A stretch of 64,000 bases of DNA from a virus, in the IMG/VR virus record IMGVR_UViG_3300037245_001077, positions 62,001 through 126,000 of that record. One strand, written 5' to 3'. The notes beneath the pieces were generated by a model. It worked only from the letters and a program-made list of their open reading frames with translations, ran no database searches and was not told the origin of the DNA. The position numbers and the translations under genes are program-made. Shown here piece by piece: positions 1-64,000 of this stretch (positions within the stretch are counted from its first letter, which is position 1; every line of letters starts with the position of its first letter).

Positions 1-1
1 T

Positions 2-196
2 GTGCCCTATGACGACCAGGGACGCTCGTGTGGTGCTGAGGGGGCTGTGGACAGGCTCTTAGCCATTGCGTTGGGTAAGGTGGTTCGTAGGAACCTACAG
101 GGCATACACGAGGAAGTGAAGCTGTATGATCGTGTTGTGGAGCTTGAGAAAGAGATAGTCAGTACGGAGGCTCTAGGTGGAACACAAGACGAATAA
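2..196 (+). CDS. Hypothetical protein, possibly 5'-truncated
   Basis: The frame is open from the window edge, so the GTG at position 2 may be internal to a longer gene. The visible 64 residues are charged and probably helical, with a Leu/Glu-rich C-terminal half (LYDRVVELEKEIV) that could form a short coiled coil. I recognise no family. It is the first of a run of small same-strand genes. Confidence 0.5.
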   Translation: MPYDDQGRSCGAEGAVDRLLAIALGKVVRRNLQGIHEEVKLYDRVVELEKEIVSTEALGGTQDE

Positions 197-200
197 CACG

Positions 201-275
201 ATGCTGTGGACTGCGCTATTGCTCTTCATCATCTGGGCGATAGCTTTCTCCTATACGTCTTGTCCTATAGGGTAA
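201..275 (+). CDS. Very short membrane peptide (24 aa), candidate
   Basis: An ATG-initiated 24-codon frame, almost entirely hydrophobic (MLWTALLLFIIWAIAFSY), would form one membrane segment with a short polar tail ending in CPIG. No convincing ribosome-binding site precedes it. It fits the 4-nt gap to the next micro-ORF, and similar one-helix peptides recur nearby. It could be chance, so confidence is low. Confidence 0.35.
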   Translation: MLWTALLLFIIWAIAFSYTSCPIG

Positions 276-279
276 GCGT

Positions 280-378
280 GTGGATAAGAAAGAACGCCAG
301 GGTATGTCTCTGGCCGAGGTAGTTGTAGTTCTCATCATCATCACGCTCATAGTTCTTTACACCTTTAACAAGTTGTGA
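280..378 (+). CDS. Prepilin-like micro-ORF (32 aa)
   Basis: A GTG-initiated frame encodes a short basic leader (MDKKERQG), then MSLAEVVVVLIIITLIV, then a short polar tail. The arrangement G|M-S-L-x-E followed by a long hydrophobic helix matches the type IV prepilin cleavage and methylation motif, with Glu at +5. Almost no globular domain follows. It could be a one-helix membrane peptide that resembles a prepilin only by chance. Confidence 0.45.
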   Translation: MDKKERQGMSLAEVVVVLIIITLIVLYTFNKL

Positions 379-382
379 TACT
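354..382 (+). promoter_or_regulatory. Weak sigma-70-like promoter, candidate
   Basis: A GATACT -10 box at 377-382 is preceded by TGT, giving an extended -10. The upstream TTTACA/TTCTTT is a poor -35. The same GATACT box occurs in a better promoter at 11899. It lies 20 nt before the next gene's start. Confidence 0.35.
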
Positions 383-402
383 GTCAAGCAGTAGGAGGCA
401 AT

Positions 403-738
403 ATGGCTAGTGACACCTGGGCCGGTGGTTGTCCTGGTTGTGGCGGTGATCCTCACACTGGTGGTTTCTTCCACTCTGAGTACTGCCCCAACAACCCCAA
501 TAGAATCCATCCTTTACCTTCTTTCGATCCTTTACCCCCTTTCCCCGCTACGGTTGTAGGTACAATTACCTTTGCTCCCACCCCCACAGTTCCCACATTT
601 CCAGATTACGGATGGGTATGCCCCAAGTGTGGGGCTGTGTACGCTCCTTTCATGCCCTATTGTGATAACTGTAGGGGGCAGGACAAGTTTACCACTATAA
701 CGACAGGTAGCACAGAGGAGAAGGAAGACGATGAATAG
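403..738 (+). CDS. Small zinc-ribbon protein with Pro-rich middle
   Basis: A 111-residue protein with an N-terminal CPGCGG pair, a Pro/Phe-rich linker (about residues 30-65) and a C-terminal CPKCG...CDNC pair, the spacing of a zinc ribbon. The first pair with HSEYC may form a second knuckle. The start ATG has a strong TAGGAGG site. The tail is acidic and overlaps the next gene by 8 nt. No catalytic domain is visible; binding to nucleic acid or protein is only a guess. Confidence 0.65.
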   Translation: MASDTWAGGCPGCGGDPHTGGFFHSEYCPNNPNRIHPLPSFDPLPPFPATVVGTITFAPTPTVPTFPDYGWVCPKCGAVYAPFMPYCDNCRGQDKFTTITTGSTEEKEDDE

Positions 739-991
739 ACGAGGGTTCTTTGGGACGCTGGTGGGAGTCCTGCTAGGCTCTATGGTAGTCCCAGCAGCCG
801 CTCAACAGTGGCAAGGCCCCGGTGGTATCAAGATACAGAAGAAGGCAGGCAAGTGGTACGTCACAGGCAACAGACACCGTATAGAGGATGTTGAGTGGGC
901 TATAAGACATATCGATCAGGACTTGGCGTTGTCAGAGCGTAGACCCACTATAACTATTGAGGGTATTGAAATAGTTTACCCGAGGAGATAG
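731..991 (+). CDS. Small exported protein with Tat-type signal peptide
   Basis: The N-terminus MNRRGFFGTLVGVLLGSMVV followed by PAAAQQ has the twin-arginine pattern RRxFF, a hydrophobic core and an A-x-A-type cleavage site near residue 24. The roughly 60-residue mature part is basic and shows no family I recognise. The start overlaps the upstream gene. A Tat substrate implies folding in the host cytoplasm before export, which is unusual for a phage-encoded small protein. Confidence 0.6.
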   Translation: MNRRGFFGTLVGVLLGSMVVPAAAQQWQGPGGIKIQKKAGKWYVTGNRHRIEDVEWAIRHIDQDLALSERRPTITIEGIEIVYPRR

Positions 992-993
992 CA

Positions 994-1281
994 ATGGCCA
1001 AGAAAGCAGAGCACTGGGATGACAACTGGCGTATGAGTGAGTCATGCAGCAACTTTACTAAGGATGACATGAATGAGTTTGGGTACTGGGTAGAAGGGAT
1101 CATATCTACTAGGTATGGTTATGTGACTACTTACTCGCAGGAAGACCATACAGATATCCGTTTCATTTGGGACGGGCGCATGTATTCTCGTGGTTGGCAG
1201 AGGGAGTATAGCCAACAGTTCATAGTGACATTGGCCAAGCGGTTCGTGCGTGAGATCACTGGACATGAGCAGGTGGGATGA
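994..1281 (+). CDS. Hypothetical protein
   Basis: A 95-residue protein rich in Trp, Tyr and charged residues, probably a small globular alpha/beta fold. It begins 2 nt after the preceding stop with a GGAGATAGCA site, and its end overlaps the next start by 4 nt, so it belongs to the same operon. I do not recognise it. Confidence 0.55.
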   Translation: MAKKAEHWDDNWRMSESCSNFTKDDMNEFGYWVEGIISTRYGYVTTYSQEDHTDIRFIWDGRMYSRGWQREYSQQFIVTLAKRFVREITGHEQVG

Positions 1282-1505
1282 TGCAGGAGAAATTAGACCC
1301 CGAGAAGAAGTTGGACGGCATACAGAAGATAGATTGGACTAACGAAGCAGAGCGGCCCCACAAGGGGCTGCTTAACATGTTACCCAAGTTCATGCGTAAC
1401 TGGAGTGCTCCCAAGGGTTACAACTACGATAGGGAGATGGCTCGTAGACGCAGGCAGATTGAGAGTGGCACTCTCAAGAAAGAGAATGGTTTGTATGACG
1501 GATAA
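1278..1505 (+). CDS. Hypothetical basic protein
   Basis: A 75-residue highly charged protein with basic clusters (MARRRRQIE near the C-terminus) and no hydrophobic core. It is probably disordered or helical. It overlaps both neighbours (ATGA-type upstream, 11 nt downstream), indicating translational coupling. No family recognised. Confidence 0.55.
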   Translation: MMQEKLDPEKKLDGIQKIDWTNEAERPHKGLLNMLPKFMRNWSAPKGYNYDREMARRRRQIESGTLKKENGLYDG

Positions 1506-1806
1506 ACGAGAGTACTCACCAGGATGGGGTGATGGTAAAGAGGCGGTTATTGCCGATGATATCTTCAGGGCAGAGATAAACTACAACGGCGCTCACCCAC
1601 ATCTGCCTGGTGACTTCATACGGCGTAAGGTGGATGGGGAGTGGGTGCTTATCAAGGGGGAAAAGTTTGACAATCTAAGAGCGGCCATACGCTGGTTGGA
1701 AGAGTACTGGACGGGGTGTGCCCCATGGAAAGAGGATTTGGACGACTATCAGATCAGTGAGATGACTAGGCGCATAAATGCGCTTAGAAAGATGGTGGGG
1801 GTATGA
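1495..1806 (+). CDS. Hypothetical protein
   Basis: The start ATG at 1495 is preferred over an upstream in-frame ATG at 1405 because it lies at the end of the preceding gene and begins the compositionally normal part. About 103 residues. Its middle (DNLRAAIRWLEEYW) looks like an amphipathic helix. It overlaps the next gene by 4 nt. Function unknown. Confidence 0.55.
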   Translation: MTDKREYSPGWGDGKEAVIADDIFRAEINYNGAHPHLPGDFIRRKVDGEWVLIKGEKFDNLRAAIRWLEEYWTGCAPWKEDLDDYQISEMTRRINALRKMVGV

Positions 1807-2033
1807 AGGTTAAATTCGAGTTGAATGGTGAGACTTATGAGGTTGACCCTTGCCCCAATTGTGGTAGTGGTAATCTATTCTTTGATGCGGGTATGTTGGC
1901 AGGGACCATTAAGTGTATTGGTTGTGACTATCGGGTTGTACATGAGGATATCTTTGAGGCTATTATTTATTGGGGCGGTGGGAAAATGAAGGTATGCCCA
2001 AGGTGTAATGGATTAGGGAAAGTGGAAGAATGA
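1803..2033 (+). CDS. Two-knuckle zinc-finger-like protein
   Basis: A 76-residue protein with CPNCGSGNLFF...CIGCDY, a classic four-cysteine ribbon, then a C-terminal CPRCNGLGKV motif like a DnaJ-type CxxCxGxG knuckle. Starts and stops overlap its neighbours by 4 nt. Such ribbons bind zinc structurally. The ligand and role are unknown. Confidence 0.6.
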   Translation: MKVKFELNGETYEVDPCPNCGSGNLFFDAGMLAGTIKCIGCDYRVVHEDIFEAIIYWGGGKMKVCPRCNGLGKVEE

Positions 2034-2428
2034 AAGCTTTAGTGTGTGGTGGGCGTCACTACGTGAATGGTAATCACGTGTCCTCTGTGCTCGACAAGTT
2101 TGACCCTAATGAAGTAGTATGCGGGGGTGCGAGTGGAGCGGACGACCTTGCGGTGGAGTGGGCCAAGAGGCACGGGAAGGTCGTTCACATCTACTTCCCT
2201 GACTGGGACAAAGAAGGAAGCGCAGCGGGGCCACTGAGGAATCAGAAGATGTTGGATGGGGAAAAGCCTGATGTTGTGATAGCTTTCCCCGGTGGCAGGG
2301 GTACGGACGATACGATTAGAAGGGCGCATAAGGCAGGCATTTGCGTATGGGTGTCGAAGGATCCCTCGAAAGAGACATGGGACTTCACGCCCACTTGGAG
2401 TAACTATGAGAAGGATCCTAAGCAATAA
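2030..2428 (+). CDS. SLOG-family protein of the DUF2493/YspA type
   Basis: A 132-residue Rossmann-like protein. The order of motifs matches the DUF2493/YspA branch of the SLOG superfamily: MKALVCGGRHY at the first strand, VVCGGASGADDLAVEWA for the GxSGAD nucleotide-binding loop, AGPLRNQKML, and VIAFPGGRGT for the PGGxGT loop. SLOG proteins bind nucleotide-derived ligands. The exact ligand here is unknown. Such genes occur often in phage accessory regions. Confidence 0.8.
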   Translation: MKALVCGGRHYVNGNHVSSVLDKFDPNEVVCGGASGADDLAVEWAKRHGKVVHIYFPDWDKEGSAAGPLRNQKMLDGEKPDVVIAFPGGRGTDDTIRRAHKAGICVWVSKDPSKETWDFTPTWSNYEKDPKQ

Positions 2429-2624
2429 GGCACAGTGTCTCCGTTGTGGAGACATTATTGAGTCCAAGCACCGTCACGATTTCGTGTGGTGCTCTTGTAA
2501 GGGTATCGCTGTTGATGGCGGTAGGGACTACTTGCGTAGGGTGGCTAGTGATATGGCCCTCCTCAAAGACTTGAGTGAAGAAGAAGTGTACTTTGAGGAG
2601 GGTGAGGATGACAGTCGAGATTAG
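2406..2624 (+). CDS. Small Cys-rich phage protein (CxxCGDxIES...FVWCSC type)
   Basis: The start at 2406 is chosen because it lies just inside the preceding gene (23-nt overlap) and begins directly with the recognisable domain. The motif CLRCGDIIESKHRHDFVWCS followed by C and IAVDGGRDYLRR is a small family I know from many phage genomes. It has four cysteines and two histidines suitable for zinc binding. The tail is acidic. No biochemical role is established to my knowledge. Confidence 0.65.
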   Translation: MRRILSNKAQCLRCGDIIESKHRHDFVWCSCKGIAVDGGRDYLRRVASDMALLKDLSEEEVYFEEGEDDSRD

Positions 2625-2862
2625 TCTTATAGGTCTTTCGGCGGTTTTGCTAGTTATAGCCTTTTTTATCAGTTACTTACTGTATCTTGTAAGGGCTAAC
2701 CAGCATAGGTTTAACAAGGAGCGTCGTGTAATGACAGACCGTCATATAAGAGATCTTCTAATCCTTTCGAAGGAGTATTCGCGGGTGTTGAAGAAGAGTA
2801 GAGCGTGGAAGCAGACTGCCAAAAAGTATTGCAACCTATACAAGGAGAAAGCCAATGTTTGA
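2608..2862 (+). CDS. Single-pass membrane protein
   Basis: The start at 2608 lies within the end of the upstream gene. An N-terminal hydrophobic segment (about residues 5-27) is followed by a basic helical region of about 55 residues, giving an N-out/C-in type II-like topology prediction. It overlaps the next gene by 8 nt. No family is recognised; a spanin or holin accessory role cannot be excluded. Confidence 0.55.
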   Translation: MTVEISLIGLSAVLLVIAFFISYLLYLVRANQHRFNKERRVMTDRHIRDLLILSKEYSRVLKKSRAWKQTAKKYCNLYKEKANV

Positions 2863-3421
2863 AGAGATGGATGACGTGTTCGACGTAGAGCATGACTTGA
2901 GTGATCTGGAGAATGAGGCACGGGAAGAAGAGGGCAGCATCATTGTTTCTGCTCGTGTTCTGGAGAACTTACTAGAACAGATTCGGTTGGTTCAAGAAGA
3001 GCTGAACGACTACCATATCAGGGATGCCGAAACGGAGGGATGGGTGTCTCTCCCGAGGAATAGGTATCTGCGACTCTTAGGTCTTGATTTGGAAAATCGT
3101 GATCTTATTCGTAAGAATGAAGAGTTGACAGAAGAACTTGAGGACTGGGGTCAACCTGATCAATTCATCGAGCAACCTCCTTCCCAGGAAGAGATTGAGT
3201 TTGATGGACCGTTAGGTACCTTTGATACTACTAGTGTGTCTTCACAGATGGACCCTAACAAGTACAGAGTGTATAGCCCTATGGGGCATGTAGATGCGAG
3301 TGGTTTGGGCATGGGTGTTAATACTCCACCTCTGTTGTGGAAAGATACCTCTATGCTTGGTGAAAAGGATATTCAGATAATTGTTGACGAGGTGATGCGT
3401 AAACTGGGTAGGAGGGAATAA
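2855..3421 (+). CDS. Acidic coiled-coil protein
   Basis: A 188-residue acidic protein with two Leu/Glu-rich helices (about residues 12-60 and 75-97) likely to form coiled coils, and a less structured C-terminal part rich in Ser, Pro and Asp. It is bracketed by overlapping genes. I do not recognise a family. Confidence 0.55.
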   Translation: MFEEMDDVFDVEHDLSDLENEAREEEGSIIVSARVLENLLEQIRLVQEELNDYHIRDAETEGWVSLPRNRYLRLLGLDLENRDLIRKNEELTEELEDWGQPDQFIEQPPSQEEIEFDGPLGTFDTTSVSSQMDPNKYRVYSPMGHVDASGLGMGVNTPPLLWKDTSMLGEKDIQIIVDEVMRKLGRRE

Positions 3422-3684
3422 TGGTTGAATTTGCTGGTATGACTGAGGAGCGGTACGAACAATTACTTGAGAGTAGCCCACTTGAGCGTAGGGGAGCCTC
3501 TGAGGAGATCTGGGCTGACCTCAAGCGCGTGCGTGGGGTGCTCACCGAGATCCGTAGGGCACACTATCTGCCTTTGGACTGGCCGATCAAAGAGGATAAT
3601 CCGGAGATTACGGACGAGGAGTATACCAACCGGGTGTTCCATTACCGGGAACGTGGTATTGCTTGTGTAGGAGACTTGAGGTAG
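3421..3684 (+). CDS. Hypothetical protein
   Basis: An 87-residue acidic protein, mostly helical by composition, with the start overlapping the preceding stop (TAATG). It is the last gene before a promoter at 3692. No recognised domain. Confidence 0.5.
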   Translation: MVEFAGMTEERYEQLLESSPLERRGASEEIWADLKRVRGVLTEIRRAHYLPLDWPIKEDNPEITDEEYTNRVFHYRERGIACVGDLR

Positions 3685-3691
3685 GAACTCG

Positions 3692-3720
3692 TTGACATTA
3701 CCTAGGACTTCTGGTACTGT
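3692..3720 (+). promoter_or_regulatory. Sigma-70-type promoter
   Basis: TTGACA is at 3692-3697, with a 17-nt spacer and TACTGT at 3715-3720. A transcript would start near 3727, directly before the AGGAGGT site of the gene at 3738. Confidence 0.65.
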
Positions 3721-3737
3721 AAAACGTAGGAGGTAAG

Positions 3738-3959
3738 ATGACGGTTGATGAACTAAGAGAAGCCCTCATGTACATGGACTCGGACGCAGAGGTGTTACTG
3801 ACTGATGGTGTTCATTTCCTGCGTAGATTTGCTATTGACCGAATGGAAACAGATAACGCTAATTCTGTGCATAAAGTCCCTCCTGTTGTCCTTGTGGCTA
3901 AAGAACCTCCTGAAGTCCCTTGGTGGGATGAAGCTCATCGGGAAGAGCATGGATATTAA
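3738..3959 (+). CDS. Hypothetical protein
   Basis: A 73-residue protein beginning MTVDELREALMYMDSDAEVLL, a pattern I have seen in small phage proteins (a helix, then a D/E-rich turn and beta strand). An ideal AGGAGGT site follows the promoter at 3692. It overlaps the next gene by 11 nt. Confidence 0.55.
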   Translation: MTVDELREALMYMDSDAEVLLTDGVHFLRRFAIDRMETDNANSVHKVPPVVLVAKEPPEVPWWDEAHREEHGY

Positions 3960-4155
3960 CACCTTCGATGATGTGGAGAAGTTCTTGGATAAGTTCCAAG
4001 ATCCCACACGTGAGGAAGAACTCATCCTAGAGACATTAGGTATCGATCCTACTGGAATTCAGATTTATTTCATGCGTAGACTACTAATGAAGACTTACCG
4101 TTATGGTAAAGAGCATGGATATGCTGGATCGTTGGATGTGATACGGAGGAGATGA
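3949..4155 (+). CDS. Hypothetical protein
   Basis: The start at 3949 is preferred to an upstream in-frame ATG at 3805, which would lie deep inside another gene. The 68-residue product is helical and charged (FDDVEKFLDKFQDPTREEEL) with a basic C-terminus. It overlaps the next gene by 4 nt. Function unknown. Confidence 0.5.
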   Translation: MDINTFDDVEKFLDKFQDPTREEELILETLGIDPTGIQIYFMRRLLMKTYRYGKEHGYAGSLDVIRRR

Positions 4156-4529
4156 TGATGGGTTGGGATAGACTAGAAAACAGATATAGGGCAATAGTGT
4201 TGGCCGTAGTAGTTGTGCTCGGGGGAGCTAGTATACTTGTAGCTATCGCCATGACGTTCAACTGGCACCTACACAGGGCTTCTGTAGAGGAGTTCATGGC
4301 TAAGGAAGCGGGTGAGCACCAGAAGCTTATTGCAGAGCATGAGGTTGACTGTCCTGCTCTAAAGGGTGATACTCATTACGTTATCTTGACGGAAGAGGAG
4401 ATAGCTTTGAGGAATACTGCCAGGGTAAAGCGAGTAGAGTTTATTCGGCACGCTAGTGAGGCTTTGGGGGCTGAGTGGGAGGAACCTGACGTGAGGAGAT
4501 TTATCATGTATGGAGAACCGTTAGAATAA
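4152..4529 (+). CDS. Single-pass membrane protein
   Basis: A short basic N-terminus is followed by a strongly hydrophobic segment (about residues 14-36) and a soluble, acidic helical domain of about 85 residues. Three successive ATG codons make the exact start uncertain by a few residues. It is the first of three adjacent one-helix membrane proteins (4152-4794). No family recognised. Confidence 0.5.
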   Translation: MMMGWDRLENRYRAIVLAVVVVLGGASILVAIAMTFNWHLHRASVEEFMAKEAGEHQKLIAEHEVDCPALKGDTHYVILTEEEIALRNTARVKRVEFIRHASEALGAEWEEPDVRRFIMYGEPLE

Positions 4530-4654
4530 TGACTACAATCATTATAACCCTGTTGGTAGTGTTCGTTCTTGGGGTTGCATTAATAAGTGTTGGTAAACAA
4601 TTACTTACGAGCCTTGTAACCGCGATCATACACATCAGGGAGGAACGAAAGTGA
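4529..4654 (+). CDS. Small membrane peptide (41 aa)
   Basis: The ATG overlaps the preceding stop by one base (TAATG). The peptide has one long hydrophobic segment (about residues 3-22) and ends in a basic REERK tail. Its stop overlaps the next GTG start, so the three genes are coupled. Confidence 0.5.
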   Translation: MTTIIITLLVVFVLGVALISVGKQLLTSLVTAIIHIREERK

Positions 4655-4794
4655 GCGATCTACCAGAGCTGTTACAGATAGTGTGGGAAGACTTTAAGGC
4701 ATCAGACGACTCGTATATGTGGCGTGTGGTGCTTTTTGGCGTTTTAGTAATTTCGGTCATAGGGATAGTGGGGTTAGCTATTTATGCCGCATAA
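4651..4794 (+). CDS. Small membrane peptide (47 aa)
   Basis: A GTG start is preceded by a GGGAGGAACG ribosome site. The N-terminal half is amphipathic and acidic and the C-terminal half is one hydrophobic helix (VVLFGVLVISVIGIVGLAIY). This is the opposite orientation to the preceding peptide. The end overlaps the next gene. A holin-like role is possible but unsupported. Confidence 0.5.
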   Translation: MSDLPELLQIVWEDFKASDDSYMWRVVLFGVLVISVIGIVGLAIYAA

Positions 4795-4966
4795 AGATGG
4801 GAAATGGTATATCATGGGGCGCGAGGGTGTTGAGGTCTCAGGCACGCGAGGTAAGTCAAAGGATGAGACCACAAGTAAGCTCTGCGAGCAGATGGATATG
4901 CTGGATGGTATCCATCACGATTGGATCTTCTGGAGTAAGCGAGGGTATAAGCTCCGAAAGGACTAG
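4784..4966 (+). CDS. Hypothetical basic protein (60 aa)
   Basis: A 60-residue basic protein with aromatic residues. It starts inside the end of the preceding membrane peptide. Nothing in it matches a family I know. Confidence 0.45.
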   Translation: MPHKDGKWYIMGREGVEVSGTRGKSKDETTSKLCEQMDMLDGIHHDWIFWSKRGYKLRKD

Positions 4967-4967
4967 T

Positions 4968-5378
4968 ATGAAGCTGACACTCAACAGGCTATGGTTCTAC
5001 GCGGAGATTGCAGACGAGTGTAGATACCTGGCCGAAGACTTCAATAACGTCGTTAAACGGTACGACATAGACTTCAGGGTTAGTGATACTGAAGATGTCT
5101 TTGTGAACATGAAAGACAAGCTCATAGAGATCACTGGGAGCTATACGACGTATAACTCAGGTGGGTACGCCGACTACCAAGATTACACCATTCAGATCCC
5201 TTTTGGGTTTATTGAAGACCCAATAGAGTGGCAAGATGAATGGGAAGAGAAGCAGCATCAGGAGATGCTGGATAAGATCCAGAAAAAGGTTGAGGACAAG
5301 CGGAAGAAAGAAGATAGCCTTGAGGCCCACGACAGGGCCGAGTATGAGCGTTTGAGGGAGAAGTATGAAGATCTATGA
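4968..5378 (+). CDS. Hypothetical protein
   Basis: The start at 4968 is chosen because the upstream extension (to 4719) runs through two other genes. The 136-residue product has an alpha/beta N-terminal part (about residues 1-80) and a C-terminal Lys/Glu-rich helix (about 90-136), likely a coiled coil. It overlaps the next gene by 14 nt. Confidence 0.55.
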   Translation: MKLTLNRLWFYAEIADECRYLAEDFNNVVKRYDIDFRVSDTEDVFVNMKDKLIEITGSYTTYNSGGYADYQDYTIQIPFGFIEDPIEWQDEWEEKQHQEMLDKIQKKVEDKRKKEDSLEAHDRAEYERLREKYEDL

Positions 5379-5625
5379 GGGAGTACCTAAACATGTTGAT
5401 GAGTTGGTGGCTATGACGTGTGATAGGTGTGGTCGTAAAGCAAAGGTTAGTGATGTCGCGCTGATCAACAACTTTCAGACCATCACGGCTGTAGGGGCCT
5501 ACGGCTCTGAGCTGATTGGAGACCTAAGGAAGGTGGAAGTAGACTTATGTGAGAGCTGCTTTGACGCTACTCTTGGCCCTTACTGGAAAGTGGTTGAAGA
5601 GTGTGTGGACATGGGAGGGATATGA
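5365..5625 (+). CDS. Zinc-ribbon protein
   Basis: An 86-residue protein with CDRCGRKAKV near residue 19 and DLCESCFDATLGPYW near residue 63. These two CxxC pairs are about 45 residues apart, the layout of a beta-sandwich zinc ribbon. The second pair resembles motifs in many small phage and actinobacterial proteins. The end overlaps the next start. Confidence 0.6.
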   Translation: MKIYEGVPKHVDELVAMTCDRCGRKAKVSDVALINNFQTITAVGAYGSELIGDLRKVEVDLCESCFDATLGPYWKVVEECVDMGGI

Positions 5626-5858
5626 GAATTGCAGAACGTCAGATCTGGTATCTGTTGAATACCCTTAGAGATACGTTGACTATCGAGGGGGGGATATTTT
5701 CGGTCTCTCGGGAGTCACGGTTGGCTCTTTACAACGATATCATCAACCAACAGCCCAACGTAATCAGGGAATTTGTTGACAATACCGAGCTTTGTGTGGT
5801 ACAACAAGAGGGTGATGAAAAAGGAGAGTCCAATGCAGTTACAGAAGACGACCAATAA
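5622..5858 (+). CDS. Hypothetical protein
   Basis: The start at 5622 overlaps the upstream stop (ATGA type). The 78-residue product is helical, with a polar acidic tail. No recognised domain. Confidence 0.5.
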   Translation: MRIAERQIWYLLNTLRDTLTIEGGIFSVSRESRLALYNDIINQQPNVIREFVDNTELCVVQQEGDEKGESNAVTEDDQ

Positions 5859-6258
5859 GGCTAAGATTGTGAACGTGAAGCCTTTGAAGAAGGGCACCAA
5901 GGTCCAGTGGTCCTCACAGGCCGGTGGTATGCGTACCACGAAGACCGGGACCATTGTATGCGTGTTGAAGAAGGACACGAACTACTACGGGGGTAATAGC
6001 TTTCCGCAGAACTTCATGATCCCGTTTTTCCGTGAGCGCCATAATGACACTATTGCAGAAGCACAAGTGCAATTTGCCGAGGGGAATGTGTGGAAGAATG
6101 AGTGGGCGATGCAATCCGTGTATCGCATGAAGTTTGACCTTCGTGGTGAGATGTATCGTAATACCGTGCATTATCTTGTAGCTGTAGAGCAAGGTCACGG
6201 ACAGAAGCCGCATTTGTATCACCCGGCGAATTACACGGCGCTCAAGGTTGTGAAGTAG
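5833..6258 (+). CDS. Hypothetical basic beta-rich protein
   Basis: The start at 5833 has an AAGGAGAG site and is preferred over ATG 5815. The 141-residue product has an N-terminal basic stretch, then a short SH3-like beta pattern (GTKVQWSSQAGGMRTTKTGT), reminiscent of small hypervariable-type beta barrels, and an alpha/beta C-terminal part. It ends before a clear terminator. Function unknown. Confidence 0.55.
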   Translation: MQLQKTTNKAKIVNVKPLKKGTKVQWSSQAGGMRTTKTGTIVCVLKKDTNYYGGNSFPQNFMIPFFRERHNDTIAEAQVQFAEGNVWKNEWAMQSVYRMKFDLRGEMYRNTVHYLVAVEQGHGQKPHLYHPANYTALKVVK

Positions 6259-6303
6259 TTGTTCCTTCTTTGATTCCTTCCTTTTCGAGGAACACTTCTT
6301 CGG

Positions 6304-6337
6304 CCCGCACGGGCGTTATGACCTCGTGCGGGTTTTT
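6304..6337 (+). terminator. Intrinsic terminator
   Basis: CCCGCACG pairs with CGTGCGGG across a 13-nt loop and is followed by TTTTT. It closes the gene run ending at 6258. Confidence 0.85.
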
Positions 6338-6351
6338 GTTAAGGAGACAAG

Positions 6352-6852
6352 GTGACCAATTACCACTATCGCAAGTATGAAGGCGCTCCTCATAGTGAGA
6401 AGAAGCGCCACGCCGCTCAACCCCCCTCCAAGCTGGGTCCGAGAAAGACTTCACATGATCGTCCTGTTCGACACATTAAGAGTCTCTCCTCTCTAGCCCC
6501 TCATGATAGTCGATGGTGGTGGTCGTCGCGTAAACGCTCCTCCCCCATCAATCCTCATGTAGGCTACCCGCTATCCACCTATCAGCTCTACAGCGCAGCA
6601 GAGCACGTTATACGTCGCCTGAAGGCTAATTTGATAGAGGACACTACTCTTAAGATCTATTGGGTAGAGGCGCAGGCTACTCATGCTCAACTCACTCCAG
6701 TCTTTCATAATTTCACAGGTATAGTTAGTTGGTTGTTATACGAGGGCTTATCCCGAGGGTGGCTTACAGTAGAAACCTACTGGACTCCCAAGTCCACTTG
6801 GAGGGGTAAGGTTCACCCTGCCGAGCACCTCGCAAAGCTCAATAAGCGGTGA
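6352..6852 (+). CDS. Hypothetical basic protein
   Basis: A GTG start has an AAGGAGACAAG site just after the terminator. The first 70 residues are basic, Ser/Pro/His-rich and probably disordered. The remainder (about 75-166) is a Trp/Tyr-rich alpha/beta domain. The sharp change in composition suggests a flexible nucleic-acid-binding tail on a small fold. No family recognised. Confidence 0.5.
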   Translation: MTNYHYRKYEGAPHSEKKRHAAQPPSKLGPRKTSHDRPVRHIKSLSSLAPHDSRWWWSSRKRSSPINPHVGYPLSTYQLYSAAEHVIRRLKANLIEDTTLKIYWVEAQATHAQLTPVFHNFTGIVSWLLYEGLSRGWLTVETYWTPKSTWRGKVHPAEHLAKLNKR

Positions 6853-6923
6853 TGACAAGATGCTTTTGCGCTTGATTAAGTGTGTGGTATTTTTTCCTGT
6901 TTTAGCAGGAGCACAAAGGCAAT

Positions 6924-7172
6924 ATGCAGTTAGGACAAATCATGAGTATACGACCTTCCAAACAAATACGGGAGCAAGTACGAGTTGCTTTCGAATCCAA
7001 TCCTACGCACGGTTATAAGCCTGCCGAGTTAGTAGCAAAGGTGGGGTTACAAGCAGGAACAGTAGCCATGGCAGTTTGGGATCTAATAGATGCAGGGGAA
7101 ATTTTCATCAACAAAGAGAAGAGGATGGAACTTACCACTGATGAGACGTTGAATGCCTCTCTATCCGTATAA
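6924..7172 (+). CDS. Winged-helix-like protein, candidate
   Basis: An 82-residue protein whose core (HGYKPAELVAKVGLQAGTVA then WDLIDAGEIFINKEKRMEL) has the helix-turn-helix plus wing pattern of small winged-helix domains. A 70-nt gap precedes it; the start has an AAAGGCA site. It overlaps the next gene by 20 nt. A DNA-binding regulator role is an inference. Confidence 0.5.
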   Translation: MQLGQIMSIRPSKQIREQVRVAFESNPTHGYKPAELVAKVGLQAGTVAMAVWDLIDAGEIFINKEKRMELTTDETLNASLSV

Positions 7173-7353
7173 ATGTGAACGGTGTGGGGGAATGAAAGAG
7201 GAAATTCAGCCAGTGGGGGCTGCTCCTCTTGTCTGTTGCGGTGTAGACATGCAACGGGTTATTTGTGCGCCTGCTATTAAGTTTCTTGGTAGTGGTTGGT
7301 ATGTTAATGATTCGCAGCCGACAGAGGTAGCCCTAGAGCAGGAGGACGTATGA
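7153..7353 (+). CDS. FmdB-like zinc-ribbon protein
   Basis: A 66-residue protein starting MPLYPYKCERCG, with a second CCGV knuckle and the ending FLGSGWYVND. This is the hallmark layout of FmdB/CxxC-CxxC regulatory zinc ribbons (usually MPxYEYxCxxCG ... GSGFYxTD). The family is common in phage genomes. Its biochemical role is unclear. Confidence 0.75.
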   Translation: MPLYPYKCERCGGMKEEIQPVGAAPLVCCGVDMQRVICAPAIKFLGSGWYVNDSQPTEVALEQEDV

Positions 7354-7556
7354 AGAGAGAGCTATTAGACCGTGTTTACGCTTTTCTGAACGAAGTGACT
7401 CCTGTTACTACCAAATCAACTACGGGTAGGGTTACGCAGAATATGCCTGCTGTCTCAGCTAGAGGTAGCTCTGAGGCGAGTAAGCATGGTAAGTCTGCCA
7501 ATACCATGACCCGGAGAGCACTTAATGTGAAACCAGTGGCCGGTATAGGAGAATAG
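7350..7556 (+). CDS. Hypothetical protein with helical N-terminus
   Basis: A 68-residue protein: an N-terminal amphipathic helix (MKRELLDRVYAFLNEV) followed by a Ser/Thr/Lys-rich, probably disordered tail. The helix-then-basic-tail plan resembles the proteins with shared N-termini at 13071-16225, although the sequence is not the same. ATGA overlap with the upstream gene. Confidence 0.45.
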   Translation: MKRELLDRVYAFLNEVTPVTTKSTTGRVTQNMPAVSARGSSEASKHGKSANTMTRRALNVKPVAGIGE

Positions 7557-7557
7557 G

Positions 7558-7914
7558 ATGGATGTTTTCATGTCGGATGACCCAGAAGTACTGGTCTTCC
7601 ACAACCCTATCTTTAGGGAACATGACCTAAACACCACCGTTCGCCCAGGTACGGAGTTGGCTGCCAAGCTAGAGCTTGGAATGGCATTGCGTGTTGAGGA
7701 TGGAACGGGTGAGTTAGTAGGGACGGCAAACGTGGAGGGCATTTTAATAACTCACGTAGAGACAGTGCCGAGTAGTTGGTTGTTGTGTGACCATGACCCT
7801 TTGTGCAGAGATCTATCAGGGTTGATACGTGAAATGCGTAGGTGTTACGGCAACCGCAGTGTTATTGACCCAGTAACAGTAATTCTGTTCACATATACTC
7901 CTGAAGGAGAGTAA
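7558..7914 (+). CDS. ASCH-like domain protein, candidate
   Basis: A 118-residue beta-rich protein. TTVRPGTELAAKLELGMALR followed by a G-E-L-V-G-T-A-x-V strand resembles the start of ASCH/PUA-like barrels (TxRxG...GDxVxVxD). The C-terminal VTVILFTYTPEGE fits the last strand. ASCH domains bind RNA or modified bases. The match is by pattern only. Confidence 0.4.
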   Translation: MDVFMSDDPEVLVFHNPIFREHDLNTTVRPGTELAAKLELGMALRVEDGTGELVGTANVEGILITHVETVPSSWLLCDHDPLCRDLSGLIREMRRCYGNRSVIDPVTVILFTYTPEGE

Positions 7915-7915
7915 A

Positions 7916-8254
7916 GTGTACGACGACAATAGCCGTATGGGGCTACATTTTCACATGTACTTCATTCCGTATATGCCACCTGCCGAGGTGACTAATCTAA
8001 TTATTGAGCAAATGGCTAAGGAGTATCGTAACCTTCAGATAAAGTGCAAAGCTTTTGATGATGCCTTAGCTGATCTGGAAGACCGTTATGCCGAAGAGAT
8101 GTATCCCAATCCAGATTGGGAAGAGAAAGATCTGTCAGAGAGGGACCAGGACTTGGTTTCCCGCATTAAAGGACAGACCGTTAGACTAGCTTGTGAGAAG
8201 CTCCGAAAGACTGCTGAGGAGCTGTGCAAGGCCAACGGGGTTATAAAAAGCTGA
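7916..8254 (+). CDS. Hypothetical helical protein
   Basis: A GTG start is preceded by GAAGGAGAG. The 112-residue product has a His/Tyr-rich N-terminus and long charged helices. No family recognised. Confidence 0.5.
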   Translation: MYDDNSRMGLHFHMYFIPYMPPAEVTNLIIEQMAKEYRNLQIKCKAFDDALADLEDRYAEEMYPNPDWEEKDLSERDQDLVSRIKGQTVRLACEKLRKTAEELCKANGVIKS

Positions 8255-8261
8255 AAAACAC

Positions 8262-8290
8262 TTGACTACATCCGCATCTTCATGTACCGT
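8262..8290 (+). promoter_or_regulatory. Sigma-70-type promoter, candidate
   Basis: TTGACT is at 8262-8267, with a 17-nt spacer and TACCGT at 8285-8290. This resembles the promoter at 3692 (TACTGT). It lies in the gap before the gene at 8317. Confidence 0.45.
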
Positions 8291-8316
8291 GGTACCTGGA
8301 GATGTGGAGTTGTGCC

Positions 8317-8553
8317 ATGAGTGATTTCAAAGGAACCCTTGTTGTGACTATGCGATTCGACATACCTGTGCGTGCAGGTATGTACCAAACGGTGTTGAAG
8401 GAGAAGGGCGTAGTAACGCCTGACGATATCATTCGCATCGAAGAGCAGAATTACCTGGACAATGCGGACGACTACCTTGAGATCATGGGGGATCATGTGT
8501 CTGAAGTGTCATTTGATTTTCTGCCAGAGTCGAAAGGGGTAAAGCGTGAGTGA
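8317..8553 (+). CDS. Hypothetical protein
   Basis: The start at 8317 is favoured over 8302 because GGAG lies 9 nt upstream. The 78-residue product has beta-strand character at its start (KGTLVVTMRFDIPV) and a helical remainder. It overlaps the next gene by 8 nt. Confidence 0.5.
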   Translation: MSDFKGTLVVTMRFDIPVRAGMYQTVLKEKGVVTPDDIIRIEEQNYLDNADDYLEIMGDHVSEVSFDFLPESKGVKRE

Positions 8554-9289
8554 CGATCTGTTGATTGACGATGATGAGTTGCTACCGGGTGAACTTGCTT
8601 TCACTTCTGCGGATCTCGAACGGCAAATAACAGACTTAACTGCGGTTTTGAAAAGGAAAGACGAGGAAGCCGAGCGTAGCTTGACTCAACTTCAACTCGA
8701 CGCTAACGCTGAGTATAAGCTGATAGTGAAAGAGCGACAGATGATTGAGGAGGAGCTAAATACTCTCAAAACCAACTTTGGGCGGTTAGAGGTAGAGGGC
8801 GAGAATATAAGTCTCGAAGGTAAACAGGTATTTGACCGTCTCGTGGAATTGGATAAAGAACGCATGATTGGGGTTCTGGCTATCCGCTTTCTCGCTCGAC
8901 GGATATCTGATGGTTTGATTTCTGTAGGTGCCTTACCCAATATCGACAAGAATATCTATGTGGCTCTTAGGGCGTGGGCAGAGAAAGCCACACCCCCCTT
9001 CTTTGAGGATGGCTGGCCCGAGGACAAGGCTCTTGGTGAGATACTAATGGAGATGTTTAAGGTTACTGGTACAACAGGTTCATATGCAAACATGTCTGGA
9101 AGGATCCAAGAGCTATTGACAGAGGATGAGAGCGAAGACTTCCAGAAGTACATGGACAAGGTACCGATTATTGACCCTCTTGGTATTACGAGTAAGACGG
9201 CTAGGCTGTACGCGAAGATTTCCCCTGAACTGGCAGGTGTCATACCTAAAGCACAAAGCTGGAAGCCTAGGGGGGCAGATGATATTTGA
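8546..9289 (+). CDS. Coiled-coil protein
   Basis: A GTG start, 247 residues. Residues about 20-110 form a long charged coiled coil. The C-terminal half (about 111-247) looks globular and mixed alpha. No known family. It overlaps the next gene by 11 nt. Confidence 0.55.
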   Translation: MSDDLLIDDDELLPGELAFTSADLERQITDLTAVLKRKDEEAERSLTQLQLDANAEYKLIVKERQMIEEELNTLKTNFGRLEVEGENISLEGKQVFDRLVELDKERMIGVLAIRFLARRISDGLISVGALPNIDKNIYVALRAWAEKATPPFFEDGWPEDKALGEILMEMFKVTGTTGSYANMSGRIQELLTEDESEDFQKYMDKVPIIDPLGITSKTARLYAKISPELAGVIPKAQSWKPRGADDI

Positions 9290-9758
9290 ATGTGCAACTG
9301 ATGGATGTACAACTAAAACAGAGCGTAGAAGCCCTAGGCACAAGTACTGTGATGTATGTGCAACTAAAAGGAAGACCGACTATAATAAGGTTTGGTATGA
9401 AACTATTGGTGCTGAATGGAAGAGGATAAACTACTTAGAGAGCCGAGGGGGTATCCTTGTTACACCTAGAACACCGGAAGCTAAAGAGAAGACTAGACAA
9501 AGAGCTTTGAAAAGACACAGAGAGTACCAACAGCGGCCTGAGGTTAGAGAAAGACGTAAAAAATATGAGCAGCGGGCTAAAGTAGAGGAGCGTAATATTG
9601 GTTTGAGGGCAGAAATTATTGTTCTCCGCAGAGAACGCCGTCTTCAAGAGGAACGTGACGGTGGGAGACGTTTTTTTAGACGAAGAGCTAAAATTAGTGA
9701 GCCATATCTGCCAAAGCACCTTATATGGGGAAAGCCAGAAGAGGATGAAGTATCGTGA
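9279..9758 (+). CDS. Cys-rich N-terminus plus basic coiled coil
   Basis: The start at 9279 gives a 159-residue protein. Its N-terminus has CATDGC and YCDVC, together a zinc-binding CxxxxC...CxxC arrangement. Residues about 60-140 are an Arg/Lys/Glu-rich helix with many arginines. The combination suggests a nucleic-acid-binding role, without a specific family. It overlaps the next gene by 4 nt. Confidence 0.5.
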   Translation: MIFECATDGCTTKTERRSPRHKYCDVCATKRKTDYNKVWYETIGAEWKRINYLESRGGILVTPRTPEAKEKTRQRALKRHREYQQRPEVRERRKKYEQRAKVEERNIGLRAEIIVLRRERRLQEERDGGRRFFRRRAKISEPYLPKHLIWGKPEEDEVS

Positions 9759-9961
9759 GCAAATCACAGGTTAGTAAGGAGCAGGTGGAGCACTTACATA
9801 AGAGTTGGCGCGGTAGGGGTGGGCGCAGTTCTCTGTATAACCTTGCTAAGAGACATGGAATAACCCTCAATGAAGCTTACGTGATTTTGAGTAGTCCCTT
9901 GCACGCTGCCACGAAGAGAGTGGAGATGGGGAAGAAGTTCGTGTCCTACAGGGAGAGATAA
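9755..9961 (+). CDS. Small HTH-like protein, candidate
   Basis: A GTG start, 68 residues. SLYNLAKRHGITLNEAYVIL has the spacing of a helix-turn-helix. The flanks are basic. The stop overlaps the next start. Confidence 0.45.
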   Translation: MSKSQVSKEQVEHLHKSWRGRGGRSSLYNLAKRHGITLNEAYVILSSPLHAATKRVEMGKKFVSYRER

Positions 9962-10683
9962 TGCGAATCAAGGTCAATTGGTTTGTACGCTTCGTGGCTA
10001 AGGTGGCTAGAGTTGATCTTGATAGCTACGCCTGTGAGGACAAGAAGGACAAGAAGAGAGGCAGTGTAGACTTCAGTAAGGTAATGGCACAGCCGTTGCT
10101 ACCTCCCCGGCTTCAGTCAGACCTTAAGAGGATCATAGAGGAACAAGCAGAGCTAGCTGAGAAAATCACGGGGGTTAACCAACCACATACGGGAAGATCA
10201 CTAACGCAGGCTGGACAATGGAATGAAACAACCTTCACGGTTGGTACGGCTGAGGATCCCCAAGAGCTGTTAGAGAACATCTACTGGCCTGTGACTAAGG
10301 GTAATGGCCCTGGTGAGGTTACAGTAGACCCGTTGTCACAGGCGCGTGAGGATGCCCTTGAGGAGATCAATAGGCAGTACGCTATCCCTAAGGAGCTATG
10401 GGATAAGTTCAGGACTGAGGAGCAGATGGGGAAGTACTACCGGGAGCAGTTAGAGGAGTACATCCTTGCTAACGCACAGTCCGATGCCCCTCCACGTACT
10501 ACAGCGAAAGAGTATGCCGAGGTGGTGTATAGAGCCTTACAGAGAATGAGTGGTGTAGAGACTCCTCCCCGGCTTCAGTTCTCCCCCACACAGGACAAGC
10601 TGATAATCAGCCCTCCTCCGCCTGATCTAGAAGATGATTTGGGCGTAGATGGATGCGAGATACCAGAAGAGATGTTTGATTAG
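9961..10683 (+). CDS. Hypothetical protein
   Basis: 240 residues; basic N-terminus, then helical acidic middle and a Pro-rich tail (ISPPPPDLEDDLG). This is the last gene before the gene-free AT-rich region. I recognise no domain. Confidence 0.5.
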   Translation: MRIKVNWFVRFVAKVARVDLDSYACEDKKDKKRGSVDFSKVMAQPLLPPRLQSDLKRIIEEQAELAEKITGVNQPHTGRSLTQAGQWNETTFTVGTAEDPQELLENIYWPVTKGNGPGEVTVDPLSQAREDALEEINRQYAIPKELWDKFRTEEQMGKYYREQLEEYILANAQSDAPPRTTAKEYAEVVYRALQRMSGVETPPRLQFSPTQDKLIISPPPPDLEDDLGVDGCEIPEEMFD

Positions 10684-11017
10684 TATTATGTTATGTATAC
10701 ACATGACATAGTTATTAACTATAGAACTTCTTTGTTTTCAGCCACTTACAAAAAGCCATGTCAGTTTTGTATATAAACGTACTTGCAGTATGTCCAATTT
10801 ACCGAGGTTACCCGGCGTTATAAGGGTATTTTATTACATAAAATGCATTTAATGTTATTATGTGTATGAGTTACAATGATTATAATCTGTAAGTTCTTTA
10901 GAATCAAGAGGTTAAAAAGTAATAAATACTACATTTAAGATACATAAGGTTTATAAGCCCGGATAACCTACATAGTTATCGTTCATTAGATGCTTTTAGT
11001 GCGAATCAAAAATGAGT
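10684..11017. other. AT-rich gene-free region with palindromes
   Basis: The region is strongly AT-rich compared with both flanks, and I find no credible gene. It contains an imperfect 24-nt palindrome at 10687-10710 (TATGTTATGTATACACATGA and on) and a perfect inverted repeat ATAGTTA-T-TAACTAT at 10708-10722. Further TA-rich stretches follow. It could be a replication origin, an operator region or a control region for the stable-RNA block. Confidence 0.5.
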
Positions 11018-11091
11018 ACCCCTGTAGCTCAATGGTAGAGCGTGGTCCTTATAAGGCCGTGACCCGAGTTCAACTCTCGGCAGGGGTACCA
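11018..11091 (+). tRNA. tRNA-Ile (anticodon TAT)
   Basis: Complete cloverleaf: acceptor ACCCCTG/CAGGGGT, D stem GCTC/GAGC, anticodon loop CTTATAA, T-loop TTCAACT. CCA is encoded. It reads AUA codons. Confidence 0.92.
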
Positions 11092-11092
11092 C

Positions 11093-11122
11093 TTGACAAC
11101 TTCGATACTTAGGTGGTATCGT
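11093..11122 (+). promoter_or_regulatory. Sigma-70-type promoter upstream of tmRNA
   Basis: TTGACA is at 11093-11098, with TATCGT at 11117-11122 and an 18-nt spacer. The transcript would begin about 65 nt before the mature 5' end of the tmRNA. Confidence 0.55.
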
Positions 11123-11144
11123 GTTCCTAGCTTATACAGCACGA

Positions 11145-11180
11145 GGGAGGAAGGACGCGATGCGACCAACCTCCCGCCAT
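11145..11180 (+). promoter_or_regulatory. Hairpin with conserved ACGCGATGCG head, copy A
   Basis: GGGAGG pairs with CCTCCC around AAGGACGCGATGCGACCAA. The same head on a different stem occurs at 12899-12931. It lies in the leader just before the tmRNA and may be a processing or protein-binding element. Confidence 0.5.
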
Positions 11181-11195
11181 GGTCTTTCAAAATAT

Positions 11196-11536
11196 GGGGG
11201 CGCACTGGTTTTGACAGGGATGTTTGACGAGAGGGAGAAGCGTGTCGTGTTTGCTTTCGGCGTTAACGAAGGCTACTCGTTTAGTTGACGAATTTGAACA
11301 ACTACCCTTAGCGGCATAGTTCCGCTAACGTGGTCCTAGAAACTCCACCTATCTGGAGACCACGCTATTAGGTGGGCTGAGGTTTCCGTGCTCCATTTGC
11401 AGAGGAAGGCGTAAAGCTCATGTAGGTTAACTTCCTCATCTTAAAAGTAGGGCTTGCTTGAGCCTATCAAGCTACACACGTAGAAGGCTCTTAGATCCTT
11501 CCTTGGACGTGGGTTCGATTCCCACCGCCTCCACCA
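11196..11536 (+). ncRNA. ssrA: tmRNA (transfer-messenger RNA)
   Basis: The 5' end GGGGGCGCACTGGTTTTGAC and the 3' end with T-arm GTGGG-TTCGATT-CCCAC and CGCCTCC-A-CCA form the tRNA-like domain. The acceptor stem is 7 bp with one G-U pair. The tag reading frame runs 11272-11319 and would encode ATRLVDEFEQLPLAA before TAG, ending in the LAA signal recognised by ClpXP-type proteases. The stop lies in a GCGG/CCGC hairpin. It frees stalled ribosomes by trans-translation. The resume codon (GCT at 11272) is inferred; the C-terminal part of the tag is secure. Confidence 0.92.
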
Positions 11537-11554
11537 ATTTTTTAAGGAGACAAG

Positions 11555-11872
11555 ATGAAGTTAATCACACAAATTCCCGAGGTAGGTATCCTTCCGAATG
11601 GTTTGTGGTGGAAGTATGTCCCCGTAAGGGATGATTTTTTTCATTTCGCTATAGGTTTTTGTTGGCGTTGGGGGAAACCCTACTACGATGAGTTTGATAT
11701 GAAGGAGAAGGACTTCTCCAGAGGGTTTCGCACGTCTTTACGATTGGTGAAAAAAGGTAGAGAGTATCGACTTATTCCTGAGCTTTTCTTTTGGGAAGAA
11801 GGCCAACAGTATGGGACGAAGCAGTGGTTTGATCGTAAGCTTTGGAGAACGACCGAAAAAATATCGGATTAG
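11555..11872 (+). CDS. Hypothetical protein between tmRNA and giant RNA
   Basis: A 105-residue protein rich in Trp, Phe, Lys and Arg, with an AAGGAGACAAG site 18 nt after the tmRNA end. It may be cotranscribed with tmRNA. A new promoter begins right after its stop. No family recognised. Confidence 0.55.
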   Translation: MKLITQIPEVGILPNGLWWKYVPVRDDFFHFAIGFCWRWGKPYYDEFDMKEKDFSRGFRTSLRLVKKGREYRLIPELFFWEEGQQYGTKQWFDRKLWRTTEKISD

Positions 11873-11875
11873 GGG

Positions 11876-11904
11876 TTGACAAATCCTAAAACATATCCGA
11901 TACT
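11876..11904 (+). promoter_or_regulatory. Sigma-70-type promoter for the large ncRNA
   Basis: TTGACA at 11876-11881, a 17-nt spacer and GATACT at 11899-11904. The transcript would start near 11911, at the beginning of the structured, gene-free stretch. Confidence 0.7.
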
Positions 11905-12429
11905 AACTACCTTGCATGTAAATGCAACGATCTTTGACATTCAGGATATGGCCACATGGGGTCATTAAGGAAACAGGGGAGTAATCCCCTGGAAGGGGTA
12001 ACGAGAGTGTTACGCTCGCCCACCTATCTTCGGGTAGGCCCATCCATGAGAATCGCGGGTAGCCCGAGCCACGGGTGGGTACGTGTGCCCTAACCTGAGG
12101 AGCAAGGTGATTGTACGGTGGTGCTAGATAAGGGACAAACCGGGTCTTCGGGCCACAAGGTAGCTCTTATCGATTCCTAGCAGGGATGCTAGGTAATCAT
12201 CGATCCAATTGTGAATCAGGCCACTCCTAAGCGATAGATACCTTAGTCCGAGGAAATGGCAAACCTAGGGCGGGGTAGCAGTACCATTGAGGTTTGGGCG
12301 GAATTCCCAAAAATCAAGAAGTACGGGTAAAGGGACAGCTAGTCTCGAATGCCAGGGCGCGTGTTGTATTTTGTGGCTCAAAAGGCTACGAAGCGATGGA
12401 CAGGGCACGAACCCAGTGACATTATCACC

Positions 12430-12500
12430 GTGAAATTCGCCTAATAGCAAGGCGTTTGGCCTTAGGACCAAAAGATGAGGGTGCAATTCCTTCATTTCAC
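12430..12500 (+). ncRNA. tRNA-like cloverleaf inside the large ncRNA
   Basis: Acceptor GTGAAAT/ATTTCAC (7 bp), D stem GCCT/AGGC with a 7-nt loop, anticodon stem TTTGG/CCAAA with an 8-nt loop CCTTAGGA, a 4-nt variable loop, and T stem GAGGG/CCTTC with loop TGCAATT. All arms are present. The anticodon loop is one base too long, the T-loop is atypical, the D-loop lacks GG and no CCA is encoded. It resembles a tRNA-Leu(TAG) loop with an inserted C. It is probably structural rather than a decoding tRNA. Confidence 0.7.
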
Positions 12501-12898
12501 TTCAAAACGATAAGGAAAGTCCCTGTCGGTCGCTAAGCGAAAGGGGCCTAAGCCTCTCCCCGCAAGGGAAGGGAGGCCACCGAAGCTCCCAAGGCTGAAA
12601 GTGGTCAATGTGGAAATGAAGACCTTGAGACGGCCATCTCAGGACGGACTGGAAACATCGAGTCGCGGAGCGATGACGAAGGAAATGCTACCTTCTTAAA
12701 AAAGCGGTCCTGGTCGAATACTGGAGAGATCCGGTGGATAAGTTGTTAACTGAAGGATGGAACCTTAGGGTACGGCAACAAAAGGTTGACCACAATAATG
12801 GGTAGTCTCACCATTTTCTTTTATTCTCTACCAGTGGTAGGGAATCTTCAAAGGCTCGGTGGTGCCCGCCTGGACGAAACCACCCTATTTTGTCCCTA

Positions 12899-12931
12899 GC
12901 GGGAAGAACGCGATGCGCCTAACCCGCTAAA
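12899..12931 (+). promoter_or_regulatory. Hairpin with conserved ACGCGATGCG head, copy B
   Basis: AGCGGG pairs with CCCGCT around AAGAACGCGATGCGCCTAA. The stem differs from copy A (11145-11180) yet still pairs, while the head is almost identical. It lies at the 3' end of the large ncRNA, about 15 nt before tRNA-fMet. Confidence 0.5.
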
Positions 12932-12946
12932 TTTTGGTTGTAGTGT

Positions 12947-13021
12947 CGCGGAGTGTAGCAGCGGTAGCTAAGCTGGCTCATAACCAGATGGTCGGGGGTT
13001 CGAATCCCCCCTCCGCAACCA
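12947..13021 (+). tRNA. Initiator-type tRNA-fMet (CAT)
   Basis: Acceptor CGCGGAG/CTCCGCA has the C1-A72 mismatch typical of bacterial initiator tRNA, and the D stem TAGC/GCTA has the A11-U24 pair. Anticodon loop CTCATAA, T arm GGGGG-TTCGAAT-CCCCC, CCA encoded. The anticodon stem carries TGG/CCA rather than three G-C pairs. Confidence 0.9.
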
Positions 13022-13027
13022 AGTTTA

Positions 13028-13055
13028 GGGGGTGTTCTTTCACCCCTTTTCTTTA
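13028..13055 (+). terminator. Intrinsic terminator
   Basis: GGGGTG-TTCTTT-CACCCC followed by TTTTCTTT, directly after tRNA-fMet. Confidence 0.7.
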
Positions 13056-13070
13056 TTGTCTGGAGAGAGT

Positions 13071-13223
13071 ATGACCCGCAACGCTTTGATCCAGGCTATT
13101 ATCGAGATGGTTACATCTTCTTTACCCAAGAAGATAACGTTGACCAAGAAGATTGGCAAGGATTTGTGGGTAACGGATACGAAGAGAATGCTCGCCCTTA
13201 TGAAGAAGAAGAGGAAGAAGTAA
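13071..13223 (+). CDS. Small basic protein with shared N-terminal peptide (member 1)
   Basis: The start at 13071 follows GGAGAG. The N-terminus MTRNALIQAIIEM is a divergent copy of the MTREELIEAIVE peptide seen in the next genes. The rest of the 50 residues is lysine-rich and ends in KKKRKK. The layout of a short acidic/hydrophobic helix plus a basic body suggests a targeting or propeptide segment on a nucleic-acid-binding payload. This is inference; no family is recognised. Confidence 0.55.
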   Translation: MTRNALIQAIIEMVTSSLPKKITLTKKIGKDLWVTDTKRMLALMKKKRKK

Positions 13224-13224
13224 C

Positions 13225-13590
13225 ATGACCCGCGAAGAGCTTACCGAAGCCATTGTTGAAGCAGTTATCGGTTCGCACGAGGCGGGTGTAGCTATCAATA
13301 CCATGTACAACCAGCATCCAAAGCTCTTTAAGAAAATAAACAAGTGGGAATCAGGGAAACGACGGCGTTTGCAGGTTATGAGAAAATTACGGTTGTCTAA
13401 GGATGACGATTTTGATATTAATGATAAGGCGGTAAGCCACTCTACACGCAAAGCGCATAAGTGGTTGTCTAAACGAAAGAATCCGTTAAATCGGACGTTT
13501 CAGGATCGGGTAAAGGCCGTAACTCGTAAGCCTTCAAAGCAAGTAGCGAAGGACGCGCATTACAATATGCGTTCTAGAATGACTTATTAG
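13225..13590 (+). CDS. Basic protein with shared N-terminal peptide (member 2)
   Basis: 121 residues beginning MTREELTEAIVEAVIG; the remainder is strongly basic (Lys/Arg/His) and probably helical. IVE|A fits the (L/I)xE|(A/G/S) rule of T4-type head protease sites. It starts one base after the preceding stop. No similarity to the bodies of the other members is visible. Confidence 0.6.
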   Translation: MTREELTEAIVEAVIGSHEAGVAINTMYNQHPKLFKKINKWESGKRRRLQVMRKLRLSKDDDFDINDKAVSHSTRKAHKWLSKRKNPLNRTFQDRVKAVTRKPSKQVAKDAHYNMRSRMTY

Positions 13591-13600
13591 AGGAAATAAC

Positions 13601-13642
13601 ATGTTCGTGACAACGATTAAAACCGAGGAGGAAAAGATCTAG
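13601..13642 (+). CDS. 13-codon micro-ORF, candidate
   Basis: An ATG with an AGAGGAAATAAC site reads MFVTTIKTEEEKI and stops just before a terminator. It may be a leader peptide or chance. Another 13-codon frame (17155-17196) has a similar start and end. Confidence 0.25.
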   Translation: MFVTTIKTEEEKI

Positions 13643-13646
13643 GATA

Positions 13647-13700
13647 GCCCTGGACATACCTTCGGTGTATCTCCAGGGACCGTAAGGTCTCTTTTTTTGT
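13647..13700 (+). terminator. Intrinsic terminator (tandem hairpins)
   Basis: CCCTGGA/TCCAGGG encloses an inner TTCG-capped stem. It is followed by a short GACC-GTAA-GGTC hairpin and seven T residues. Confidence 0.75.
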
Positions 13701-13708
13701 GTCTATGA

Positions 13709-13782
13709 GCCGGTGTAGCATAATGGCAATGCGCGTCTCTTGTAAAGACGGAGATCCAGTTCAACTCTGGCATCCGGCTCCA
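13709..13782 (+). tRNA. tRNA-Thr (TGT)
   Basis: D stem GCAT/ATGC, anticodon stem CGTCT/AGACG with loop CTTGTAA, T-loop TTCAACT, CCA encoded. The acceptor stem GCCGGTG/ATCCGGC has two mismatches at its inner end. Confidence 0.85.
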
Positions 13783-13787
13783 ATATT

Positions 13788-13862
13788 CACCCTGTAGAAC
13801 AATGGTCAGTTTACCGGGCTTTCAACCCGATGATCGGGGTTCAACTCCCCGCAGGGTGACCA
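13788..13862 (+). tRNA. tRNA-Glu (TTC)
   Basis: Acceptor CACCCTG/CAGGGTG, anticodon loop CTTTCAA, T arm CGGGG-TTCAACT-CCCCG, CCA encoded. Confidence 0.9.
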
Positions 13863-13866
13863 ACTT

Positions 13867-13942
13867 GGCGGTGTCTGCTAACGGTTAGGCAACATGGTTC
13901 TCACCCATGAAATGGCGGGTTCGATTCCCCCCACCGTCACCA
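13867..13942 (+). tRNA. tRNA-Glu (CTC)
   Basis: Acceptor GGCGGTG/CACCGTC, anticodon stem CATGG/CCATG with loop TTCTCAC, T-loop TTCGATT, CCA encoded. One T-stem mismatch. Confidence 0.9.
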
Positions 13943-13954
13943 TAGGAGATCAAC

Positions 13955-14107
13955 ATGAACGGCGACCGAAACGACAAGATGTCCGAACTCATGCGAGCAA
14001 TTCGCTGGGGGTGGGACTGTATGTACCCTGTCCGTATCAAGGGTAGTGAGAAACGTCGTTTGCGTCGAAAATACCGTCACGATGCTAAACGTGAGATAGC
14101 CCTGTAG
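13955..14107 (+). CDS. Small basic protein overlapping a tRNA (50 aa)
   Basis: The ATG follows TAGGAGATCAAC. The 50-residue product starts MNGDRNDKMSELMRAIRWGW and ends in an Arg/Lys-rich tail. Its stop TAG lies inside the D arm of the next tRNA (TGTAGCTC), so the gene and tRNA-Ile(GAT) overlap by 10 nt. No family recognised. Confidence 0.55.
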   Translation: MNGDRNDKMSELMRAIRWGWDCMYPVRIKGSEKRRLRRKYRHDAKREIAL

Positions 14108-14172
14108 CTCAGTGGTAGAGCAGAGGGTCGATAACCCTCGTGTCCGTGGTTCGAATCCACGTGGGGCTACCA
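14098..14172 (+). tRNA. tRNA-Ile (GAT)
   Basis: Acceptor AGCCCTG/TGGGGCT, anticodon stem GAGGG/CCCTC with loop TCGATAA, T-loop TTCGAAT, CCA encoded. Confidence 0.92.
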
Positions 14173-14179
14173 TTTACAC

Positions 14180-14255
14180 ACCCCCATGACGCAACTGGCA
14201 GCGTAGCTGGCTCTTAACCAGTATGTTGAAGGTTCGACTCCTTCTGGGGGTACCA
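14180..14255 (+). tRNA. tRNA-Lys (CTT)
   Basis: Acceptor ACCCCCA/TGGGGGT, anticodon loop CTCTTAA, T arm GAAGG-TTCGACT-CCTTC, CCA encoded. Confidence 0.92.
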
Positions 14256-14258
14256 TGT

Positions 14259-14333
14259 GGGATCGTGGCGCAATGGAAGCGCAACAGGCTTTTAACCTGA
14301 ATGTTGAGAGTTCGAGTCTCTCCGGTCCCACCA
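14259..14333 (+). tRNA. tRNA-Lys (TTT)
   Basis: Acceptor GGGATCG/CGGTCCC, anticodon loop CTTTTAA, T-loop TTCGAGT, CCA encoded. Confidence 0.92.
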
Positions 14334-14344
14334 CCTTCTTCCTT

Positions 14345-14352
14345 CTTTATTT
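14345..14352 (+). promoter_or_regulatory. Recurring CTTTATT element (possible late promoter)
   Basis: CTTTATTT lies 14 nt before the next start, directly after a tRNA. The same element sits in many short gaps before genes of this phage. Confidence 0.35.
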
Positions 14353-14365
14353 CTTGGGAGATGCT

Positions 14366-14599
14366 ATGACCCGAGAAGAACTTATTGAAGCCATTGTTGA
14401 AGTGATGCAGCGAAGTAAACATCCTCTAACGGGTGGTCATTTCAGTTTTCCTCCTCCTATGAAAACAAGAGCAGGGCAGTGGACAAGACGGAAGCGTTTG
14501 AGGGTTGTTTCTGGTGCTATGACAGGTAAAGACCCTAGCATAACGAAATCTATGGCTTTTGCTTCTGAAATAGCTCGAAGAAAACGAGCAAACAAATAG
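14366..14599 (+). CDS. Basic protein with shared N-terminal peptide (member 3)
   Basis: The start at 14366 follows TTGGGAG; the longer frame upstream runs through tRNA-Lys. 77 residues start with MTREELIEAIVEVMQRS, the best copy of the shared peptide, followed by a Pro/Phe-rich linker and a basic C-terminus rich in Arg/Lys (RRKRANK end). Function unknown; possible head-targeted basic protein. Confidence 0.6.
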   Translation: MTREELIEAIVEVMQRSKHPLTGGHFSFPPPMKTRAGQWTRRKRLRVVSGAMTGKDPSITKSMAFASEIARRKRANK

Positions 14600-14610
14600 A
14601 GGATTAAAAT

Positions 14611-14844
14611 ATGACCCGTGAAGAGATTATTGAAGCCATTATCCTTACTGAGTTCGAGCCTTTGACTATGATTGCTGCTGGTGCGGCTACTGGTTACGCG
14701 GCTAGAAAGTTGAGAAACCGTTATAGCGTTAAAGGAGCCACAGGTGCGGCTAAGAGAAGTTCGGCTATCTCGAAGGCATATGCGAAGAAGGCTGAGCGGC
14801 ATACCGCAAGGGCAAAGTTCCTTACTGCTAGAAAGAACGCATAA
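14611..14844 (+). CDS. Basic protein with shared N-terminal peptide (member 4)
   Basis: 77 residues: MTREEIIEAIILTEF, then a small-residue segment (MIAAGAATGYAARKL, glycine-zipper-like) and a basic Ala/Lys/Arg tail. The stop overlaps the next ATG (TAATG). The glycine-zipper plus basic tail also appears in the next two members. Confidence 0.6.
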   Translation: MTREEIIEAIILTEFEPLTMIAAGAATGYAARKLRNRYSVKGATGAAKRSSAISKAYAKKAERHTARAKFLTARKNA

Positions 14845-15944
14845 TGACCCGAGATAAGATTATTGAAGATATTGTTGAAGGCTACGTCAAAGATGTGCTC
14901 ACTTACGATTTGAGTAAGCATCATCCTAGACCCCATGAGCGCTTCCGCTTCAACAACGCAGCCCGTAAAGCCAAAGAGAAGGCACGGGAAGTGTTTAGGA
15001 ACAAAGCCAAGAGCGCACATGATACTCAACCTATTGACGTTTCCAAGTTTGTATCCAAATCTACAGCTCGTAGGGCACCGGGGATCAAAGTCCCCAAAAG
15101 CTATCGCCCTAAACTTAAGATGAGTTCAGCTAGGCGAAAGGGTCCAACCGTTCGCCAACAGCAGGGCAGAAAAGCAGTGTTGGGTGCAGCGGCAGCTATT
15201 GGTGCGGGTATGGTGGCTCATAAGGCGTACAAGTACCATAAGGCCAAAAAGAAAAGAGAGATGCGTGAAGGCTTGATTGAGGCCCTTTCTACTCATAAGG
15301 TCTACAAGGCTAGGATGTTTTCAAAGAAGCCACAATCTTATGCTAAAACAATGACTTATTGGCAAACTCCAGAACAGAAGAGTTTAAAAGCTGTTAAGAA
15401 AAAGATTCCCGTGGTTTCTTTAGAGTTAAGGAGTAAAAAGGATAAGTCTACCCATCAGGTGTCGCTTGCTCCAGATCCTCGTAAGAGGCTTTGGGGGAAA
15501 TTGGCAAAGATGCAGGGGTTTGACCCTAAATCAAAGAAAGCAACGCTTAAACGACGGGCGTTTTATCGTTTGCGTAAGAACAAGTACAAGGTTGTTGAGG
15601 GTGACCTAGGGGACTTCGCTGTAGCCCCAACCGCAGCCGTAGACGCTTCCCCGATCCATAAAGAGCAGAGGGATCGGTATTGGATGATCAAGAACCGTAA
15701 GAAGATCAAGAACATGATAGTGAAAGAGGTTTTTGACGACACCTATGGTTCGAGCGTGCTTGACCGAGCAGCACGGGTGGAAAAATCTACAAACTTTATT
15801 GCTAAGGCGAAAAAGCTTAAAAGCCTTGTTGGTAAGGCGAGAAAGCTTACTAAGGATTATGAGCTTGGTATGTACCACGGTGCGGGCAAAATGTCTAAGA
15901 TGAATATCTCTTTGGGTAACAAAAAATTTGGGAAGATAGGGTAG
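14844..15944 (+). CDS. Long basic protein with shared N-terminal peptide (member 5)
   Basis: 366 residues. MTRDKIIEDIVEGYV at the N-terminus; IVE|G fits a T4-type head-protease site. A small-residue hydrophobic stretch (LGAAAAIGAGMVAHKAY, about residues 113-129) is followed by a second partial copy of the peptide (MREGLIEALS, about 136-145). The rest is highly basic and probably extended or helical. It may be an internal head or ejection protein; no family is recognised. Confidence 0.6.
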   Translation: MTRDKIIEDIVEGYVKDVLTYDLSKHHPRPHERFRFNNAARKAKEKAREVFRNKAKSAHDTQPIDVSKFVSKSTARRAPGIKVPKSYRPKLKMSSARRKGPTVRQQQGRKAVLGAAAAIGAGMVAHKAYKYHKAKKKREMREGLIEALSTHKVYKARMFSKKPQSYAKTMTYWQTPEQKSLKAVKKKIPVVSLELRSKKDKSTHQVSLAPDPRKRLWGKLAKMQGFDPKSKKATLKRRAFYRLRKNKYKVVEGDLGDFAVAPTAAVDASPIHKEQRDRYWMIKNRKKIKNMIVKEVFDDTYGSSVLDRAARVEKSTNFIAKAKKLKSLVGKARKLTKDYELGMYHGAGKMSKMNISLGNKKFGKIG

Positions 15945-15952
15945 GGGTTAAC

Positions 15953-16225
15953 ATGACACGCGAAGAAGTGATTGAAGCCATTGTATACGAGATGACGCAA
16001 GAGAAAAAAGATAAGTGGAAGTCTCGTGCCAAGAAAACTGCAATCGGGGCTGGTATAATTGGAGTAGGTGTTCTTGCTACGAAAGCTCCTAAAGCTAAGC
16101 GTTATCATGCTTTAGGTAAAAAGGTGTCTTCTACGGTGGATAGTAGCGCTTACAGACAAGCTTTGGTTTCTAAGAACAAATATGGATTGCATGTTGACAA
16201 ATACTATGGTTCTTCTTCTTTTTAA
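15953..16225 (+). CDS. Basic protein with shared N-terminal peptide (member 6)
   Basis: 90 residues: MTREEVIEAIVYEMTQ, then KKTAIGAGIIGVGVLATKAP (glycine-zipper-like hydrophobic segment, about residues 26-45) and a Lys/Ser/Tyr-rich tail. The start has an AGGGGTTAAC site. The hydrophobic segment resembles those in members 4 and 5, hinting at membrane activity. Confidence 0.6.
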   Translation: MTREEVIEAIVYEMTQEKKDKWKSRAKKTAIGAGIIGVGVLATKAPKAKRYHALGKKVSSTVDSSAYRQALVSKNKYGLHVDKYYGSSSF

Positions 16226-16228
16226 GGC

Positions 16229-16257
16229 TTGACAACGGTAACAAAAGATGCCATACT
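16229..16257 (+). promoter_or_regulatory. Sigma-70-type promoter
   Basis: TTGACA at 16229-16234, a 17-nt spacer and CATACT at 16252-16257. It starts a transcript of about 115 nt that ends at the terminator before tRNA-Asp. Confidence 0.6.
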
Positions 16258-16263
16258 AAATCA

Positions 16264-16377
16264 GTAATGAAGAATTTTCTATATACCCTCGTTGATTGTG
16301 TAGCCCACTTTGATAGTTGGCTTTAGGGGGGTTTTTGTCTTTTCGTCTTTGACACCCCCTGCACAAGGGGGTTTTTT
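16264..16377 (+). ncRNA. Short promoter-to-terminator transcript, candidate small RNA
   Basis: The interval between the promoter at 16229 and the terminator at 16355 has no gene above 12 codons (a possible MKNFLYTLVDCV). It may be a small RNA or an attenuated leader of the tRNA cluster downstream. Confidence 0.35.
16355..16377 (+). terminator. Intrinsic terminator
   Basis: CCCCCT-GCACA-AGGGGG followed by six T residues. Confidence 0.85.
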
Positions 16378-16384
16378 AGTATTC

Positions 16385-16461
16385 GGGGGTGTAGTCTAGT
16401 AGAGTAAGGCCCTGGATTGTCAGTCCAGTGATCGCCGGTTCGAGTCCGGTCACTCCCGCCA
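16385..16461 (+). tRNA. tRNA-Asp (GTC)
   Basis: Acceptor GGGGGTG/CACTCCC, anticodon stem CTGGA/TCCAG with loop TTGTCAG, T arm GCCGG-TTCGAGT-CCGGT, CCA encoded with G73. Confidence 0.92.
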
Positions 16462-16481
16462 AGTTCTTTGAAAATTAGTGT

Positions 16482-16566
16482 GCTGAGGTGGCGAAGTTGG
16501 TAGACGCGCTGGTCTTAGGAACCAGTGTCTTCGGGCGTGTGGGTTCGAATCCCTCCCTCAGCACCA
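16482..16566 (+). tRNA. tRNA-Leu (TAG)
   Basis: Class II tRNA with a long variable arm (TGTCTTCGGGCG region). Acceptor GCTGAGG/CCTCAGC, anticodon loop CTTAGGA, CCA encoded. Confidence 0.92.
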
Positions 16567-16577
16567 AAATATCGTGT

Positions 16578-16653
16578 GGGCTGTCATGTTCCAAGGGGGC
16601 GAGGAGCACTTGCAATGCACCTGTGGAGGGTTCGATTCCCTTGCGGTCCACCA
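16578..16653 (+). tRNA. tRNA-Ala (TGC), atypical D arm
   Basis: Acceptor GGGCTGT/GCGGTCC with several G-U pairs, anticodon loop CTTGCAA, T arm GAGGG-TTCGATT-CCCTT, CCA encoded. The D arm is irregular (GTTC/GGGC) and the anticodon stem has one mismatch. Confidence 0.75.
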
Positions 16654-16657
16654 AGTT

Positions 16658-16731
16658 GTGAGGGTAGTGTAATGGCAGCACGAGAGTTTGTGGCACTCTC
16701 AGAGCGGATTCAAATTCCGTCCCTCACCCCA
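16658..16731 (+). tRNA. tRNA-His (GTG)
   Basis: Acceptor GTGAGGG/CCCTCAC with C73 as expected for His, anticodon loop TTGTGGC, T arm GCGGA-TTCAAAT-TCCGT, CCA encoded. Confidence 0.9.
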
Positions 16732-16736
16732 GTTTC

Positions 16737-16807
16737 GGTTTTGGGGGTCCGACACAGTGTTACAAGCTACCTCAGAGGTAGTTCAAGGGCACTCTACAAA
16801 ATCCCCA
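16737..16807 (+). ncRNA. tRNA-like remnant without a T arm
   Basis: GGTTTTG/CAAAATC can form an acceptor stem followed by C-CCA, and GCTAC-CTCAGAG-GTAGT an anticodon arm reading CAG (Leu). The T arm is missing or unrecognisable and the D arm is unclear. It sits exactly between tRNA-His and tRNA-Cys. It may be a decayed tRNA or a minimal armless one. Confidence 0.4.
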
Positions 16808-16811
16808 TTTG

Positions 16812-16885
16812 AGGGTGGTGGCCGAGAGGCTAGGCAGGGGACTGCAAATCCTTTTACGCGGGTTCAAATCCCGCCCACCTTTCCA
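16812..16885 (+). tRNA. tRNA-Cys (GCA)
   Basis: Acceptor AGGGTGG/CCACCTT, anticodon loop CTGCAAA, T arm GCGGG-TTCAAAT-CCCGC, CCA encoded with T73. Confidence 0.9.
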
Positions 16886-16886
16886 T

Positions 16887-16972
16887 GCCAGTATAGACCT
16901 CTATGGAGGGGGGACGGGTTGTAGCCCCGTTGTTGCAAGGCCCGCAAGGTTCGATTCCTTGTACTGGCACCA
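16887..16972 (+). tRNA. tRNA-Tyr (GTA)
   Basis: Class II tRNA. Acceptor GCCAGTA/TACTGGC, anticodon stem ACGGG/CCCGT with loop TTGTAGC, long variable region, T-loop TTCGATT, CCA encoded. Confidence 0.9.
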
Positions 16973-16975
16973 TTT

Positions 16976-17051
16976 GCCTCTGTAGCTCAGGTAGTAGAGC
17001 GCGAGACTGAAGATCTCGGCGTCGGGGGTGCAAGTCCTCCTGGGGGCACCA
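16976..17051 (+). tRNA. tRNA-Phe (GAA)
   Basis: Acceptor GCCTCTG/TGGGGGC, anticodon stem CGAGA/TCTCG with loop CTGAAGA, CCA encoded. The T-loop TGCAAGT departs from TTCRANN. Confidence 0.88.
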
Positions 17052-17054
17052 TTT

Positions 17055-17130
17055 AGGCAGGTAGCTCAGTTGGTAGAGTTGCTGGTTTACACCCAGTCTG
17101 TCATCGGTTCGAATCCGGTCCTGCCTACCA
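17055..17130 (+). tRNA. tRNA-Val (TAC)
   Basis: Acceptor AGGCAGG/CCTGCCT, anticodon loop TTTACAC, T arm ATCGG-TTCGAAT-CCGGT, CCA encoded. Confidence 0.92.
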
Positions 17131-17134
17131 TTCA

Positions 17135-17142
17135 CTTTATTG
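17135..17142 (+). promoter_or_regulatory. Recurring CTTTATT element (possible late promoter)
   Basis: CTTTATTG lies just after tRNA-Val and 51 nt before the adhesin-like gene at 17193. Confidence 0.35.
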
Positions 17143-17154
17143 TTTGGGGTATGT

Positions 17155-17196
17155 ATGTTTCGTGAAGATTATTTTATAAAACGGGATAAAATATGA
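17155..17196 (+). CDS. 13-codon micro-ORF coupled to the next gene, candidate
   Basis: MFREDYFIKRDKI is read from an ATG after GGGGTATGT; its TGA overlaps the next gene's ATG (ATGA). It may be a leader for translational coupling or chance. Confidence 0.3.
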   Translation: MFREDYFIKRDKI

Positions 17197-18068
17197 CGGA
17201 TAGAAATTTAGATTATGACTATGCTGCAAAGCAACGAGATATTACTCGTGAGCAGTATGCTAAAGGAACATATATTTATGCTGGTTATAGTCCTGCAACA
17301 CCTTTAGTGTGGAATGTTGAGGATCAGCCGATTGGCTCAGGTGCTCCGGCAAACGTGTTTGACGCCTGGGGCGAGGACTTGGAGGTCCGGGCGATCCCTG
17401 TGGATGGGAAAGAGCCGCTGACGCCGTTCACCAAGGAGCTTCATGCAAAAACAGGGAACCCTGGATATCTCTATGGGCTGTACTTCACATTATTGCTCGA
17501 TGGTTTTGATATTGATTTGAATAATGGTAAATTCCGGGTTGAAATTGTGGCTCGGCATGTTGTCCCAGATCCAGAATTTCAGCCCGGTCAATACTTACAG
17601 CTTGGTGAGGACGACTATTACCCAGAATGGGATACGTGGCGCATGTTCAAAGCCGGGTTTCTTTCTGAAGAGTCCGGCGAAAGTGATGTTCAATCTTGGC
17701 ATTGGGAGTTTGGTGGTGAACTATATAATTCGTTCTATGACTACAAGGTAAACTGGGAGTTCGGAACACCAATTGTCGGATACACTATCCACCAGATCGA
17801 GGTGGATTTCCAAGCTGGCGTGTTCGAGCAACGCATCGTTGGTCATTGGGCAGGAGATCAAGGAGAGCAATCATCTTGGTGGGTTAAGGCTCCTCGCGCC
17901 GCTGAATTTCCGGCTGGAGAACAGTCAGCACAGACGCTCATATTATGGCTTCAAGATAAAAACAGCGGAGAGGCGATGGTTACTCAGCTTTGGCTTGGCC
18001 CAATTACTGACCCATTCCCAAATGGCGCGGTTTTGACATCGAATATCGGGTTTGGAAATAGTTCTTGA
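17193..18068 (+). CDS. Adhesin-like virion protein, paralogue of two downstream proteins
   Basis: A 291-residue beta-rich protein. The first ~45 residues are AT-rich in coding, then composition shifts to higher GC. The C-terminal WLGPITDPFPNG aligns with endings at 22656 (WFGKLSDDFPAH) and 23515 (WVGTSDDAWPSL). Many Trp/Tyr and beta-strand stretches suggest a lectin-like sandwich. It stands alone between two tRNA clusters. A host-recognition role is inferred. Confidence 0.5.
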   Translation: MTDRNLDYDYAAKQRDITREQYAKGTYIYAGYSPATPLVWNVEDQPIGSGAPANVFDAWGEDLEVRAIPVDGKEPLTPFTKELHAKTGNPGYLYGLYFTLLLDGFDIDLNNGKFRVEIVARHVVPDPEFQPGQYLQLGEDDYYPEWDTWRMFKAGFLSEESGESDVQSWHWEFGGELYNSFYDYKVNWEFGTPIVGYTIHQIEVDFQAGVFEQRIVGHWAGDQGEQSSWWVKAPRAAEFPAGEQSAQTLILWLQDKNSGEAMVTQLWLGPITDPFPNGAVLTSNIGFGNSS

Positions 18069-18093
18069 CAAGCCCTTTATTGGGTGTTAGAGT
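18065..18093 (+). promoter_or_regulatory. Sigma-70-type promoter, candidate
   Basis: TTGACA at 18065-18070, a 17-nt spacer and TAGAGT at 18088-18093. Confidence 0.5.
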
Positions 18094-18099
18094 GATTAA

Positions 18100-18237
18100 G
18101 TTATGAAGAGATTATCCTCAAGGTTGTGGCAACAGAGCGGCTCGAATCCGAGTCGCCCAGGAGAGCTGTAACTAAGGGGTAAAGATGCCAATTCGCCCGT
18201 TCCGTTCTTACCCCCTAGTACAGTAGGGGGTTTTTTA
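18100..18237 (+). ncRNA. Short promoter-to-terminator transcript, candidate small RNA
   Basis: About 140 nt from the promoter at 18065 to the terminator at 18211, preceding the second tRNA cluster. It holds only two micro-frames (22 codons at 18103; 13 codons read MPIRPFRSYPLVQ after AAGGGGTAAAG). It has the same architecture as 16229-16377. Confidence 0.35.
18211..18237 (+). terminator. Intrinsic terminator
   Basis: CCCCCTA-GTACAG-TAGGGGG followed by six T residues. Confidence 0.85.
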
Positions 18238-18271
18238 TTGATCTAAGTTCTTTGAAAACAAAAAGTTATGT

Positions 18272-18348
18272 CCGAGAATGGCGCAGTTTGGCAGCGCACT
18301 TGGTTTGGGACCAAGGTGTCGAAGGTTCAAATCCTTCTTCTCGGACCA
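18272..18348 (+). tRNA. tRNA-Pro (TGG)
   Basis: Acceptor CCGAGAA/TTCTCGG, anticodon stem CTTGG/CCAAG with loop TTTGGGA, T arm GAAGG-TTCAAAT-CCTTC, CCA encoded. Confidence 0.92.
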
Positions 18349-18349
18349 T

Positions 18350-18434
18350 GGAAGGTACCGTCTATGGAGACAAGCGGTTTTGAACACCGTAGGCACGTGT
18401 AAGCGCGGGGGTTCGATTCCTCTACCTTCCTCCA
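18350..18434 (+). tRNA. tRNA-Ser (TGA)
   Basis: Class II tRNA with a long variable arm. Acceptor GGAAGGT/ACCTTCC, anticodon loop TTTGAAC, T-loop TTCGATT, CCA encoded. Confidence 0.9.
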
Positions 18435-18444
18435 AGTTGTGTGT

Positions 18445-18519
18445 TCGGGCATGGTGTTAGTGGTAGCATACGAGGTTTCCACCCTCTGGGGCCGGGTTCG
18501 AGTCCTGGTGCCCGAACCA
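18445..18519 (+). tRNA. tRNA-Gly (TCC)
   Basis: Acceptor TCGGGCA/TGCCCGA, anticodon loop TTTCCAC, T arm CCGGG-TTCGAGT-CCTGG, CCA encoded. Confidence 0.9.
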
Positions 18520-18529
18520 AAATTTATGT

Positions 18530-18603
18530 AGGGGTATAGTGAAATGGTATCACGGCAGATTCCAGACCTGCTTTTCCGGGTTCAAATCCTGGTACCTCTG
18601 CCA
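18530..18603 (+). tRNA. tRNA-Trp (CCA)
   Basis: Acceptor AGGGGTA/TACCTCT, anticodon loop TTCCAGA, T arm CCGGG-TTCAAAT-CCTGG, CCA encoded with G73. Confidence 0.9.
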
Positions 18604-18609
18604 AAGATT

Positions 18610-18698
18610 GGAAGGGTGGCTGAGTGGTAACAGCGCCGGGTTGCTAACCCGAGGCCGCGCTTCGGCGTGCGAGGGTTCGATCCCCTCTCCTTCCTCCA
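18610..18698 (+). tRNA. tRNA-Ser (GCT)
   Basis: Class II tRNA. Acceptor GGAAGGG/TCCTTCC, anticodon stem CCGGG/CCCGA with loop TTGCTAA, long variable arm, T arm GAGGG-TTCGATC-CCCTC, CCA encoded. Confidence 0.9.
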
Positions 18699-18703
18699 AG
18701 TGT

Positions 18704-18816
18704 TGAACGGTGTGGCGTGGCAGCGTCAGGTTTTCCGTTAAGGAGATCATCCCTCCACTGCCTAATCGGAGAATGATGGGAGCTGGGTGGGGAATCCAGC
18801 CACCGTTCACTTTTTT
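18704..18816 (+). ncRNA. Unassigned structured RNA in the tRNA array
   Basis: TGAACGGTG (18704-18712) pairs perfectly with CACCGTTCA (18801-18809), followed by six T residues. Just inside the 3' strand is a T-arm-like hairpin GCTGG...CCAGC with a 9-nt loop. A further arm pairs ATCAT/ATGAT and CTCC/GGAG. It occupies a tRNA slot between Ser and Arg but has no clear anticodon arm or CCA. It may be a small RNA ending in a terminator or a heavily diverged tRNA. Confidence 0.5.
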
Positions 18817-18818
18817 GA

Positions 18819-18895
18819 GGCCCTGTAGCTCAGCGAACAGAGCATATGGCTACGAACCATAGTTGTCGGGGGTTTGAATCCCTCCAGGGCTTCCA
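18819..18895 (+). tRNA. tRNA-Arg (ACG)
   Basis: Acceptor GGCCCTG/CAGGGCT, anticodon stem TATGG/CCATA with loop CTACGAA, T-loop TTTGAAT, CCA encoded. A34 is normally deaminated to inosine by host TadA. Confidence 0.9.
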
Positions 18896-18898
18896 TTT

Positions 18899-18974
18899 GC
18901 ACCCGTGGTCTAATGGCAAAGGCACTGCGTTTCTACCGCAGCAGATGTGGGTTCGACTCCTACCGGGTGTTCCA
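18899..18974 (+). tRNA. tRNA-Arg (TCT)
   Basis: Acceptor GCACCCG/CGGGTGT, anticodon stem CTGCG/CGCAG with loop TTTCTAC, T arm GTGGG-TTCGACT-CCTAC, CCA encoded. Confidence 0.92.
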
Positions 18975-18984
18975 AAACTTATTC

Positions 18985-19063
18985 GGCACGGTAGCTTAGC
19001 ATGGCCTAAAGCAGTAGTTTGTTAAACTAATGATCGTAGGTTCAAATCCTACCTGTGCCGCCA
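18985..19063 (+). tRNA. tRNA-Asn (GTT)
   Basis: Acceptor GGCACGG/CTGTGCC, anticodon loop TTGTTAA, T arm GTAGG-TTCAAAT-CCTAC, CCA encoded with G73. The D-loop is slightly long. Confidence 0.9.
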
Positions 19064-19069
19064 AATTTT

Positions 19070-19156
19070 GCTGGAGTGGCTGGAATTGGTATACGCAGGG
19101 GACTTAAAATCCCTGGCCGAAAGGTCGTGTGGGTTCGACTCCCACCTCCAGCACCA
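19070..19156 (+). tRNA. tRNA-Leu (TAA)
   Basis: Class II tRNA with a long variable arm. Acceptor GCTGGAG/CTCCAGC, anticodon loop CTTAAAA, T-loop TTCGACT, CCA encoded. Confidence 0.92.
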
Positions 19157-19161
19157 GCTAT

Positions 19162-19238
19162 GCCGCTCTGGGCCAATTGGTAGAGTCGGGGGTCTCAAAA
19201 GCCCTTTGTTCCGAGTTCGAATCTCGGGGGCGGCACCA
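19162..19238 (+). tRNA. tRNA with anticodon CAA (Leu by codon), short variable loop
   Basis: Acceptor GCCGCTC/GGGCGGC, anticodon stem GGGGT/GCCCT with loop CTCAAAA, T arm CCGAG-TTCGAAT-CTCGG, CCA encoded. The anticodon would read UUG, but the variable loop is short, unlike a normal tRNA-Leu, and the D stem is poor. Confidence 0.7.
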
Positions 19239-19241
19239 TTT

Positions 19242-19317
19242 AGCGGAGTAGCTCAATTGGTAGAGCACTGGACTCTGAATTCAGTTGTTGTAGGTTCAAA
19301 CCCTACCTCCGCTGCCA
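19242..19317 (+). tRNA. tRNA-Gln (CTG)
   Basis: Acceptor AGCGGAG/CTCCGCT, anticodon stem CTGGA/TTCAG with loop CTCTGAA, T arm GTAGG-TTCAAAC-CCTAC, CCA encoded with G73. Confidence 0.92.
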
Positions 19318-19392
19318 TTTTGATTGCAGAAACTGACACTTTTTGGTAGGTTACGCGAATGAAAAGCACTGTTTGTGGTCATAATGACTACT

Positions 19393-19468
19393 AGGGGAGT
19401 AGCTCAATTGGTGGAGCAACAGGCTTTGAACCTGTTGGATGTGAGTTCGAACCTCACCTCCCCTTCCA
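19393..19468 (+). tRNA. tRNA-Gln (TTG)
   Basis: Acceptor AGGGGAG/CTCCCCT, anticodon stem ACAGG/CCTGT with loop CTTTGAA, T arm GTGAG-TTCGAAC-CTCAC, CCA encoded. Confidence 0.92.
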
Positions 19469-19474
19469 TGTATA

Positions 19475-19482
19475 CTTTATTG
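19475..19482 (+). promoter_or_regulatory. Recurring CTTTATT element (possible late promoter)
   Basis: CTTTATTG lies directly after tRNA-Gln(TTG) and before the membrane/zinc-ribbon gene. Confidence 0.35.
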
Positions 19483-19497
19483 AAGGCCATGTGTGCT

Positions 19498-19677
19498 ATG
19501 GACACTTTTATCGTTTTGCTAATTGGGGTTGTCGCTTTGATAGCGATTGCTATGGGGTTGAGTGACCGATACTCTCCTCCTTGTCCGAAATGTGGAAAGG
19601 GTCTTAAGATTCTAGGAGCAGACTATCTATGTATCTCGTGTGACAGGGTTTACTCAGAGGATGAAATTCCAACTTAG
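19498..19677 (+). CDS. Membrane-anchored zinc-ribbon protein
   Basis: The exact start is uncertain: in-frame ATGs at 19468 (at the tRNA end), 19489 and 19498 are possible; I give 19498. One hydrophobic helix (about residues 4-22) is followed by CPKCGKGLKIL and CISCDRVY, a four-cysteine ribbon on the cytoplasmic side. It ends with an acidic tail. Function unknown. Confidence 0.55.
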   Translation: MDTFIVLLIGVVALIAIAMGLSDRYSPPCPKCGKGLKILGADYLCISCDRVYSEDEIPT

Positions 19678-19693
19678 TTGTGGCTGCAAAGGC

Positions 19694-19722
19694 TTGACAA
19701 ACAACCCTACACCATCTATGAT
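19694..19722 (+). promoter_or_regulatory. Strong sigma-70-type promoter
   Basis: TTGACA at 19694-19699, a 17-nt spacer and TATGAT at 19717-19722. It drives the run of genes from 19811. Confidence 0.75.
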
Positions 19723-19766
19723 TCTAGTGCTATGACAACTGGAATTCTTCACCAATCTATTCATTT

Positions 19767-19786
19767 GCCCGCCTCTTTAGGTGGGC
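19767..19786 (+). promoter_or_regulatory. Hairpin in the 5' leader
   Basis: GCCCGCC-TCTTTA-GGTGGGC forms a strong stem between the promoter at 19694 and the AAGGAGG site before 19811. No T-run follows, so it is not a plain terminator; it could protect the mRNA or bind a regulator. Confidence 0.5.
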
Positions 19787-19810
19787 CTTGCTGTTTAAGG
19801 AGGAAAAACA

Positions 19811-20194
19811 ATGAAGTTGTATGTTTTGTTTGAGCAACCGGATGAAACGTATCCGGGGCAGTATGCGCCGTTAGCCGTTACGGTACTCGATGAGTACACT
19901 GTGGATAATTCCGGAAGATCGCTTCACGAGGCTCAGGAGGCAGAACTTGCTCGTCTTTCTATGAAGGAAGGGTTTGATCCTACAGATGCTAAGTGGGCCT
20001 GGGTTGAGGTGGATCTTGGTGTGACTGAACAGTTGATCCGAGATGCTATTCTTCAGCCTGCCCTCGCTGTCCAAGGTGTAGTAGCAGTTCCGGCTGCTCC
20101 TCAAGGGCAGAAACACCCTTCTTATCAGGCCATTACCGTGACTAGAGGAAGGCCAGGAGCAGGAAGAATTGTTGACGATGAAATTGTGGAGTAA
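19811..20194 (+). CDS. Hypothetical protein
   Basis: 127 residues with an AAGGAGGAAAAACA site. An N-terminal alpha/beta part starts MKLYVLFEQPDE and an acidic C-terminus follows a Pro/Gly-rich linker. First gene behind the strong promoter at 19694. Function unknown. Confidence 0.55.
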   Translation: MKLYVLFEQPDETYPGQYAPLAVTVLDEYTVDNSGRSLHEAQEAELARLSMKEGFDPTDAKWAWVEVDLGVTEQLIRDAILQPALAVQGVVAVPAAPQGQKHPSYQAITVTRGRPGAGRIVDDEIVE

Positions 20195-20197
20195 CCC

Positions 20198-20500
20198 ATG
20201 CCCAAGTATAAACGTTATGGGTATGTGGTGGTGGAAAGGTTCTCAAAGCCTTTCGGATTAGTGGCATGTACAAATGTTGGCTTTCACCTTAATCCCCAAA
20301 AAGCGCAGGAACAGGTTGATGCTATAATCGAGTCCGCTGGAGAGGGTAAAGTCGTTGCAGATGAAACAGTTACAGGCAAAGACGATTTTGTCCCCTCTAT
20401 CCGTCGTCATGTCTTAATTGAATACCCTGGTCACGAGACTCTCCAGGTTCTCATCCAGCGATGGTATGTGGAGGTTGGGAGAGATCGCCATGGGGGATAG
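20198..20500 (+). CDS. Hypothetical protein
   Basis: 100 residues, basic N-terminus (MPKYKRYGYVVVERF), mixed alpha/beta. It starts 3 nt after the preceding stop and overlaps the MarR-like gene by 11 nt. Not recognised. Confidence 0.5.
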   Translation: MPKYKRYGYVVVERFSKPFGLVACTNVGFHLNPQKAQEQVDAIIESAGEGKVVADETVTGKDDFVPSIRRHVLIEYPGHETLQVLIQRWYVEVGRDRHGG

Positions 20501-20888
20501 CTATTATGAGAGTGCGCTGTTACGTCTTCGAAGGGTAGCTGCCTACTTGTCCTTGCGGTATGGCGACGTTGTCAAACACAAAGGTCTTACCCCAGTTCAG
20601 TATGAGGTTTTACTCTACGTGGATTCGTGCTTTCCCTTTTGTTCGGTGTCTGAAGTAGCGCAATTTATGGTGGTAGATAAGTCCACCTCGTCACGGGTGC
20701 TACGTGGGATCGAAGGAAAGGGACTCATACGTATTGTTCACGATACCGAAGATCGTAGAAAACGCCAAGTCATATTGACGAATGAAGGAACAGGCGTTGT
20801 GGACGATTGTCGTAAAGCGTGGATGGTGGTTGAGAAGGATGTTAGGACTAAATACGACGATGCCATTGAGCATCTGGAAATCACTTAG
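20490..20888 (+). CDS. MarR-family transcriptional regulator
   Basis: 132 residues. LTPVQYEVLLYV, then SVSEVAQFMVVDKSTSSRVL as the recognition helix, and a wing DTEDRRKRQVILTNEG are the typical MarR core in the right order. The flanking helices would form the dimer interface. MarR proteins are dimeric repressors, often released by small ligands. Its operators are not identified; genes of this run or the promoter at 19694 are candidates. The start at 20490 avoids a long overlap upstream. Confidence 0.85.
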   Translation: MGDSYYESALLRLRRVAAYLSLRYGDVVKHKGLTPVQYEVLLYVDSCFPFCSVSEVAQFMVVDKSTSSRVLRGIEGKGLIRIVHDTEDRRKRQVILTNEGTGVVDDCRKAWMVVEKDVRTKYDDAIEHLEIT

Positions 20889-20900
20889 GGGGTAGAGCAC

Positions 20901-21122
20901 GTGGCGCATAAGGTAACTTTCGAAAAAAAGGTGGGCGGTGACTGGAAACCTATTCCTTCGGTTGAGCTTCGAGCGGGGGACGTAACACGGATGATAGAAA
21001 ACGGGGCTATTCTAACAGCAGAAGATGGGCGTACTACCGAGTACCGCGTTGCTAAGTTGAACGGGGTGGACCCTGATAGCCACCGGTCTTTTGACTTGGG
21101 CTTAGAACCTATTATTACCTAG
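20901..21122 (+). CDS. Hypothetical protein
   Basis: A GTG start with a GGGGGTAGAGC site; 73 residues with beta-strand pattern, including ELRAGDVTRMIENGAILTAE. Position right after the regulator suggests the same operon. Not recognised. Confidence 0.5.
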   Translation: MAHKVTFEKKVGGDWKPIPSVELRAGDVTRMIENGAILTAEDGRTTEYRVAKLNGVDPDSHRSFDLGLEPIIT

Positions 21123-21131
21123 GAGGAAATT

Positions 21132-21392
21132 TTGGACGCAGTTGTAGATGTGGTTAGAGAAAAGTATGGTGATGAGGCGGCAGAAAGGCTGGCAGAAGCT
21201 TTAAAGTCGTCAGGGGGAACGCCAATCTCCCCGCAGTCCAGTCTCGACACGAGGGTAGTTCTTGCTATTCTCGCCTCGTGTGCTTTACTGATTGGGAAAG
21301 ATCCTGCGACTGTGGACGTAGAGGACATCGCAGAGGTAGCGTTCTCCCTTAGCAATAGAATGCTTGATCCATATGGTAAAACTAAAGAGTAA
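21132..21392 (+). CDS. Hypothetical helical protein (TTG start)
   Basis: A TTG start behind TAGGAGGAAATT. The 86-residue product is alpha-helical with an Ala/Leu-rich second half. It precedes an intrinsic terminator and so closes the operon from 19811. Confidence 0.5.
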   Translation: MDAVVDVVREKYGDEAAERLAEALKSSGGTPISPQSSLDTRVVLAILASCALLIGKDPATVDVEDIAEVAFSLSNRMLDPYGKTKE

Positions 21393-21416
21393 ACTTTTAG
21401 GAAAGAGTACTTTGGA

Positions 21417-21447
21417 GCCGGGTTTTTGACCCGGCTTCTTTATTTTC
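21417..21447 (+). terminator. Intrinsic terminator
   Basis: GCCGGG-TTTTTGA-CCCGGC followed by TTCTTTATTTT. The tail includes the recurring CTTTATT element. Confidence 0.75.
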
Positions 21448-21462
21448 TGATAGGAGATTATT

Positions 21463-21783
21463 ATGAGTAGTAAATATGCTGGTGCGATGTTGAAAGCAAC
21501 CAAAGTTGGTGGTAGGCGTTACACCACGGTAAAATCTTTGAATAAGGCTAGAGCACTTGTTCAGGCTGCTGAGAAAGCTTCTCATGGTAAGGTTATCCAA
21601 GCCAGTGAGATTTACCGTGATGACCTTATTGAAGTTCTTGTGGACACACTTATGGAGAAGGATAAGTGTGATGACAAGAAGGACGACAAGGACGACAAGA
21701 AAGACAAGAAAGACAAGAAAGAGAATCCCTTCGCTAAGTTCAAGAAAAAGAAGAAGAAAGATGACGAAGAGGATGACGATTAA
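21463..21783 (+). CDS. Charged basic/acidic protein with internal copy of the shared peptide
   Basis: 106 residues. N-terminal half basic; residues about 49-63 (YRDDLIEVLVDTLME) resemble the MTREELIEAIVE peptide. The C-terminal third is a Lys/Asp tract with repeating DDKKD/KDKK units that is surely disordered. The stop overlaps the next gene, which is itself a member of the family. Confidence 0.55.
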   Translation: MSSKYAGAMLKATKVGGRRYTTVKSLNKARALVQAAEKASHGKVIQASEIYRDDLIEVLVDTLMEKDKCDDKKDDKDDKKDKKDKKENPFAKFKKKKKKDDEEDDD

Positions 21784-21986
21784 TGAATCGTGAAGAGTTA
21801 ATCGAGCTGTTGGTGGAAGAAGCTCTCAAAGACTTCCCTGGTAATGACAAAGAATCAAAGTACAAACGTATGAAGCTTCATATCATGGCAAGTGCCCGTA
21901 AAGGTCGTAAGAGTGGAAAAGACTTTAAGGCTTACGTGTACGGAGCAATGAGAAATCGTGGGTGGAAGCCCACAAGAGAGAGGTAA
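21783..21986 (+). CDS. Basic protein with shared N-terminal peptide (member 7)
   Basis: 67 residues: MNREELIELLVEEALKDFPG, then a basic helical domain with an LHIMASARKGRKSG core. LVEE|A approximates a T4-type head-protease site. It starts at TAATG with the previous gene, well outside the tRNA block, showing that the peptide is not confined to that locus. Confidence 0.6.
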   Translation: MNREELIELLVEEALKDFPGNDKESKYKRMKLHIMASARKGRKSGKDFKAYVYGAMRNRGWKPTRER

Positions 21987-21989
21987 GTT

Positions 21990-22652
21990 ATGCCCTTCCA
22001 ATCAGATTTTGAAAAAAGCCCTATTGATGTACTGGCAACCCATTATGGCCCTAAGCCTTTTGGTCCTTGGACTAGTCTTATCAGCACCCAGCTTTCTGTG
22101 TTAACGTCAGCTAAGACGCTCTCTGAGCTTCTTGCGGCGAATGACACCGATGTAGTGAACGAGGTCGTAGTAGCGGCTGACGGCACTACAATGAGCTTCT
22201 CAGGCACATTGGCCCCACATACTACTATTCCCCGTACTTCGAACATCGAAGACGGTGATTCAGTGACTTTTACAGCGACCGTGAGTTCGGGTGGTGTGGA
22301 TATCACAGATGCTGCTACTCCTGGTATTCTTGCGGGTACCAACTGCACAGGAACTATCGACTACATCACAGGTGAGTGGACCTTGGTGTTTACGGTTACT
22401 GCTCCTGATAACGCTACGAATATTGTAGTGGATTACACGTGGTTCTTTGTCCTTCCTGATACGATACAAGGCTTGTGGATGTATCCTGCTGGAGATATTA
22501 GAGCTACCTTTTCGGAAAACGGTGTTCCTACGGCTGCAACAGGTATGCTTATAGGTGAGGCTATTTTCCTAGCGGGGCAACGAGGGCTTATAGCCAACGC
22601 ATCGTTTATTGCAGGATCGACCACATTGTTAGACGTTGAAGTCATGGTGTAG
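21990..22652 (+). CDS. Virion structural protein, beta-rich
   Basis: 220 residues. Residues about 45-150 are beta-sandwich-like, with the phrase TGTIDYITGEWTLVFT that I associate with phage structural and adaptor domains. The N- and C-termini are less regular. It opens a run of adhesin-like genes. Exact role unknown. Confidence 0.5.
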   Translation: MPFQSDFEKSPIDVLATHYGPKPFGPWTSLISTQLSVLTSAKTLSELLAANDTDVVNEVVVAADGTTMSFSGTLAPHTTIPRTSNIEDGDSVTFTATVSSGGVDITDAATPGILAGTNCTGTIDYITGEWTLVFTVTAPDNATNIVVDYTWFFVLPDTIQGLWMYPAGDIRATFSENGVPTAATGMLIGEAIFLAGQRGLIANASFIAGSTTLLDVEVMV

Positions 22653-22655
22653 CCC

Positions 22656-23504
22656 GTGGGCACTAGACTCCATCTCCCGTCTTATCCTTCAGCGGAAGTT
22701 GGCGGGTTACAGACTGCTTTTCGTCAGAATCCTGGTGGAGGTGAAATTCTGGGGTTTGAGGCGTTTCAGTTCGACTTCAACGATCTGACGGCAGACGCGC
22801 CACCACCGAACGGCTCGATCCCGACGAAGTTCGGGGTGGCCCCGCTGGTCTCAATCGTGATGAAACAGCAGAGTAAGTACCTAACTGGCGGTCCCTGGAA
22901 TCGAACCCTCAATTTTCCGCAACCGGGCGAGACCGGCTTCGAGAATTCGACAGGCTGGGCGTTCGACGCTCGTGACTACGGCAACGGCGTGGACCTGCCA
23001 TTCGAGGGCTGGAAGTGTCAATTCTACTGGGGCTGTTATCAGACTGGCGGGCAGGATATGAGGTGGGGCCAGTTCAATATGTACGCTGGCACAATGACCG
23101 ACCTAGACGTTTCGAATCCAGGCGCGGGATACAGATGTCTTCTCAGCGTGGGCACCACGAACGTCCGGCACTACAACCGGCATCTGATCGACAATGTGCA
23201 GATCCATCTCTCAGATCTCCAGCCCGCTGGCGCGTCTCAAACGAACTATTTCGTGTGGCAAGAAATCGTGGCCGACTACACCAACCGAACAATTCAATCA
23301 ACCATCCACGATCTACAGCAGGCCGGGGAAACAACTAGCGGTGTCATCTCGATCTCAGATGTGGAGACGTTCCCGCTGGTCGCCTACAGGTATTTCGGTT
23401 TCCACTCCGGGGCCGACGCAAACAACTGTGGAGTGAAACTACATCACGGATGGTTCGGCAAACTGTCGGATGACTTCCCAGCACATCTGTCGCTGACTAC
23501 ATAG
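22656..23504 (+). CDS. Adhesin-like virion protein, paralogue A
   Basis: A GTG start, 282 residues. The N-terminal YPSAEVGGLQTAFRQNPGGG matches YPSMSDGGLQPAFRQYPGDG of the next gene, and the C-termini also align (WFGKLSDDFPA). The middle is GC-rich relative to its surroundings and differs in sequence. It is beta-rich with many aromatic residues and resembles a lectin-like receptor-binding domain. A conserved anchor with a variable middle suggests exchange of host-recognition modules. Confidence 0.55.
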   Translation: MGTRLHLPSYPSAEVGGLQTAFRQNPGGGEILGFEAFQFDFNDLTADAPPPNGSIPTKFGVAPLVSIVMKQQSKYLTGGPWNRTLNFPQPGETGFENSTGWAFDARDYGNGVDLPFEGWKCQFYWGCYQTGGQDMRWGQFNMYAGTMTDLDVSNPGAGYRCLLSVGTTNVRHYNRHLIDNVQIHLSDLQPAGASQTNYFVWQEIVADYTNRTIQSTIHDLQQAGETTSGVISISDVETFPLVAYRYFGFHSGADANNCGVKLHHGWFGKLSDDFPAHLSLTT

Positions 23505-23514
23505 ATGAAAGACC

Positions 23515-24300
23515 ATGATTACTAAACTTTATTTCCCATTTTATCCTTCAATGAGTGACGGTGGGTTGCAGCCTGCTTTCCGTCAATACCCTGGTGATGG
23601 TGGGGGTGGTAATTTTCTAAGTTTGCCCGTTTACCACCACTGGAACGGTGAAACAGTTGGAGAAATCCCATCATACAGCACAAAGCCGGATTCGGTTCCA
23701 GCACTCCTGATTCATGGGGATCATCCGACAAATTGGACTCACTGTGCGAGGGGGCCGACTGTAGCTGCCGCTGACGGTCTGCTTGTAGACCTCGGTGGAA
23801 CACTTTCTCCAAACATGTCTGGAATAAGGGTGCTCACACTCCACCGGACGCAGGGTACGGCGTTAATGTGGTGTGATGTCCAGCTCACAGCGGGACCGAC
23901 AGATCTTTTTGGTAATGATTATGTGTTCTGGGAGATTGCAGAGAATGTCAGCCCGGACGAGCGTGTTCATAGAAGGATTATTGGCGGTGTCGAAGATTTC
24001 AACGAAGTTTACACCGGGCACGGAGAGAACAGAGCCAAAGGAAATAGCTGGAGATATGTGTTCTACGAGCAACTGAAGAACGGCGACACAACCTGGAGTG
24101 TTTACAATGAGAGTGGAACCCTGGATTATACTGGGTCTCGGGCGTACCAGGGAACAGCCGAGGTGTTTCCTGAGAACATGCGGTATCTCGGACTCAGGAG
24201 TTGGAATAACGGTTCAGAGTTTGCCCAAATCTGGGTTGGTACGAGTGATGATGCTTGGCCGAGTCTGCCGATGACCCCGATTTCTAATCTAGGTATATAA
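23515..24300 (+). CDS. Adhesin-like virion protein, paralogue B
   Basis: 261 residues, with the same N-terminal anchor as 22656 and the same ending (WVGTSDDAWPSL). The central region (about residues 45-235) is beta-rich and largely unrelated to paralogue A. A very different DNA composition at the start (AT-rich) against the centre suggests recombination. Probable receptor-binding protein by inference. Confidence 0.55.
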   Translation: MITKLYFPFYPSMSDGGLQPAFRQYPGDGGGGNFLSLPVYHHWNGETVGEIPSYSTKPDSVPALLIHGDHPTNWTHCARGPTVAAADGLLVDLGGTLSPNMSGIRVLTLHRTQGTALMWCDVQLTAGPTDLFGNDYVFWEIAENVSPDERVHRRIIGGVEDFNEVYTGHGENRAKGNSWRYVFYEQLKNGDTTWSVYNESGTLDYTGSRAYQGTAEVFPENMRYLGLRSWNNGSEFAQIWVGTSDDAWPSLPMTPISNLGI

Positions 24301-24301
24301 C

Positions 24302-24329
24302 TTGACACCCTACATTATAAGAGTATGAT
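24302..24329 (+). promoter_or_regulatory. Sigma-70-type promoter
   Basis: TTGACA at 24302-24307, a 16-nt spacer and TATGAT at 24324-24329. The predicted start near 24336 is at the ATG at 24337, so the mRNA could be leaderless. Confidence 0.65.
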
Positions 24330-24336
24330 AAGATTC

Positions 24337-26439
24337 ATGAAGAATGTTGTTGTTCTTGCTGTTCCGGTTCTAGCATTAACTTTGATAATTGCAGCCTTCA
24401 GTTGTGGAGGGAACGGTACACCTCCCCCTAACGCAACGAAGACACCTACAGCTATCATTTCACCGACTGCTACTGCAATCCCTCCGACCGAAACCCCTGT
24501 GCCACAGCCTATTCCTGAGCTTATCCCTCCTTTTCCGAAGGTGATGGGAATGGTTCAGCTTGGAGATATGGCAGATCCTCTTGACACTAATACCTATAAC
24601 TTCCAGTCGAATGCGGAGACTGCTAATCAGCTATTGGCAAACGGATTTCAAGCTATCCAAATTTGGCCGCACGAGAGAGTTATGTCCCAAGATGTAGGGT
24701 TAGTTATCTGCAATCCAGGTATCAAGGTTATTGCTATTCGTCCACTGGCTCGTGTGTCTATGGATTCAGGTACTTGTATAGAGGGTACGCAGAATCCAAC
24801 TTGGGAGAATGCTGACTTTGGTCAGATTGCGTATGATCTTCTTGAGCAGTATGGAGATCTATCGTGCCGAGGTGGAGAACCCTTGGATATCATCTTGAAT
24901 AACTGGGAGATCGACTGGCAGTACAAAGGACCGTTTTGCCGAGAAGCTACTCCTACTCCTTATCGTTATCAAAAAGTTACTGAGATGTTGAAGACTCGTC
25001 AGATGGGGGTTGAGTGGGCAAGATCGGTCTTTCCTGATGCCTTATTGAGAGTCCTCCATGGTATTGTGGTTAACCATCATGAAGCAACTTACGCCTTTAG
25101 TTTTAGCCGAGATGTGTTGCCAGGGCTTATTGCTGATGGGTATGGACCACACGTTATTGGTATCTCTTTCTATACTAAGCAGTGGACTTTCACACAGGTT
25201 GTAGAGGTTCTCAAACTTCGTACAGGGTACCCGGTAAGCCGGATGTATGTTGCTGAGCATGGTGAAAATGAGAAGTGGCCTGGAAGACAGCGCGGTAGAT
25301 TTGAGCAAACGCTTCCTCGCATGGATGCTGCGGGTATCCGTGTTGTTTTCATGTGGACATGGAAGCAATTTTGGCCGGGAAGTATAGCAGAGGATGGTTC
25401 CCGTACTGGTGGGTGGCATGGTTTATGGGAAGTTGACGAGAATTTGGGACTTCCAATCCAGCGTAGTTTTACAGGTAGATGGACTTCAGGTTTACGTTTT
25501 GTTCAAGAGTTCAGAATGCGCTTTGACGAGCCACCACTACCTGCTATAACGCCACCAGTAGGAAATACGCCGGTACCTAGTCCGACACCACCAGGAGGAG
25601 GAGCTACACCTACGCCTACACCCACGTCTGTCCCCCCTACTGAGACGCCTAAGCCACCTCCAACAGGGACGCCTATGCCACCTACACCAACGTTTGTACC
25701 CCCTACTGAGACGCCCGTAGATACTCCTACTCCTCCAGTAGCTACTGAGACTCCTATCCCACCACCAGTCTACACATTTACTCCTACTCCTGATCCTTGT
25801 GCAGATTGTCCTATACCTGGGACTATTTGGTGTGATATGTACCCCGAGGTGTGTGCTCAGTGTTGGGAAGACTGTGGTCAGCCGATGAGTACTCCTACTC
25901 CTGGGCCTCCAACTAATACTCCTACTAAGACGCCTACTCCTGGGGCACCAACACCTACTCCTACTTCTGTACCGGAAGATTGTGATGGCTGCCCGCTACC
26001 TGGGACGCTGTGGTGCGAGATGGCACCGGACGCTTGCTATCAGTGCTGGGAAGACTGTGGTGAACCGCTACCTACACGTACTCCTACGCCAATCCCTACT
26101 ATTACACCAACGCCTACTCCTCCTTGGTCAAATAATCCAACGTTTTCAGTATACCCAGACGCTACTCCAACACATTGTGTGTGGGTTTTCACGCATGATG
26201 AGTCTGGTACTGTTATTTCTGAAGAAGTTGCTCTCTGTGCGGACATGAACCAGACGTTTGGCTTAGAGGGTTGGTGGACTATAGAGATAATGACACATTA
26301 TAATCATGGGGCTGTAGGGATTCAGACTGAGCCGAATGGCGATAAGCATGGAGACCTTGATGGTGACGGTATGTACGAGTATTGGCATAGTCAACCGTTA
26401 GAAGTCTTACCCAAACCGGCTGTTCCTATTTTCATTTAG
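24337..26439 (+). CDS. Secreted lipoprotein with TIM-barrel-like domain and Thr-Pro repeats
   Basis: About 700 residues (an ATG at 24325 overlaps the -10 box). A signal peptide ends in LIIAAFSC, a lipobox with Cys near residue 23. Then a Thr/Pro linker, a domain with NNWEIDW and AEHGENE motifs suggestive of a (beta/alpha)8 glycoside hydrolase with paired acids, and a long Thr-Pro repeat region holding two copies of a CxxCPxPGTxWC...QCWEDCG module. A C-terminal DLDGDGMYEYW is EF-hand/dockerin-like. Probably anchored outside the host membrane; perhaps a host-derived gene altering the cell surface. Confidence 0.65.
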   Translation: MKNVVVLAVPVLALTLIIAAFSCGGNGTPPPNATKTPTAIISPTATAIPPTETPVPQPIPELIPPFPKVMGMVQLGDMADPLDTNTYNFQSNAETANQLLANGFQAIQIWPHERVMSQDVGLVICNPGIKVIAIRPLARVSMDSGTCIEGTQNPTWENADFGQIAYDLLEQYGDLSCRGGEPLDIILNNWEIDWQYKGPFCREATPTPYRYQKVTEMLKTRQMGVEWARSVFPDALLRVLHGIVVNHHEATYAFSFSRDVLPGLIADGYGPHVIGISFYTKQWTFTQVVEVLKLRTGYPVSRMYVAEHGENEKWPGRQRGRFEQTLPRMDAAGIRVVFMWTWKQFWPGSIAEDGSRTGGWHGLWEVDENLGLPIQRSFTGRWTSGLRFVQEFRMRFDEPPLPAITPPVGNTPVPSPTPPGGGATPTPTPTSVPPTETPKPPPTGTPMPPTPTFVPPTETPVDTPTPPVATETPIPPPVYTFTPTPDPCADCPIPGTIWCDMYPEVCAQCWEDCGQPMSTPTPGPPTNTPTKTPTPGAPTPTPTSVPEDCDGCPLPGTLWCEMAPDACYQCWEDCGEPLPTRTPTPIPTITPTPTPPWSNNPTFSVYPDATPTHCVWVFTHDESGTVISEEVALCADMNQTFGLEGWWTIEIMTHYNHGAVGIQTEPNGDKHGDLDGDGMYEYWHSQPLEVLPKPAVPIFI

Positions 26440-26447
26440 GAGTGTGC

Positions 26448-26711
26448 ATGTCAGCTAGAGAAGCAGTAGAGGCGTATATTGATGCGCTAAGAGATGTGGG
26501 CGCAGATATCCTAAAGTACCAATTTCGGGTAATAGATGGCAAGATCTGTTTGGGTCATGTCTGGGGTGTAGGGTTAGATGAGATTCAGTGGGCCATGATA
26601 TGGCATACCCCTGAAGAATTTTCTAAGATGGCGAGAATGCGTCGGTTGGATTCCCGTCCTACCAGTAAAATAGGAAATCGTTTTGTAGAGGTTGACAAAG
26701 GAACCTCTTGA
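26448..26711 (+). CDS. Hypothetical protein
   Basis: The start at 26448 has TAGGAG at proper distance. The 87-residue product is alpha/beta with an acidic N-terminal helix. The next promoter (26692) lies inside its last codons. Not recognised. Confidence 0.5.
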   Translation: MSAREAVEAYIDALRDVGADILKYQFRVIDGKICLGHVWGVGLDEIQWAMIWHTPEEFSKMARMRRLDSRPTSKIGNRFVEVDKGTS

Positions 26712-26720
26712 TGGTATCCT
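26692..26720 (+). promoter_or_regulatory. Sigma-70-type promoter
   Basis: TTGACA at 26692-26697, a 17-nt spacer and TATCCT at 26715-26720, within the end of the preceding gene. Confidence 0.65.
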
Positions 26721-26738
26721 TGAGTTCGGAGGTAATTG

Positions 26739-26975
26739 ATGGTTAACCCAGTACGACAACCAACGTCTAGATTTGAGAAGTTCCTAATGGGGCTTAAAGT
26801 TATTGTCCAGGCTCAGCCTGGAGCGCAGATGGACTTTGGAGCTAGGGGAGCTTTCCTCGTGGGCAACACCGAAGATCCATTCGTGACCAAGGGGATGAGG
26901 GACTATCTCTCCGGGCTAGGTTTCAGTGTGGATAGTGACAAGGAGATGTTCTCTTTCCAAGTTAAAAATGAGTAA
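26739..26975 (+). CDS. Hypothetical protein
   Basis: The ATG at 26739 is preferred over the TTG at 26736; a CGGAGGT site precedes it. The 78-residue product is probably alpha/beta (KVIVQAQPGAQMDFGARGAF). It overlaps the next start by 8 nt. Unknown function. Confidence 0.5.
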   Translation: MVNPVRQPTSRFEKFLMGLKVIVQAQPGAQMDFGARGAFLVGNTEDPFVTKGMRDYLSGLGFSVDSDKEMFSFQVKNE

Positions 26976-27348
26976 GCAGGTAAAGCTAAAGCGTAACGCG
27001 CAACGGATTCATTTCAGGCGCAGGGTGTTTGAACGGTTGGGTTACGAAATCCGCCCTGAAGAAGTAGGGAGAATTAAGCAGGAGATCCGGAGTGGAACGG
27101 GGGAACTTCTTACCCGCCCAAATAAACGCTTATCACTTTGGCGCATAGAGGTTGGAAACCGAAAGGGGTTTGTGGTAGTATATGACGCTGAAACGGAAGA
27201 ACTGGTTACCTTAATGACAGATAGTATCTGGCAAGAACAAGACATGTGTAATTCACCTCACGTATCTGATAGTGCTGAGCTTAAAGGTAGCCTGTCAGAT
27301 CATCGTGGGGCTGAATCTTTGTTGGAGTTACGGAAGAAAATCGTATGA
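26968..27348 (+). CDS. Basic hypothetical protein
   Basis: The start at 26968 lies at the preceding stop. The 126-residue product has a basic helical N-terminus (KLKRNAQRIHFRRRVFERLG) followed by a beta-hairpin-rich part (LSLWRIEVGNRKGFVVVYDA). This layout resembles small RelE/ParE-like or BrnT-like folds, but I cannot assign it. Catalytic residues are not obvious. Confidence 0.45.
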   Translation: MSKQVKLKRNAQRIHFRRRVFERLGYEIRPEEVGRIKQEIRSGTGELLTRPNKRLSLWRIEVGNRKGFVVVYDAETEELVTLMTDSIWQEQDMCNSPHVSDSAELKGSLSDHRGAESLLELRKKIV

Positions 27349-27360
27349 AAGGAGTATGTA

Positions 27361-27864
27361 ATGGCGAGGAAAGCAGATGATATCAAAAAAGAGTTAGCTC
27401 GTCGTTCTTTAGAGCGAAAAGAAAGTGCTAGTAAACCTGACGTAGTAGAGAACGGTGAGGTCGAAGAGCTAGAGACAGAAATGCTTACAGATATGGAAGA
27501 GGTTCTTGAAGAGGGGGAGGAAGATTACGAAGACATCGGAGATTTCGATGCTTTAATTGATCTAGCCCACGAGGAGGGTTACGGTGCTTACTACGAGGGG
27601 CAAGAGGTAACGTCCAATCCCTACACGATGTTTGAAGATGAGGATGCTGACGCTCACAACCTGTACGTTGCTGCTTGGGAAGAGGGTTGGGTGGACGCAC
27701 ATCGAGAAGGTTGTCTCACTGACGTAGTTGTCGCTGCATACAAGCTTGTAAAGGCAGGGACAGAGGAAGAAGCCACTAAGATGTTTTCCCACTTGGAGGA
27801 AAGTCTTACTGCTCTCGGGGAAGTTTCAAATCTTGATGAGCTGGAAGAGTCTTGGGGCGAGTGA
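27361..27864 (+). CDS. Acidic hypothetical protein
   Basis: 167 residues. Residues about 25-60 are a dense Glu/Asp tract; the rest is Tyr/Glu-rich with AHEEGYGAYYEGQE and AWEEGWVDAHREG, a repeated helix pattern. Very low pI is expected. An ATGGCG start has a GGAG site. It may be a DNA mimic or chaperone-like, but nothing shows this. Confidence 0.5.
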   Translation: MARKADDIKKELARRSLERKESASKPDVVENGEVEELETEMLTDMEEVLEEGEEDYEDIGDFDALIDLAHEEGYGAYYEGQEVTSNPYTMFEDEDADAHNLYVAAWEEGWVDAHREGCLTDVVVAAYKLVKAGTEEEATKMFSHLEESLTALGEVSNLDELEESWGE

Positions 27865-27884
27865 ACACCTTTGAGGTTAGTAGG

Positions 27885-27914
27885 ATAAAGACGCCTCTAG
27901 GCGTCTTTATTTTT
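27885..27914 (+). terminator. Intrinsic terminator
   Basis: ATAAAGACGCC-TCTA-GGCGTCTTTAT followed by TTTT; the 3' arm contains CTTTATT. Confidence 0.8.
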
Positions 27915-27931
27915 GTGAGGAGACATGGCTC

Positions 27932-28354
27932 ATGAGTGACGAATACACTTCGCAACAATTGCTTACACGAGCTTTGGAGCTGCTCTCGGATCAGTACAAC
28001 ATTGATATGGATACCTTTTTCTTGATCGTCACGAAGGACGCTAAGAAAGAGGATGATGGCCTACCGGGTACCCAGATTGTAGTTGGAGAGTTGGAAACCC
28101 GTGCTGTTTTGACCTTCATTATTCATGCTATCCAGCAGCTTAGTTCCGTGAATGGAGTTCCACCGTATGTGTTTATAAGCCGCCATATCCTTGGTCATTT
28201 CATCGACGAGGAAAAACAAGCTATTACTATGGCCCTTAACGCAGATACTTTTAGTGAAGATGGGCCAGAAATTAGCTTGGAAGACGAAAGAGTGGAAGCG
28301 GCTATACCCAATATGCTTGTCTACGATAAGAAGCTGATGGACAACGAAAACTAG
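27932..28354 (+). CDS. Hypothetical protein
   Basis: 140 residues, acidic, mixed alpha/beta, starting MSDEYTSQQLLTRALELLSD. It is flanked by a terminator upstream and a weak hairpin downstream and so may be its own unit. Not recognised. Confidence 0.5.
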   Translation: MSDEYTSQQLLTRALELLSDQYNIDMDTFFLIVTKDAKKEDDGLPGTQIVVGELETRAVLTFIIHAIQQLSSVNGVPPYVFISRHILGHFIDEEKQAITMALNADTFSEDGPEISLEDERVEAAIPNMLVYDKKLMDNEN

Positions 28355-28379
28355 TCTCTTATTTTTGTACCGGAGTATC

Positions 28380-28407
28380 TAGCAGCTCGAAAGGGCTGCT
28401 TCTGTTT
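28380..28407 (+). terminator. Weak terminator-like hairpin
   Basis: AGCAGC...GCTGCT with a short T-rich tail (TCTGTTTATT), located between two genes. Confidence 0.4.
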
Positions 28408-28426
28408 ATTCAATGGAGAGAACTAG

Positions 28427-30007
28427 ATGGCCGTAACCGTAACAGCAAATCTGGCATTAGCTTCTGATGCTGACACCGAGGACTCTCAAGGTTCTTGGGT
28501 TGGTAACTCTGGGGATACTGATCCTGAGGTTTATATCCAGGGTAACGGCTCCTATACCTGGCAAGCGAGTAAAAACGCTCGTACTGACTGTACATTCACT
28601 CCTACAACCAACCTAAATATGAGCGCAGCGGGCACCCACCTGTATTGGTGGGCGCAAAACGCTGTAGCAGCCTTCATGGAGCCAAAGGTTGAGACAGGAA
28701 ATGACCCCGGTTACACCCTTCGACTGACGGATGGTTCTGGAAATTACGTGGAGTGGTACGTTGCCGGAAGTGATACTTGGGGTGGTGAGTGGCGGTGTTT
28801 TGTTATAGATGTGAACGACACCACTGACATTTATGCCAGTAGCGGCACGTTACAACTGAATGATATTGCTGAGATTATGTGGCAGGTGGACATTAGTAAC
28901 TCTGGTCAAATCCGAATTATTGACAACCAATGGAACGATGTAGTCCGTTTTGGTACTGGACTAACGGCTACGGGTACAGACTTTGATCTCACAGATATAG
29001 CTGATGACGATGAATTGGACGCTAATAAATATGGCATCTTAGAGATTAAAGATGGTGTATTGTTTTGTCAGGGACAGCTTCAAGTTGGAGACGGTGCAAC
29101 AACTACCACGTTCACGAGTGCTGATGAAGTATTGGTATTTAAGGATCGTAATGCTAACGGCTCTGGAATGGTGGCATCAGGCTTCTATAAGCTCTTGTTT
29201 ACCGGTTCAGGGTTAACCGCAGATGTTGATGGGTTGGTAGCTAAGGGCGCGGGAATCCCTGATACCACTCGTTTTATCTTCGATGCGAGCGATACAGATA
29301 TAACCTCGGATATCGCTGGTTCAACGTTTATTCGGGCCTCTGCTGTTACTTTTGCTGCGGGTGACTCAATTACTAACTCGGTGTTTAACAACTGTGGGCA
29401 GGTAGTTCCGAGTACTTCCATATTTGCTAACAACACGCTGTCAAATTATGTAGGCTTAGAGGGTGGAGCATTGCTTTTCCCCACTGACGACACAAATATT
29501 GGTAGTATCACCTTCATCAATAATGATGATGGTGTTGAGTATGATGGCACTAGCGATTCTACAACTCCGACGTTTAACAATTTCAACTTTGATGACGTTG
29601 GTGGGAAGTACGATGTCAACAACACGTCTGGTGGTGCGGAGACAATTTCGATTGTTAACACCCCAACAGGTGGCGCGAACTCATACAACCCAGGTGGTGA
29701 TGTAGTTACCTTTAGTGCTGATGTGGCCTTAGTAGTCACGGTTGTGGATACTGGTGGTATTGCAGTAGTTGCGGCACAGACGGCAATTTATACGGTATCT
29801 GGTGATACTGAGCTTATGAACAAGGATACGATTGCTGGGGGTATCGCGCAAACATCATATAACTATGCTGGTGAGACTCCTGTGTATATCCGGGTTAGAA
29901 AAAGTAGTACAGGAGACACGCGATATAAGAACGCTTTTGCAGGTGGAACAATTACTGGAGATGGACTTAATGTAAGAATTACTCTCACTGAAGAGGGCGT
30001 GTCGTAA
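28427..30007 (+). CDS. Large virion structural protein, beta-helix-like
   Basis: 526 residues. The N-terminal ~180 residues look like a carbohydrate-binding beta-sandwich (HLYWWAQNAV and EWYVAGSDTWGGEW segments); the middle and C-terminal parts are Gly/Asn/Asp/Thr-rich with short strands, typical of a parallel beta-helix. It starts with a GGAGAG site. First gene of the tail/virion block. Specific assignment is not possible by eye. Confidence 0.55.
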   Translation: MAVTVTANLALASDADTEDSQGSWVGNSGDTDPEVYIQGNGSYTWQASKNARTDCTFTPTTNLNMSAAGTHLYWWAQNAVAAFMEPKVETGNDPGYTLRLTDGSGNYVEWYVAGSDTWGGEWRCFVIDVNDTTDIYASSGTLQLNDIAEIMWQVDISNSGQIRIIDNQWNDVVRFGTGLTATGTDFDLTDIADDDELDANKYGILEIKDGVLFCQGQLQVGDGATTTTFTSADEVLVFKDRNANGSGMVASGFYKLLFTGSGLTADVDGLVAKGAGIPDTTRFIFDASDTDITSDIAGSTFIRASAVTFAAGDSITNSVFNNCGQVVPSTSIFANNTLSNYVGLEGGALLFPTDDTNIGSITFINNDDGVEYDGTSDSTTPTFNNFNFDDVGGKYDVNNTSGGAETISIVNTPTGGANSYNPGGDVVTFSADVALVVTVVDTGGIAVVAAQTAIYTVSGDTELMNKDTIAGGIAQTSYNYAGETPVYIRVRKSSTGDTRYKNAFAGGTITGDGLNVRITLTEEGVS

Positions 30008-30020
30008 AAACAGAGGCTTA

Positions 30021-30077
30021 ATGGCTTTATTTCATGATATGAATCGGCGTGCCCGTGCGCCATTACTAAGAACATAG
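30021..30077 (+). CDS. 18-codon micro-ORF, candidate
   Basis: MALFHDMNRRARAPLLRT, preceded by AGAGG and ending 10 nt before the next gene. It sits in the only gap between two virion genes. It may be a real small protein or chance. Confidence 0.3.
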   Translation: MALFHDMNRRARAPLLRT

Positions 30078-30087
30078 GGAGGTTCCA

Positions 30088-32499
30088 ATGGCTGGAACAA
30101 TTTTGAGTGATGATTTCACCCTCTATCACAAGAGTGAAAATCGTCAGATGCGAATTGTGTGGACAGGTGGCACAGGTGAGACTGATACTCGTACCATGAA
30201 AGAGTGGTATTTAGCGTTGCAGGATTACTTCGATGAGCCTGGACGAATGGTTGAAGGCGAGCCGATGTCAGCGCAGACGCCTACTGATTACACCCTTGGG
30301 ATCATTGATCCCTTCGAGGTTGAGCCTTGGTTTGTAGATCGAACTACTATGGAGCACCTAACAGGTGGTGCGCTCCAGACTGCTAGTTGGAAGCGTACTG
30401 TGGATTCGAACACAGGAGTTATCAAGTTAACGGTGGATAATACTGACATTGTTACTGGTGATATCGGGGAAACAATCACCGGAGATGCAGACTCTGATGA
30501 AGGTGTTCTGCTTGATGTGCAGGGAACTGGTTCGGGTTCGGAGCTTTGGGTGCGACCGCTGACTAGTGCGATTGGGAATAGCTTCGACAATAATACACAG
30601 GCTCTTACGTGTAATACGAATACGGCTGTTCAGGAAGCAGATCCAGAAGATGGTGAGACTCTGTGGGCTGGTGTTTTCACGCAGGGCAACTTGGAAGATC
30701 TTACCCACATTTACGTGTACCAGGATGGTACTCGTTTGACTGAGTACAAGGATGCTTCTCCGGTTGAGGACTGGTGGGAAGATGGCCACATTGACAAACT
30801 ATACTTAGTCAAAGAGGTGGATACCCTTATTGACGAGGGCTTCATCACTGTGTTGGCGCGTCAGTTCACTACCCTTTATGCATATTGGGAAGTGGATCTT
30901 TCCGCTGGTGGAAGAAACGCGGTCCCGGTTACGACCGGACCCGACATTAACAACCTCGTTGGCTACAAGATCATTACAACTGACGCCGATCATACTGGAC
31001 CGTTCACAATCGGTGAGGAGATCACTGGCGGAACGTCGTTTGCTCGTGGGGTGGTCACTGCCTTCGTGGACGATGCGTCGATTTCTTACTACCTGATTGG
31101 TGAGTCGATTACGGTGGACTTCCAGTCTGGTGAGGTGATCACCGGGACGGATTCAACCTTCTGGGCCACTTCGAATGGTGCTCCAGGGGACGCTGGACCG
31201 GCTTCTCTTTCTGGTCTGTCGATCACACACGCTAGTAACAACACGTTTGACATTGATGAGGATGGTAACGACGAGTACTACTCTATTGTCATTGATGTTT
31301 CGAATGAGTTGGTTACATTGGCTTACCCGTGGTCGCAGTATATCCAGATGCGTGGTCAAACTGGTACAACCGATACGGATGGTGTGCCCGCTGAGGCGTA
31401 CCTGGGTACTGATTACCGGCTAGGTTACACTACACTGTCTGGATCTATTGCTGAGGGTTCTGTGGTTATTGGCGCGGAGAGTGGCGCGACCGCTACTGTA
31501 GTTGCTCACCACTTGACTCCGAAGATTCTTATTCTTCGGAATACTCGTGGAGACTTTAACCCGGCTGAGCAGGTTGATGAGGGTGGTAACAACGTGAGTA
31601 ACGTGGTACCCACCAAGCTTACTCCGGTTTCAGTTGCTCCATATGGCACCTTTGCTGGTGGCACGTGGTACTGTGCTCCTGGTGTAGTGCTTGATAACGT
31701 CAACACTAACGACACTAATAAGTGGAATACTACGGATGACGAAGGGTTCGCTAAGCAGCGTCCGACTAAGGTTCCTATTGAAATCACCAACACTCGTATT
31801 GGTGACTGGCTTGCTCTGTGGCGTTTGAAGGGTTCTGGTCTTGACATCGATATCGACGAGTACACCATTGATGGGACTCAGGGTGCAGCTCCGCAGACTA
31901 CTGTTAAAGTGGACCCGGCTATCACGCCGGATACCCCGGCAGCAGGACGAATTGTTCTGCGGGACATCTCGACTGGTGTTGAGTACATTCATCGCTACAC
32001 CTCGTGGACAGGTGATGAGTTCACCCTGTTTGGTGCAGCTTCGACTACGAATGAAAGCGCAGATGAGAATAGCATTACGGATACCGGAGCTTTCGGTTCG
32101 ACCTTGGTTGGAGATCTTGTCTGCAACACTGACCGTTCGAATCAGGTGGCCTATGTCACCGAGGTGACTTCGGCTAATGAGGTGCAGATCGCACCGCCGA
32201 TTACTGGTCAGACTAATGGGGATGCCTACGTGCTCGGCTACACAGCGGATTACACCGCTCTTGCTGTCGAGGATTACGCCTACGTTCCGTTCATGTTGGT
32301 CTATGAGACCACTGGTACTGATGGTTCACCTGGGACTGAAAGCACTGAGATAACGTACTCTGGTTCAATTCCGGTTCTGCTTCGTGCTCGTAACGCCGCA
32401 GGAACTGGTTACAACATTAAACCTTTCGCCACTGAGGTTGCTATCGGTGGAGGTGGTCTAGCTCAGGGTGTTATTCGTAACCCGGAGACAATTTCATAA
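30088..32499 (+). CDS. Major virion structural protein candidate (803 aa)
   Basis: Beta-rich, Asp/Thr/Gly-rich protein of 803 residues with several repeated short motifs of the type IGExITG (at about residues 127, 308 and 333), suggesting tandem small beta-domains. Codon choice is more regular and GC-richer than in early genes, which is usual for highly expressed virion genes. The stop overlaps the next start (TAATG). It lies between a beta-helix protein and tail fibres. Confidence 0.55.
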   Translation: MAGTILSDDFTLYHKSENRQMRIVWTGGTGETDTRTMKEWYLALQDYFDEPGRMVEGEPMSAQTPTDYTLGIIDPFEVEPWFVDRTTMEHLTGGALQTASWKRTVDSNTGVIKLTVDNTDIVTGDIGETITGDADSDEGVLLDVQGTGSGSELWVRPLTSAIGNSFDNNTQALTCNTNTAVQEADPEDGETLWAGVFTQGNLEDLTHIYVYQDGTRLTEYKDASPVEDWWEDGHIDKLYLVKEVDTLIDEGFITVLARQFTTLYAYWEVDLSAGGRNAVPVTTGPDINNLVGYKIITTDADHTGPFTIGEEITGGTSFARGVVTAFVDDASISYYLIGESITVDFQSGEVITGTDSTFWATSNGAPGDAGPASLSGLSITHASNNTFDIDEDGNDEYYSIVIDVSNELVTLAYPWSQYIQMRGQTGTTDTDGVPAEAYLGTDYRLGYTTLSGSIAEGSVVIGAESGATATVVAHHLTPKILILRNTRGDFNPAEQVDEGGNNVSNVVPTKLTPVSVAPYGTFAGGTWYCAPGVVLDNVNTNDTNKWNTTDDEGFAKQRPTKVPIEITNTRIGDWLALWRLKGSGLDIDIDEYTIDGTQGAAPQTTVKVDPAITPDTPAAGRIVLRDISTGVEYIHRYTSWTGDEFTLFGAASTTNESADENSITDTGAFGSTLVGDLVCNTDRSNQVAYVTEVTSANEVQIAPPITGQTNGDAYVLGYTADYTALAVEDYAYVPFMLVYETTGTDGSPGTESTEITYSGSIPVLLRARNAAGTGYNIKPFATEVAIGGGGLAQGVIRNPETIS

Positions 32500-32810
32500 T
32501 GAGTAGAACTACTTATGATGCTGTTGAAGCTCGTACAGTTAAAGTCTGCCGTGATGGTCATGACATTAAACTGTACTTTCGACACACTGGAATGCTCCAG
32601 GTGTTTCATAACGGTGAAATGGTTCTAGAAGATGGCCCACGTGATTACTCGGTAGCCTTGGCAAAGATCAAGGCTATCGGGATGCAATCAGAGCCTAAAC
32701 TTGAGCCTAACGATAGTGTCACGGATAGGTCCGTGCGTCGTGGGAAGAAGACTAGAACTAAGAAGGCTGTTGCGGAAAAAGCAGCGACTATGAGAGAAAT
32801 TGAGAATTGA
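32499..32810 (+). CDS. Hypothetical small virion-associated protein
   Basis: 103 residues: N-terminal beta-strands (VKVCRDGHDIKLYFRHTG) and a Lys/Arg-rich C-terminus (RRGKKTRTKKAVAEKAA). Coupled to the 803-residue gene. Function unknown. Confidence 0.5.
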   Translation: MSRTTYDAVEARTVKVCRDGHDIKLYFRHTGMLQVFHNGEMVLEDGPRDYSVALAKIKAIGMQSEPKLEPNDSVTDRSVRRGKKTRTKKAVAEKAATMREIEN

Positions 32811-32821
32811 GGTGAGGACTA

Positions 32822-32998
32822 ATGCCTGATGAAGATGGATACACAATTGAAGACATGGAAAAATGGCAAGAAAAATCAGAATCGAATATCGCTCGGCTAG
32901 AAGAAGGAATCGAGCGTGAGCGTGAAGCCCATCGCCGCGCTCAGATCATAATTGACGATTTGAAGGCGAAGAAGGCTGAAAGTGACAGTTCGGAATGA
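32822..32998 (+). CDS. Short coiled-coil protein (58 aa)
   Basis: ATG preceded by GGTGAGGA. It encodes a single charged helix (KSESNIARLEEGIERERE) expected to be a coiled coil. The end overlaps the next GTG start by 17 nt. Possibly a chaperone or connector. Confidence 0.55.
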   Translation: MPDEDGYTIEDMEKWQEKSESNIARLEEGIEREREAHRRAQIIIDDLKAKKAESDSSE

Positions 32999-33719
32999 TA
33001 TTTGGATCGACTGGAAGGTGTCTCCTAGAATCATAACGGTGGGGGCACCTTCTGTTTTAGTCGATATCCAAGATCTTTCCGACACTATCAGAATGTTGGA
33101 AGGGTTGCGGGTTTGGGCTTTAACCCGAGATTATATTCTCGACAATGAGGGTAAATTCGATCTCGGGGCTAAGCTAACCGGTATCTCTTTGCGTCTTGTC
33201 AACGCCAAGCTTGCATTTGAGGCTCGGCTTGGTCCTGATTGGGCCGAGTGTCAAGTTTCTGGTGGCAACCTTGCAGCTACAGACAGTGGTGGTTCTGCTG
33301 TTTGGCCTATCGAATTCACCAACTACACTTCAGTAACCTTTGAGTCCGATGTTTCGGCTGCGCTGATTCCGGGCACGGGCGGTCTTACGCCTGAGCAGGA
33401 AATCGAGCTGACGACCGCTGCAACGGAGTCTACCGGTGCCCATACCGAGGCCACAGCTTCAGCCATAGACGCAGCCACAGCCGCTACAGAGGCCACAGGA
33501 GCGCATACTGAGGCTACAGCGGCTGCTATCGACGCTGCTACCGCAGCAACCCAAGCAGCTATTGCGGCTGTTGAAGCTACCCTTGCCCGAAAACTCGACT
33601 CCAACAAAGCGATTGTCTCCCTAGACGACCTTACGGCTACCATCTACGACGATGATGGCAACACAGAGCTTATTGTGTTTGATATCTCAATAGACAAGCG
33701 TCAAAGGATACCCCAATAA
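32982..33719 (+). CDS. Virion protein with Ala/Thr helical repeats
   Basis: A GTG start, 245 residues. N-terminal ~130 residues form a beta-sandwich-like domain (about residues 10-125). Residues about 145-200 contain two near-perfect copies of TEATGAHTEATAxAIDAATA, an Ala/Thr-rich helix likely to trimerise. A short C-terminal domain follows. The layout fits a baseplate or fibre connector. The stop overlaps the next gene. Confidence 0.55.
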   Translation: MTVRNDIWIDWKVSPRIITVGAPSVLVDIQDLSDTIRMLEGLRVWALTRDYILDNEGKFDLGAKLTGISLRLVNAKLAFEARLGPDWAECQVSGGNLAATDSGGSAVWPIEFTNYTSVTFESDVSAALIPGTGGLTPEQEIELTTAATESTGAHTEATASAIDAATAATEATGAHTEATAAAIDAATAATQAAIAAVEATLARKLDSNKAIVSLDDLTATIYDDDGNTELIVFDISIDKRQRIPQ

Positions 33720-34129
33720 TGCTGCCTGGAGCTTATCCTCATTGGTTGATGGGTACGCCTAGTGTGCTACCTGAGTGGCTAGGTGTATACCGCGATGAGA
33801 TAGAAGAGGGGATACGTCTTGTCGAAGGGTACATTGTGGACCCTTGGGGCAGACCAGTTAACGGGCGGGTGACTTTCAAAAGACTGCTTCGTCAGTACCC
33901 CCCTAACGTTTATCCGGTTGAGTATGAGGCAGAGGTGGTGGCTGGTTACTACTCTATCGAGTTAGCCGATGACCGGTGGTACGACATCCTAGTTGTGGAT
34001 AAGTATGAGGAGACTATCTGGAACTACGAGGCTCCTCTTAACCCAGAGACAGATGAAGATCCAGGGTCTATTACTATAGCGGAGATGTGGATACAGTCCG
34101 GTAAATCCCCATACAACCCGGAGCTGTAG
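33719..34129 (+). CDS. Tail-associated beta-domain protein, copy 1
   Basis: 136 residues. A single beta-sandwich-like domain with VEGYIVDPWGRPVNGRVTF, WNYEAPLNP and SITIAEMWIQSG. The same elements start the next two proteins, so this is a stand-alone copy of an anchor domain. Confidence 0.6.
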   Translation: MLPGAYPHWLMGTPSVLPEWLGVYRDEIEEGIRLVEGYIVDPWGRPVNGRVTFKRLLRQYPPNVYPVEYEAEVVAGYYSIELADDRWYDILVVDKYEETIWNYEAPLNPETDEDPGSITIAEMWIQSGKSPYNPEL

Positions 34130-34137
34130 GAGAAAAT

Positions 34138-35106
34138 ATGGCTATTATTTATCGTAACATTATTGGGCTGGTTACCGATCCTCAAGGCGAATTGGCCAAT
34201 GGGGTCTTGAAAGCTAAGTTGTTACGCCCATTAGTGGATAACCTAACTTTTATCTCCCCTGAAGAGCTTCGAGTGGATATCGTGGATGGGGCGTTCACTT
34301 TGGTGTTAGCTGCACCCGCCATATACGACTTCGAGGTTATTGATACAGAGGGACAGACGTGGTGGAATTTTCAGGCTCCCCTTAACAACGATTCCGCAGC
34401 CGATATCTCGTTGGCCGAGTTGTTCTTGTTGTCAGGGGACTACGTTGAACAAACTTTTGAGACTCCTCTTCTCTCCTTCAAGGAGCTGTTAGATACACCA
34501 GGAAGTTTTATCGGGTTTGATAATCACTTCTTTGTAGCGAATGAGACTACAGGGGAAATTGATTTTCTCCTTGGGAGTTGGGAAGACCTACGGTTTCCGT
34601 TGATGGGAGAAAATGCGTACACGGTTGGTGGGCGCATTGACTATGACTATGACGAAGTGGCTTTATCCTTCCAAGATAACGCCCGGTACCCTGAAGACCC
34701 AGCGTGTGCTAGTGCTCAGTTTTCCCATGCGTGGGTGGAAGGCACTAACGTAGAGGCACATTTGCACTGGCTTCAGACAAGTGATGATGACCCCAACTGG
34801 TTACTCCAGTACCGATATTTACCCGATGGACAGGCTCCTACAGGGTGGCAACTTGCGATTCCTGATATTCCTCGGGTTTTCACCTATGTCTCAGGAACCT
34901 TGTGTCAGATAACTGCGTGGCCCACCATTAATATGACGGGTTATCTAATCAGCGACACGGTTCAATTTAGACTTTTCCGAGACACCGCAGATACAAGTAC
35001 TTTGTTCGGAGCGTCAGATATTTACACAGGAAATGCGTTGGCGATAGAGTTTGACGTGCATCACCTGAGAAATAGTTTTGGCAGCGAAACCCAGTGGACG
35101 AAATAA
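34138..35106 (+). CDS. Tail fibre-like protein, copy 2 of the anchor domain
   Basis: 322 residues. Residues 1-105 repeat the anchor domain (IGLVTDPQGELANGVLKAKL, WNFQAPLNN, DISLAELFLLSG). Then LLDTPGSFIGFDNHFFVAN, the DTPxS fibre repeat seen in the next fibres. The C-terminal part (about 150-322) is a beta-rich domain with His/Trp residues, probably distal and host-facing. Confidence 0.6.
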   Translation: MAIIYRNIIGLVTDPQGELANGVLKAKLLRPLVDNLTFISPEELRVDIVDGAFTLVLAAPAIYDFEVIDTEGQTWWNFQAPLNNDSAADISLAELFLLSGDYVEQTFETPLLSFKELLDTPGSFIGFDNHFFVANETTGEIDFLLGSWEDLRFPLMGENAYTVGGRIDYDYDEVALSFQDNARYPEDPACASAQFSHAWVEGTNVEAHLHWLQTSDDDPNWLLQYRYLPDGQAPTGWQLAIPDIPRVFTYVSGTLCQITAWPTINMTGYLISDTVQFRLFRDTADTSTLFGASDIYTGNALAIEFDVHHLRNSFGSETQWTK

Positions 35107-35118
35107 TCGAGATGTTGA

Positions 35119-36111
35119 ATGGCTATCGTAACAAGGCAGATAACTGGACCGATTGAGACCCCGGAGCATGAAGTTGTTACCACGGGCCTTATGCGGGTCA
35201 AGCTGTTGTATCCCATTGCAGAAGGGGATATTTTCGTCGCGCCTTTCAAACTCGAATACAACATCACGGATGGCGACCTCCCTATTACCTGTAAGCTAGC
35301 CACTCCTGGTTGGTACCAATTCAAAATTTTTGATCTTGTAGATGAGAGGGTATGGACCTTTCAAGTAATGGTCTACCCGAATGCAGGGTCTTCAATTTCT
35401 ATAGCAGAGCTTTGGTTACTTTCTCGCCTTGAGGATGGCCCGGATACCGATATCCCTCCAGAGCAAATCGATCTCTCTTTGTTTGGTTCTGATGGGGCCG
35501 CAGAAGATGAAGTGTTGACTGCTACGGGGGATGGTGGAACTGAATGGCGAATAGTGTCGGGTACTGGTTTGGGCGACATGCTCAAGTCCGTTTACGACAC
35601 AGACGATGATGGAACTGTAGACCTCGCAGAGCGAGCAACCGTAGCTGACGACTCTGACTTATTAGGCGGGATAAGTGCTGACGGGTATCAAGAGAAGTTA
35701 GACCCCGCACTGAACGAAGGTACTGTTCTGACTTGGGATGTAGCAGATACTGAGTATACCCCCAATGAAAATTTCCAGATTGCGGCTGACGGATCAATAG
35801 AAATTGGGGGTCTTGTTCTAACGGGACCGTGGTTCGGTAATGTTTTTGTGATGAATCAGGTTTATTACTTGGTAGACGCAGAGACGCATGTACTTGTGGC
35901 TCAACAAGCTGATGTCGAACTTCGTGTCCCCGACCCCGCGTTGAACGAGGGTCGAGTAATTGAGATCAAGAAGGCATCGGATGATGGTTTCGTAGTAACA
36001 ATAACGGTGGTAAATAACGCCCCAATTGATGGACAATCGACATATGAACTTACTTTTAAATACGAAGCTATCACTCTCTTAGCCGCAAATGATGAGTGGT
36101 GGATTTACTAG
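35119..36111 (+). CDS. Tail fibre-like protein, copy 3 of the anchor domain
   Basis: 330 residues. N-terminal copy of the anchor domain (ITGPIETPEHEVVTTGLMRV, SISIAELWLLS). The C-terminal half contains Asp-rich repeats and ends with NAPIDGQSTYELTFKYEAIT and WWIY, closely resembling the end of the next fibre (DGASTYDLDQQYESVTVVSD ... WHIV). A shared tip domain is likely. Confidence 0.6.
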   Translation: MAIVTRQITGPIETPEHEVVTTGLMRVKLLYPIAEGDIFVAPFKLEYNITDGDLPITCKLATPGWYQFKIFDLVDERVWTFQVMVYPNAGSSISIAELWLLSRLEDGPDTDIPPEQIDLSLFGSDGAAEDEVLTATGDGGTEWRIVSGTGLGDMLKSVYDTDDDGTVDLAERATVADDSDLLGGISADGYQEKLDPALNEGTVLTWDVADTEYTPNENFQIAADGSIEIGGLVLTGPWFGNVFVMNQVYYLVDAETHVLVAQQADVELRVPDPALNEGRVIEIKKASDDGFVVTITVVNNAPIDGQSTYELTFKYEAITLLAANDEWWIY

Positions 36112-36128
36112 AAACTTAGGAGGACGCG

Positions 36129-38066
36129 ATGTCTCATATCAAACATGTCCCAATTCCATGGGACGACTTTCTTTCTCTGGAAGATACACCAGGCAGTTGG
36201 GGGTCAGTAGGGGAGTTTGTACGGATAAATACAGGTCCAAATGGATTAGAGTTTACGTCTGACGTGGTTCAAAAGACCGGGTCTACAATGACCGACTTCT
36301 TGACACTCCATGCAGATCCGACTTCGAATTTGCACGCAGCTACCAAACAGTATGTTGATGGCGTAGCTCAGGGACTGGATATTAAAGAGTCGGTGGTAGC
36401 AGCTACAACCGCTGCTATTACCCTTGAGGATGAACAAACCATTGATGGTGTGGGAGTTGTAGAGGGTGATCGGGTTTTGGTCAAGGACCAAGATCCGGGT
36501 AACCCTCATGCTGCTAACGGTATCTACATCTGTGTTGATTCTGGCGCATGGACTCGTTCCCCGGATGCTGATACGGATGAGGAAGTTACCTCGGGTATGT
36601 TCTGTTTCGTTGAAGAAGGAACTGCCAACGGGGACACGGGTTGGGTGCTAACAACTAATGATCCGATTACGGTTGGTACAACCGCGATTGAGTTCACCCA
36701 ATTCTCGGGCGCAGGAACCTACACCAATGGTGCTGGTCTGTTGCTGTCTGGTAACGAATTTGCAGTAGACTTTGAGGATACCAACGGTAATATCGCTCCT
36801 ATTGGTACTCAGGACTCTGGTTCAAGCGACAAGGTTGCTCGGGCTGATCACGTTCACGCACACGGTGATCAAGCGGGTGGTTCACTTCACTCTGATGTTG
36901 TTGCGGCTGGTGCTGATGGTTTCATGACCGGGTCTGACAAGACCAAGTTAGATAGCATTGATACAGATGCTGAAGTCAATCAGTTTGCCTTCTCTAACGT
37001 TGATGTAGACGCGGCTACCACAGTTCTTGCTGCTGAAGCCAAAACCGATACTTTGTATGTCACAGGTGGTGCAGGAATAACCCTTACAGGTACTGAGGGT
37101 ACTGACACCTTAGATATTAAGATGACTACAGGTACCGAAGACTATGTAATGATTATGGGGGCTTCTGACCCAGGTTGGGTAGCGCACTCTTTCTTGCTTA
37201 TGTCTGACACTCCAAGTTCTTGGAATGATAATTACCGCGTTAAGGTGAATGGTACTGCTCTTGAGTTTGTAAACGATACGATTTCAAATCTTGAGGATGT
37301 TGATTCTCTTGTTGCAGACGCTTTTGCGGTTGTTAACGGGGCTGGAAACGCTGTTACGTTTGTTCCGGCTACCTCTACTCAGGGCGATATCATGTACTTC
37401 AATGGTACCACCTGGGCTGGTCTAGGTATTGGTACCGAAGACCATGTTCTGACATCGAATGGTGGGGCCGCAAATCCTGAATGGAAAACCAATCCTGCTG
37501 GTGTGACTACCTGGATCGCCCTGTCGGACGTTGACGAGGCGGACTATTCTGGGCACGGGAATTGGTTGGTTCGGGTTAATAACGGGGGCACTCCAGACGG
37601 TCTTGAGTTTGTTGATATGACGGGTGCTCCGTCCTCAGCTACGAATAACCAGACCCTCTATTGGAATGGTTCTGCCTGGACCGCGAGCAGCATTATCTAT
37701 AACGATCATGGAAACGCTGAGGTTGGTATCAATACGGCAACTCCGAACGCTACGTTGCATGTCAACGGTTCGATTTCGGCCAAGTTGATCACTCAGACTG
37801 GTGACTACGATTTGGACACGGGTACGAATAGCGATGTCTATACTATCCTGCACAATAACACTGGTCAAGATAACACCATTACTCTTCCGGCTGTGGCAAC
37901 TTACTCTGAGCGTATCTACAATATTAAGAAGATCAGTGGTCCGACCTTCAAGACTATCATTGCTACGACAGATGGGACTATTGATGGTGCTTCTACTTAC
38001 GACCTTGACCAGCAGTATGAATCGGTTACAGTTGTGAGTGATGGATCGAACTGGCACATCGTATAA
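36129..38066 (+). CDS. Tail fibre protein
   Basis: 645 residues. Contains the widely shared phage fibre module TKQYVDGVAQGLDIKESV followed by TIDGVGVVEGDRVLVKDQ, NGIYICV and DTGWVLTTNDPITVGTTAIE (about residues 70-200), known from many tail fibres. DTPxSW...YxVxVNxxxLEF repeats occur at the start and near residues 358-380, and a collar motif DHVHAHGDQAGG near 240. The C-terminus has the STYDLDQQYESV tip-like sequence. It binds host receptors. Confidence 0.8.
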   Translation: MSHIKHVPIPWDDFLSLEDTPGSWGSVGEFVRINTGPNGLEFTSDVVQKTGSTMTDFLTLHADPTSNLHAATKQYVDGVAQGLDIKESVVAATTAAITLEDEQTIDGVGVVEGDRVLVKDQDPGNPHAANGIYICVDSGAWTRSPDADTDEEVTSGMFCFVEEGTANGDTGWVLTTNDPITVGTTAIEFTQFSGAGTYTNGAGLLLSGNEFAVDFEDTNGNIAPIGTQDSGSSDKVARADHVHAHGDQAGGSLHSDVVAAGADGFMTGSDKTKLDSIDTDAEVNQFAFSNVDVDAATTVLAAEAKTDTLYVTGGAGITLTGTEGTDTLDIKMTTGTEDYVMIMGASDPGWVAHSFLLMSDTPSSWNDNYRVKVNGTALEFVNDTISNLEDVDSLVADAFAVVNGAGNAVTFVPATSTQGDIMYFNGTTWAGLGIGTEDHVLTSNGGAANPEWKTNPAGVTTWIALSDVDEADYSGHGNWLVRVNNGGTPDGLEFVDMTGAPSSATNNQTLYWNGSAWTASSIIYNDHGNAEVGINTATPNATLHVNGSISAKLITQTGDYDLDTGTNSDVYTILHNNTGQDNTITLPAVATYSERIYNIKKISGPTFKTIIATTDGTIDGASTYDLDQQYESVTVVSDGSNWHIV

Positions 38067-38078
38067 TCGGAGAGCTGT

Positions 38079-40361
38079 GTGAGCCATATTCTAGAATTTC
38101 TAGACTTAGTAGACGTTCCGAATTCTTATTCCGGGGCAGATAACTACCGACTGAAAATTGATGGCACGGCGGTGGAGTTTGTTGATGACACTGTTCTCAA
38201 CTTAAATGACACTCCGGCCACTTTTTCAGGATATCCGTCTGCGTATGTGAAAGTAAATTCTGGGTCTTCGGCCCTGGAGTTTGTGACGGATGATACTCTT
38301 CATTTTACTGTAGATGGTGAGATTAGTGCGCTTGATGTTGCTTCACCAGCAGCTACAGATGTTCTTGTTATAGAAGATGCTTCTGACACTTGGAGTAAGA
38401 AGAAGGTTACAGCTCAAAGCATTGCAGATTTAGGTGGGGGTGGCACAGATGATGATGCTATCCACGATAACGTAGCAAACGAAATTACCGCTATTGCAAA
38501 TAAGATTTCAGTAGCCGACGCTGATGAGTTTATCATTGAGGACGGTGAAGCGTCTTATATTAAGAAAGCTGTAACAGCAAAGAATTTTGGTGCTTATGTT
38601 GAAGCTAGTATGGGTGGTCCGTTTTTGGCGGCAGATGGATCTGTTCCTTTAACGGCTGATTGGGATGCTGGTTCTTTTGAAATAAGAGCAGATCAGTTTT
38701 ATGCGGACGGGACAGGAGCACCTTTTATTGTTTCATCATCAGTTCAAGTTTCTAATCTTAATGCAGACTACCTAGATGGTGTTCATCTTGATGGCATTGA
38801 TTACTCAGTAATAACCACAAATGATGCCTCTACTAATATAGTTGCTGAGGAATTAGAGGAGCTTTCAGATGGAAGTTCTACTACACTCCACACTCATGCA
38901 AATATTGGGAATGGCCCCTTCCTTCCTTTAACGGGAGGTAATTTAAGCGGTAATCTGTATATTGATACCGCTACGACTCCTGCGCTTCAGGTTCGTCCGA
39001 GTGGTGGAGCAGTCGATAGACTGGTAATCAGTGCTGCTGCGGGGATCACTTCGATATCGAAATACGATGACACGGGTCAGACAATTATTAGGATTGATCC
39101 GATCCCGTCAGATGGTACAAGCGCAGCATTGTTTCAGCTTTTTCGTACCACAAGCACCTCTGGTACTCGTACACTCACCATGTATGAGGGTGATGGTACT
39201 GCTACTGTCCAACACGAATTTAATTTAGGAACAGGAGCTGTTAGTCTGTGCCAGCAAGCTGGGGATTTGACTGTTGGTGGTCATTTAGGGCTAAAATCTG
39301 TTCCTACAGACCCAGGTGCCACAACAGAAGTTCGGGTAGGCTTAGGTACTGGTGGGTCATTTAGAGTACAAACAGATCTCGCATATTTGGATATAGGACC
39401 ACAGACTAGCGCATGGTGCCATATGACTACAAGTGCATCAAGTGGTTTCTATTTTTCTAATCCAGTAAGGATGTCTCAGCTTTTAACTTGCGGAGATGCT
39501 TGGGGTAGCGCGTTATGGACCCGTGGCGTGATTAAGATTGATAATAATGTTTGGGGTGGAATGGGCTACATGAATGCTGCTCCCATACTTTATCTCGCGG
39601 ATAACAACACCGGAGCATTACAATTTCTACTTGGCACTTTTTCTCAAGCTCGGACGTACAATTTTACTATTCGAGGGACAAACTGGTATAACACTAGAAA
39701 ACCGTGGGAAATTATTTGTACTGTTCAGGTTGGTACAGGGCCGGGTGCTGCTGAGCTTTACGCAGAGGTGGTCGCTGGTTTCCCGCCATTTGATGTAGTA
39801 AGTATTGCTAAAGACGGTTCAGGTAACGAGTGTATTATTTTTGGTGACGAGTCTTCCACTGTTCTTGGGTACTACTGTAACATTACTGTCCCTCACTTTA
39901 CATCTAGTGGTAATCCTGGGATAGGTGCGGTTGATGATTTTACTCTCACTAGAATCACAAGTGTTTCTGGGTACGTCTTTTATCAAACAGATGTAGCCAT
40001 TAGCAATCCCCATCAAGCTCCTAGCACAACCGCAGTTACTCGGCATGGTGCGGCTAATGCTGTTGCGGGGTATAGCTATTACACTATTGTGGATCTGAGT
40101 GCTGGACCGTATATGGTTTGTTTGATTATGAACAATGATTCGATAGAATCTATGAGATTTAGGGTTACGTGTGATGGCACAGTTACTTGGTTAAGCCCTA
40201 GTAATATTCTCATCGGGCAGGTAGATACTGGTCCCGGTGCAGCTCTTAATGTTGCACCCATCTTTGCCCGTAAGTCATTAAAAATAGAAAAATACAACCC
40301 GTATTCAACAACTAAGACACTCACTCACCTGCTTGTATATCACACACTGAGTTTTAACTAA
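38079..40361 (+). CDS. Tail fibre protein (760 aa)
   Basis: A GTG start. It begins with DTPxS-type repeats (LVDVPNSYSGADNYRLKIDG and LNDTPATFSGYPSAYVKVNS), then Asp/Ala-rich shaft repeats, LTGGNLSGNLYIDT (a T4-type shaft motif), and a large C-terminal beta domain from about residue 430 with distinct AT-richer coding. Probably a second distal fibre with a different receptor specificity. The stop overlaps the next start. Confidence 0.75.
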   Translation: MSHILEFLDLVDVPNSYSGADNYRLKIDGTAVEFVDDTVLNLNDTPATFSGYPSAYVKVNSGSSALEFVTDDTLHFTVDGEISALDVASPAATDVLVIEDASDTWSKKKVTAQSIADLGGGGTDDDAIHDNVANEITAIANKISVADADEFIIEDGEASYIKKAVTAKNFGAYVEASMGGPFLAADGSVPLTADWDAGSFEIRADQFYADGTGAPFIVSSSVQVSNLNADYLDGVHLDGIDYSVITTNDASTNIVAEELEELSDGSSTTLHTHANIGNGPFLPLTGGNLSGNLYIDTATTPALQVRPSGGAVDRLVISAAAGITSISKYDDTGQTIIRIDPIPSDGTSAALFQLFRTTSTSGTRTLTMYEGDGTATVQHEFNLGTGAVSLCQQAGDLTVGGHLGLKSVPTDPGATTEVRVGLGTGGSFRVQTDLAYLDIGPQTSAWCHMTTSASSGFYFSNPVRMSQLLTCGDAWGSALWTRGVIKIDNNVWGGMGYMNAAPILYLADNNTGALQFLLGTFSQARTYNFTIRGTNWYNTRKPWEIICTVQVGTGPGAAELYAEVVAGFPPFDVVSIAKDGSGNECIIFGDESSTVLGYYCNITVPHFTSSGNPGIGAVDDFTLTRITSVSGYVFYQTDVAISNPHQAPSTTAVTRHGAANAVAGYSYYTIVDLSAGPYMVCLIMNNDSIESMRFRVTCDGTVTWLSPSNILIGQVDTGPGAALNVAPIFARKSLKIEKYNPYSTTKTLTHLLVYHTLSFN

Positions 40362-40804
40362 TGGCTAATCCACCACAAGGATCTGATGTTTTACAGGGAC
40401 ACTGGACCTTACCTCTTTTTGCCACTATGGTGTACGGTAACATGCGACATGGAGCACCCCAAACAACCTCTCAAGTTCGTTTAGATTATCAAGCGGGGTC
40501 TAATTCTACTACTTATGTAACAGAAATAGACTACAGCGGTATTGGAGTTGTAACAGCTCTTTCAACTAATCCTAATTCAATCTACTCTGGTGCTTATAGA
40601 CTTACTATTGATGGAGTAGTATTAATTGATGGAACAGTGTCTGCTCCAGGTGACTGGTTGATTGGAATGATTTGGTTAGTAGATATTAAGCTTTCGTGTA
40701 TAGGACCATTATTTTTTAGGGATTCTTTTAAGCTCGAATCTAAACGTGTAAGTCCGAGTTTTCCTTTCTATTGGAATTGTATTTACACAAAAATGGCTTG
40801 GTAG
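40361..40804 (+). CDS. Small tail-associated protein
   Basis: 147 residues, beta-rich, AT-rich like the end of the preceding fibre. TAATG coupling to the fibre gene suggests a tip or fibre-assembly chaperone. Not recognised. Confidence 0.5.
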   Translation: MANPPQGSDVLQGHWTLPLFATMVYGNMRHGAPQTTSQVRLDYQAGSNSTTYVTEIDYSGIGVVTALSTNPNSIYSGAYRLTIDGVVLIDGTVSAPGDWLIGMIWLVDIKLSCIGPLFFRDSFKLESKRVSPSFPFYWNCIYTKMAW

Positions 40805-40813
40805 GAGAGTAGG

Positions 40814-41137
40814 ATGACGATTAGAAATATTGATGTTGATACAAACTATGGGGATCTTGTTCAAGGGACCATAGCTGAAATCACAGGGTTCTTTTTCGAA
40901 ATGGACCCTCTGACAAAAGATTCTGTGCTTAAGATTAACTGGAGCGTGTATACTACTCTTACTGATGCTGTAGCGGGGTCTACCGCAGTACGGCTGCAAA
41001 TGCAAGAGCACGTTGGGAAACCAGGAGACCCAGAGTTCCCTATGACTCAGATTGAATTTGACAAACTACGAAATTGGTTGTATGACCAAATTCTTACTGA
41101 CCCAGAATACGCTGGTGGAACAAAGCATCTTGACTAA
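40814..41137 (+). CDS. Hypothetical protein of the tail block
   Basis: 107 residues, mixed fold, acidic, with a GAGAGTAGG site. MTIRNIDVDTNYGDLVQGTI opens it. No family recognised. Confidence 0.5.
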   Translation: MTIRNIDVDTNYGDLVQGTIAEITGFFFEMDPLTKDSVLKINWSVYTTLTDAVAGSTAVRLQMQEHVGKPGDPEFPMTQIEFDKLRNWLYDQILTDPEYAGGTKHLD

Positions 41138-41181
41138 TTTCCATTTTTCTAGTAATGTACTAATCCTTAGGAGGATAGACA

Positions 41182-41607
41182 ATGTCTCACACGAAGATCA
41201 AAGATCCAAAGAAAACTGAATCGGTCCCGGCACCTCCGGGGAATGTCCCTATGCCCACACTAGGTACTTCGAAAGAAGACCTTATTGCTGAGTATAAGAA
41301 GTTAGACGCTTTGCTAACTACCGTGAATCTGAACATCAAAATAGAGAATGAGAAGGCTGTTGCCGCTCAACAGCAGGTTGAAGGCTACCGTAACCAAGGG
41401 CTTCAGGTGGTTGGACAGGCCAATGTTATTGGTCGTATGTTGAATGGGATGGGCATTGATGCCCGTACTTTGAAGGCCGAAACCGGTCCAAACGAGCCGA
41501 ATTTGGCTCCTTTTTCTGTCCCTGAATTGGAAAATGAGGCCGAAGTCCCTGAACCTAAAGAGTTTACCCCTGTTTCGGGGATCAGAAACCGTTTTGCCGG
41601 TCGTTAG
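41182..41607 (+). CDS. Hypothetical coiled-coil protein
   Basis: 141 residues with a TTAGGAGGATAG site. Pro-rich N-terminus, a central helix with heptad character (about residues 35-85), and a Pro/Glu-rich tail. May be a structural or scaffold component; not recognised. Confidence 0.5.
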   Translation: MSHTKIKDPKKTESVPAPPGNVPMPTLGTSKEDLIAEYKKLDALLTTVNLNIKIENEKAVAAQQQVEGYRNQGLQVVGQANVIGRMLNGMGIDARTLKAETGPNEPNLAPFSVPELENEAEVPEPKEFTPVSGIRNRFAGR

Positions 41608-41618
41608 TACCTTCCTCG

Positions 41619-41626
41619 CTTTATTA
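41619..41626 (+). promoter_or_regulatory. Recurring CTTTATT element (possible late promoter)
   Basis: CTTTATTA lies 11 nt after the preceding stop and 62 nt before the next start; no terminator overlaps it. Confidence 0.35.
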
Positions 41627-41688
41627 GATGTGCGGGCGGTTTAGCCGCTGACAACTAAAAAAGCCCTGGATAAGAACCTAGGAGGTAT

Positions 41689-42150
41689 ATGATGGGTAGC
41701 GAGTTTGATTACACGTTTGAAGAAAGAGACCGGGATGTTAACGCGGGTCTCTACCAGAAATTTTACATTGAAACACCTATTGGTGACATGGAGTTCACTA
41801 TTGGTGCAGAGGAAACTGAAGTTATTGAGGTTCAGGCCCAAATGGTGGATCCTGCGGGTGACCCCATGGGGGTGGAGTATGTTCTCAACTTCCAATGCAC
41901 GTCTGATGCGACAGGGGAAACTCCGGCTGCACCATCAGGTATTACGATTGCCGCAACAACTGGAACCATTCTTGGAAATTATCCTGGTTATGCGGCTAAC
42001 GCATCGTTCCAGGTTATCACAGACGAAACTGGTCTAGCGGTGTTCACCTTTACCGATGCTTCTACAGGTACTCTGACTATGTACCTTGCTTGCGCCCTTC
42101 CGAATGGTGCATTCGTGGTTAGTGATGCCATCACTTTTGAGAACCCTTAA
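41689..42150 (+). CDS. Ig-like domain virion protein
   Basis: 153 residues with a TAGGAGGTAT site. The sequence from about residue 40 (VIEVQAQMVDPAGDPMGVEY ... FQVITDETGLAVFTFTDAST) follows the bacterial Ig-like (Big_1) pattern, common as decoration domains on phage heads and tails. N-terminal 35 residues are polar. It ends before a terminator. Confidence 0.6.
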   Translation: MMGSEFDYTFEERDRDVNAGLYQKFYIETPIGDMEFTIGAEETEVIEVQAQMVDPAGDPMGVEYVLNFQCTSDATGETPAAPSGITIAATTGTILGNYPGYAANASFQVITDETGLAVFTFTDASTGTLTMYLACALPNGAFVVSDAITFENP

Positions 42151-42174
42151 TCCTTCTGTATAGGATGAACGCAC

Positions 42175-42206
42175 ATGGGGACGGATTGCCGTCCCCATTT
42201 GTTTAT
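42175..42206 (+). terminator. Intrinsic terminator closing the tail block
   Basis: ATGGGGACGG-ATTG-CCGTCCCCAT followed by TTGTTTATT. Confidence 0.8.
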
Positions 42207-42244
42207 TGACTGGAAGAGTTAACGGGTAAGACGATGGAGGTGTT

Positions 42245-42706
42245 ATGGACCCGAGTTTGATACAAACAGGCTTTGGGCTAGCAGTAGTTGTGCTTGTCCT
42301 TGAGCGTGTATACGCTATTATAAAGATTACTCTCGACAGCAGGGGAAGTAGTAAAACGTCTAATGGTAATGCCGAAGTTGCACGTACCCTGTTGGAGATT
42401 ATTCAGGAAATGCAGCATCAAATTGGTGATCTTCATGAGTGGCATAAGAAGGAAGACAGTGATGGCCGTAAGATTTGGTACGGGCATAGTGGGGTTGATA
42501 AAGCCCTAGAGCATCTTGCCACCAGCCATCTAGCACAAACAAAACTATTGGAGCATTTGGTAAGATCTTCTGAGGTTCAGGGAACTTCTATAGATGATAT
42601 ACACCGTACCCTAGCAGATTTGTATTCGAATATTTCTAGCTATAGGGAGACAATATGTCCATTTCGGGAATCTACAAAACAGTCAAAGCCAAGGAATCAA
42701 AGTTGA
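42245..42706 (+). CDS. Membrane-anchored coiled-coil protein
   Basis: 153 residues: one N-terminal membrane helix (about residues 8-28) followed by a long polar, helical domain. An ATGGAGG ribosome site precedes. The layout is compatible with a holin/antiholin-like or spanin-type lysis protein, but no family match is visible. It lies between the tail block and the sigma-like gene. Confidence 0.5.
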   Translation: MDPSLIQTGFGLAVVVLVLERVYAIIKITLDSRGSSKTSNGNAEVARTLLEIIQEMQHQIGDLHEWHKKEDSDGRKIWYGHSGVDKALEHLATSHLAQTKLLEHLVRSSEVQGTSIDDIHRTLADLYSNISSYRETICPFRESTKQSKPRNQS

Positions 42707-42732
42707 ATATTTTAAGCTCCTTTTCGAGTTAA
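42655..42732 (+). CDS. 25-codon frame, possibly fused by frameshift to a downstream frame
   Basis: ATG preceded by GGGAGACAAT reads MSISGIYKTVKAKES then stops at 42732. In the -1 frame an open stretch to 42821 reads VEYFKLLFELNPELL and LCEKICALKKELREY, protein-like but without a start codon. A -1 shift on AAG near 42699 would join them into about 55 residues. A base error or chance is also possible. Confidence 0.3.
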   Translation: MSISGIYKTVKAKESKLNILSSFSS

Positions 42733-42817
42733 ACCCTGAGTTACTGGACACTAGCCGCCTGCGCAATTTGTGTGAAAAAATTTGCGCATTAAAAAAAGAA
42801 TTACGCGAATATAAGTG

Positions 42818-42846
42818 TTGACAAACAAACAACCTACGAGTATACT
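42818..42846 (+). promoter_or_regulatory. Near-consensus sigma-70-type promoter for the sigma-like gene
   Basis: TTGACA at 42818-42823, a 17-nt spacer and TATACT at 42841-42846, followed closely by GGAGGGTG and the ATG at 42866. A TGCGCAA...TTTGCGCA inverted repeat lies upstream at 42770-42788. Confidence 0.85.
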
Positions 42847-42865
42847 CAAACAGGTTGGAGGGTGA

Positions 42866-43633
42866 ATGTCATCAGGATGGTTTGCAGATTTGGGTTGGTG
42901 GGATCAACATGCGGCTTATGCCGCCTTCGATTCTTACAGATCCGATCCTACCTTAGACCAGTTCGATAATGCTATTACCCTTTCCCTCCCCATTATCCGC
43001 GTAGTTTATTCCACTCAAAAATTCAAAGTATCTTATGCAGGAGATGAAGATGATCTTATCTCCCATGCTGCGTTAACAATCACTAAAGCGTTACCAAAGA
43101 TGATTGAAAAACCTGTAGAAAAGCTTGATAATGACAAGAAGTATATGCGTTATTTGTTCACATGTGTCATCAATGCCTTTTATAGAGAGTACGATATCCT
43201 TCATGGTAAGCAGAATAAGCTCACAAGAAAAATTCTTGAAGAACACGAACCCGAAGAAACATACGCCGAAGCACGTAACGTGAAGGCCCTGGAAGCCAGT
43301 CTCACCCTTAAACGCATCCCCCGGCAGCTATTAACATTTGCTATGGAATGTGTCCGGTTTGAGGATGGCTCCAGAAAAGTGTGTAAGTACATCCTAGAAC
43401 AAATGATTGATGGTCGTGAAATTGCTAAGTCGGTCCTCCAGCTTATGGGTTGCAAGGACCGACATTTCTTTATCCACTATTGTGAGAGTATCTTGCTTCA
43501 GGCATTTCTTCTTCTTCGTAAGAGGAAGCCTTTGGTTGGAGGAACAACCTTTGAGGGGCAAGTCTCTCATGAAGACTCTGAGAGTTCTTTTGACCTTGGG
43601 TACTTCATGGATGAAGGTTACATGGGTGCATAG
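42866..43633 (+). CDS. Sigma-70 region-2-like protein, putative late sigma factor
   Basis: 255 residues. DEDDLISHAALTITKALPKM (about residues 61-80), then KKYMRYLFTCVINAFYREYD (about 92-111), match sigma region 2.1-2.4 in order and spacing (DxxDLxQEAxLxxxKAxxxF ... FxxYLxxxIxNAxxREY). Region 4 is weak; an HTH-like segment may lie at 175-205. T4-type phages use gp55, a reduced sigma, for late genes. The near-consensus host promoter and position ahead of terminase/head genes fit that role. The family assignment is by pattern. Confidence 0.65.
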   Translation: MSSGWFADLGWWDQHAAYAAFDSYRSDPTLDQFDNAITLSLPIIRVVYSTQKFKVSYAGDEDDLISHAALTITKALPKMIEKPVEKLDNDKKYMRYLFTCVINAFYREYDILHGKQNKLTRKILEEHEPEETYAEARNVKALEASLTLKRIPRQLLTFAMECVRFEDGSRKVCKYILEQMIDGREIAKSVLQLMGCKDRHFFIHYCESILLQAFLLLRKRKPLVGGTTFEGQVSHEDSESSFDLGYFMDEGYMGA

Positions 43634-43645
43634 ATGTTGAGTTAT

Positions 43646-43775
43646 AGTGCCCCGAATAAGGACATTGTGTAACTGGTGCTCTGAAACTTGTAATACACTC
43701 GGGATACACCGGGGAACATTAAACCAAGAACGTTGAGAACCACTACATGATGCGAGCCTGTTTGGGGCACTTTTT
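43646..43775 (+). ncRNA. Structured intergenic RNA, candidate
   Basis: AGTGCCCC (43646-43653) pairs perfectly with GGGGCACT (43764-43771), followed by TTTTT. The 110 nt inside have no ORF and can form AACATT/AACGTT and GGTG/CACC helices. Ends 10 nt before the next gene. It may be a small RNA, a leader riboregulator, or a long terminator stem for the sigma-like gene. Confidence 0.5.
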
Positions 43776-43785
43776 AAGGTGCTAA

Positions 43786-44037
43786 ATGGACAACCCTAAT
43801 ATACTTCCTCCCATTTTCGGGGAGCTTATATCTTTAGCTGATAAAGTAGAGCAAATAGATGGAAAGGTTATCGAGGCGTATTGTTTGAGCCTTGATGACG
43901 AGGAATCTTTTATGCCTGAACTTGTTGGTATTATCGGTCCTATGGCGTTCCAGATGCTAGTATGCTACTATGGTGGTCAGTCAATGCGGATTCCTTGCCC
44001 AGAGGATATTTTGGCTAAGCTGAAGGAGAATTCATGA
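43786..44037 (+). CDS. Hypothetical protein
   Basis: 83 residues, helical, acidic. AAGGTGC ribosome site. It begins the packaging gene run; stop overlaps the next start by 4 nt. Not recognised. Confidence 0.5.
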   Translation: MDNPNILPPIFGELISLADKVEQIDGKVIEAYCLSLDDEESFMPELVGIIGPMAFQMLVCYYGGQSMRIPCPEDILAKLKENS

Positions 44038-44561
44038 GGCAAGACGGTATTGATATTGTTCACGAATTATCGGGAGAGTTACTAGAAGCGGTGATGACCG
44101 GGGGCAAAGTCAGTGCCGAATTAATTGGACTTGCCGAAAACGTTATCCATGCACATCAGGTGTATGTGCAATTACTCTACGTTGGAATGGTTGTAGGTCA
44201 AATTACTGAGCTAGCCAATTTCCTTGACGCACTAGACAACCTAGTAGCTGACGTAGACAGAGAAGATCTTGCAGAAGCAACTACTGCGGAGAAGATCCGG
44301 GGTGTTACCGCCTTCAACCAAGCAATCAAAACCAAAGTCGAAATCATCTCTAATATGATGGCGTCGAAGGACGCTATTGGTATGTTGACTTCTTCGTTGA
44401 AGGAAACCTTCGGAGATTCTGAAACTCTTCTGGAAGAGGGTGGAGCGGATAGCAACATGCTGAAGAAGCTTAAGGACATGCCTCCTGAGGCACGCCAACG
44501 AATCTTGGGTTCTGCTGTGGCTAAATTACGTGAATCAATGACTGGAGCTGAAGATGAATGA
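44034..44561 (+). CDS. Helical protein of the packaging run
   Basis: 175 residues, almost entirely alpha-helical by composition, with KLRESMTGAEDE at the end. It lies three genes upstream of the terminase large subunit. A small terminase subunit is one possibility, but no HTH or other diagnostic feature is clear. Confidence 0.5.
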   Translation: MRQDGIDIVHELSGELLEAVMTGGKVSAELIGLAENVIHAHQVYVQLLYVGMVVGQITELANFLDALDNLVADVDREDLAEATTAEKIRGVTAFNQAIKTKVEIISNMMASKDAIGMLTSSLKETFGDSETLLEEGGADSNMLKKLKDMPPEARQRILGSAVAKLRESMTGAEDE

Positions 44562-44907
44562 CGACGAGCTGATTAAAAAAAAGGCTAATCGGATACGGTA
44601 TGTAGGATTGACGGGTACTATCCACACAATCGTTAAAAACAGAAAATATGGAGATGCTGTTCGTAAGACCGTTGAAATCCTAAGGGTGTTATACCCTGAA
44701 GGAATTCGCCCTGACCAGTATTCAGATCTTTTGCTGCTGGTACGGGTTCAGGATAAGATGGTGCGGATTGCTTCGTACACTCCAGAGCGTCGTAAGAAAG
44801 ACGATGAGAGTCCTTGGGCAGATATTCGTGGTTACGGGACTTTAGGTGAAGAGAAAGATCTCGATCCTAATGAGGAGGGGATTCCTCCAGGGGAGTACCA
44901 TCTCTAA
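44554..44907 (+). CDS. Nmad1/DUF6378-like protein
   Basis: 117 residues. The motif order KNRKYGDAV, LLLLVRVQDKMVRIASY, KDDESPWADIRGYGTL matches the small family (Nmad1/DUF6378) found in phages: KNxDYG, LxVRxxDKxxRxxxL, and DES...DIxGYxxL. The family was linked to nucleotide modification by genome context, without firm biochemistry. It overlaps its neighbours by 8 and 1 nt. Confidence 0.6.
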   Translation: MNDDELIKKKANRIRYVGLTGTIHTIVKNRKYGDAVRKTVEILRVLYPEGIRPDQYSDLLLLVRVQDKMVRIASYTPERRKKDDESPWADIRGYGTLGEEKDLDPNEEGIPPGEYHL

Positions 44908-45209
44908 TGTGGTCTACAATATTAGTAATGTTTCTTGTGCTATTTATAGTCAACACAGCCGTTACGTTTTTGCTATTTTGGTTGATGAGAAGGTTTTATG
45001 CTGCTCGGTTTGACCGTTTTGCTGTAATTGTGCAGGAGGCTATGGCTCTTCGAGATGCTCAGATAGCTAAGTTTGAAGCTCAGTTTGCAGATGCTTTAAT
45101 CAAAGACACTAAGATCATCGACGATTTACTAGACGATTACTCTGATATTGTGGATACCGAAATTAAGGAAGAGGGAGAAGCCGATGAACGTGAAGGAGAA
45201 GATAGCTAA
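44907..45209 (+). CDS. Single-pass membrane protein
   Basis: 100 residues. N-terminal hydrophobic helix (about residues 3-27), then a basic LMRRFY stop, a helical region and a very acidic C-terminus. It overlaps the next gene by 26 nt. It could belong to lysis or virion assembly; not recognised. Confidence 0.5.
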   Translation: MWSTILVMFLVLFIVNTAVTFLLFWLMRRFYAARFDRFAVIVQEAMALRDAQIAKFEAQFADALIKDTKIIDDLLDDYSDIVDTEIKEEGEADEREGEDS

Positions 45210-46275
45210 AGAGTTAGACGCTCTTGTCTTGCTTATTGCTGAAGCTTACAATGAGCTAGTTACAGGAGAAATCTCAGACCAAGAGTTCAAGGAAGCAGTA
45301 GACAAGGTTGCTCTGGCCAGGGATAAGACGGCGGATAACTTCTTAGTAATAATAAAAGAGGTCGTTCAAGACACTGTGGAATCTGTGGCTGTTGAAAATA
45401 CGGCAAACAAGGAAATGCAGTTAAGCAAACTCACTCCTTCTCCAGTTGTTTCTGACACACCCACCTACACTCGTGTTCCTGATCCAACTAAGCCTGTAAT
45501 GCTAGGAGAGTCTCAACCCCTTCCACGTACTACTGAAGATCCTGTAGATCTTTACGCGGGGAAACATCAGCTTCCTAATACGCCTCCTCCTGCTATGCCG
45601 ACTCCTGCTGTGCCGAATGCTCCTAGTCGTATTTTAGAAACTGCTAGTGTGGTGGACATAGACCCCGGTGAGGTAGATCACCCAACCATGGGGCTAACGC
45701 TTGAGCAAGAGAAACGTCAAGAAGCTGGGTTGCCTATTAAACCCTACCGTCCTACGATCCACATTGATTACCAAGGGTCACAGGAAGAGCTATTCAACAA
45801 GGATGCAGTATCACTTGCTCCTCCTACGCCTACCCTTCCTATCCCTGAACCGGCTCCCAAAGTAGAGCCTGCTCCTAAGGTTGAGCCAAAACCGCTTACG
45901 GTATCAGAGAAGGGTGCTCTGCACCAAATTCAGGATATAATGATTCCTTACAGGGAGGATGCCGATAAAACTCTCGCTACGCTGGCCTGTAGCGTCCTTA
46001 CGGTGATATCCGCAGCCTTGGCCCAAGAAGGAGACACAACGCGGTACAGCGGCATGGAGATGCTCTGGGGGGCACTGACGAGTGCTATCCAGAAGCTCCG
46101 TAAACTCGATAAAGAAGTCAAGTTCCAGGGGGATGTTCTGGAGCTTAGGGAAACGGTAGCAGCAGCAGTTGAGGACATCCTCACTACAGTAGCTACTTAC
46201 CCTTTACCGGACGAGGCTCCCACAGAGGAGCCGATAGTTTCCGAGGAAAAGATGGAGAAGAAGGATGGCGACTAA
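45184..46275 (+). CDS. Hypothetical protein with Pro-rich middle
   Basis: The start at 45184 has GAGGGAGAAGCC. 363 residues: helical N-terminus (1-70), long Pro/Thr/Val-rich linker (about 80-240) with APKVEPAPKVEPKP, and a helical C-terminal domain (about 245-340) with an acidic tail. It overlaps the next gene by 11 nt. Not recognised. Confidence 0.5.
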   Translation: MNVKEKIAKELDALVLLIAEAYNELVTGEISDQEFKEAVDKVALARDKTADNFLVIIKEVVQDTVESVAVENTANKEMQLSKLTPSPVVSDTPTYTRVPDPTKPVMLGESQPLPRTTEDPVDLYAGKHQLPNTPPPAMPTPAVPNAPSRILETASVVDIDPGEVDHPTMGLTLEQEKRQEAGLPIKPYRPTIHIDYQGSQEELFNKDAVSLAPPTPTLPIPEPAPKVEPAPKVEPKPLTVSEKGALHQIQDIMIPYREDADKTLATLACSVLTVISAALAQEGDTTRYSGMEMLWGALTSAIQKLRKLDKEVKFQGDVLELRETVAAAVEDILTTVATYPLPDEAPTEEPIVSEEKMEKKDGD

Positions 46276-46609
46276 AGAAGTTCTTTCAGCCTATCTTGTC
46301 TTGGTTAGAGTTAATTTACTGGGGGGAAAAGAGGTCGTAGCTGTTGATGCTTTCCGGGCAGAAGACGCGGACACAGCTTTGAACTACGCCCGGAACATGT
46401 TTCTTCGGAGTGGGGGAGAGGCAGTTGTTTATGGACAGGCTTCTTTTTTTAACGGGACCGTTGGTGCAGTAGAAGCTGAAGTTATCGGGATCTTGGATGA
46501 GGAGCATGAAATAAACGCTAAGTGGAGGACTTCCATGGATGTGTTCGATGAATTTCTTGAACGCGAGGAACTCAGGGACCAGCTAAAACAACGATATGAC
46601 GAGAAGTAA
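46265..46609 (+). CDS. Hypothetical protein upstream of terminase
   Basis: 114 residues. An alpha/beta domain (AYLVLVRVNLLGGKEVVAVD ... DADTALNYARNMF) like small RNP-type or DUF folds. It overlaps the terminase gene by 14 nt, so the two are translationally coupled. Small terminase is possible by position only. Confidence 0.5.
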   Translation: MATKEVLSAYLVLVRVNLLGGKEVVAVDAFRAEDADTALNYARNMFLRSGGEAVVYGQASFFNGTVGAVEAEVIGILDEEHEINAKWRTSMDVFDEFLEREELRDQLKQRYDEK

Positions 46610-48674
46610 GACTGATATTTCGAGGCTCTTACCCACAGTTAAATACGAAGATTTAACTGAAGTTGACAGTGCGATGGTTAAAGAGCTATTAGAATACCTA
46701 GAAGCTACAGGAGACTCTGGGGTATTAGAGGATATCTTTGCGCTCGATTATGATACTACGCCTGTTACTCCTTACGAATTTCTGACCTCTAGACACTATA
46801 TGGGTCCGTTTACTGATGCGTTGTATCCTAAATGGCGTGAAGAGCTATTCTATGTCCTTGACCCTAAACACCAAATCAATGAATGGATCATTTATGGGTC
46901 AATTGGAACAGGGAAGACCTCAGCCGCTTGTGTTGCTCAGCTTTACAAGTTGTACTGGTTAACGTGCATGAAGTCTCCTCAGCGGATCTTTGGGTTGGCT
47001 GAGCACTTCCCCGTGTACTTTGCCTTCTTTTCTATTACTAAGGGTAAGGCAGAGGACGCAATCAACGCGAAGTTCCAGGGCATGATGAACCTGAGTCCTT
47101 ACTTCCGTGAACGGCTCCCCAAGAACCCTAGGAAGGTATTCCTTCAGGGCGCAGCAAACCTTTTCGGTGCGGGGTACAAAGAGCACCCTAAGAAAGATGA
47201 TCTTTTTGAACTTGTGTTACCTCACAACCTTCACCTACTCTTTGGTTCCCAAACCCAGCACGCTCTTTCACTCGATGTGTTCTCGGCTACTTTGGATGAG
47301 ATGAACTTCCGTGGTAAGAAGTCTGTTAGTGAAGAAGAGGATGAGAATAGTGCCCAGAAGCTCTACCATCAGGTGCGTACTCGTATTGAATCCCGGTTCA
47401 AGAACGCAGGTTATAACCCCGGATTAGTTATCAATATCTCTTCTGCCAGGTCTTCTGATTCTTTTGTGGAACAACGGATTCAAGAGGTTCGGCAGAACAA
47501 TATTTCCAACGTACATGTCTCGGATTTTGCTCTATGGGATGTTAAGCCGGGGCGGTATGGTTCTAAAACCTTTAAGATTTTCGTTAGTTCTGGTTTCCGT
47601 TCTTCTCGTATTTTAGAAGAGGATGAGGTAGTCCTTGATCTTCGTGAAGGCGAACAAATTATTGATGTACCAGAGTCTTTCCGGTCTTCATTTGAATCTG
47701 GGTTGGACCCGGCTATTCGGGATATTGCGGGTGTGCCTACCGCAGCGATCAACAAGTTGTTCAAACGTAGAGAAATTATCTTGGAGGCCAATGGGAAGTA
47801 TGTCAATCCTATCCAACCTGAAACCCTTGAGATTGGGCTTCAGAGTGGATTAGAGGTTTCGGACTTCTTTGATGTTGATTCAGTTAGTCGATACGACAAC
47901 ATGCAACGCTACCTACTACATTACCCACGTGCGGGTAGGTTCGTACACGTAGACTTGGCCCGGAATGGAGATTGTGCAGGTATAACGGGGCTATGTATCC
48001 CATTCTACTACTACAAGAACCTCCCTCATACAGATGATAACCGTGAAAAAGTCACACTAAAATTACCTTTCGTTTTCGTGGATTTCCATTGTCGGATTAA
48101 AGCTCCTAAGCTGGATGAAATTGCTTTTGAGAAAGTGCGACAATTTGTAGTTTGGCTTCGAGATAACATGAATTATTCAATTGTCCGGGTGTCTTATGAC
48201 TCCTGGCAATCTGTTCATTCAATGCAGCTCTTGAAAGAAAATGGGTTCGAGGTAGAGACTATTTCGGTGGATAGGACTGATGAGCCGTACATGGAACTGC
48301 TTAGTGCCTTTGTGGAAAAGCGTATTATGAAGCCCCCCTTCTCTTTTGTTGATAAGGAGCTGAGGGATTTAGAGCACGATCTTTCTGCGGCCAAGGGTTC
48401 GGTAGACCACCCTCGTAACAGTTCAAAGGATGTTTCGGATTCATTAGCTGGGGCATATGCTAATGCCCTAGAGTGGATTCACAAACACGGCTTTGGGGCA
48501 ATTGGGGCATACTTAATTCAAGAGGAAGTACTCCCCACTATTTTCCTAAAAAGCCCTAAGGAAATCAGGGTGGCAAGACTTTCTAAGGAGATGGGTTACG
48601 ATGAACCAGTGTTCTTGGAAAGTGGATACGAAGGACACTTCCAAAGGACGACACGCCTTGCTTCAAGGGGATAG
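46596..48674 (+). CDS. terL: Terminase large subunit
   Basis: 692 residues. ATPase part: Walker A GSIGTGKTS (101-109) and a hydrophobic strand ending in acidic LDEM (233-236) as Walker B with catalytic Glu. Nuclease part (RNase H-like): HVDLARNGDCAGI with Asp453, SYDSW with Asp535, and KDVSDSLAGAY with Asp612/615. The motor cuts and pumps DNA into the prohead through the portal encoded at 50189. Slightly long for the family. Confidence 0.93.
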   Translation: MTRSKTDISRLLPTVKYEDLTEVDSAMVKELLEYLEATGDSGVLEDIFALDYDTTPVTPYEFLTSRHYMGPFTDALYPKWREELFYVLDPKHQINEWIIYGSIGTGKTSAACVAQLYKLYWLTCMKSPQRIFGLAEHFPVYFAFFSITKGKAEDAINAKFQGMMNLSPYFRERLPKNPRKVFLQGAANLFGAGYKEHPKKDDLFELVLPHNLHLLFGSQTQHALSLDVFSATLDEMNFRGKKSVSEEEDENSAQKLYHQVRTRIESRFKNAGYNPGLVINISSARSSDSFVEQRIQEVRQNNISNVHVSDFALWDVKPGRYGSKTFKIFVSSGFRSSRILEEDEVVLDLREGEQIIDVPESFRSSFESGLDPAIRDIAGVPTAAINKLFKRREIILEANGKYVNPIQPETLEIGLQSGLEVSDFFDVDSVSRYDNMQRYLLHYPRAGRFVHVDLARNGDCAGITGLCIPFYYYKNLPHTDDNREKVTLKLPFVFVDFHCRIKAPKLDEIAFEKVRQFVVWLRDNMNYSIVRVSYDSWQSVHSMQLLKENGFEVETISVDRTDEPYMELLSAFVEKRIMKPPFSFVDKELRDLEHDLSAAKGSVDHPRNSSKDVSDSLAGAYANALEWIHKHGFGAIGAYLIQEEVLPTIFLKSPKEIRVARLSKEMGYDEPVFLESGYEGHFQRTTRLASRG

Positions 48675-48685
48675 GCGTAATCCTG

Positions 48686-48693
48686 CTTTATTA
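48686..48693 (+). promoter_or_regulatory. Recurring CTTTATT element (possible late promoter)
   Basis: CTTTATTA lies just after the terminase stop and 30 nt before the next start. Confidence 0.35.
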
Positions 48694-48722
48694 CAGTGAC
48701 TTGACAAGTCGGAGGACTAGCT

Positions 48723-49076
48723 ATGAGCTTTCGTGAAAAAGTAGACGAACATATCGAAGAGACATTGATGGAAGGCGTTCTTCCGGACGTAGACGACGTT
48801 CTGGAGATAGAAGTGCCTAACCAGAAATCGGGACCACAGGCGAGTGGTGATGGAGGCGGGCCAAAGAGTGCTCGGGCTAGAGAAGCCACCTTCACTGACC
48901 ATACTGCACCCCCGAATTTTGGTGGAGCTAGCCGGGATAAGAAGTTCCCGTGCCCGCCTTTCAGTAATGCCAACAGAAGCATTCCACCTGCGAAATTCGG
49001 TGGTGCTGCCAAGATCAAAGAAGAGGCTATTCAAGCCGTTCTTGCTGACTTGGAAGCTATGCAGGATGCCGAATAA
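48723..49076 (+). CDS. Hypothetical protein with FGGA repeats
   Basis: 117 residues with a CGGAGG site. The middle contains APPNFGGAS and IPPAKFGGAAK, two copies of a Pro-Pro-x-x-F-G-G-A motif about 30 residues apart, within a disordered Gly/Ser/Pro region. Short helices flank it. The repeats look like peptide ligands for another virion protein. Not recognised. Confidence 0.5.
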   Translation: MSFREKVDEHIEETLMEGVLPDVDDVLEIEVPNQKSGPQASGDGGGPKSARAREATFTDHTAPPNFGGASRDKKFPCPPFSNANRSIPPAKFGGAAKIKEEAIQAVLADLEAMQDAE

Positions 49077-49087
49077 GGGGGTTGCCA

Positions 49088-50185
49088 ATGGCAACCCTTA
49101 AGGGTCGCGCCCAGCAAAGTTTATTTGCTGTTAAGAAAAGGGTGCGGTTGAGTCCTTTAACTGTAGGCGATGCTACGGCAATCGCTTTTACGGTTGTACG
49201 TTCTTCACCGCACGCTTTGCTGCGTGCAGCATATGCTTCTAAGGAAGCTAAAACCTTCCCTAAGAACCCCAATCAACGGGTGTTCTACAACGCGGTTAAT
49301 TCTGTTGTAGACCATCGTAAGGGGAGCCTATACGCTGCTTTCGTGACCTCTGTAGATGTGCGTGGGGTGTACAATGCAGACCGTTTTGCTACCTCATTGA
49401 AGCGTCTAGGTATTCTGGATGACCTTAAGGTAAAACTGACCGCAGATGGTTTTGGGGAAGCAGCTACGCTTATCTCAAACAAGGCTCCTTTCTTCTGGGC
49501 TGATCTAACAAGTCGGGAGATAGATACTGTTCGTAAAGAAGTGTCGGGTGTTGTACAACGAGTGGTCTCTAGGTTTAAAGAAGACATCGATGAAAAAGAT
49601 ATCGATGAGTTGATCGAGGCACAGGTATTTCGGTTAAAGCCCTCGACTCTCAGTCCTCGTGCTCAACTTCTTCATGGTGCAAGTCAGCTAGATGTTGGTG
49701 GGGGCTACCAAAGTATCTTCTTAAACCTTTTTCGTAAACTAGCACAAAATTCTAGGGTAACGTTACTAAACCAAAACAGTAGCCTAGAGGCCACTTTTGA
49801 GTCTTTCCATCAGCACTTGATGACTAATGCTTCGGCCTTACAACGGTTGTTACCTAAGGCAAAATTTGGGAAACAATCTTTAACGCCACAACAGCTTCAG
49901 CGATTGTTTCGTGATTCACAATTCACTCGCCAAATGAAGAAGGCGTTTGAGGCATCTTACGATAGCAAACAACACGCAATTCGAGTAGATGCTCTTTACC
50001 GGGGTATGCGCCGTTATCACGTTATGGTTGATCTACAACGAGCAGCAAAGTCGAAGCTAAGAAAAAATCTAAATGATGACGCAGTATCTGGTATACTAAG
50101 CAGCGTTGTCGGATTGTTTTTCGCCTTTGCAGGGGATACTAAAGGTCAATCATTCCCTGCTATGAAGTCAATAGCAAAGGGGTAA
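49088..50185 (+). CDS. Basic head-region protein
   Basis: The ATG at 49088 is preferred over TTG 49082; AAGGGGG precedes. 366 residues, basic and largely alpha-helical, with a small-residue C-terminal hydrophobic stretch (GILSSVVGLFFAFAGD). It directly precedes the portal gene. May be an internal or neck-related virion protein; no family match. Confidence 0.5.
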   Translation: MATLKGRAQQSLFAVKKRVRLSPLTVGDATAIAFTVVRSSPHALLRAAYASKEAKTFPKNPNQRVFYNAVNSVVDHRKGSLYAAFVTSVDVRGVYNADRFATSLKRLGILDDLKVKLTADGFGEAATLISNKAPFFWADLTSREIDTVRKEVSGVVQRVVSRFKEDIDEKDIDELIEAQVFRLKPSTLSPRAQLLHGASQLDVGGGYQSIFLNLFRKLAQNSRVTLLNQNSSLEATFESFHQHLMTNASALQRLLPKAKFGKQSLTPQQLQRLFRDSQFTRQMKKAFEASYDSKQHAIRVDALYRGMRRYHVMVDLQRAAKSKLRKNLNDDAVSGILSSVVGLFFAFAGDTKGQSFPAMKSIAKG

Positions 50186-50188
50186 TTC

Positions 50189-52006
50189 ATGCCTGAAAAT
50201 AAATTGATTCAGGGCTTTATGCGTATGACTGGGCTGGATAAGGTTATTCAGCGTGAAGTAGCTCTACGCGCACAGCTCGGGGGTATCCAAACTCAATTCG
50301 CTGGTGGTGATGACCTTGTTGGGGATTTGGCTACTATTGAAGAGGCCCTAAGTCAGTTCAATATGATTACCCGGATGCATCGTGAACGTAGGATGCGTTA
50401 TCGGGATTACGAAGCGATGGACAACTACGGAGACGTATCCGTAGCTTTAGATATCTATGCGGAAGAGGCTACTCAGACTGATCTCGTTAAGGACGAGAAC
50501 CTCTGGGTAACGGGTGACGATGCTCGTGCAGTAGAAGAGGTGCAAAAATTTCTTGTTAAGCACCGTATGCATACCCTGATCCAGGGGTTTGCTCGGAATC
50601 TTGCTAAGTATGGAGACATGTTCCTATCCTTGAGGTATACGTATGAGGGGATTGATCGTATTCTCTATCTTCCCCCGGACTATATCCACCGTATTGGCCC
50701 TAGTCTGGATCAGATTAAGCACTTCAAGCTGGAGCACCAGCTTGCCAAGGTTTCTCCCCGTCAAGATGGGCTGTTGCTCCCTTGGGAGTGTGTCCATTTA
50801 AGATTGCTTTCGTTCGGGTTCTCCACTCTTTATGGGCGTTCTATGATTGAGCCTGCACGTAAGCGTTGGTTGCACCTAAAACTTCTTGAAGATGCGGTTG
50901 CTATCTACCGTTTGAATCGGGCTGTTGAGCGGATCGTTTTCTACATCGATGTGGGTTCTGCTTCACCTTCTGAGTCTCTGCGGATTGTAAACACCTACAA
51001 ACGGAAGTTTGGAAATAAGCGTTCTTACATTGATCCGTCGCAGGGTACATTCGAGCAGCAGTATGACCCCCACAACATGTTGGAAAACATCTACTGGCCT
51101 GTGAATAGTGCTACTGAGCGATCTCGCATCGAGAAGCTGAACCCTCCGCCTGAGCAGGGACAACTTCAGGATCTTGATCACTTCAACGAGAAACTTTATG
51201 TGGCTCTAGGTATTCCGCGTGATTACCTAACTGGAGAAACTTCAGGAAGCTGGAATAGCCGGGAAGCTTTGGCTCTTCAAGATGTTCGATTCTCCCGTAA
51301 GCTACATATGCTTCAGATTGCTCTCCTAGAGGGCCTGGAGACCCTGTGCCGCTTCCACCTTGCTGTCCTGTGGGGCGATCCTGACAGAGCGGTAGCAGCT
51401 CGGTTTAATCTCCATCTAGCGGATATCTCTAAGGTAGCTCGCCAACAGTACGACACCGTTATGCTTAATCGTATCCAGCTCTTGACCATGATGAATGATC
51501 TTGGTACTCAAATGAGCTTTAACCGGGACGTGTGGGTACCGTTTGTTGTTGAGAACTTCTTCCCTGATATTCCGAAAGAAATGATTTCGCAGTTGATCAT
51601 CCCTGATGAAGAGTTGGCTGCGGCAGGAGATGAGTTAGACGCTATGAGAAATCCTCCTCCTGCTGCGGCAGCAGCTAAGAAACCTGCTGCGGCAGCAGCC
51701 AAGAAACCTGCTGCGGCAGCAGCCAAGAAACCTGCTGCTAAAAAGAAGAAGACTACTACTGAGGTTATCCGGCACACGATCATGAATGATTTGTTGAGCC
51801 GTAATCTCGTAGAAGATAAGGACAAAAAACTTTTAGAAGATCTCCTTGCTGTAAGTGGGACCATACAGGGTCCACAGGATTTCTCTTTTACTTTAGACCA
51901 CCCTGTAGAAATTCCACGGAAAGTTTTACAAGAGTTGGTGAAGCAACATTCGAGGAAGAAGAAGCCTAATAGTGTCCTCGTGGAGACAACCAATGGGGGT
52001 AAGTAG
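50189..52006 (+). CDS. Portal protein, T4 gp20-like
   Basis: 605 residues. LEDAVAIYRLNRAVERIVFY followed by IDVG (about 233-256), LPPDYIHRIG (161-170) and KLNPPPEQGQLQDLDHFNEK match landmarks of the T4 gp20 portal family. The dodecameric ring forms the DNA channel and docks terminase. Near residue 495 it carries three AAAAAKKP repeats and AAKKKK, a histone-H1-like Ala/Lys tail not normal for portals, encoded by a 24-bp tandem repeat at about 51657-51740. A final ~85-residue segment follows. Confidence 0.88.
   Translation: MPENKLIQGFMRMTGLDKVIQREVALRAQLGGIQTQFAGGDDLVGDLATIEEALSQFNMITRMHRERRMRYRDYEAMDNYGDVSVALDIYAEEATQTDLVKDENLWVTGDDARAVEEVQKFLVKHRMHTLIQGFARNLAKYGDMFLSLRYTYEGIDRILYLPPDYIHRIGPSLDQIKHFKLEHQLAKVSPRQDGLLLPWECVHLRLLSFGFSTLYGRSMIEPARKRWLHLKLLEDAVAIYRLNRAVERIVFYIDVGSASPSESLRIVNTYKRKFGNKRSYIDPSQGTFEQQYDPHNMLENIYWPVNSATERSRIEKLNPPPEQGQLQDLDHFNEKLYVALGIPRDYLTGETSGSWNSREALALQDVRFSRKLHMLQIALLEGLETLCRFHLAVLWGDPDRAVAARFNLHLADISKVARQQYDTVMLNRIQLLTMMNDLGTQMSFNRDVWVPFVVENFFPDIPKEMISQLIIPDEELAAAGDELDAMRNPPPAAAAAKKPAAAAAKKPAAAAAKKPAAKKKKTTTEVIRHTIMNDLLSRNLVEDKDKKLLEDLLAVSGTIQGPQDFSFTLDHPVEIPRKVLQELVKQHSRKKKPNSVLVETTNGGK
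51657..51745 (+). repeat. 24-bp tandem repeat in the portal gene
   Basis: Three near-identical units of GCTGCGGCAGCAGCCAAGAA plus ACCT encode AAAAAKKP. Such repeats can change copy number by slippage. Confidence 0.8.
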
Positions 52007-52338
52007 TGTCAGTAACCTATCAGAAGTTGGCCGGTCGAATTCAGAATGACCCAAAGGCCCTAGACTACACACAAACGCAGCTCATGATCCTGATGAACAG
52101 GGTTTTCTTTCACATTGGGGATGCGCTAGCTTCCGGTGAAGACGTATACCTTGAAGGCTTTGGTCGGTTTTACCCAGACTGTAAACCCCCAAGAAAGATC
52201 AAGTCGGGGTTAACGTCAGAAGAGCACTTGACAGAGTTCAAAGTATTTGTTAAGTTCAATGCGTTTAAACAGTTAAATATCCAAGTGCAAGAATTGATGA
52301 AACGCTTGGGTATAGAAGATTACCCAGAAGGAGAGTAA
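52006..52338 (+). CDS. HU/IHF-like DNA-binding protein
   Basis: A GTG start, 110 residues. ALASGEDVYLEGFGRFYPDC, then KPPRKIKSGL and FVKFNAFKQLN follow the HU/IHF pattern: a LxxGxxVxLxGFGxF strand, a basic arm region and a closing strand with xFxxxKxLK. Located between portal and MuF-like genes, it may be a virion-packaged DNA-bending protein. The arm is shorter than typical. Confidence 0.65.
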   Translation: MSVTYQKLAGRIQNDPKALDYTQTQLMILMNRVFFHIGDALASGEDVYLEGFGRFYPDCKPPRKIKSGLTSEEHLTEFKVFVKFNAFKQLNIQVQELMKRLGIEDYPEGE

Positions 52339-52339
52339 A

Positions 52340-52516
52340 ATGCTTCCGCACCAAAAGAACCCACAAAAAGAAGAAGAGCCGTTTACCACTATGGATAGAG
52401 AGATGGCTAAGGTCTACAAAGAGACCCATCCTCATTACGATGAAGAAGATTACTACGGTACCAAAGCTGCACTTGAGCCGGATACTGAAGACGACGATGA
52501 CAAAGAAACTGCATGA
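52340..52516 (+). CDS. Small acidic protein (58 aa)
   Basis: ATG after GAAGGAGAGTAAA. 58 residues with a basic/Glu N-terminus and a strongly acidic end (TEDDDDKETA). It overlaps the MuF-like gene by 20 nt. Not recognised. Confidence 0.5.
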   Translation: MLPHQKNPQKEEEPFTTMDREMAKVYKETHPHYDEEDYYGTKAALEPDTEDDDDKETA

Positions 52517-53264
52517 AGCCAAGAATATTGGCGGTCATGCTGCGACAAAGAGTCCATGGCGACATCATGCGATAGTTGCCACTGTAAGTGCGGCCCTTCG
52601 CCCAGGTAGATCTCAAGCCCTACACGATGTAGGGCAGCGGATGATGTTCCCTCGTTTTGCTAGGCTTGAGGCCGAATTCCGTAGACAATTGACGGATACC
52701 TTCAAGACTATCACCACAAACGGGGAGATGAGCAACCGGAAGATAAAAAAGATCTTCCGGATTTTCTATACCCAAGCTTTTCAAATGGGGCAAGCTGTTT
52801 CCAAAGGGGGAATTAGCCAGAAGCTTCCTCCACTTAACAAGGAGGATAAGCGGTGGTTAGAAACCTACCTGCGGAAAGAGTTTGATCTGTGGAAAAAGTT
52901 CATGGGCGATGTCCGGGCCAAAAAAGGAAAGATGGATTACGACCAGCGTAAGGAGTTGTATGTTCAAAGCCTGAGATCCATGTATCACAGTTCTCGGGTG
53001 ATTGCTACACCACCTATGACATTGTTCTATTGGATGACCACTCCAGCGGAGCACTGTCCACATTGTTTGTACTTGCAGGCGAAAAGCCCGTACATAAAGG
53101 AAAATCTCCCTACGGTTCCCGCAAGTGGAGATACGCAATGCCAGAGCAATTGTCGCTGTCATCTACGGGCAGTTCAAGTTACCATCGTGGAATATCTTAG
53201 GGTCAAACAAAAAGCCCCGACTCGTCAGGAGCTTCTTCGGGGAATGCGTGCCCTCACCAGATAA
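52497..53264 (+). CDS. MuF-like head morphogenesis protein
   Basis: The start at 52497 lies inside the end of the preceding gene. 255 residues, basic helical N-terminal two-thirds. The C-terminus TPAEHCPHCLYLQAKSPY ... PASGDTQCQSNCRCHL is the Cys-rich signature of phage Mu gpF-like proteins (CxxC...AxxSPY, then P.G.T.C..NCRC). Such proteins sit next to portal genes, act in head morphogenesis and can be co-packaged. Confidence 0.75.
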   Translation: MTKKLHEAKNIGGHAATKSPWRHHAIVATVSAALRPGRSQALHDVGQRMMFPRFARLEAEFRRQLTDTFKTITTNGEMSNRKIKKIFRIFYTQAFQMGQAVSKGGISQKLPPLNKEDKRWLETYLRKEFDLWKKFMGDVRAKKGKMDYDQRKELYVQSLRSMYHSSRVIATPPMTLFYWMTTPAEHCPHCLYLQAKSPYIKENLPTVPASGDTQCQSNCRCHLRAVQVTIVEYLRVKQKAPTRQELLRGMRALTR

Positions 53265-53297
53265 GCTGCGGTATTCATTAACTGGTAGGAGTTGGAT

Positions 53298-53771
53298 ATG
53301 AATTTGGTTGAAAAGCTAGACGCCTTCCTCACAGACATGTTGGGGAAAGGGTTTTCTGGGGGTGAGATTGCGGAACTACTCCTATTTGAAGATTTTCAAT
53401 TATCGGAGACCGTAAAGCGTGTTCGCCGTAAAGTAAGTGGGATCAACGTTACTATACGTAAAGTGGGGCGTCCTAACCCCCTTAGATCTCAAAAAGCTAA
53501 GAGAGCTGCACGTGCCCACAGAGCTACTCGGGCAGCCGCTTCGCGTAGGTTCCAACGGTCTCCTAAGGCCAAGCAGATGCGTCGAGTGATGTCTCGGGTA
53601 CGGAAGACTAAGCCTAAGCGTCTTAGCCGTCCTAAGCGTCCAGCAATGCGGCGTCCTAAGCGTCCAGCAACCCGGCGTCCTAAGCGTATAGCGACACGGC
53701 GTCCTAAGCGTTCAGCGACACGGCGTCCTAGAGTGAAGCGGTATGGTCCTCCTCGTCGGCGTAGGCGGTAA
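53298..53771 (+). CDS. Protamine/histone-H1-like basic protein
   Basis: The ATG at 53298 with a TAGGAG site. 157 residues. Residues 1-45 are an acidic amphipathic helix region (MNLVEKLDAFLTDMLGKGF); the rest is extremely Arg/Lys-rich and ends in tandem RRPKRxAT units then RRRRR. It is almost certainly nucleic-acid binding. The N-terminal helix recalls the shared peptides of the small basic proteins and could be a removable head-targeting piece. Likely packaged with DNA (inference). Confidence 0.65.
   Translation: MNLVEKLDAFLTDMLGKGFSGGEIAELLLFEDFQLSETVKRVRRKVSGINVTIRKVGRPNPLRSQKAKRAARAHRATRAAASRRFQRSPKAKQMRRVMSRVRKTKPKRLSRPKRPAMRRPKRPATRRPKRIATRRPKRSATRRPRVKRYGPPRRRRR
53626..53733 (+). repeat. 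24-bp tandem repeat in the protamine-like gene
   Basis: About four units of CGTCCTAAGCGTxxAGCxAC plus ACGG encode PKRxATRR. The third positions vary slightly. Confidence 0.75.
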
Positions 53772-53774
53772 ATT

Positions 53775-56700
53775 ATGAGAGTTGGGGACACTTTTCCTTC
53801 TAATGTTCGTTGGCGTTTCTATGACATCATGGAAATTGACCAAAAAGAATTTAGAAAACGCAGCAACCACAACGGTATTACCAAGTTGATGTGGCATGGC
53901 CTCTTCGGGGGCAATTCTAAAACTTTGCCCATGGTGTATGTCAACGGTATTCCCGCAGAAGAAACTCCTGACCGGGAGAAGTATCTCGTACTTCGCCCAA
54001 AGGGGAGAGAGGGGCTACTTTCGGCTACTGCCCTAGCAACTAAGCACGGGCATCTTCCTCGTAGCTTTTCTGCTTATCTTGTAGCGCCTTCTCCCGAGTT
54101 CTTTGAAAGTTTGTCAGTAAAAGCATATGGGCTTTGGCAGGACGTTGCAGATAGGAAAATAACTGCGAAAGCTGCTGAAGGAAAAATAGAAGACTTCGTT
54201 AACAGAGAAGCCGATAAGATTGTTTTAGGGCGAATAGTTATCCGGGCGAATAGCCGATCAACCAAAAGAGAGTGGACCTCCTTCCAGGTGAGCGCGGATA
54301 TGGGTAGCCGGGAAGTCATGCGTTGGGGAGGATTGGCTGTTGGTACAAGTAATTTTCCTGCACAAGAGAAAGCAAAGCTTACAACAGGGATTAGCCCCAG
54401 TAACCGAGAGCTAGATGTTCGTTCAGCGGTTACTCTAAACTATTATGCTGGGGCTTGGAAACTGTTCCAAAAGTTTGTGACCAGTCCTAGAACATCAGAG
54501 GGGCCTATAGCTCAACTCCATAAAGCTTTGAACGCTGGTTCGGTACGCGAAGGTTATGACACAGCAGACACGCCACACAAAAGAAAGCCTGAAGGGACGC
54601 CTGAGGTTCCTAAAGAAGAAGACAAGCCCACTTTCCGTAGACAAGAGTACAACCGCAGTAAGGTTGTTCCCTCTCGTCCCGTGACAGGTGGTGGGGATGC
54701 CGCTAATTTTGTCACCGCGAAAACGAGTGAAAAAGTATGGCAAAATGCCCAAGGGGTGTACATAGTCCCTAAGGATATGAACAGAAGGTCGATGGGGAGG
54801 CTACAGCCTGTTAGCACAGTGGCTCCTTTGGTTGAGACAAGTGAGTTCAAGGTAATCTTTGGGATTGTGTATGACCACCCACTGTTTAACTCTAGACTCA
54901 AAGACCAAATTTGGTGGTACTCTAACCGAAACCAGTTTATTGCTTCTGCCAAAGAATACGCCATGATGTTTGGAGATCAAGCGCACTTGGCCTATCGGAT
55001 TATCCCAAAAAGAGGGAAATTGGCCAATACGTACATCTCCAAGAACGTGTTTTCTTCACAGTTTACTAGCCCGGAAGTGAATGAAACTACGATTGAGCTA
55101 GGGCGTTTGGTACAATCTTTCATTCGAGCAGGGAAAGAGGGCCAACGGCAATACCCCGTTATAGTCCAAAAACGGTTAGGTATCACGGAAAAGGATATAC
55201 GTAACACGGACAAGGATGAGCGTCCAGAATCAGTTACTCCTGAAGCTTGGGTTCACTACTTACGTTGGGTTCGTAGGCAGACCAGAGGTGTTTTGGGGCT
55301 TAACATTATGGCCTCAATTCCTAAGAAGTATGTGGACCTTGATACTGGAAAACTCAAGCCTCTTCAATTCTCTCGGTATGACCAGAAAGCGCGTATTGGG
55401 CGTAAGAGAACAGAGCAGTTCACAGGAGAAAAAGACGCTAAGGGTAAGGCTATTGAGCCTTGGGGCCTTTACTTGATCCAGTACCTACTAGCTTACAAAG
55501 CCAACCGATCAATGTCGGGGGCTACGTTTATGATCCCGCTCAATGTTTTACGTGCTACTAAGGTAGAATTGTCTCCGCGTAATAGCTTAAAACGAATTGA
55601 TGCAATCTCGTTGAAGAAGCTATTACGAGAGCACTACAATAAATACCGTTTTCTGTCTAGTGGGAATTGGCATTTCATCAAAGCTGAAACACATCTTCAT
55701 TTTCCATTTGCACGATTGATTCGACCTATGGTTGTTGTTAGTAAGGAAAAACTGGATAAGATCAACCAAAAGATTAGCTATCCAGGGATCAGACGTACTC
55801 ATCATGGGTACGTAATTGATGGGATTGAGTACTCAGCTTACGCTATGGTAGTGGCTATGCCCCCATCAGTGGCTGACAAAGAGTTTGGGCTGTTGAATCG
55901 CCACGCATACGCACGCCAGATTATTGACGAACCAGAGATGGTGTATCGTCTACGGCGTACTATCCGAGGCCACCGCCAATCAATGCGGGACATGGGGTTA
56001 ACCAACGTTTATCTTAAGCTCCAAGGGTTAACAGATGAAGATCCAGATGTTATGATGGGTAAAAGCCCTGGTGTATCTTTCCACACGAAGAAGTCACTTG
56101 CCGGTACAGATCCTATAGACGTACTTGGGAAAACTTCAACGATTCTTCCTACGGATTACTACGCTAAGTTTAACGAAATTGGGAAGAGATGGGAACCTAT
56201 TATTAAATCGGTTCTTGATAGAGCAGGTAACGTTGTTAAACGTACTGTTATGGGGTACCAAAGTACTAATGATCTTGCACAAAAACACTCAGCATACATA
56301 CAGTACATCGAGGAAGTGATTAAACTTAACCCAGCAGTGCGTGGTTATCTCAAACGGTATCTTGCGGATCTGGCACGAGTAAGGGCTACTCCTGGGACAG
56401 AACAAGGGGAAATGGCTGCTGCTGCCGATATTTTTGTTAAGTATTTGGAGCGAGAAGTTAATCCTGGTTCAGGGAAACATTACCGGGTACCTACACTCAT
56501 TAACCGCTTAGGACTTACAGAGTACCACGCTCCTTGGGGTTCGGTACATGGTTCTTCTCAAATGATGACCACAAAAGCTCCTTCTGAAGATGTGGCAAAA
56601 TTGATTATTCTGCACCGACTACTTCGTCGTTCTGCTCAGAACAAAGCCGTAGGTCGGGTAATGAACGTGACGAGATTTAGGGGAAGAGGGAAATTGTTTC

Positions 56701-56885
56701 CTGATCTCCATGGACGTATTTTGGCACAATGGGCTTCGGCTAAGTTTATGGTGGTCGCAAGTCATGATCCTAAAGGAGTGCGTCGGATTGAACAACGGAG
56801 ATTCTATAGCGCCCGATCAAGAGAAGTTCAGCAGGCTGCCCCCATGGGAGACCATCGTTACGCTAAGATGCTACGGACAGATTAA
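53775..56885 (+). CDS. Giant unknown virion protein candidate (1036 aa)
   Basis: 1036 residues, basic, no signal peptide or obvious membrane segment, and no catalytic motif I can identify. An alpha/beta N-terminal region, a polar linker around residues 255-300 (KPEGTPEVPKEEDKPTFRRQ), and long mixed regions after it. It sits between the protamine-like protein and other large basic proteins within the head block, so an internal or ejected virion protein is likely by context. The ATTATG start has no strong site; the stop overlaps the next ATG (TAATG). Confidence 0.55.
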   Translation: MRVGDTFPSNVRWRFYDIMEIDQKEFRKRSNHNGITKLMWHGLFGGNSKTLPMVYVNGIPAEETPDREKYLVLRPKGREGLLSATALATKHGHLPRSFSAYLVAPSPEFFESLSVKAYGLWQDVADRKITAKAAEGKIEDFVNREADKIVLGRIVIRANSRSTKREWTSFQVSADMGSREVMRWGGLAVGTSNFPAQEKAKLTTGISPSNRELDVRSAVTLNYYAGAWKLFQKFVTSPRTSEGPIAQLHKALNAGSVREGYDTADTPHKRKPEGTPEVPKEEDKPTFRRQEYNRSKVVPSRPVTGGGDAANFVTAKTSEKVWQNAQGVYIVPKDMNRRSMGRLQPVSTVAPLVETSEFKVIFGIVYDHPLFNSRLKDQIWWYSNRNQFIASAKEYAMMFGDQAHLAYRIIPKRGKLANTYISKNVFSSQFTSPEVNETTIELGRLVQSFIRAGKEGQRQYPVIVQKRLGITEKDIRNTDKDERPESVTPEAWVHYLRWVRRQTRGVLGLNIMASIPKKYVDLDTGKLKPLQFSRYDQKARIGRKRTEQFTGEKDAKGKAIEPWGLYLIQYLLAYKANRSMSGATFMIPLNVLRATKVELSPRNSLKRIDAISLKKLLREHYNKYRFLSSGNWHFIKAETHLHFPFARLIRPMVVVSKEKLDKINQKISYPGIRRTHHGYVIDGIEYSAYAMVVAMPPSVADKEFGLLNRHAYARQIIDEPEMVYRLRRTIRGHRQSMRDMGLTNVYLKLQGLTDEDPDVMMGKSPGVSFHTKKSLAGTDPIDVLGKTSTILPTDYYAKFNEIGKRWEPIIKSVLDRAGNVVKRTVMGYQSTNDLAQKHSAYIQYIEEVIKLNPAVRGYLKRYLADLARVRATPGTEQGEMAAAADIFVKYLEREVNPGSGKHYRVPTLINRLGLTEYHAPWGSVHGSSQMMTTKAPSEDVAKLIILHRLLRRSAQNKAVGRVMNVTRFRGRGKLFPDLHGRILAQWASAKFMVVASHDPKGVRRIEQRRFYSARSREVQQAAPMGDHRYAKMLRTD

Positions 56886-57934
56886 TGGGTTTTTTGGTTA
56901 TCGAACGTCACGTATTTTACGCAGAGGGGAAAGAATATGCTGACCCGCGTTCTGCTGGGCAGACTCATCTCTTTTTGCGTCACCAACGTGTGCCTTGGGA
57001 AAATAGTTTCTACAAGAGCGTGGTATACCTTTCTGGTGCTCAGTTGTCTACTCCTCCTTCTAGTGGAGGACGTTCGGCTGGAATCGAAACCATGCGTGAG
57101 TACTTTTTGGGGAGTAAGAAATATGCTCACCCAAGACTTATCGTGGGGGATATCCATTCATCTAATGAAATTATGTCCAAGAGTCAGATCGGGCAACTTT
57201 TAGTAGGGTCATACGCTCGCCGGTACAGTGCTTTCGCTAGAGAACACACAATCCGAAAGCCTAAAGACAGAGGGAATGAGGGGTGGTTTGTTTTTGACCC
57301 CTCTCAACCTGGACGGAAAGCGTTGAAGCGGGATACCTACTTACGGTTGGCTAGAGCAGTAGTCAAGAAGATGTCTCCTAACAAAACTACGCGCCCTAAA
57401 ATGTACACAGGTAAAGATGGTCGTCGTCGGCGTTATGACACGGACAAGATTATTGTTTTGGGTATGGGGTATCGGTTAGCTTACTACCACGGTCCAACTT
57501 CTGAGTTGGCGGATATGGGAGCCGATAACAAGCTGCAACGTCGAGTTAACCAGTTCTTAAGTAAGCAAGCAGGCTCTGTAGGTGAAGCAGGGAAAGAACA
57601 GTGGTTCGTACTTGGGAAGTTCAAGACCGCGTATGCGAGTGTTCGTGCGCGTCCTACTCCTCATGGTAGACAGATGAAGGTTTTAACTTACCGTCAGGGT
57701 AAGGGTTTACGCCCAGTAGCTAGAGAAGAAAGTACAGCCATTAGGCCCCTGTTCATTGTTAACGCTAGGACAGAACAAGAAGCTAAAGAGGAGGCTCAAA
57801 AGCGTTTTTCGCAGATGATGGGTACAGATTCGGTCCAACGTCGGCAAGCTGTACTTCAACAGGAGAAGTGGGTTGATAGCGGAGAAGCTGTCATCCCGCG
57901 TAGAATATGGAACATGCACCGCTCAAACCATTAG
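56885..57934 (+). CDS. Unknown basic head-block protein
   Basis: 349 residues, basic, Tyr/Arg-rich, coupled to the giant gene by TAATG. A central segment with GKDGRRRRYDTDKIIVLG suggests a folded alpha/beta domain with a basic loop. Not recognised. Context suggests a virion-internal protein. Confidence 0.5.
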   Translation: MGFLVIERHVFYAEGKEYADPRSAGQTHLFLRHQRVPWENSFYKSVVYLSGAQLSTPPSSGGRSAGIETMREYFLGSKKYAHPRLIVGDIHSSNEIMSKSQIGQLLVGSYARRYSAFAREHTIRKPKDRGNEGWFVFDPSQPGRKALKRDTYLRLARAVVKKMSPNKTTRPKMYTGKDGRRRRYDTDKIIVLGMGYRLAYYHGPTSELADMGADNKLQRRVNQFLSKQAGSVGEAGKEQWFVLGKFKTAYASVRARPTPHGRQMKVLTYRQGKGLRPVAREESTAIRPLFIVNARTEQEAKEEAQKRFSQMMGTDSVQRRQAVLQQEKWVDSGEAVIPRRIWNMHRSNH

Positions 57935-57966
57935 AGGACTTCTCTTAAAAAGTTTGGTTCCTGAGG

Positions 57967-57974
57967 GTTTATTG
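57967..57974 (+). promoter_or_regulatory. Recurring TTTATTG element (possible late promoter)
   Basis: GTTTATTG lies in the 74-nt gap after 57934 and 34 nt before the next start. Confidence 0.35.
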
Positions 57975-58008
57975 TGTGTGGATGCATAGATTTGATAGGA
58001 GGATTGAC

Positions 58009-58377
58009 ATGAATCGCCCAATAGACACGCTCTACTATCAGTGGGTTGCTAATGAAGAAGACAAGCAGATCCCAACTGTGTTTGAAGAGATTACTGAAAT
58101 GGAAGACGCTGAGAAGTTCGATGACCTTCTAAGCGTGTATGCTGATGCCGTTGCTGCCCTGATCGAAGGGGAAGTAGCACATCGTGCGCTGATCGAAGAG
58201 TACATCACCCAGGCCACTTGTGACGAAGCATTGCAGGAAGCTGGCCAAGAAGAAATTGCCCAAGCCATCCAAGAGATGGAAGACGTTCAAGAGAGTGAAC
58301 AAGACGTAACCGCTTGCAGGAATTCTTTGGATATCCTGCACACTAGCCTCGTGAAAACGTTTGCTCGGGGCGAGTAA
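58009..58377 (+). CDS. Acidic helical protein
   Basis: The start at 58009 has AGGAGGATTGAC. 122 residues, highly acidic, all-helical, Glu/Ala/Gln-rich. In a head block such composition fits a scaffold or core component, but sequence proof is lacking. Confidence 0.5.
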   Translation: MNRPIDTLYYQWVANEEDKQIPTVFEEITEMEDAEKFDDLLSVYADAVAALIEGEVAHRALIEEYITQATCDEALQEAGQEEIAQAIQEMEDVQESEQDVTACRNSLDILHTSLVKTFARGE

Positions 58378-58382
58378 AACTG

Positions 58383-58856
58383 ATGAATAAGAAACCGTTA
58401 GTTCGGGCGTCACAGATCACCAATGCTGAGGCTGTACGTGAGGCTCTAAATCGGCTACTATACGGCGACGATGAAGCGCCTAGAGACACGAAAGCTTACG
58501 GTTGGAACAAGCTCCACTATGATGAGGGGAGAGACGACATGAAGATGTGGTACGAAGAATTGCAGGACATTGATAAGGTCATTTCGGAAGCTGAAGAGGT
58601 TAACCCTACAGACCTACCCACGGGTGGGTTAGTAGAGAAGCTGGATGTCGCAGCAGAGAAATTGAGTAGTTGGTACGCAGCGGCTGTGCCTATTTACCAA
58701 AAGCGCATTCTCCATATTCGTTATGACGAGTTGGCAGAGCTTGCTGGTGACCTTCGTTCTGGAAAGATTAACTCGGCAGAAGCTCAAGCACGTTTTGACG
58801 ATGTGATGGCAGACGTTAGTGAGATTGTAGACTTTTCGAAGTTCATGGAGGGTTAA
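58383..58856 (+). CDS. Helical protein of the head block
   Basis: 157 residues, helical, acidic C-terminal half, starting MNKKPLVRASQITNAEAVRE. It begins 5 nt after the acidic protein. Not recognised; may work with it. Confidence 0.5.
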   Translation: MNKKPLVRASQITNAEAVREALNRLLYGDDEAPRDTKAYGWNKLHYDEGRDDMKMWYEELQDIDKVISEAEEVNPTDLPTGGLVEKLDVAAEKLSSWYAAAVPIYQKRILHIRYDELAELAGDLRSGKINSAEAQARFDDVMADVSEIVDFSKFMEG

Positions 58857-58859
58857 GCC

Positions 58860-59228
58860 ATGCCGACCCTATCGTTTGATGGGTCGGTCTACTACTCTAG
58901 CGAGGTTGATCGTAGGGAGCTAGTAAGGCTTGCCCCGTCGTATGATGTTGATGTGCTCATGCAACGTGCTCGGTCTACTATCGTGGCCGCTGACGTTCAT
59001 GAAATCAACTTTACTGATTTGCCTAACAACAAGGCTACCAACATTCTTCTCTCTGTAGCAGAGGGGGATGTTGATGTGGCTATTACGGATGATAATTCCG
59101 TTGTCAGTACGTATAACCTAAAACCGTCAGGTATGATAATCTTGATGAATACGCTTGTTACGGACCTCACTATTACGGCTATTGCCGACTCCGTGTATGA
59201 CTTGATCGCTGCTGGGAAAGCATCATAA
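58860..59228 (+). CDS. Small beta-rich virion protein
   Basis: 122 residues. MPTLSFDGSVYYSSEVDRRE, with INFTDLPNNKATNILLSVAE, has the look of a small beta-barrel or decoration protein. Coupled to the next gene (TAATG). Not recognised. Confidence 0.5.
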   Translation: MPTLSFDGSVYYSSEVDRRELVRLAPSYDVDVLMQRARSTIVAADVHEINFTDLPNNKATNILLSVAEGDVDVAITDDNSVVSTYNLKPSGMIILMNTLVTDLTITAIADSVYDLIAAGKAS

Positions 59229-61408
59229 TGCGATTTCCAAAGATACCTTCTGTACCTGAGCTAGGGCTATTTTATGGGGATCAGGGGGGACCGGGAACGA
59301 GTCTCCCTTCTTCTGATGCCCATAAGCTATGTCCTTTTTTAGCTGGGGAAGACAAGGCGTTTTGCTCGTTGGATGGGGCCTTGTGCCCTTTCATCGGGTT
59401 TAACTACCGTAGGTGTAAGAAGTACACCAACAACATGGCTAAGGGTACTTTGCAAGCCAATGACAGGGTTTCAGGTTCCAGTAAACCCCCCCGCATGGAG
59501 GCCCTCACAGAAGCGGCCAAAAAAAGGGGGTCCGCAAGTGAAGAAGACGTTACCAAAGCCTTAGATAGTCTTGAAGCTAAAGACATTAAGTCAGGGCTGT
59601 TTGCTGCTTTCGCTACTGACTTAGGAGTTCTAGCGGATGAAGGTGCGTCTCCAGAGGAATTAAAATCTCTCCAAGCAGAAATTGAACAGCAACTGTTGGC
59701 TTTTAAGCTTGTAACTCCCCCTATCATTGGGGAACCTGAGCCTGGAGAAACTGCGAAAGAGCGTAAAACAAGAGAAAAATTCGCAAGTAAGAGGATCAAC
59801 GCTCAAAAATTTCAACTTGAAAGAAAAAGAAAACTTGTAAACGCTTACATTGTTCGTACACTGGGTAGTATAGATGACAGTGGACGTAGGGCGAATGTTC
59901 AGATTGCCGCTGATGCTTTGTTCGATTTTGCCACTATGAGTGTGGAACAAGGTGTTCCAGATATAACACACTACCAAACACGACAAACCAATATCCGTCA
60001 TCATGATGCAGGAAACACGGAAGATCTGTTTTTCGGTAAGTACTCAGAGCGCATGAAGCACTCAGCTACATCTGCCAGTACAGAAGACCCAGACAACCGT
60101 CCCCATGAGCCACGTAAGGGACCGAATAGGGGTGCAAGTGCTCCTGATCCTAAAGGGCACCCTGGCCCAAGGCCCAGAAAGTCTTACGCTGGAGAGTCCC
60201 AAGCTAAAGCTAGAAATGCTTATGAGGCCCAAAAAAGAGCGGATAAGGCAGCAAGAAAACTTTTTAAAAAAGCCAAGAAGAAGGCTAAAAAGAAGGCTAG
60301 GGATAGACGTTTTAAAGAGCTAGAGAAAGAAGTAGCTAAAGGTGCATCTCCCGCGTATAAAGCATATAAGCGTCACCCTAGCGGACAAGCCCAAACTAGC
60401 ACGAAAGCACGTACCGCAGAGCAATTTGCTGGTTGGGCAAATGAGCTGTCTAAACATTACTCACAAGAGACTATAGACGCTGTTTTCCGTGGAGGAAATC
60501 GTGACGCAGATCAGAATATAGAGACAACAAAACAATCAGCCGAAAAACTCTATGCGAATAATGATGTTAAGAGTATTGCAGATTTACAAAAAGGACTTTT
60601 AGCAAAGTTGAGCAAGTTTGATGATATCGAGCACAAGAAAAAGGTTTTCGATTTAGAGTTTGAAGAAAATAAGAGAAAAGCACGGATACTTGACCCACGT
60701 CTAGACGAAAAGTTGAGAGCTTGGAAAACTGATCCAGAGCGATTGGGTAAAATTGCTACGATGCAAAATAAGGCCATTCGTAGACTCTATAGACTTGAAT
60801 ACCAAAAAGTAAAAATTGGTAACAGTGAGGTTATGCAAACTATTCGTAAAGCCACGGTACCTATGATGACCCGTGCAGACTATGAAGTTATTCGTATGTC
60901 TGAACAGCTTGGGTTGGCCGCAATCCAGAAGCAACATCAGTATGGACGCAAATATGGTAAATTTAACAGTTGGGTGTTGTTTGCAAAATCAATAGTTATA
61001 CCTGCTTTTGCCGCATCTCTGGGGTATACTCAGTATATCCCTATCCTTAGCCGTGCTTTCCCACAGCCCTGGTTAGACTCTTTCTACTTTGCTTACGTAG
61101 AAACACCTTTGCCCAAGTACCAAAGGTATGGGGGTAAAGATGATGGGCTGGTAATGTCTCGTGACGATAAGAGTATGATCAGCCAGCGTATGGTTTCTGG
61201 GCGTAGCAAGAAACTCATGAAGGGCTTTGATAAAGACTATGTTATGCCCCCGGATAGAGCGGTACTACACACCCAGTGGCGTCCTACCACTAAGAAGAGT
61301 TGGGGAAAAATTCGCCATAAAGAGTTGGCAAGACGGTTTCATGCTGCTAAAGTTAAGCCCCCTGCGGGTGCGGCTGATACTTGGCGTCGTGGGTTCTTAC
61401 GGAGATAA
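59228..61408 (+). CDS. Large basic protein with N-terminal Cys cluster
   Basis: 726 residues. Residues about 35-64 contain four cysteines, CPFLAGEDKAFC, then SLDGALC and YRRC, a likely zinc or iron-sulfur site. Residues about 275-365 are a disordered Lys/Ala/Pro tract; the C-terminal third includes a hydrophobic segment (WVLFAKSIVIPAFAASLGY). A mixture of basic, Cys and membrane-like parts suggests an ejected internal protein. No family recognised. Confidence 0.5.
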   Translation: MRFPKIPSVPELGLFYGDQGGPGTSLPSSDAHKLCPFLAGEDKAFCSLDGALCPFIGFNYRRCKKYTNNMAKGTLQANDRVSGSSKPPRMEALTEAAKKRGSASEEDVTKALDSLEAKDIKSGLFAAFATDLGVLADEGASPEELKSLQAEIEQQLLAFKLVTPPIIGEPEPGETAKERKTREKFASKRINAQKFQLERKRKLVNAYIVRTLGSIDDSGRRANVQIAADALFDFATMSVEQGVPDITHYQTRQTNIRHHDAGNTEDLFFGKYSERMKHSATSASTEDPDNRPHEPRKGPNRGASAPDPKGHPGPRPRKSYAGESQAKARNAYEAQKRADKAARKLFKKAKKKAKKKARDRRFKELEKEVAKGASPAYKAYKRHPSGQAQTSTKARTAEQFAGWANELSKHYSQETIDAVFRGGNRDADQNIETTKQSAEKLYANNDVKSIADLQKGLLAKLSKFDDIEHKKKVFDLEFEENKRKARILDPRLDEKLRAWKTDPERLGKIATMQNKAIRRLYRLEYQKVKIGNSEVMQTIRKATVPMMTRADYEVIRMSEQLGLAAIQKQHQYGRKYGKFNSWVLFAKSIVIPAFAASLGYTQYIPILSRAFPQPWLDSFYFAYVETPLPKYQRYGGKDDGLVMSRDDKSMISQRMVSGRSKKLMKGFDKDYVMPPDRAVLHTQWRPTTKKSWGKIRHKELARRFHAAKVKPPAGAADTWRRGFLRR

Positions 61409-61410
61409 TA

Positions 61411-62889
61411 ATGGCTCGTACTACACCACGTAAGGTTACTCCTAAACTCCAGTCTGTTGGAGGTGCGCGTCCTGTTAGATTTGAGGGCGGGACAGAGATG
61501 GAGTTGCATGGGTATTTGATCCCTGAGAAGCAAGAAGCTCGGGTAGAGATACCTATTTTCCAACATGCCTTCTACCCCACGCTCAAGCATACTGACCTTG
61601 ACGTTAAGCAGAACATCACCTACCGCTCTGTAACGCTTCCCTCCTTGTCCACCCTTAGGGCACATGGTATCGAGGCTGAGAGGGCCGTTTTTGTGGCTGA
61701 GGTGGTCGTTCATCCTCGGTACATCAAACACGCAAATTATTTCCGGGGGGATTTTCCTGCGAGCATGAAGACTCTTGCCCGTCGAGAAAATATCGTTTTT
61801 CTTTTCGCAGCTAACGATATGCCCTCGGCTAGGTTAAAGCGGAAGCAGGTTTTGAACTTCTGGCGTTTATCCTTTTCTCCTCTTTTGTTGAAGGGGAGAC
61901 AGTACACCTCTGGGCGTATGAGCTTCTTTATGGTTGCGCCTCCAGAGTCTGTGTCTAAGTTTAAGAGGTCGCTTAACCTTGAGGGTGTAACTGCGGAAAA
62001 CGTTAACAAGATTTTAGAATATTACCCTGCGGTTAGCCGTACACGGAGACCAAGAAAACGTGGACCTCGTGCGAAGTACACGGTTGAAGAGCGTAGGTTG
62101 GCTAACGAGTTGGTGAAAGAAACTTCCAGTAGGTTGTCAGACCAACTACTTCCTTTGGTGACTTCAAAATTTGACATCGCACCGAACTCGTCTACAGCTA
62201 AGCAGTTGGATGCTTATTTGAGTAATCCCGCTACTAGCCGAGAACTGATAAAGGCTACAGAAGGTAAGCGTAATCGTGCTTGGGCAGTAAAGAAATGGGT
62301 GAAGTCATCCATGCTTCCCCGTGTAATAGAGATTGCCAAGGACGAAGCGGCAATGGCAGGGGAGTCTATAGTCCGTTTTGCTGTTCTTGCAACTATCACA
62401 ACAGGAGTTAATATCGCCCTAGGACAGGCACAAGCCAGTAGAATAGGTAAAAAAATTAACGCCCTTCAGAAACTTGAGTATAAGCCTTCTCGGATGGCTT
62501 CGCATACACAGGTAGGCGCAGGGACTCTGGCTTTCAAGTTCTCACCTAATGCTAAAGACTTGTCTTCTATGCAACTGCAAGTAACCAAAAAAGCGATGGC
62601 AGAAATTATGGGCAATTTTGGGCAGTGGGATTACACTTCCGCACAAGGGTCTCTTTTTGACATCACGCTGAACTTGCACAATAAAACTAAACCAATAACA
62701 GTTAAATTGGACCATGCTGCGTTAAGAGTTCACCGGGGGCAGAACAAAGAGAACTTAGGGCCTTTTGCACATAAAAGTCAAGATAACTACCTCACCCAAC
62801 ATATTCTACCCGGCGTAGAACGAGAACTGAACATGTGGTTCCAGCACGGTAGAGAGTCTGAAGAAGATAGTCTACTAGGCAATTATTAA
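61411..62889 (+). CDS. Large basic protein
   Basis: The start at 61411 has CGGAGATAAT. 492 residues, basic. Beta-rich N-terminal half, with an Arg/Lys linker (RTRRPRKRGPRAKYTVEERR) around residue 210, then helical. A small-residue stretch (FAVLATITTGVNIALGQAQA) may insert in a membrane. TAATG coupling to the next gene. Not recognised. Confidence 0.5.
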   Translation: MARTTPRKVTPKLQSVGGARPVRFEGGTEMELHGYLIPEKQEARVEIPIFQHAFYPTLKHTDLDVKQNITYRSVTLPSLSTLRAHGIEAERAVFVAEVVVHPRYIKHANYFRGDFPASMKTLARRENIVFLFAANDMPSARLKRKQVLNFWRLSFSPLLLKGRQYTSGRMSFFMVAPPESVSKFKRSLNLEGVTAENVNKILEYYPAVSRTRRPRKRGPRAKYTVEERRLANELVKETSSRLSDQLLPLVTSKFDIAPNSSTAKQLDAYLSNPATSRELIKATEGKRNRAWAVKKWVKSSMLPRVIEIAKDEAAMAGESIVRFAVLATITTGVNIALGQAQASRIGKKINALQKLEYKPSRMASHTQVGAGTLAFKFSPNAKDLSSMQLQVTKKAMAEIMGNFGQWDYTSAQGSLFDITLNLHNKTKPITVKLDHAALRVHRGQNKENLGPFAHKSQDNYLTQHILPGVERELNMWFQHGRESEEDSLLGNY

Positions 62890-63617
62890 TGCTGTACTTA
62901 GAACAAGAAGCTGCCCTTCGTCAGGTTACAGAGGGAGTAGATGTTCTTTCTCACTTCCTAATGGAGCTGTATGATTTAGACGAGGATGATGCTCTAGACA
63001 CAGTACGAGAACTACCTGATCTTATCAATAAAATCCAAGACAATAAGCTCCGAGAATTGTTTGAGGTAGCGGCTAAGCGTGCTCGTACTAAGGTAATCAA
63101 ATTCAATCAACCAAACCCCGATGAGTTCTACCCTGGCCATCCAAAGTTCATGCCGAATATTACAACCAAGAGTACGTTTAACGAGCATATGGCTCAAGCG
63201 TTAGAGCCTTATGTCACATCTATTATGCGTAAAGTAGCTAAGGATCGTGGCCTTAAAGCTCCTGAGGAGCGTGTTGTTAAAGCAGTTATAGCCCAAACAG
63301 ATTGGGCAAGAGCCGCATACGAAGCTAAACGTATGCCCCCTAAGCCTCCTCCAAGCCAATTACGCCGGTTCTTTAGAAAGTATCTTGGTCCATTAGAACG
63401 CAAGTTATCTGGGGCTACAGGTATGTTGTTTGGAATAGCCATGTCTGCCCTTATGATGCAGATGATGTGGCAAACCTTTAAGCATTCCGCTGAAGCAGCA
63501 GGAGGAGGAGTGAAAAGTTTCATACCCTTCTCTCATGCTTCTCAGCACAGAGTGCAGAACAAGTATCAACGCAAACTGGGTATTCCTAAACGGTTCCGAA
63601 CCTTTAAGACCTTCTAA
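62889..63617 (+). CDS. Basic protein with a C-terminal hydrophobic helix
   Basis: 242 residues. Acidic helical N-terminus (about 1-60), a basic middle, and a Met/Gly/Ala-rich hydrophobic helix (GMLFGIAMSALMMQMMW, about residues 178-194) near the end. Again the pattern of basic body plus one membrane-active segment seen in neighbours. Coupled to the next gene by TAATG. Not recognised. Confidence 0.5.
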   Translation: MLYLEQEAALRQVTEGVDVLSHFLMELYDLDEDDALDTVRELPDLINKIQDNKLRELFEVAAKRARTKVIKFNQPNPDEFYPGHPKFMPNITTKSTFNEHMAQALEPYVTSIMRKVAKDRGLKAPEERVVKAVIAQTDWARAAYEAKRMPPKPPPSQLRRFFRKYLGPLERKLSGATGMLFGIAMSALMMQMMWQTFKHSAEAAGGGVKSFIPFSHASQHRVQNKYQRKLGIPKRFRTFKTF

Positions 63618-64000
63618 TGGGGGTTAAACGGCAATGGAAGGTTATGAAGTTGAGGCAGTTGCCTATAGCTGAAGATGTCCGGGCACAGCTTGTCAAGGAT
63701 ATCATTAGGCGTAAGTGCCCTACCGTTAAACTTTATGCCTGGGACGTTCACCATGAAGGTGTTCATCTCGTTGCCAAACAAGCATTTTTCAATCAACAAC
63801 AAGCCCTAAAAGATTGGTATATCTCTAAACGGCTGTGGGAAAAAGAATCTCCTCCGGCTGGGATAGTTGTCTACGCATGGAAAACAGATGTAGATGACAT
63901 CACTAAACACGCTAAGGGTACTTCTTTGCGCGAAATTACGTTGCCTCGTAAGCGGGAGATGGATGTTGTTATCCTCCCCTCCTCTGTACAGGAGGATATA
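63617..64000 (+). CDS. Unknown basic protein, truncated by the window end
   Basis: Starts at ATG overlapping the preceding stop and stays open to position 64000 (128 codons visible). Basic N-terminus (MGVKRQWKVMKLRQLPIAED), alpha/beta composition. The C-terminus is outside the window. Confidence 0.55.
   Translation, partial: MGVKRQWKVMKLRQLPIAEDVRAQLVKDIIRRKCPTVKLYAWDVHHEGVHLVAKQAFFNQQQALKDWYISKRLWEKESPPAGIVVYAWKTDVDDITKHAKGTSLREITLPRKREMDVVILPSSVQEDI

Follow-up and report, generated by a model that had tools for sequence, protein, structure and literature searches.

The T4 protease gp21 cleaves at (L/I)xE, and Mullaney and Black reportedly described, in 1996, a capsid targeting sequence (CTS) on the T4 proteins IPI, IPII, IPIII, and Alt. 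Cargo proteins of bacterial microcompartments carry encapsulation peptides, which are short terminal peptides on otherwise unrelated proteins. The CTS of the T4 internal proteins and Alt (reviewed in PMC3012670, PMC5694885) is N-terminal; it binds to the core of the prohead, and gp21 cuts it off (PMC5694885, PMC7411985). Among T-even phages, the internal proteins have kept only the targeting sequence in common, and their bodies vary widely (PMC3012670). In SPN3US, gp53 and gp54 have identical 15-residue N-termini, and the inner head proteins of phiKZ-type phages have propeptides (PMC5694885, PMC7411985). For the Dar proteins of P1, N-terminal residues of DarB suffice to direct a reporter into the head, and the authors found no common consensus (PMC9024508). 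Our literature search, which was mostly limited to papers available without a subscription, found no shared targeting peptides described beyond the T-even and phiKZ-like phages.

The DNA that we analyzed (the window) is a stretch of 64,000 nucleotides that covers bases 62001 to 126000 of the 176,533-base record of an uncultured phage with 272 genes. The initial annotation had reported that at least seven genes of the window begin with variants of one peptide, MTREELIEAIVE. We found the peptide at the start of all seven of these neighboring ORFs, and none in shuffles. The features are as follows (window coordinates; "sites" are (L/I)xE, numbered by their last residue, and an arrow marks a putative cut).

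12947..19468, + strand: tRNA genes (context); the leader genes at 13071-16225 are scattered among them
13071..13223, + strand: ORF, 50 aa, pI 10.9; leader MTRNALIQAIIE at 13071-13106; site at residue 12
13225..13590, + strand: ORF, 121 aa, pI 10.5; leader MTREELTEAIVE at 13225-13260; sites at 8 and 12 (IVE↓A)
14366..14599, + strand: ORF, 77 aa, pI 11.7, ATG at 14366; leader MTREELIEAIVE at 14366-14401; sites at 8 and 12
14611..14844, + strand: ORF, 77 aa, pI 10.6; leader MTREEIIEAIIL at 14611-14646; sites at 8 (IIE↓A) and 14
14844..15944, + strand: ORF, 366 aa, pI 10.5; leader MTRDKIIEDIVE at 14844-14879; sites at 8 and 12 (IVE↓G)
15261-15290, + strand: weak internal motif copy (MREGLIEALS) within the 14844 ORF
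15953..16225, + strand: ORF, 90 aa, pI 9.9; leader MTREEVIEAIVY at 15953-15988; VIE↓A only, no strict (L/I)xE
21463..21783, + strand: Lys/Asp-rich ORF, 106 aa; internal motif copy YRDDLIEVLVD at 21613-21645
21783..21986, + strand: ORF, 67 aa, pI 10.1; leader MNREELIELLVE at 21783-21818; sites at 8 and 12

Five of the leader genes are closely grouped, and some of the ORFs abut. GGGAGA lies 5′ of the ATG of 14366. The ipI gene of T4 likewise adjoins a tRNA cluster.

Across the whole record, the pattern M[TN]R..[LIVT][IT][EQ].[IL][VI] matches exactly these 7 of 272 genes (0.00 matches per shuffle of the N-termini). When we clustered all of the N-termini de novo, without reference to the motif, the largest cluster was the same seven genes; in the shuffle control, the largest cluster had a mean size of 1.9 and a maximum of 3. 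The pairwise nucleotide identity among the leader genes is 0.68 over codons 1-12, drops to 0.28 over codons 13-22, and is 0.24 at positions -60 to -21 (24-31% overall before the start). Where two copies share a residue (codons 2-12), the codons differ in 60 of 139 pairs. Because synonymous codons vary between copies, it is the peptide that is conserved and not the DNA, and together with the sharp drop in identity past codon 12, this implies that selection on the protein maintains the leader on unrelated bodies. The peptide has an unremarkable amphipathic moment over residues 2-13 and an only moderately high one over residues 4-12.

Two internal copies had also been proposed. The protein of 21463 has the motif solely at an internal position (21613), and the internal copy in 14844 (at 15261) is weak. 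Beyond the window, the motif forms the C-terminus of the ORF G135975-136433 (TREEVIAALVEVFMSE), and G136433-137635 has weaker copies that are N-terminal, internal, and C-terminal.

The bodies that follow the leader are basic and otherwise unrelated, as the initial annotation had stated. Their pI is 9.9-11.7 (the genome median is 5.7), with charges of +8 to +62, and body-to-body comparison of the seven proteins found no convincing similarity. Searches against Pfam and PHROGs gave nothing convincing. Searches for homologues of the bodies in IMG/VR and among GenBank phages found none except for the 21783 body and a block of 14844, both in the related phage G005; for the 13225 ORF, no relatives were found among viral contigs.

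As relatives, we considered eleven IMG/VR contigs whose capsid proteins are 76-90% identical. In these eleven, the only homologues of leader proteins were again those of the 21783 body, which G005 has without the leader (59% over 44 aa), and the 14844 block. The motif itself, which the initial annotation had suggested looking for in related phages, does recur in these uncultured relatives, at N-terminal, internal, and C-terminal positions. It is N-terminal in G011 (MTREEIIEAILE), G009 (MYTREDLIEAIIM), and G005 (MTHEEMRQELIEAIID). It is internal, as REELIRRVIE and variants, in a basic protein that the relatives encode just 5′ of the tail sheath, and C-terminal, as SREEIISRLVESLL and variants, in a basic protein encoded between the genes for sheath and tube in G000 and in several of the relatives. 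The portal proteins of G004 and G005 have a motif-like THEEIIEGVVDRLL near the C-terminus. Over the relatives and the phage's own record, there are 28 motif matches above 12 bits (seeds included), versus 2.1 in shuffled proteins. When only the relatives are counted, basic proteins make up 13 of the 19 that have a motif match, versus 119 of the 735 that have none (Fisher 9e-7, which is only a guide because the relatives are not independent samples). Some internal copies follow a plausible ribosome-binding site and a Met (G000 137006, G007 36251, G005 111767); our guess is that these may also yield N-terminal leaders of shorter products.

De novo clustering of the N-termini of G005 and of G003 gave no cluster of their own. 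At the DNA level, an exact pattern of the leader had no match in IMG/VR, and a looser pattern recovered G011, which is a true relative. The looser pattern also found a gene of L058, an unrelated phage, which we take to be a chance match.

The phage encodes T4-type head machinery, in the T4-type order of portal, protease, and capsid protein (the gp20, gp21, gp23 lineage):

50189..52006 of the window, + strand: T4-type portal protein, 605 aa (PHROG portal, 3.9e-38)
G126778-128313 of the record, about 0.8 kb past the end of the window: prohead protease fused to an acidic scaffold, 511 residues
128347-129723 of the record, the next gene after the protease: gp23-type major capsid protein (Pfam, 7.9e-69)

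The first of these bears out the T4-type portal of the initial annotation. That annotation had also proposed looking downstream of the window for an S80-type prohead protease: a prohead protease is there, of family S77 (the T4 gp21 family) rather than S80. It matches Pfam Peptidase_S77 (PF03420; 1.9e-17), the PHROG for head maturation protease (7.6e-41), and, by profile, the crystal structure of T4 gp21 (5jbl; 3.8e-13). Two blocks, GELDHP and GISSRGSGS, do not vary among nine phages, and by eye they correspond to GELNHP and GVSSRGLGS of T4 gp21. The scaffold part is C-terminal, acidic, and mostly helical; the AlphaFold2 model of the whole protein is poor (pLDDT 51). The N-terminal region of the capsid protein contains LVE (in LVES) and LLE (in LLEN) in 11 of the 11 phages in which we read it, and under the T4 rule, these are candidate cut sites.

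Does the leader itself have a cleavage signature? The initial annotation had noted that some copies fit the gp21 site. In fact, a strict (L/I)xE ends at residue 8, at residue 12, or at both in six of the seven leaders, as compared to 4.8% of all genes, although this count is partly built in, as LIE and IVE are part of the motif. The exception is 15953, with VIE instead. The only further sites in the seven proteins are at residue 14 of 14611 and in the internal copy of 14844, and in 21463, G135975, and G136433, sites lie within or directly beside the motif copy. We give no weight to the absence of sites from the bodies, because the motif contains LIE/IVE and the bodies have little Glu (about two sites are expected and one is seen).

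A comparison with G005 is stronger evidence than the scarcity of sites in the bodies. Residues 10-136 of 14844 resemble a basic ORF of G005, and the block after the site is EGYVKDVLTYDLSKHHPR in 14844 and EGFFKDMLFYDLSRHHPR in the G005 ORF, where it is preceded by MLA. Past the site, 14844 reads GYVKDVLTYDLSKHHPR, and the G005 ORF reads GFFKDMLFYDLSRHHPR directly past MLAE, so that IVE↓G of 14844 aligns with LAE↓G of G005. The putative cut site is retained before a conserved block even though the upstream sequences differ.

Overall, we propose that the leader is a T4-style CTS with its own, lineage-specific sequence, and we put the probability of this at roughly 0.78. The transferable head-targeting peptide of the initial annotation is thus supported by the presence of the protease and of T4-type head genes and by the recurrence of the motif, with the amendment that there are internal and C-terminal copies as well. 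In the mechanism that we infer, from core binding through cleavage, packaging, and ejection to the purpose of the bodies, the leader-bearing basic proteins would bind the acidic core of the prohead via the short peptide; the role of the core would here fall to the scaffold part at the C-terminus of the protease-scaffold protein. Formation of the gp23-type shell would enclose them, and the gp21-type protease would cut after LIE or IVE and remove the leader. Such removal is likely, if less sure than head targeting. The mature basic proteins would remain with the packaged DNA and, if they behave like their T4 counterparts, would probably be ejected into the host. The most likely reason for loading them into the head, by analogy with T4, is that the tagged proteins would reach the next host cell together with the DNA. 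There, the bodies might condense DNA or, like T4 IPI, protect against host restriction or defense.

Several observations count against a CTS. C-terminal and internal copies are ill-suited to a simple N-terminal propeptide, 15953 has no strict site, G005 and G003 lack an N-terminal cluster, and the amphipathic moment over residues 2-13 is unremarkable. The main rival, prompted by the copies at internal and C-terminal positions, is a docking motif without obligatory cleavage: the peptide would hold basic head proteins on the core, through scaffold or portal, from any position in the chain, and (L/I)xE would be a by-product of its Leu/Ile/Glu make-up. The copies encoded around the sheath gene (C-terminal between sheath and tube, internal 5′ of sheath), the copy in the G004 and G005 portals, and the VIE of 15953 all agree with this, and sites at residues 8 and 12 are expected from any LIExIVE peptide. 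However, the phage encodes a gp21-type protease, T4 gp21 cuts at just this signature, and the putative cut sites of 14844 and G005 align. Also, both termini of T4 Alt undergo cleavage (PMC5694885), so a C-terminal copy is compatible with cleavage. We consider docking without cleavage to be possible but doubtful.

It is less probable still that these are early, DNA-binding proteins for host take-over, whose common N-terminus binds a partner in the cell and has nothing to do with heads. The bodies are very basic, and the genes lie among tRNA genes and outside the main head operon, as this would predict, but in T4, too, the genes of the internal proteins are found away from the head operon, and the motif here is found in proteins of the head and tail operon and in the portal of relatives. 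Finally, the common N-terminus might be a functionless remnant of the recent duplication of a small gene or of a DNA element around the start. Five of the leader genes are near each other with some ORFs abutting; nevertheless, synonymous codons vary, similarity stops sharply past codon 12 and does not extend 5′ beyond the ribosome-binding region, and other phages have the motif on other bodies. The codon-level conservation of the peptide largely refutes duplication, which we consider very improbable.

We repeated the N-terminal clustering on seven further phages with T4-type capsid genes, with T4 as a positive control. In T4, ipI, ipII, and ipIII were recovered together with gp61.1 (MKTFKEFIKED). 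In Streptococcus phage GXN1, six unrelated proteins begin with MRL[VI][KR] and have (L/I)xE ending at residue 8 or 11, and the fuller form MRL[VI][KR]LxE fits five or six; three of the genes are just 3′ of the capsid gene, and GXN1 has a gp21-like protease, as judged from the blocks GEADHP and GVSSRGQGS. In SP-15, a phage of Bacillus subtilis, four proteins start with M[PAS]IxF[LV]RE (0.12 expected; VRE replaces LRE in one of them), and the protease is of family S77 (2.3e-14). We suspected that two of the SP-15 proteins were ADP-ribosyltransferases, like T4 Alt, and neither Pfam nor PDB supported this. No N-terminal cluster with (L/I)xE was found in Listeria phage LIS04, Maribacter phage Colly_1, Synechococcus phage ACG-2014b, or Pseudomonas phage QdP_Psa3, so the pattern is not universal. 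We regard it as an even bet that phages with T4-type heads often have lineage-specific leader codes, ending in (L/I)xE, for packaged and ejected proteins (MTREELIEAIVE here, and those of GXN1 and SP-15), with the present lineage also using internal and C-terminal copies.

If so, ejected effectors could be listed from sequence alone. Outside of a few models, the phage proteins that are injected with the DNA are mostly unknown because their bodies change too quickly for searches by homology to recognize them, and a shared leader would name candidates directly. T4 IPI is a dedicated counter to host defense, and therefore the orphan genes marked by a leader would be good candidates for new anti-restriction or anti-defense functions. 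The targeting-peptide principle would also be extended from the T-even phages to distant ones, including the cultured SP-15.

How does this leader compare to the known systems? It differs from the cargo peptides of microcompartments in its context, which is a phage head, and from the Dar proteins of P1 in that one peptide is common to many proteins. No microcompartment shell protein came up in the searches that we ran for other purposes. Like the SPN3US and phiKZ group, it is a shared N-terminus; theirs is on ejection proteins and is cut by a gp21-related prohead protease. Unlike the leader proteins, though, gp53 and gp54 of SPN3US are full-length paralogues with long propeptides and an AxE motif, as against unrelated bodies and a putative (L/I)xE here. 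Relative to the T4 CTS, the peptide is different (MKTYQEFIAE↓A versus MTREELIEAIVE), there are more N-terminal members (seven), copies are also internal and C-terminal, the protease is fused to the scaffold, and packaging and cleavage are predictions. No T4 N-terminus has the leader motif; we claim no common descent, which a peptide of 12 residues is too short to show or exclude. What the two have in common is a short N-terminal peptide on otherwise unrelated proteins, the (L/I)xE signature, a gp21-type protease and a gp23-type shell in the same genome, genes that are partly beside a tRNA cluster, and fast-varying bodies. The bodies of the leader proteins are orphans, in keeping with the T-even internal proteins, which are diverse apart from their conserved CTS.

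When Streptococcus phage GXN1 and Bacillus phage SP-15, which have gp21-type proteases, were put through the same N-terminal clustering, each gave a set of unrelated proteins with a common N-terminus. Six GXN1 proteins begin with MRL[VI][KR] and have (L/I)xE, the signature of T4 gp21 cleavage, at residue 8 or 11. Four SP-15 proteins share M[PAS]IxF[LV]RE, and the three that we looked up (SP15_243, SP15_261, and SP15_265) are annotated as hypothetical.

GXN1 (PQ819873), MRL[VI][KR] proteins: 98803, 122094, 132585, 132841, 134401, 143096
SP-15 (KT624200), M[PAS]IxF[LV]RE proteins: 15673, 184806, 195365, 196812

In T4 itself, a 54-residue hypothetical protein, gp61.1 (AF158101, 18966-19130), begins with MKTFKEFIKED, which resembles the T4 capsid targeting sequence; gp61.1 may be packaged.

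Other genes of our phage (G, position on the whole record) are:

Window 11196-11536: tmRNA gene, tag DEFEQLPLAA
Window 53298-53771 (G115298-115771): 157-residue protein, between the portal and protease genes
G126778-128313: protease-scaffold gene, 0.8 kb beyond the window's end, internal start at G127687
G133193-133696: basic protein, upstream of the sheath gene

The tmRNA gene shares its region with 27 tRNA genes. The 157-residue protein joins an acidic N-terminal part to a protamine-like tail of Arg/Lys-Pro repeats, and it is possibly a further packaged DNA-binding protein. In the relatives' homologues of the basic protein, xxE closes the copy of the leader motif and is followed by [TD]T[TM]..[AS]IGG. 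By eye, this region looks like the N-terminus of T4 gp24 (LRE-STTTNSNSIGR).

In all nine phages that we read, the internal ATG of the protease gene is preceded by an AGGAGG-type ribosome-binding site (MDRLQFIKDRLQ and variants), which makes it probable that a nested start yields the acidic scaffold part by itself, besides the fusion. We propose the same arrangement as in lambda, in which Nu3 is nested within C. In T4, genes 21 and 22 are separate, whereas this phage has protease and scaffold in one gene.
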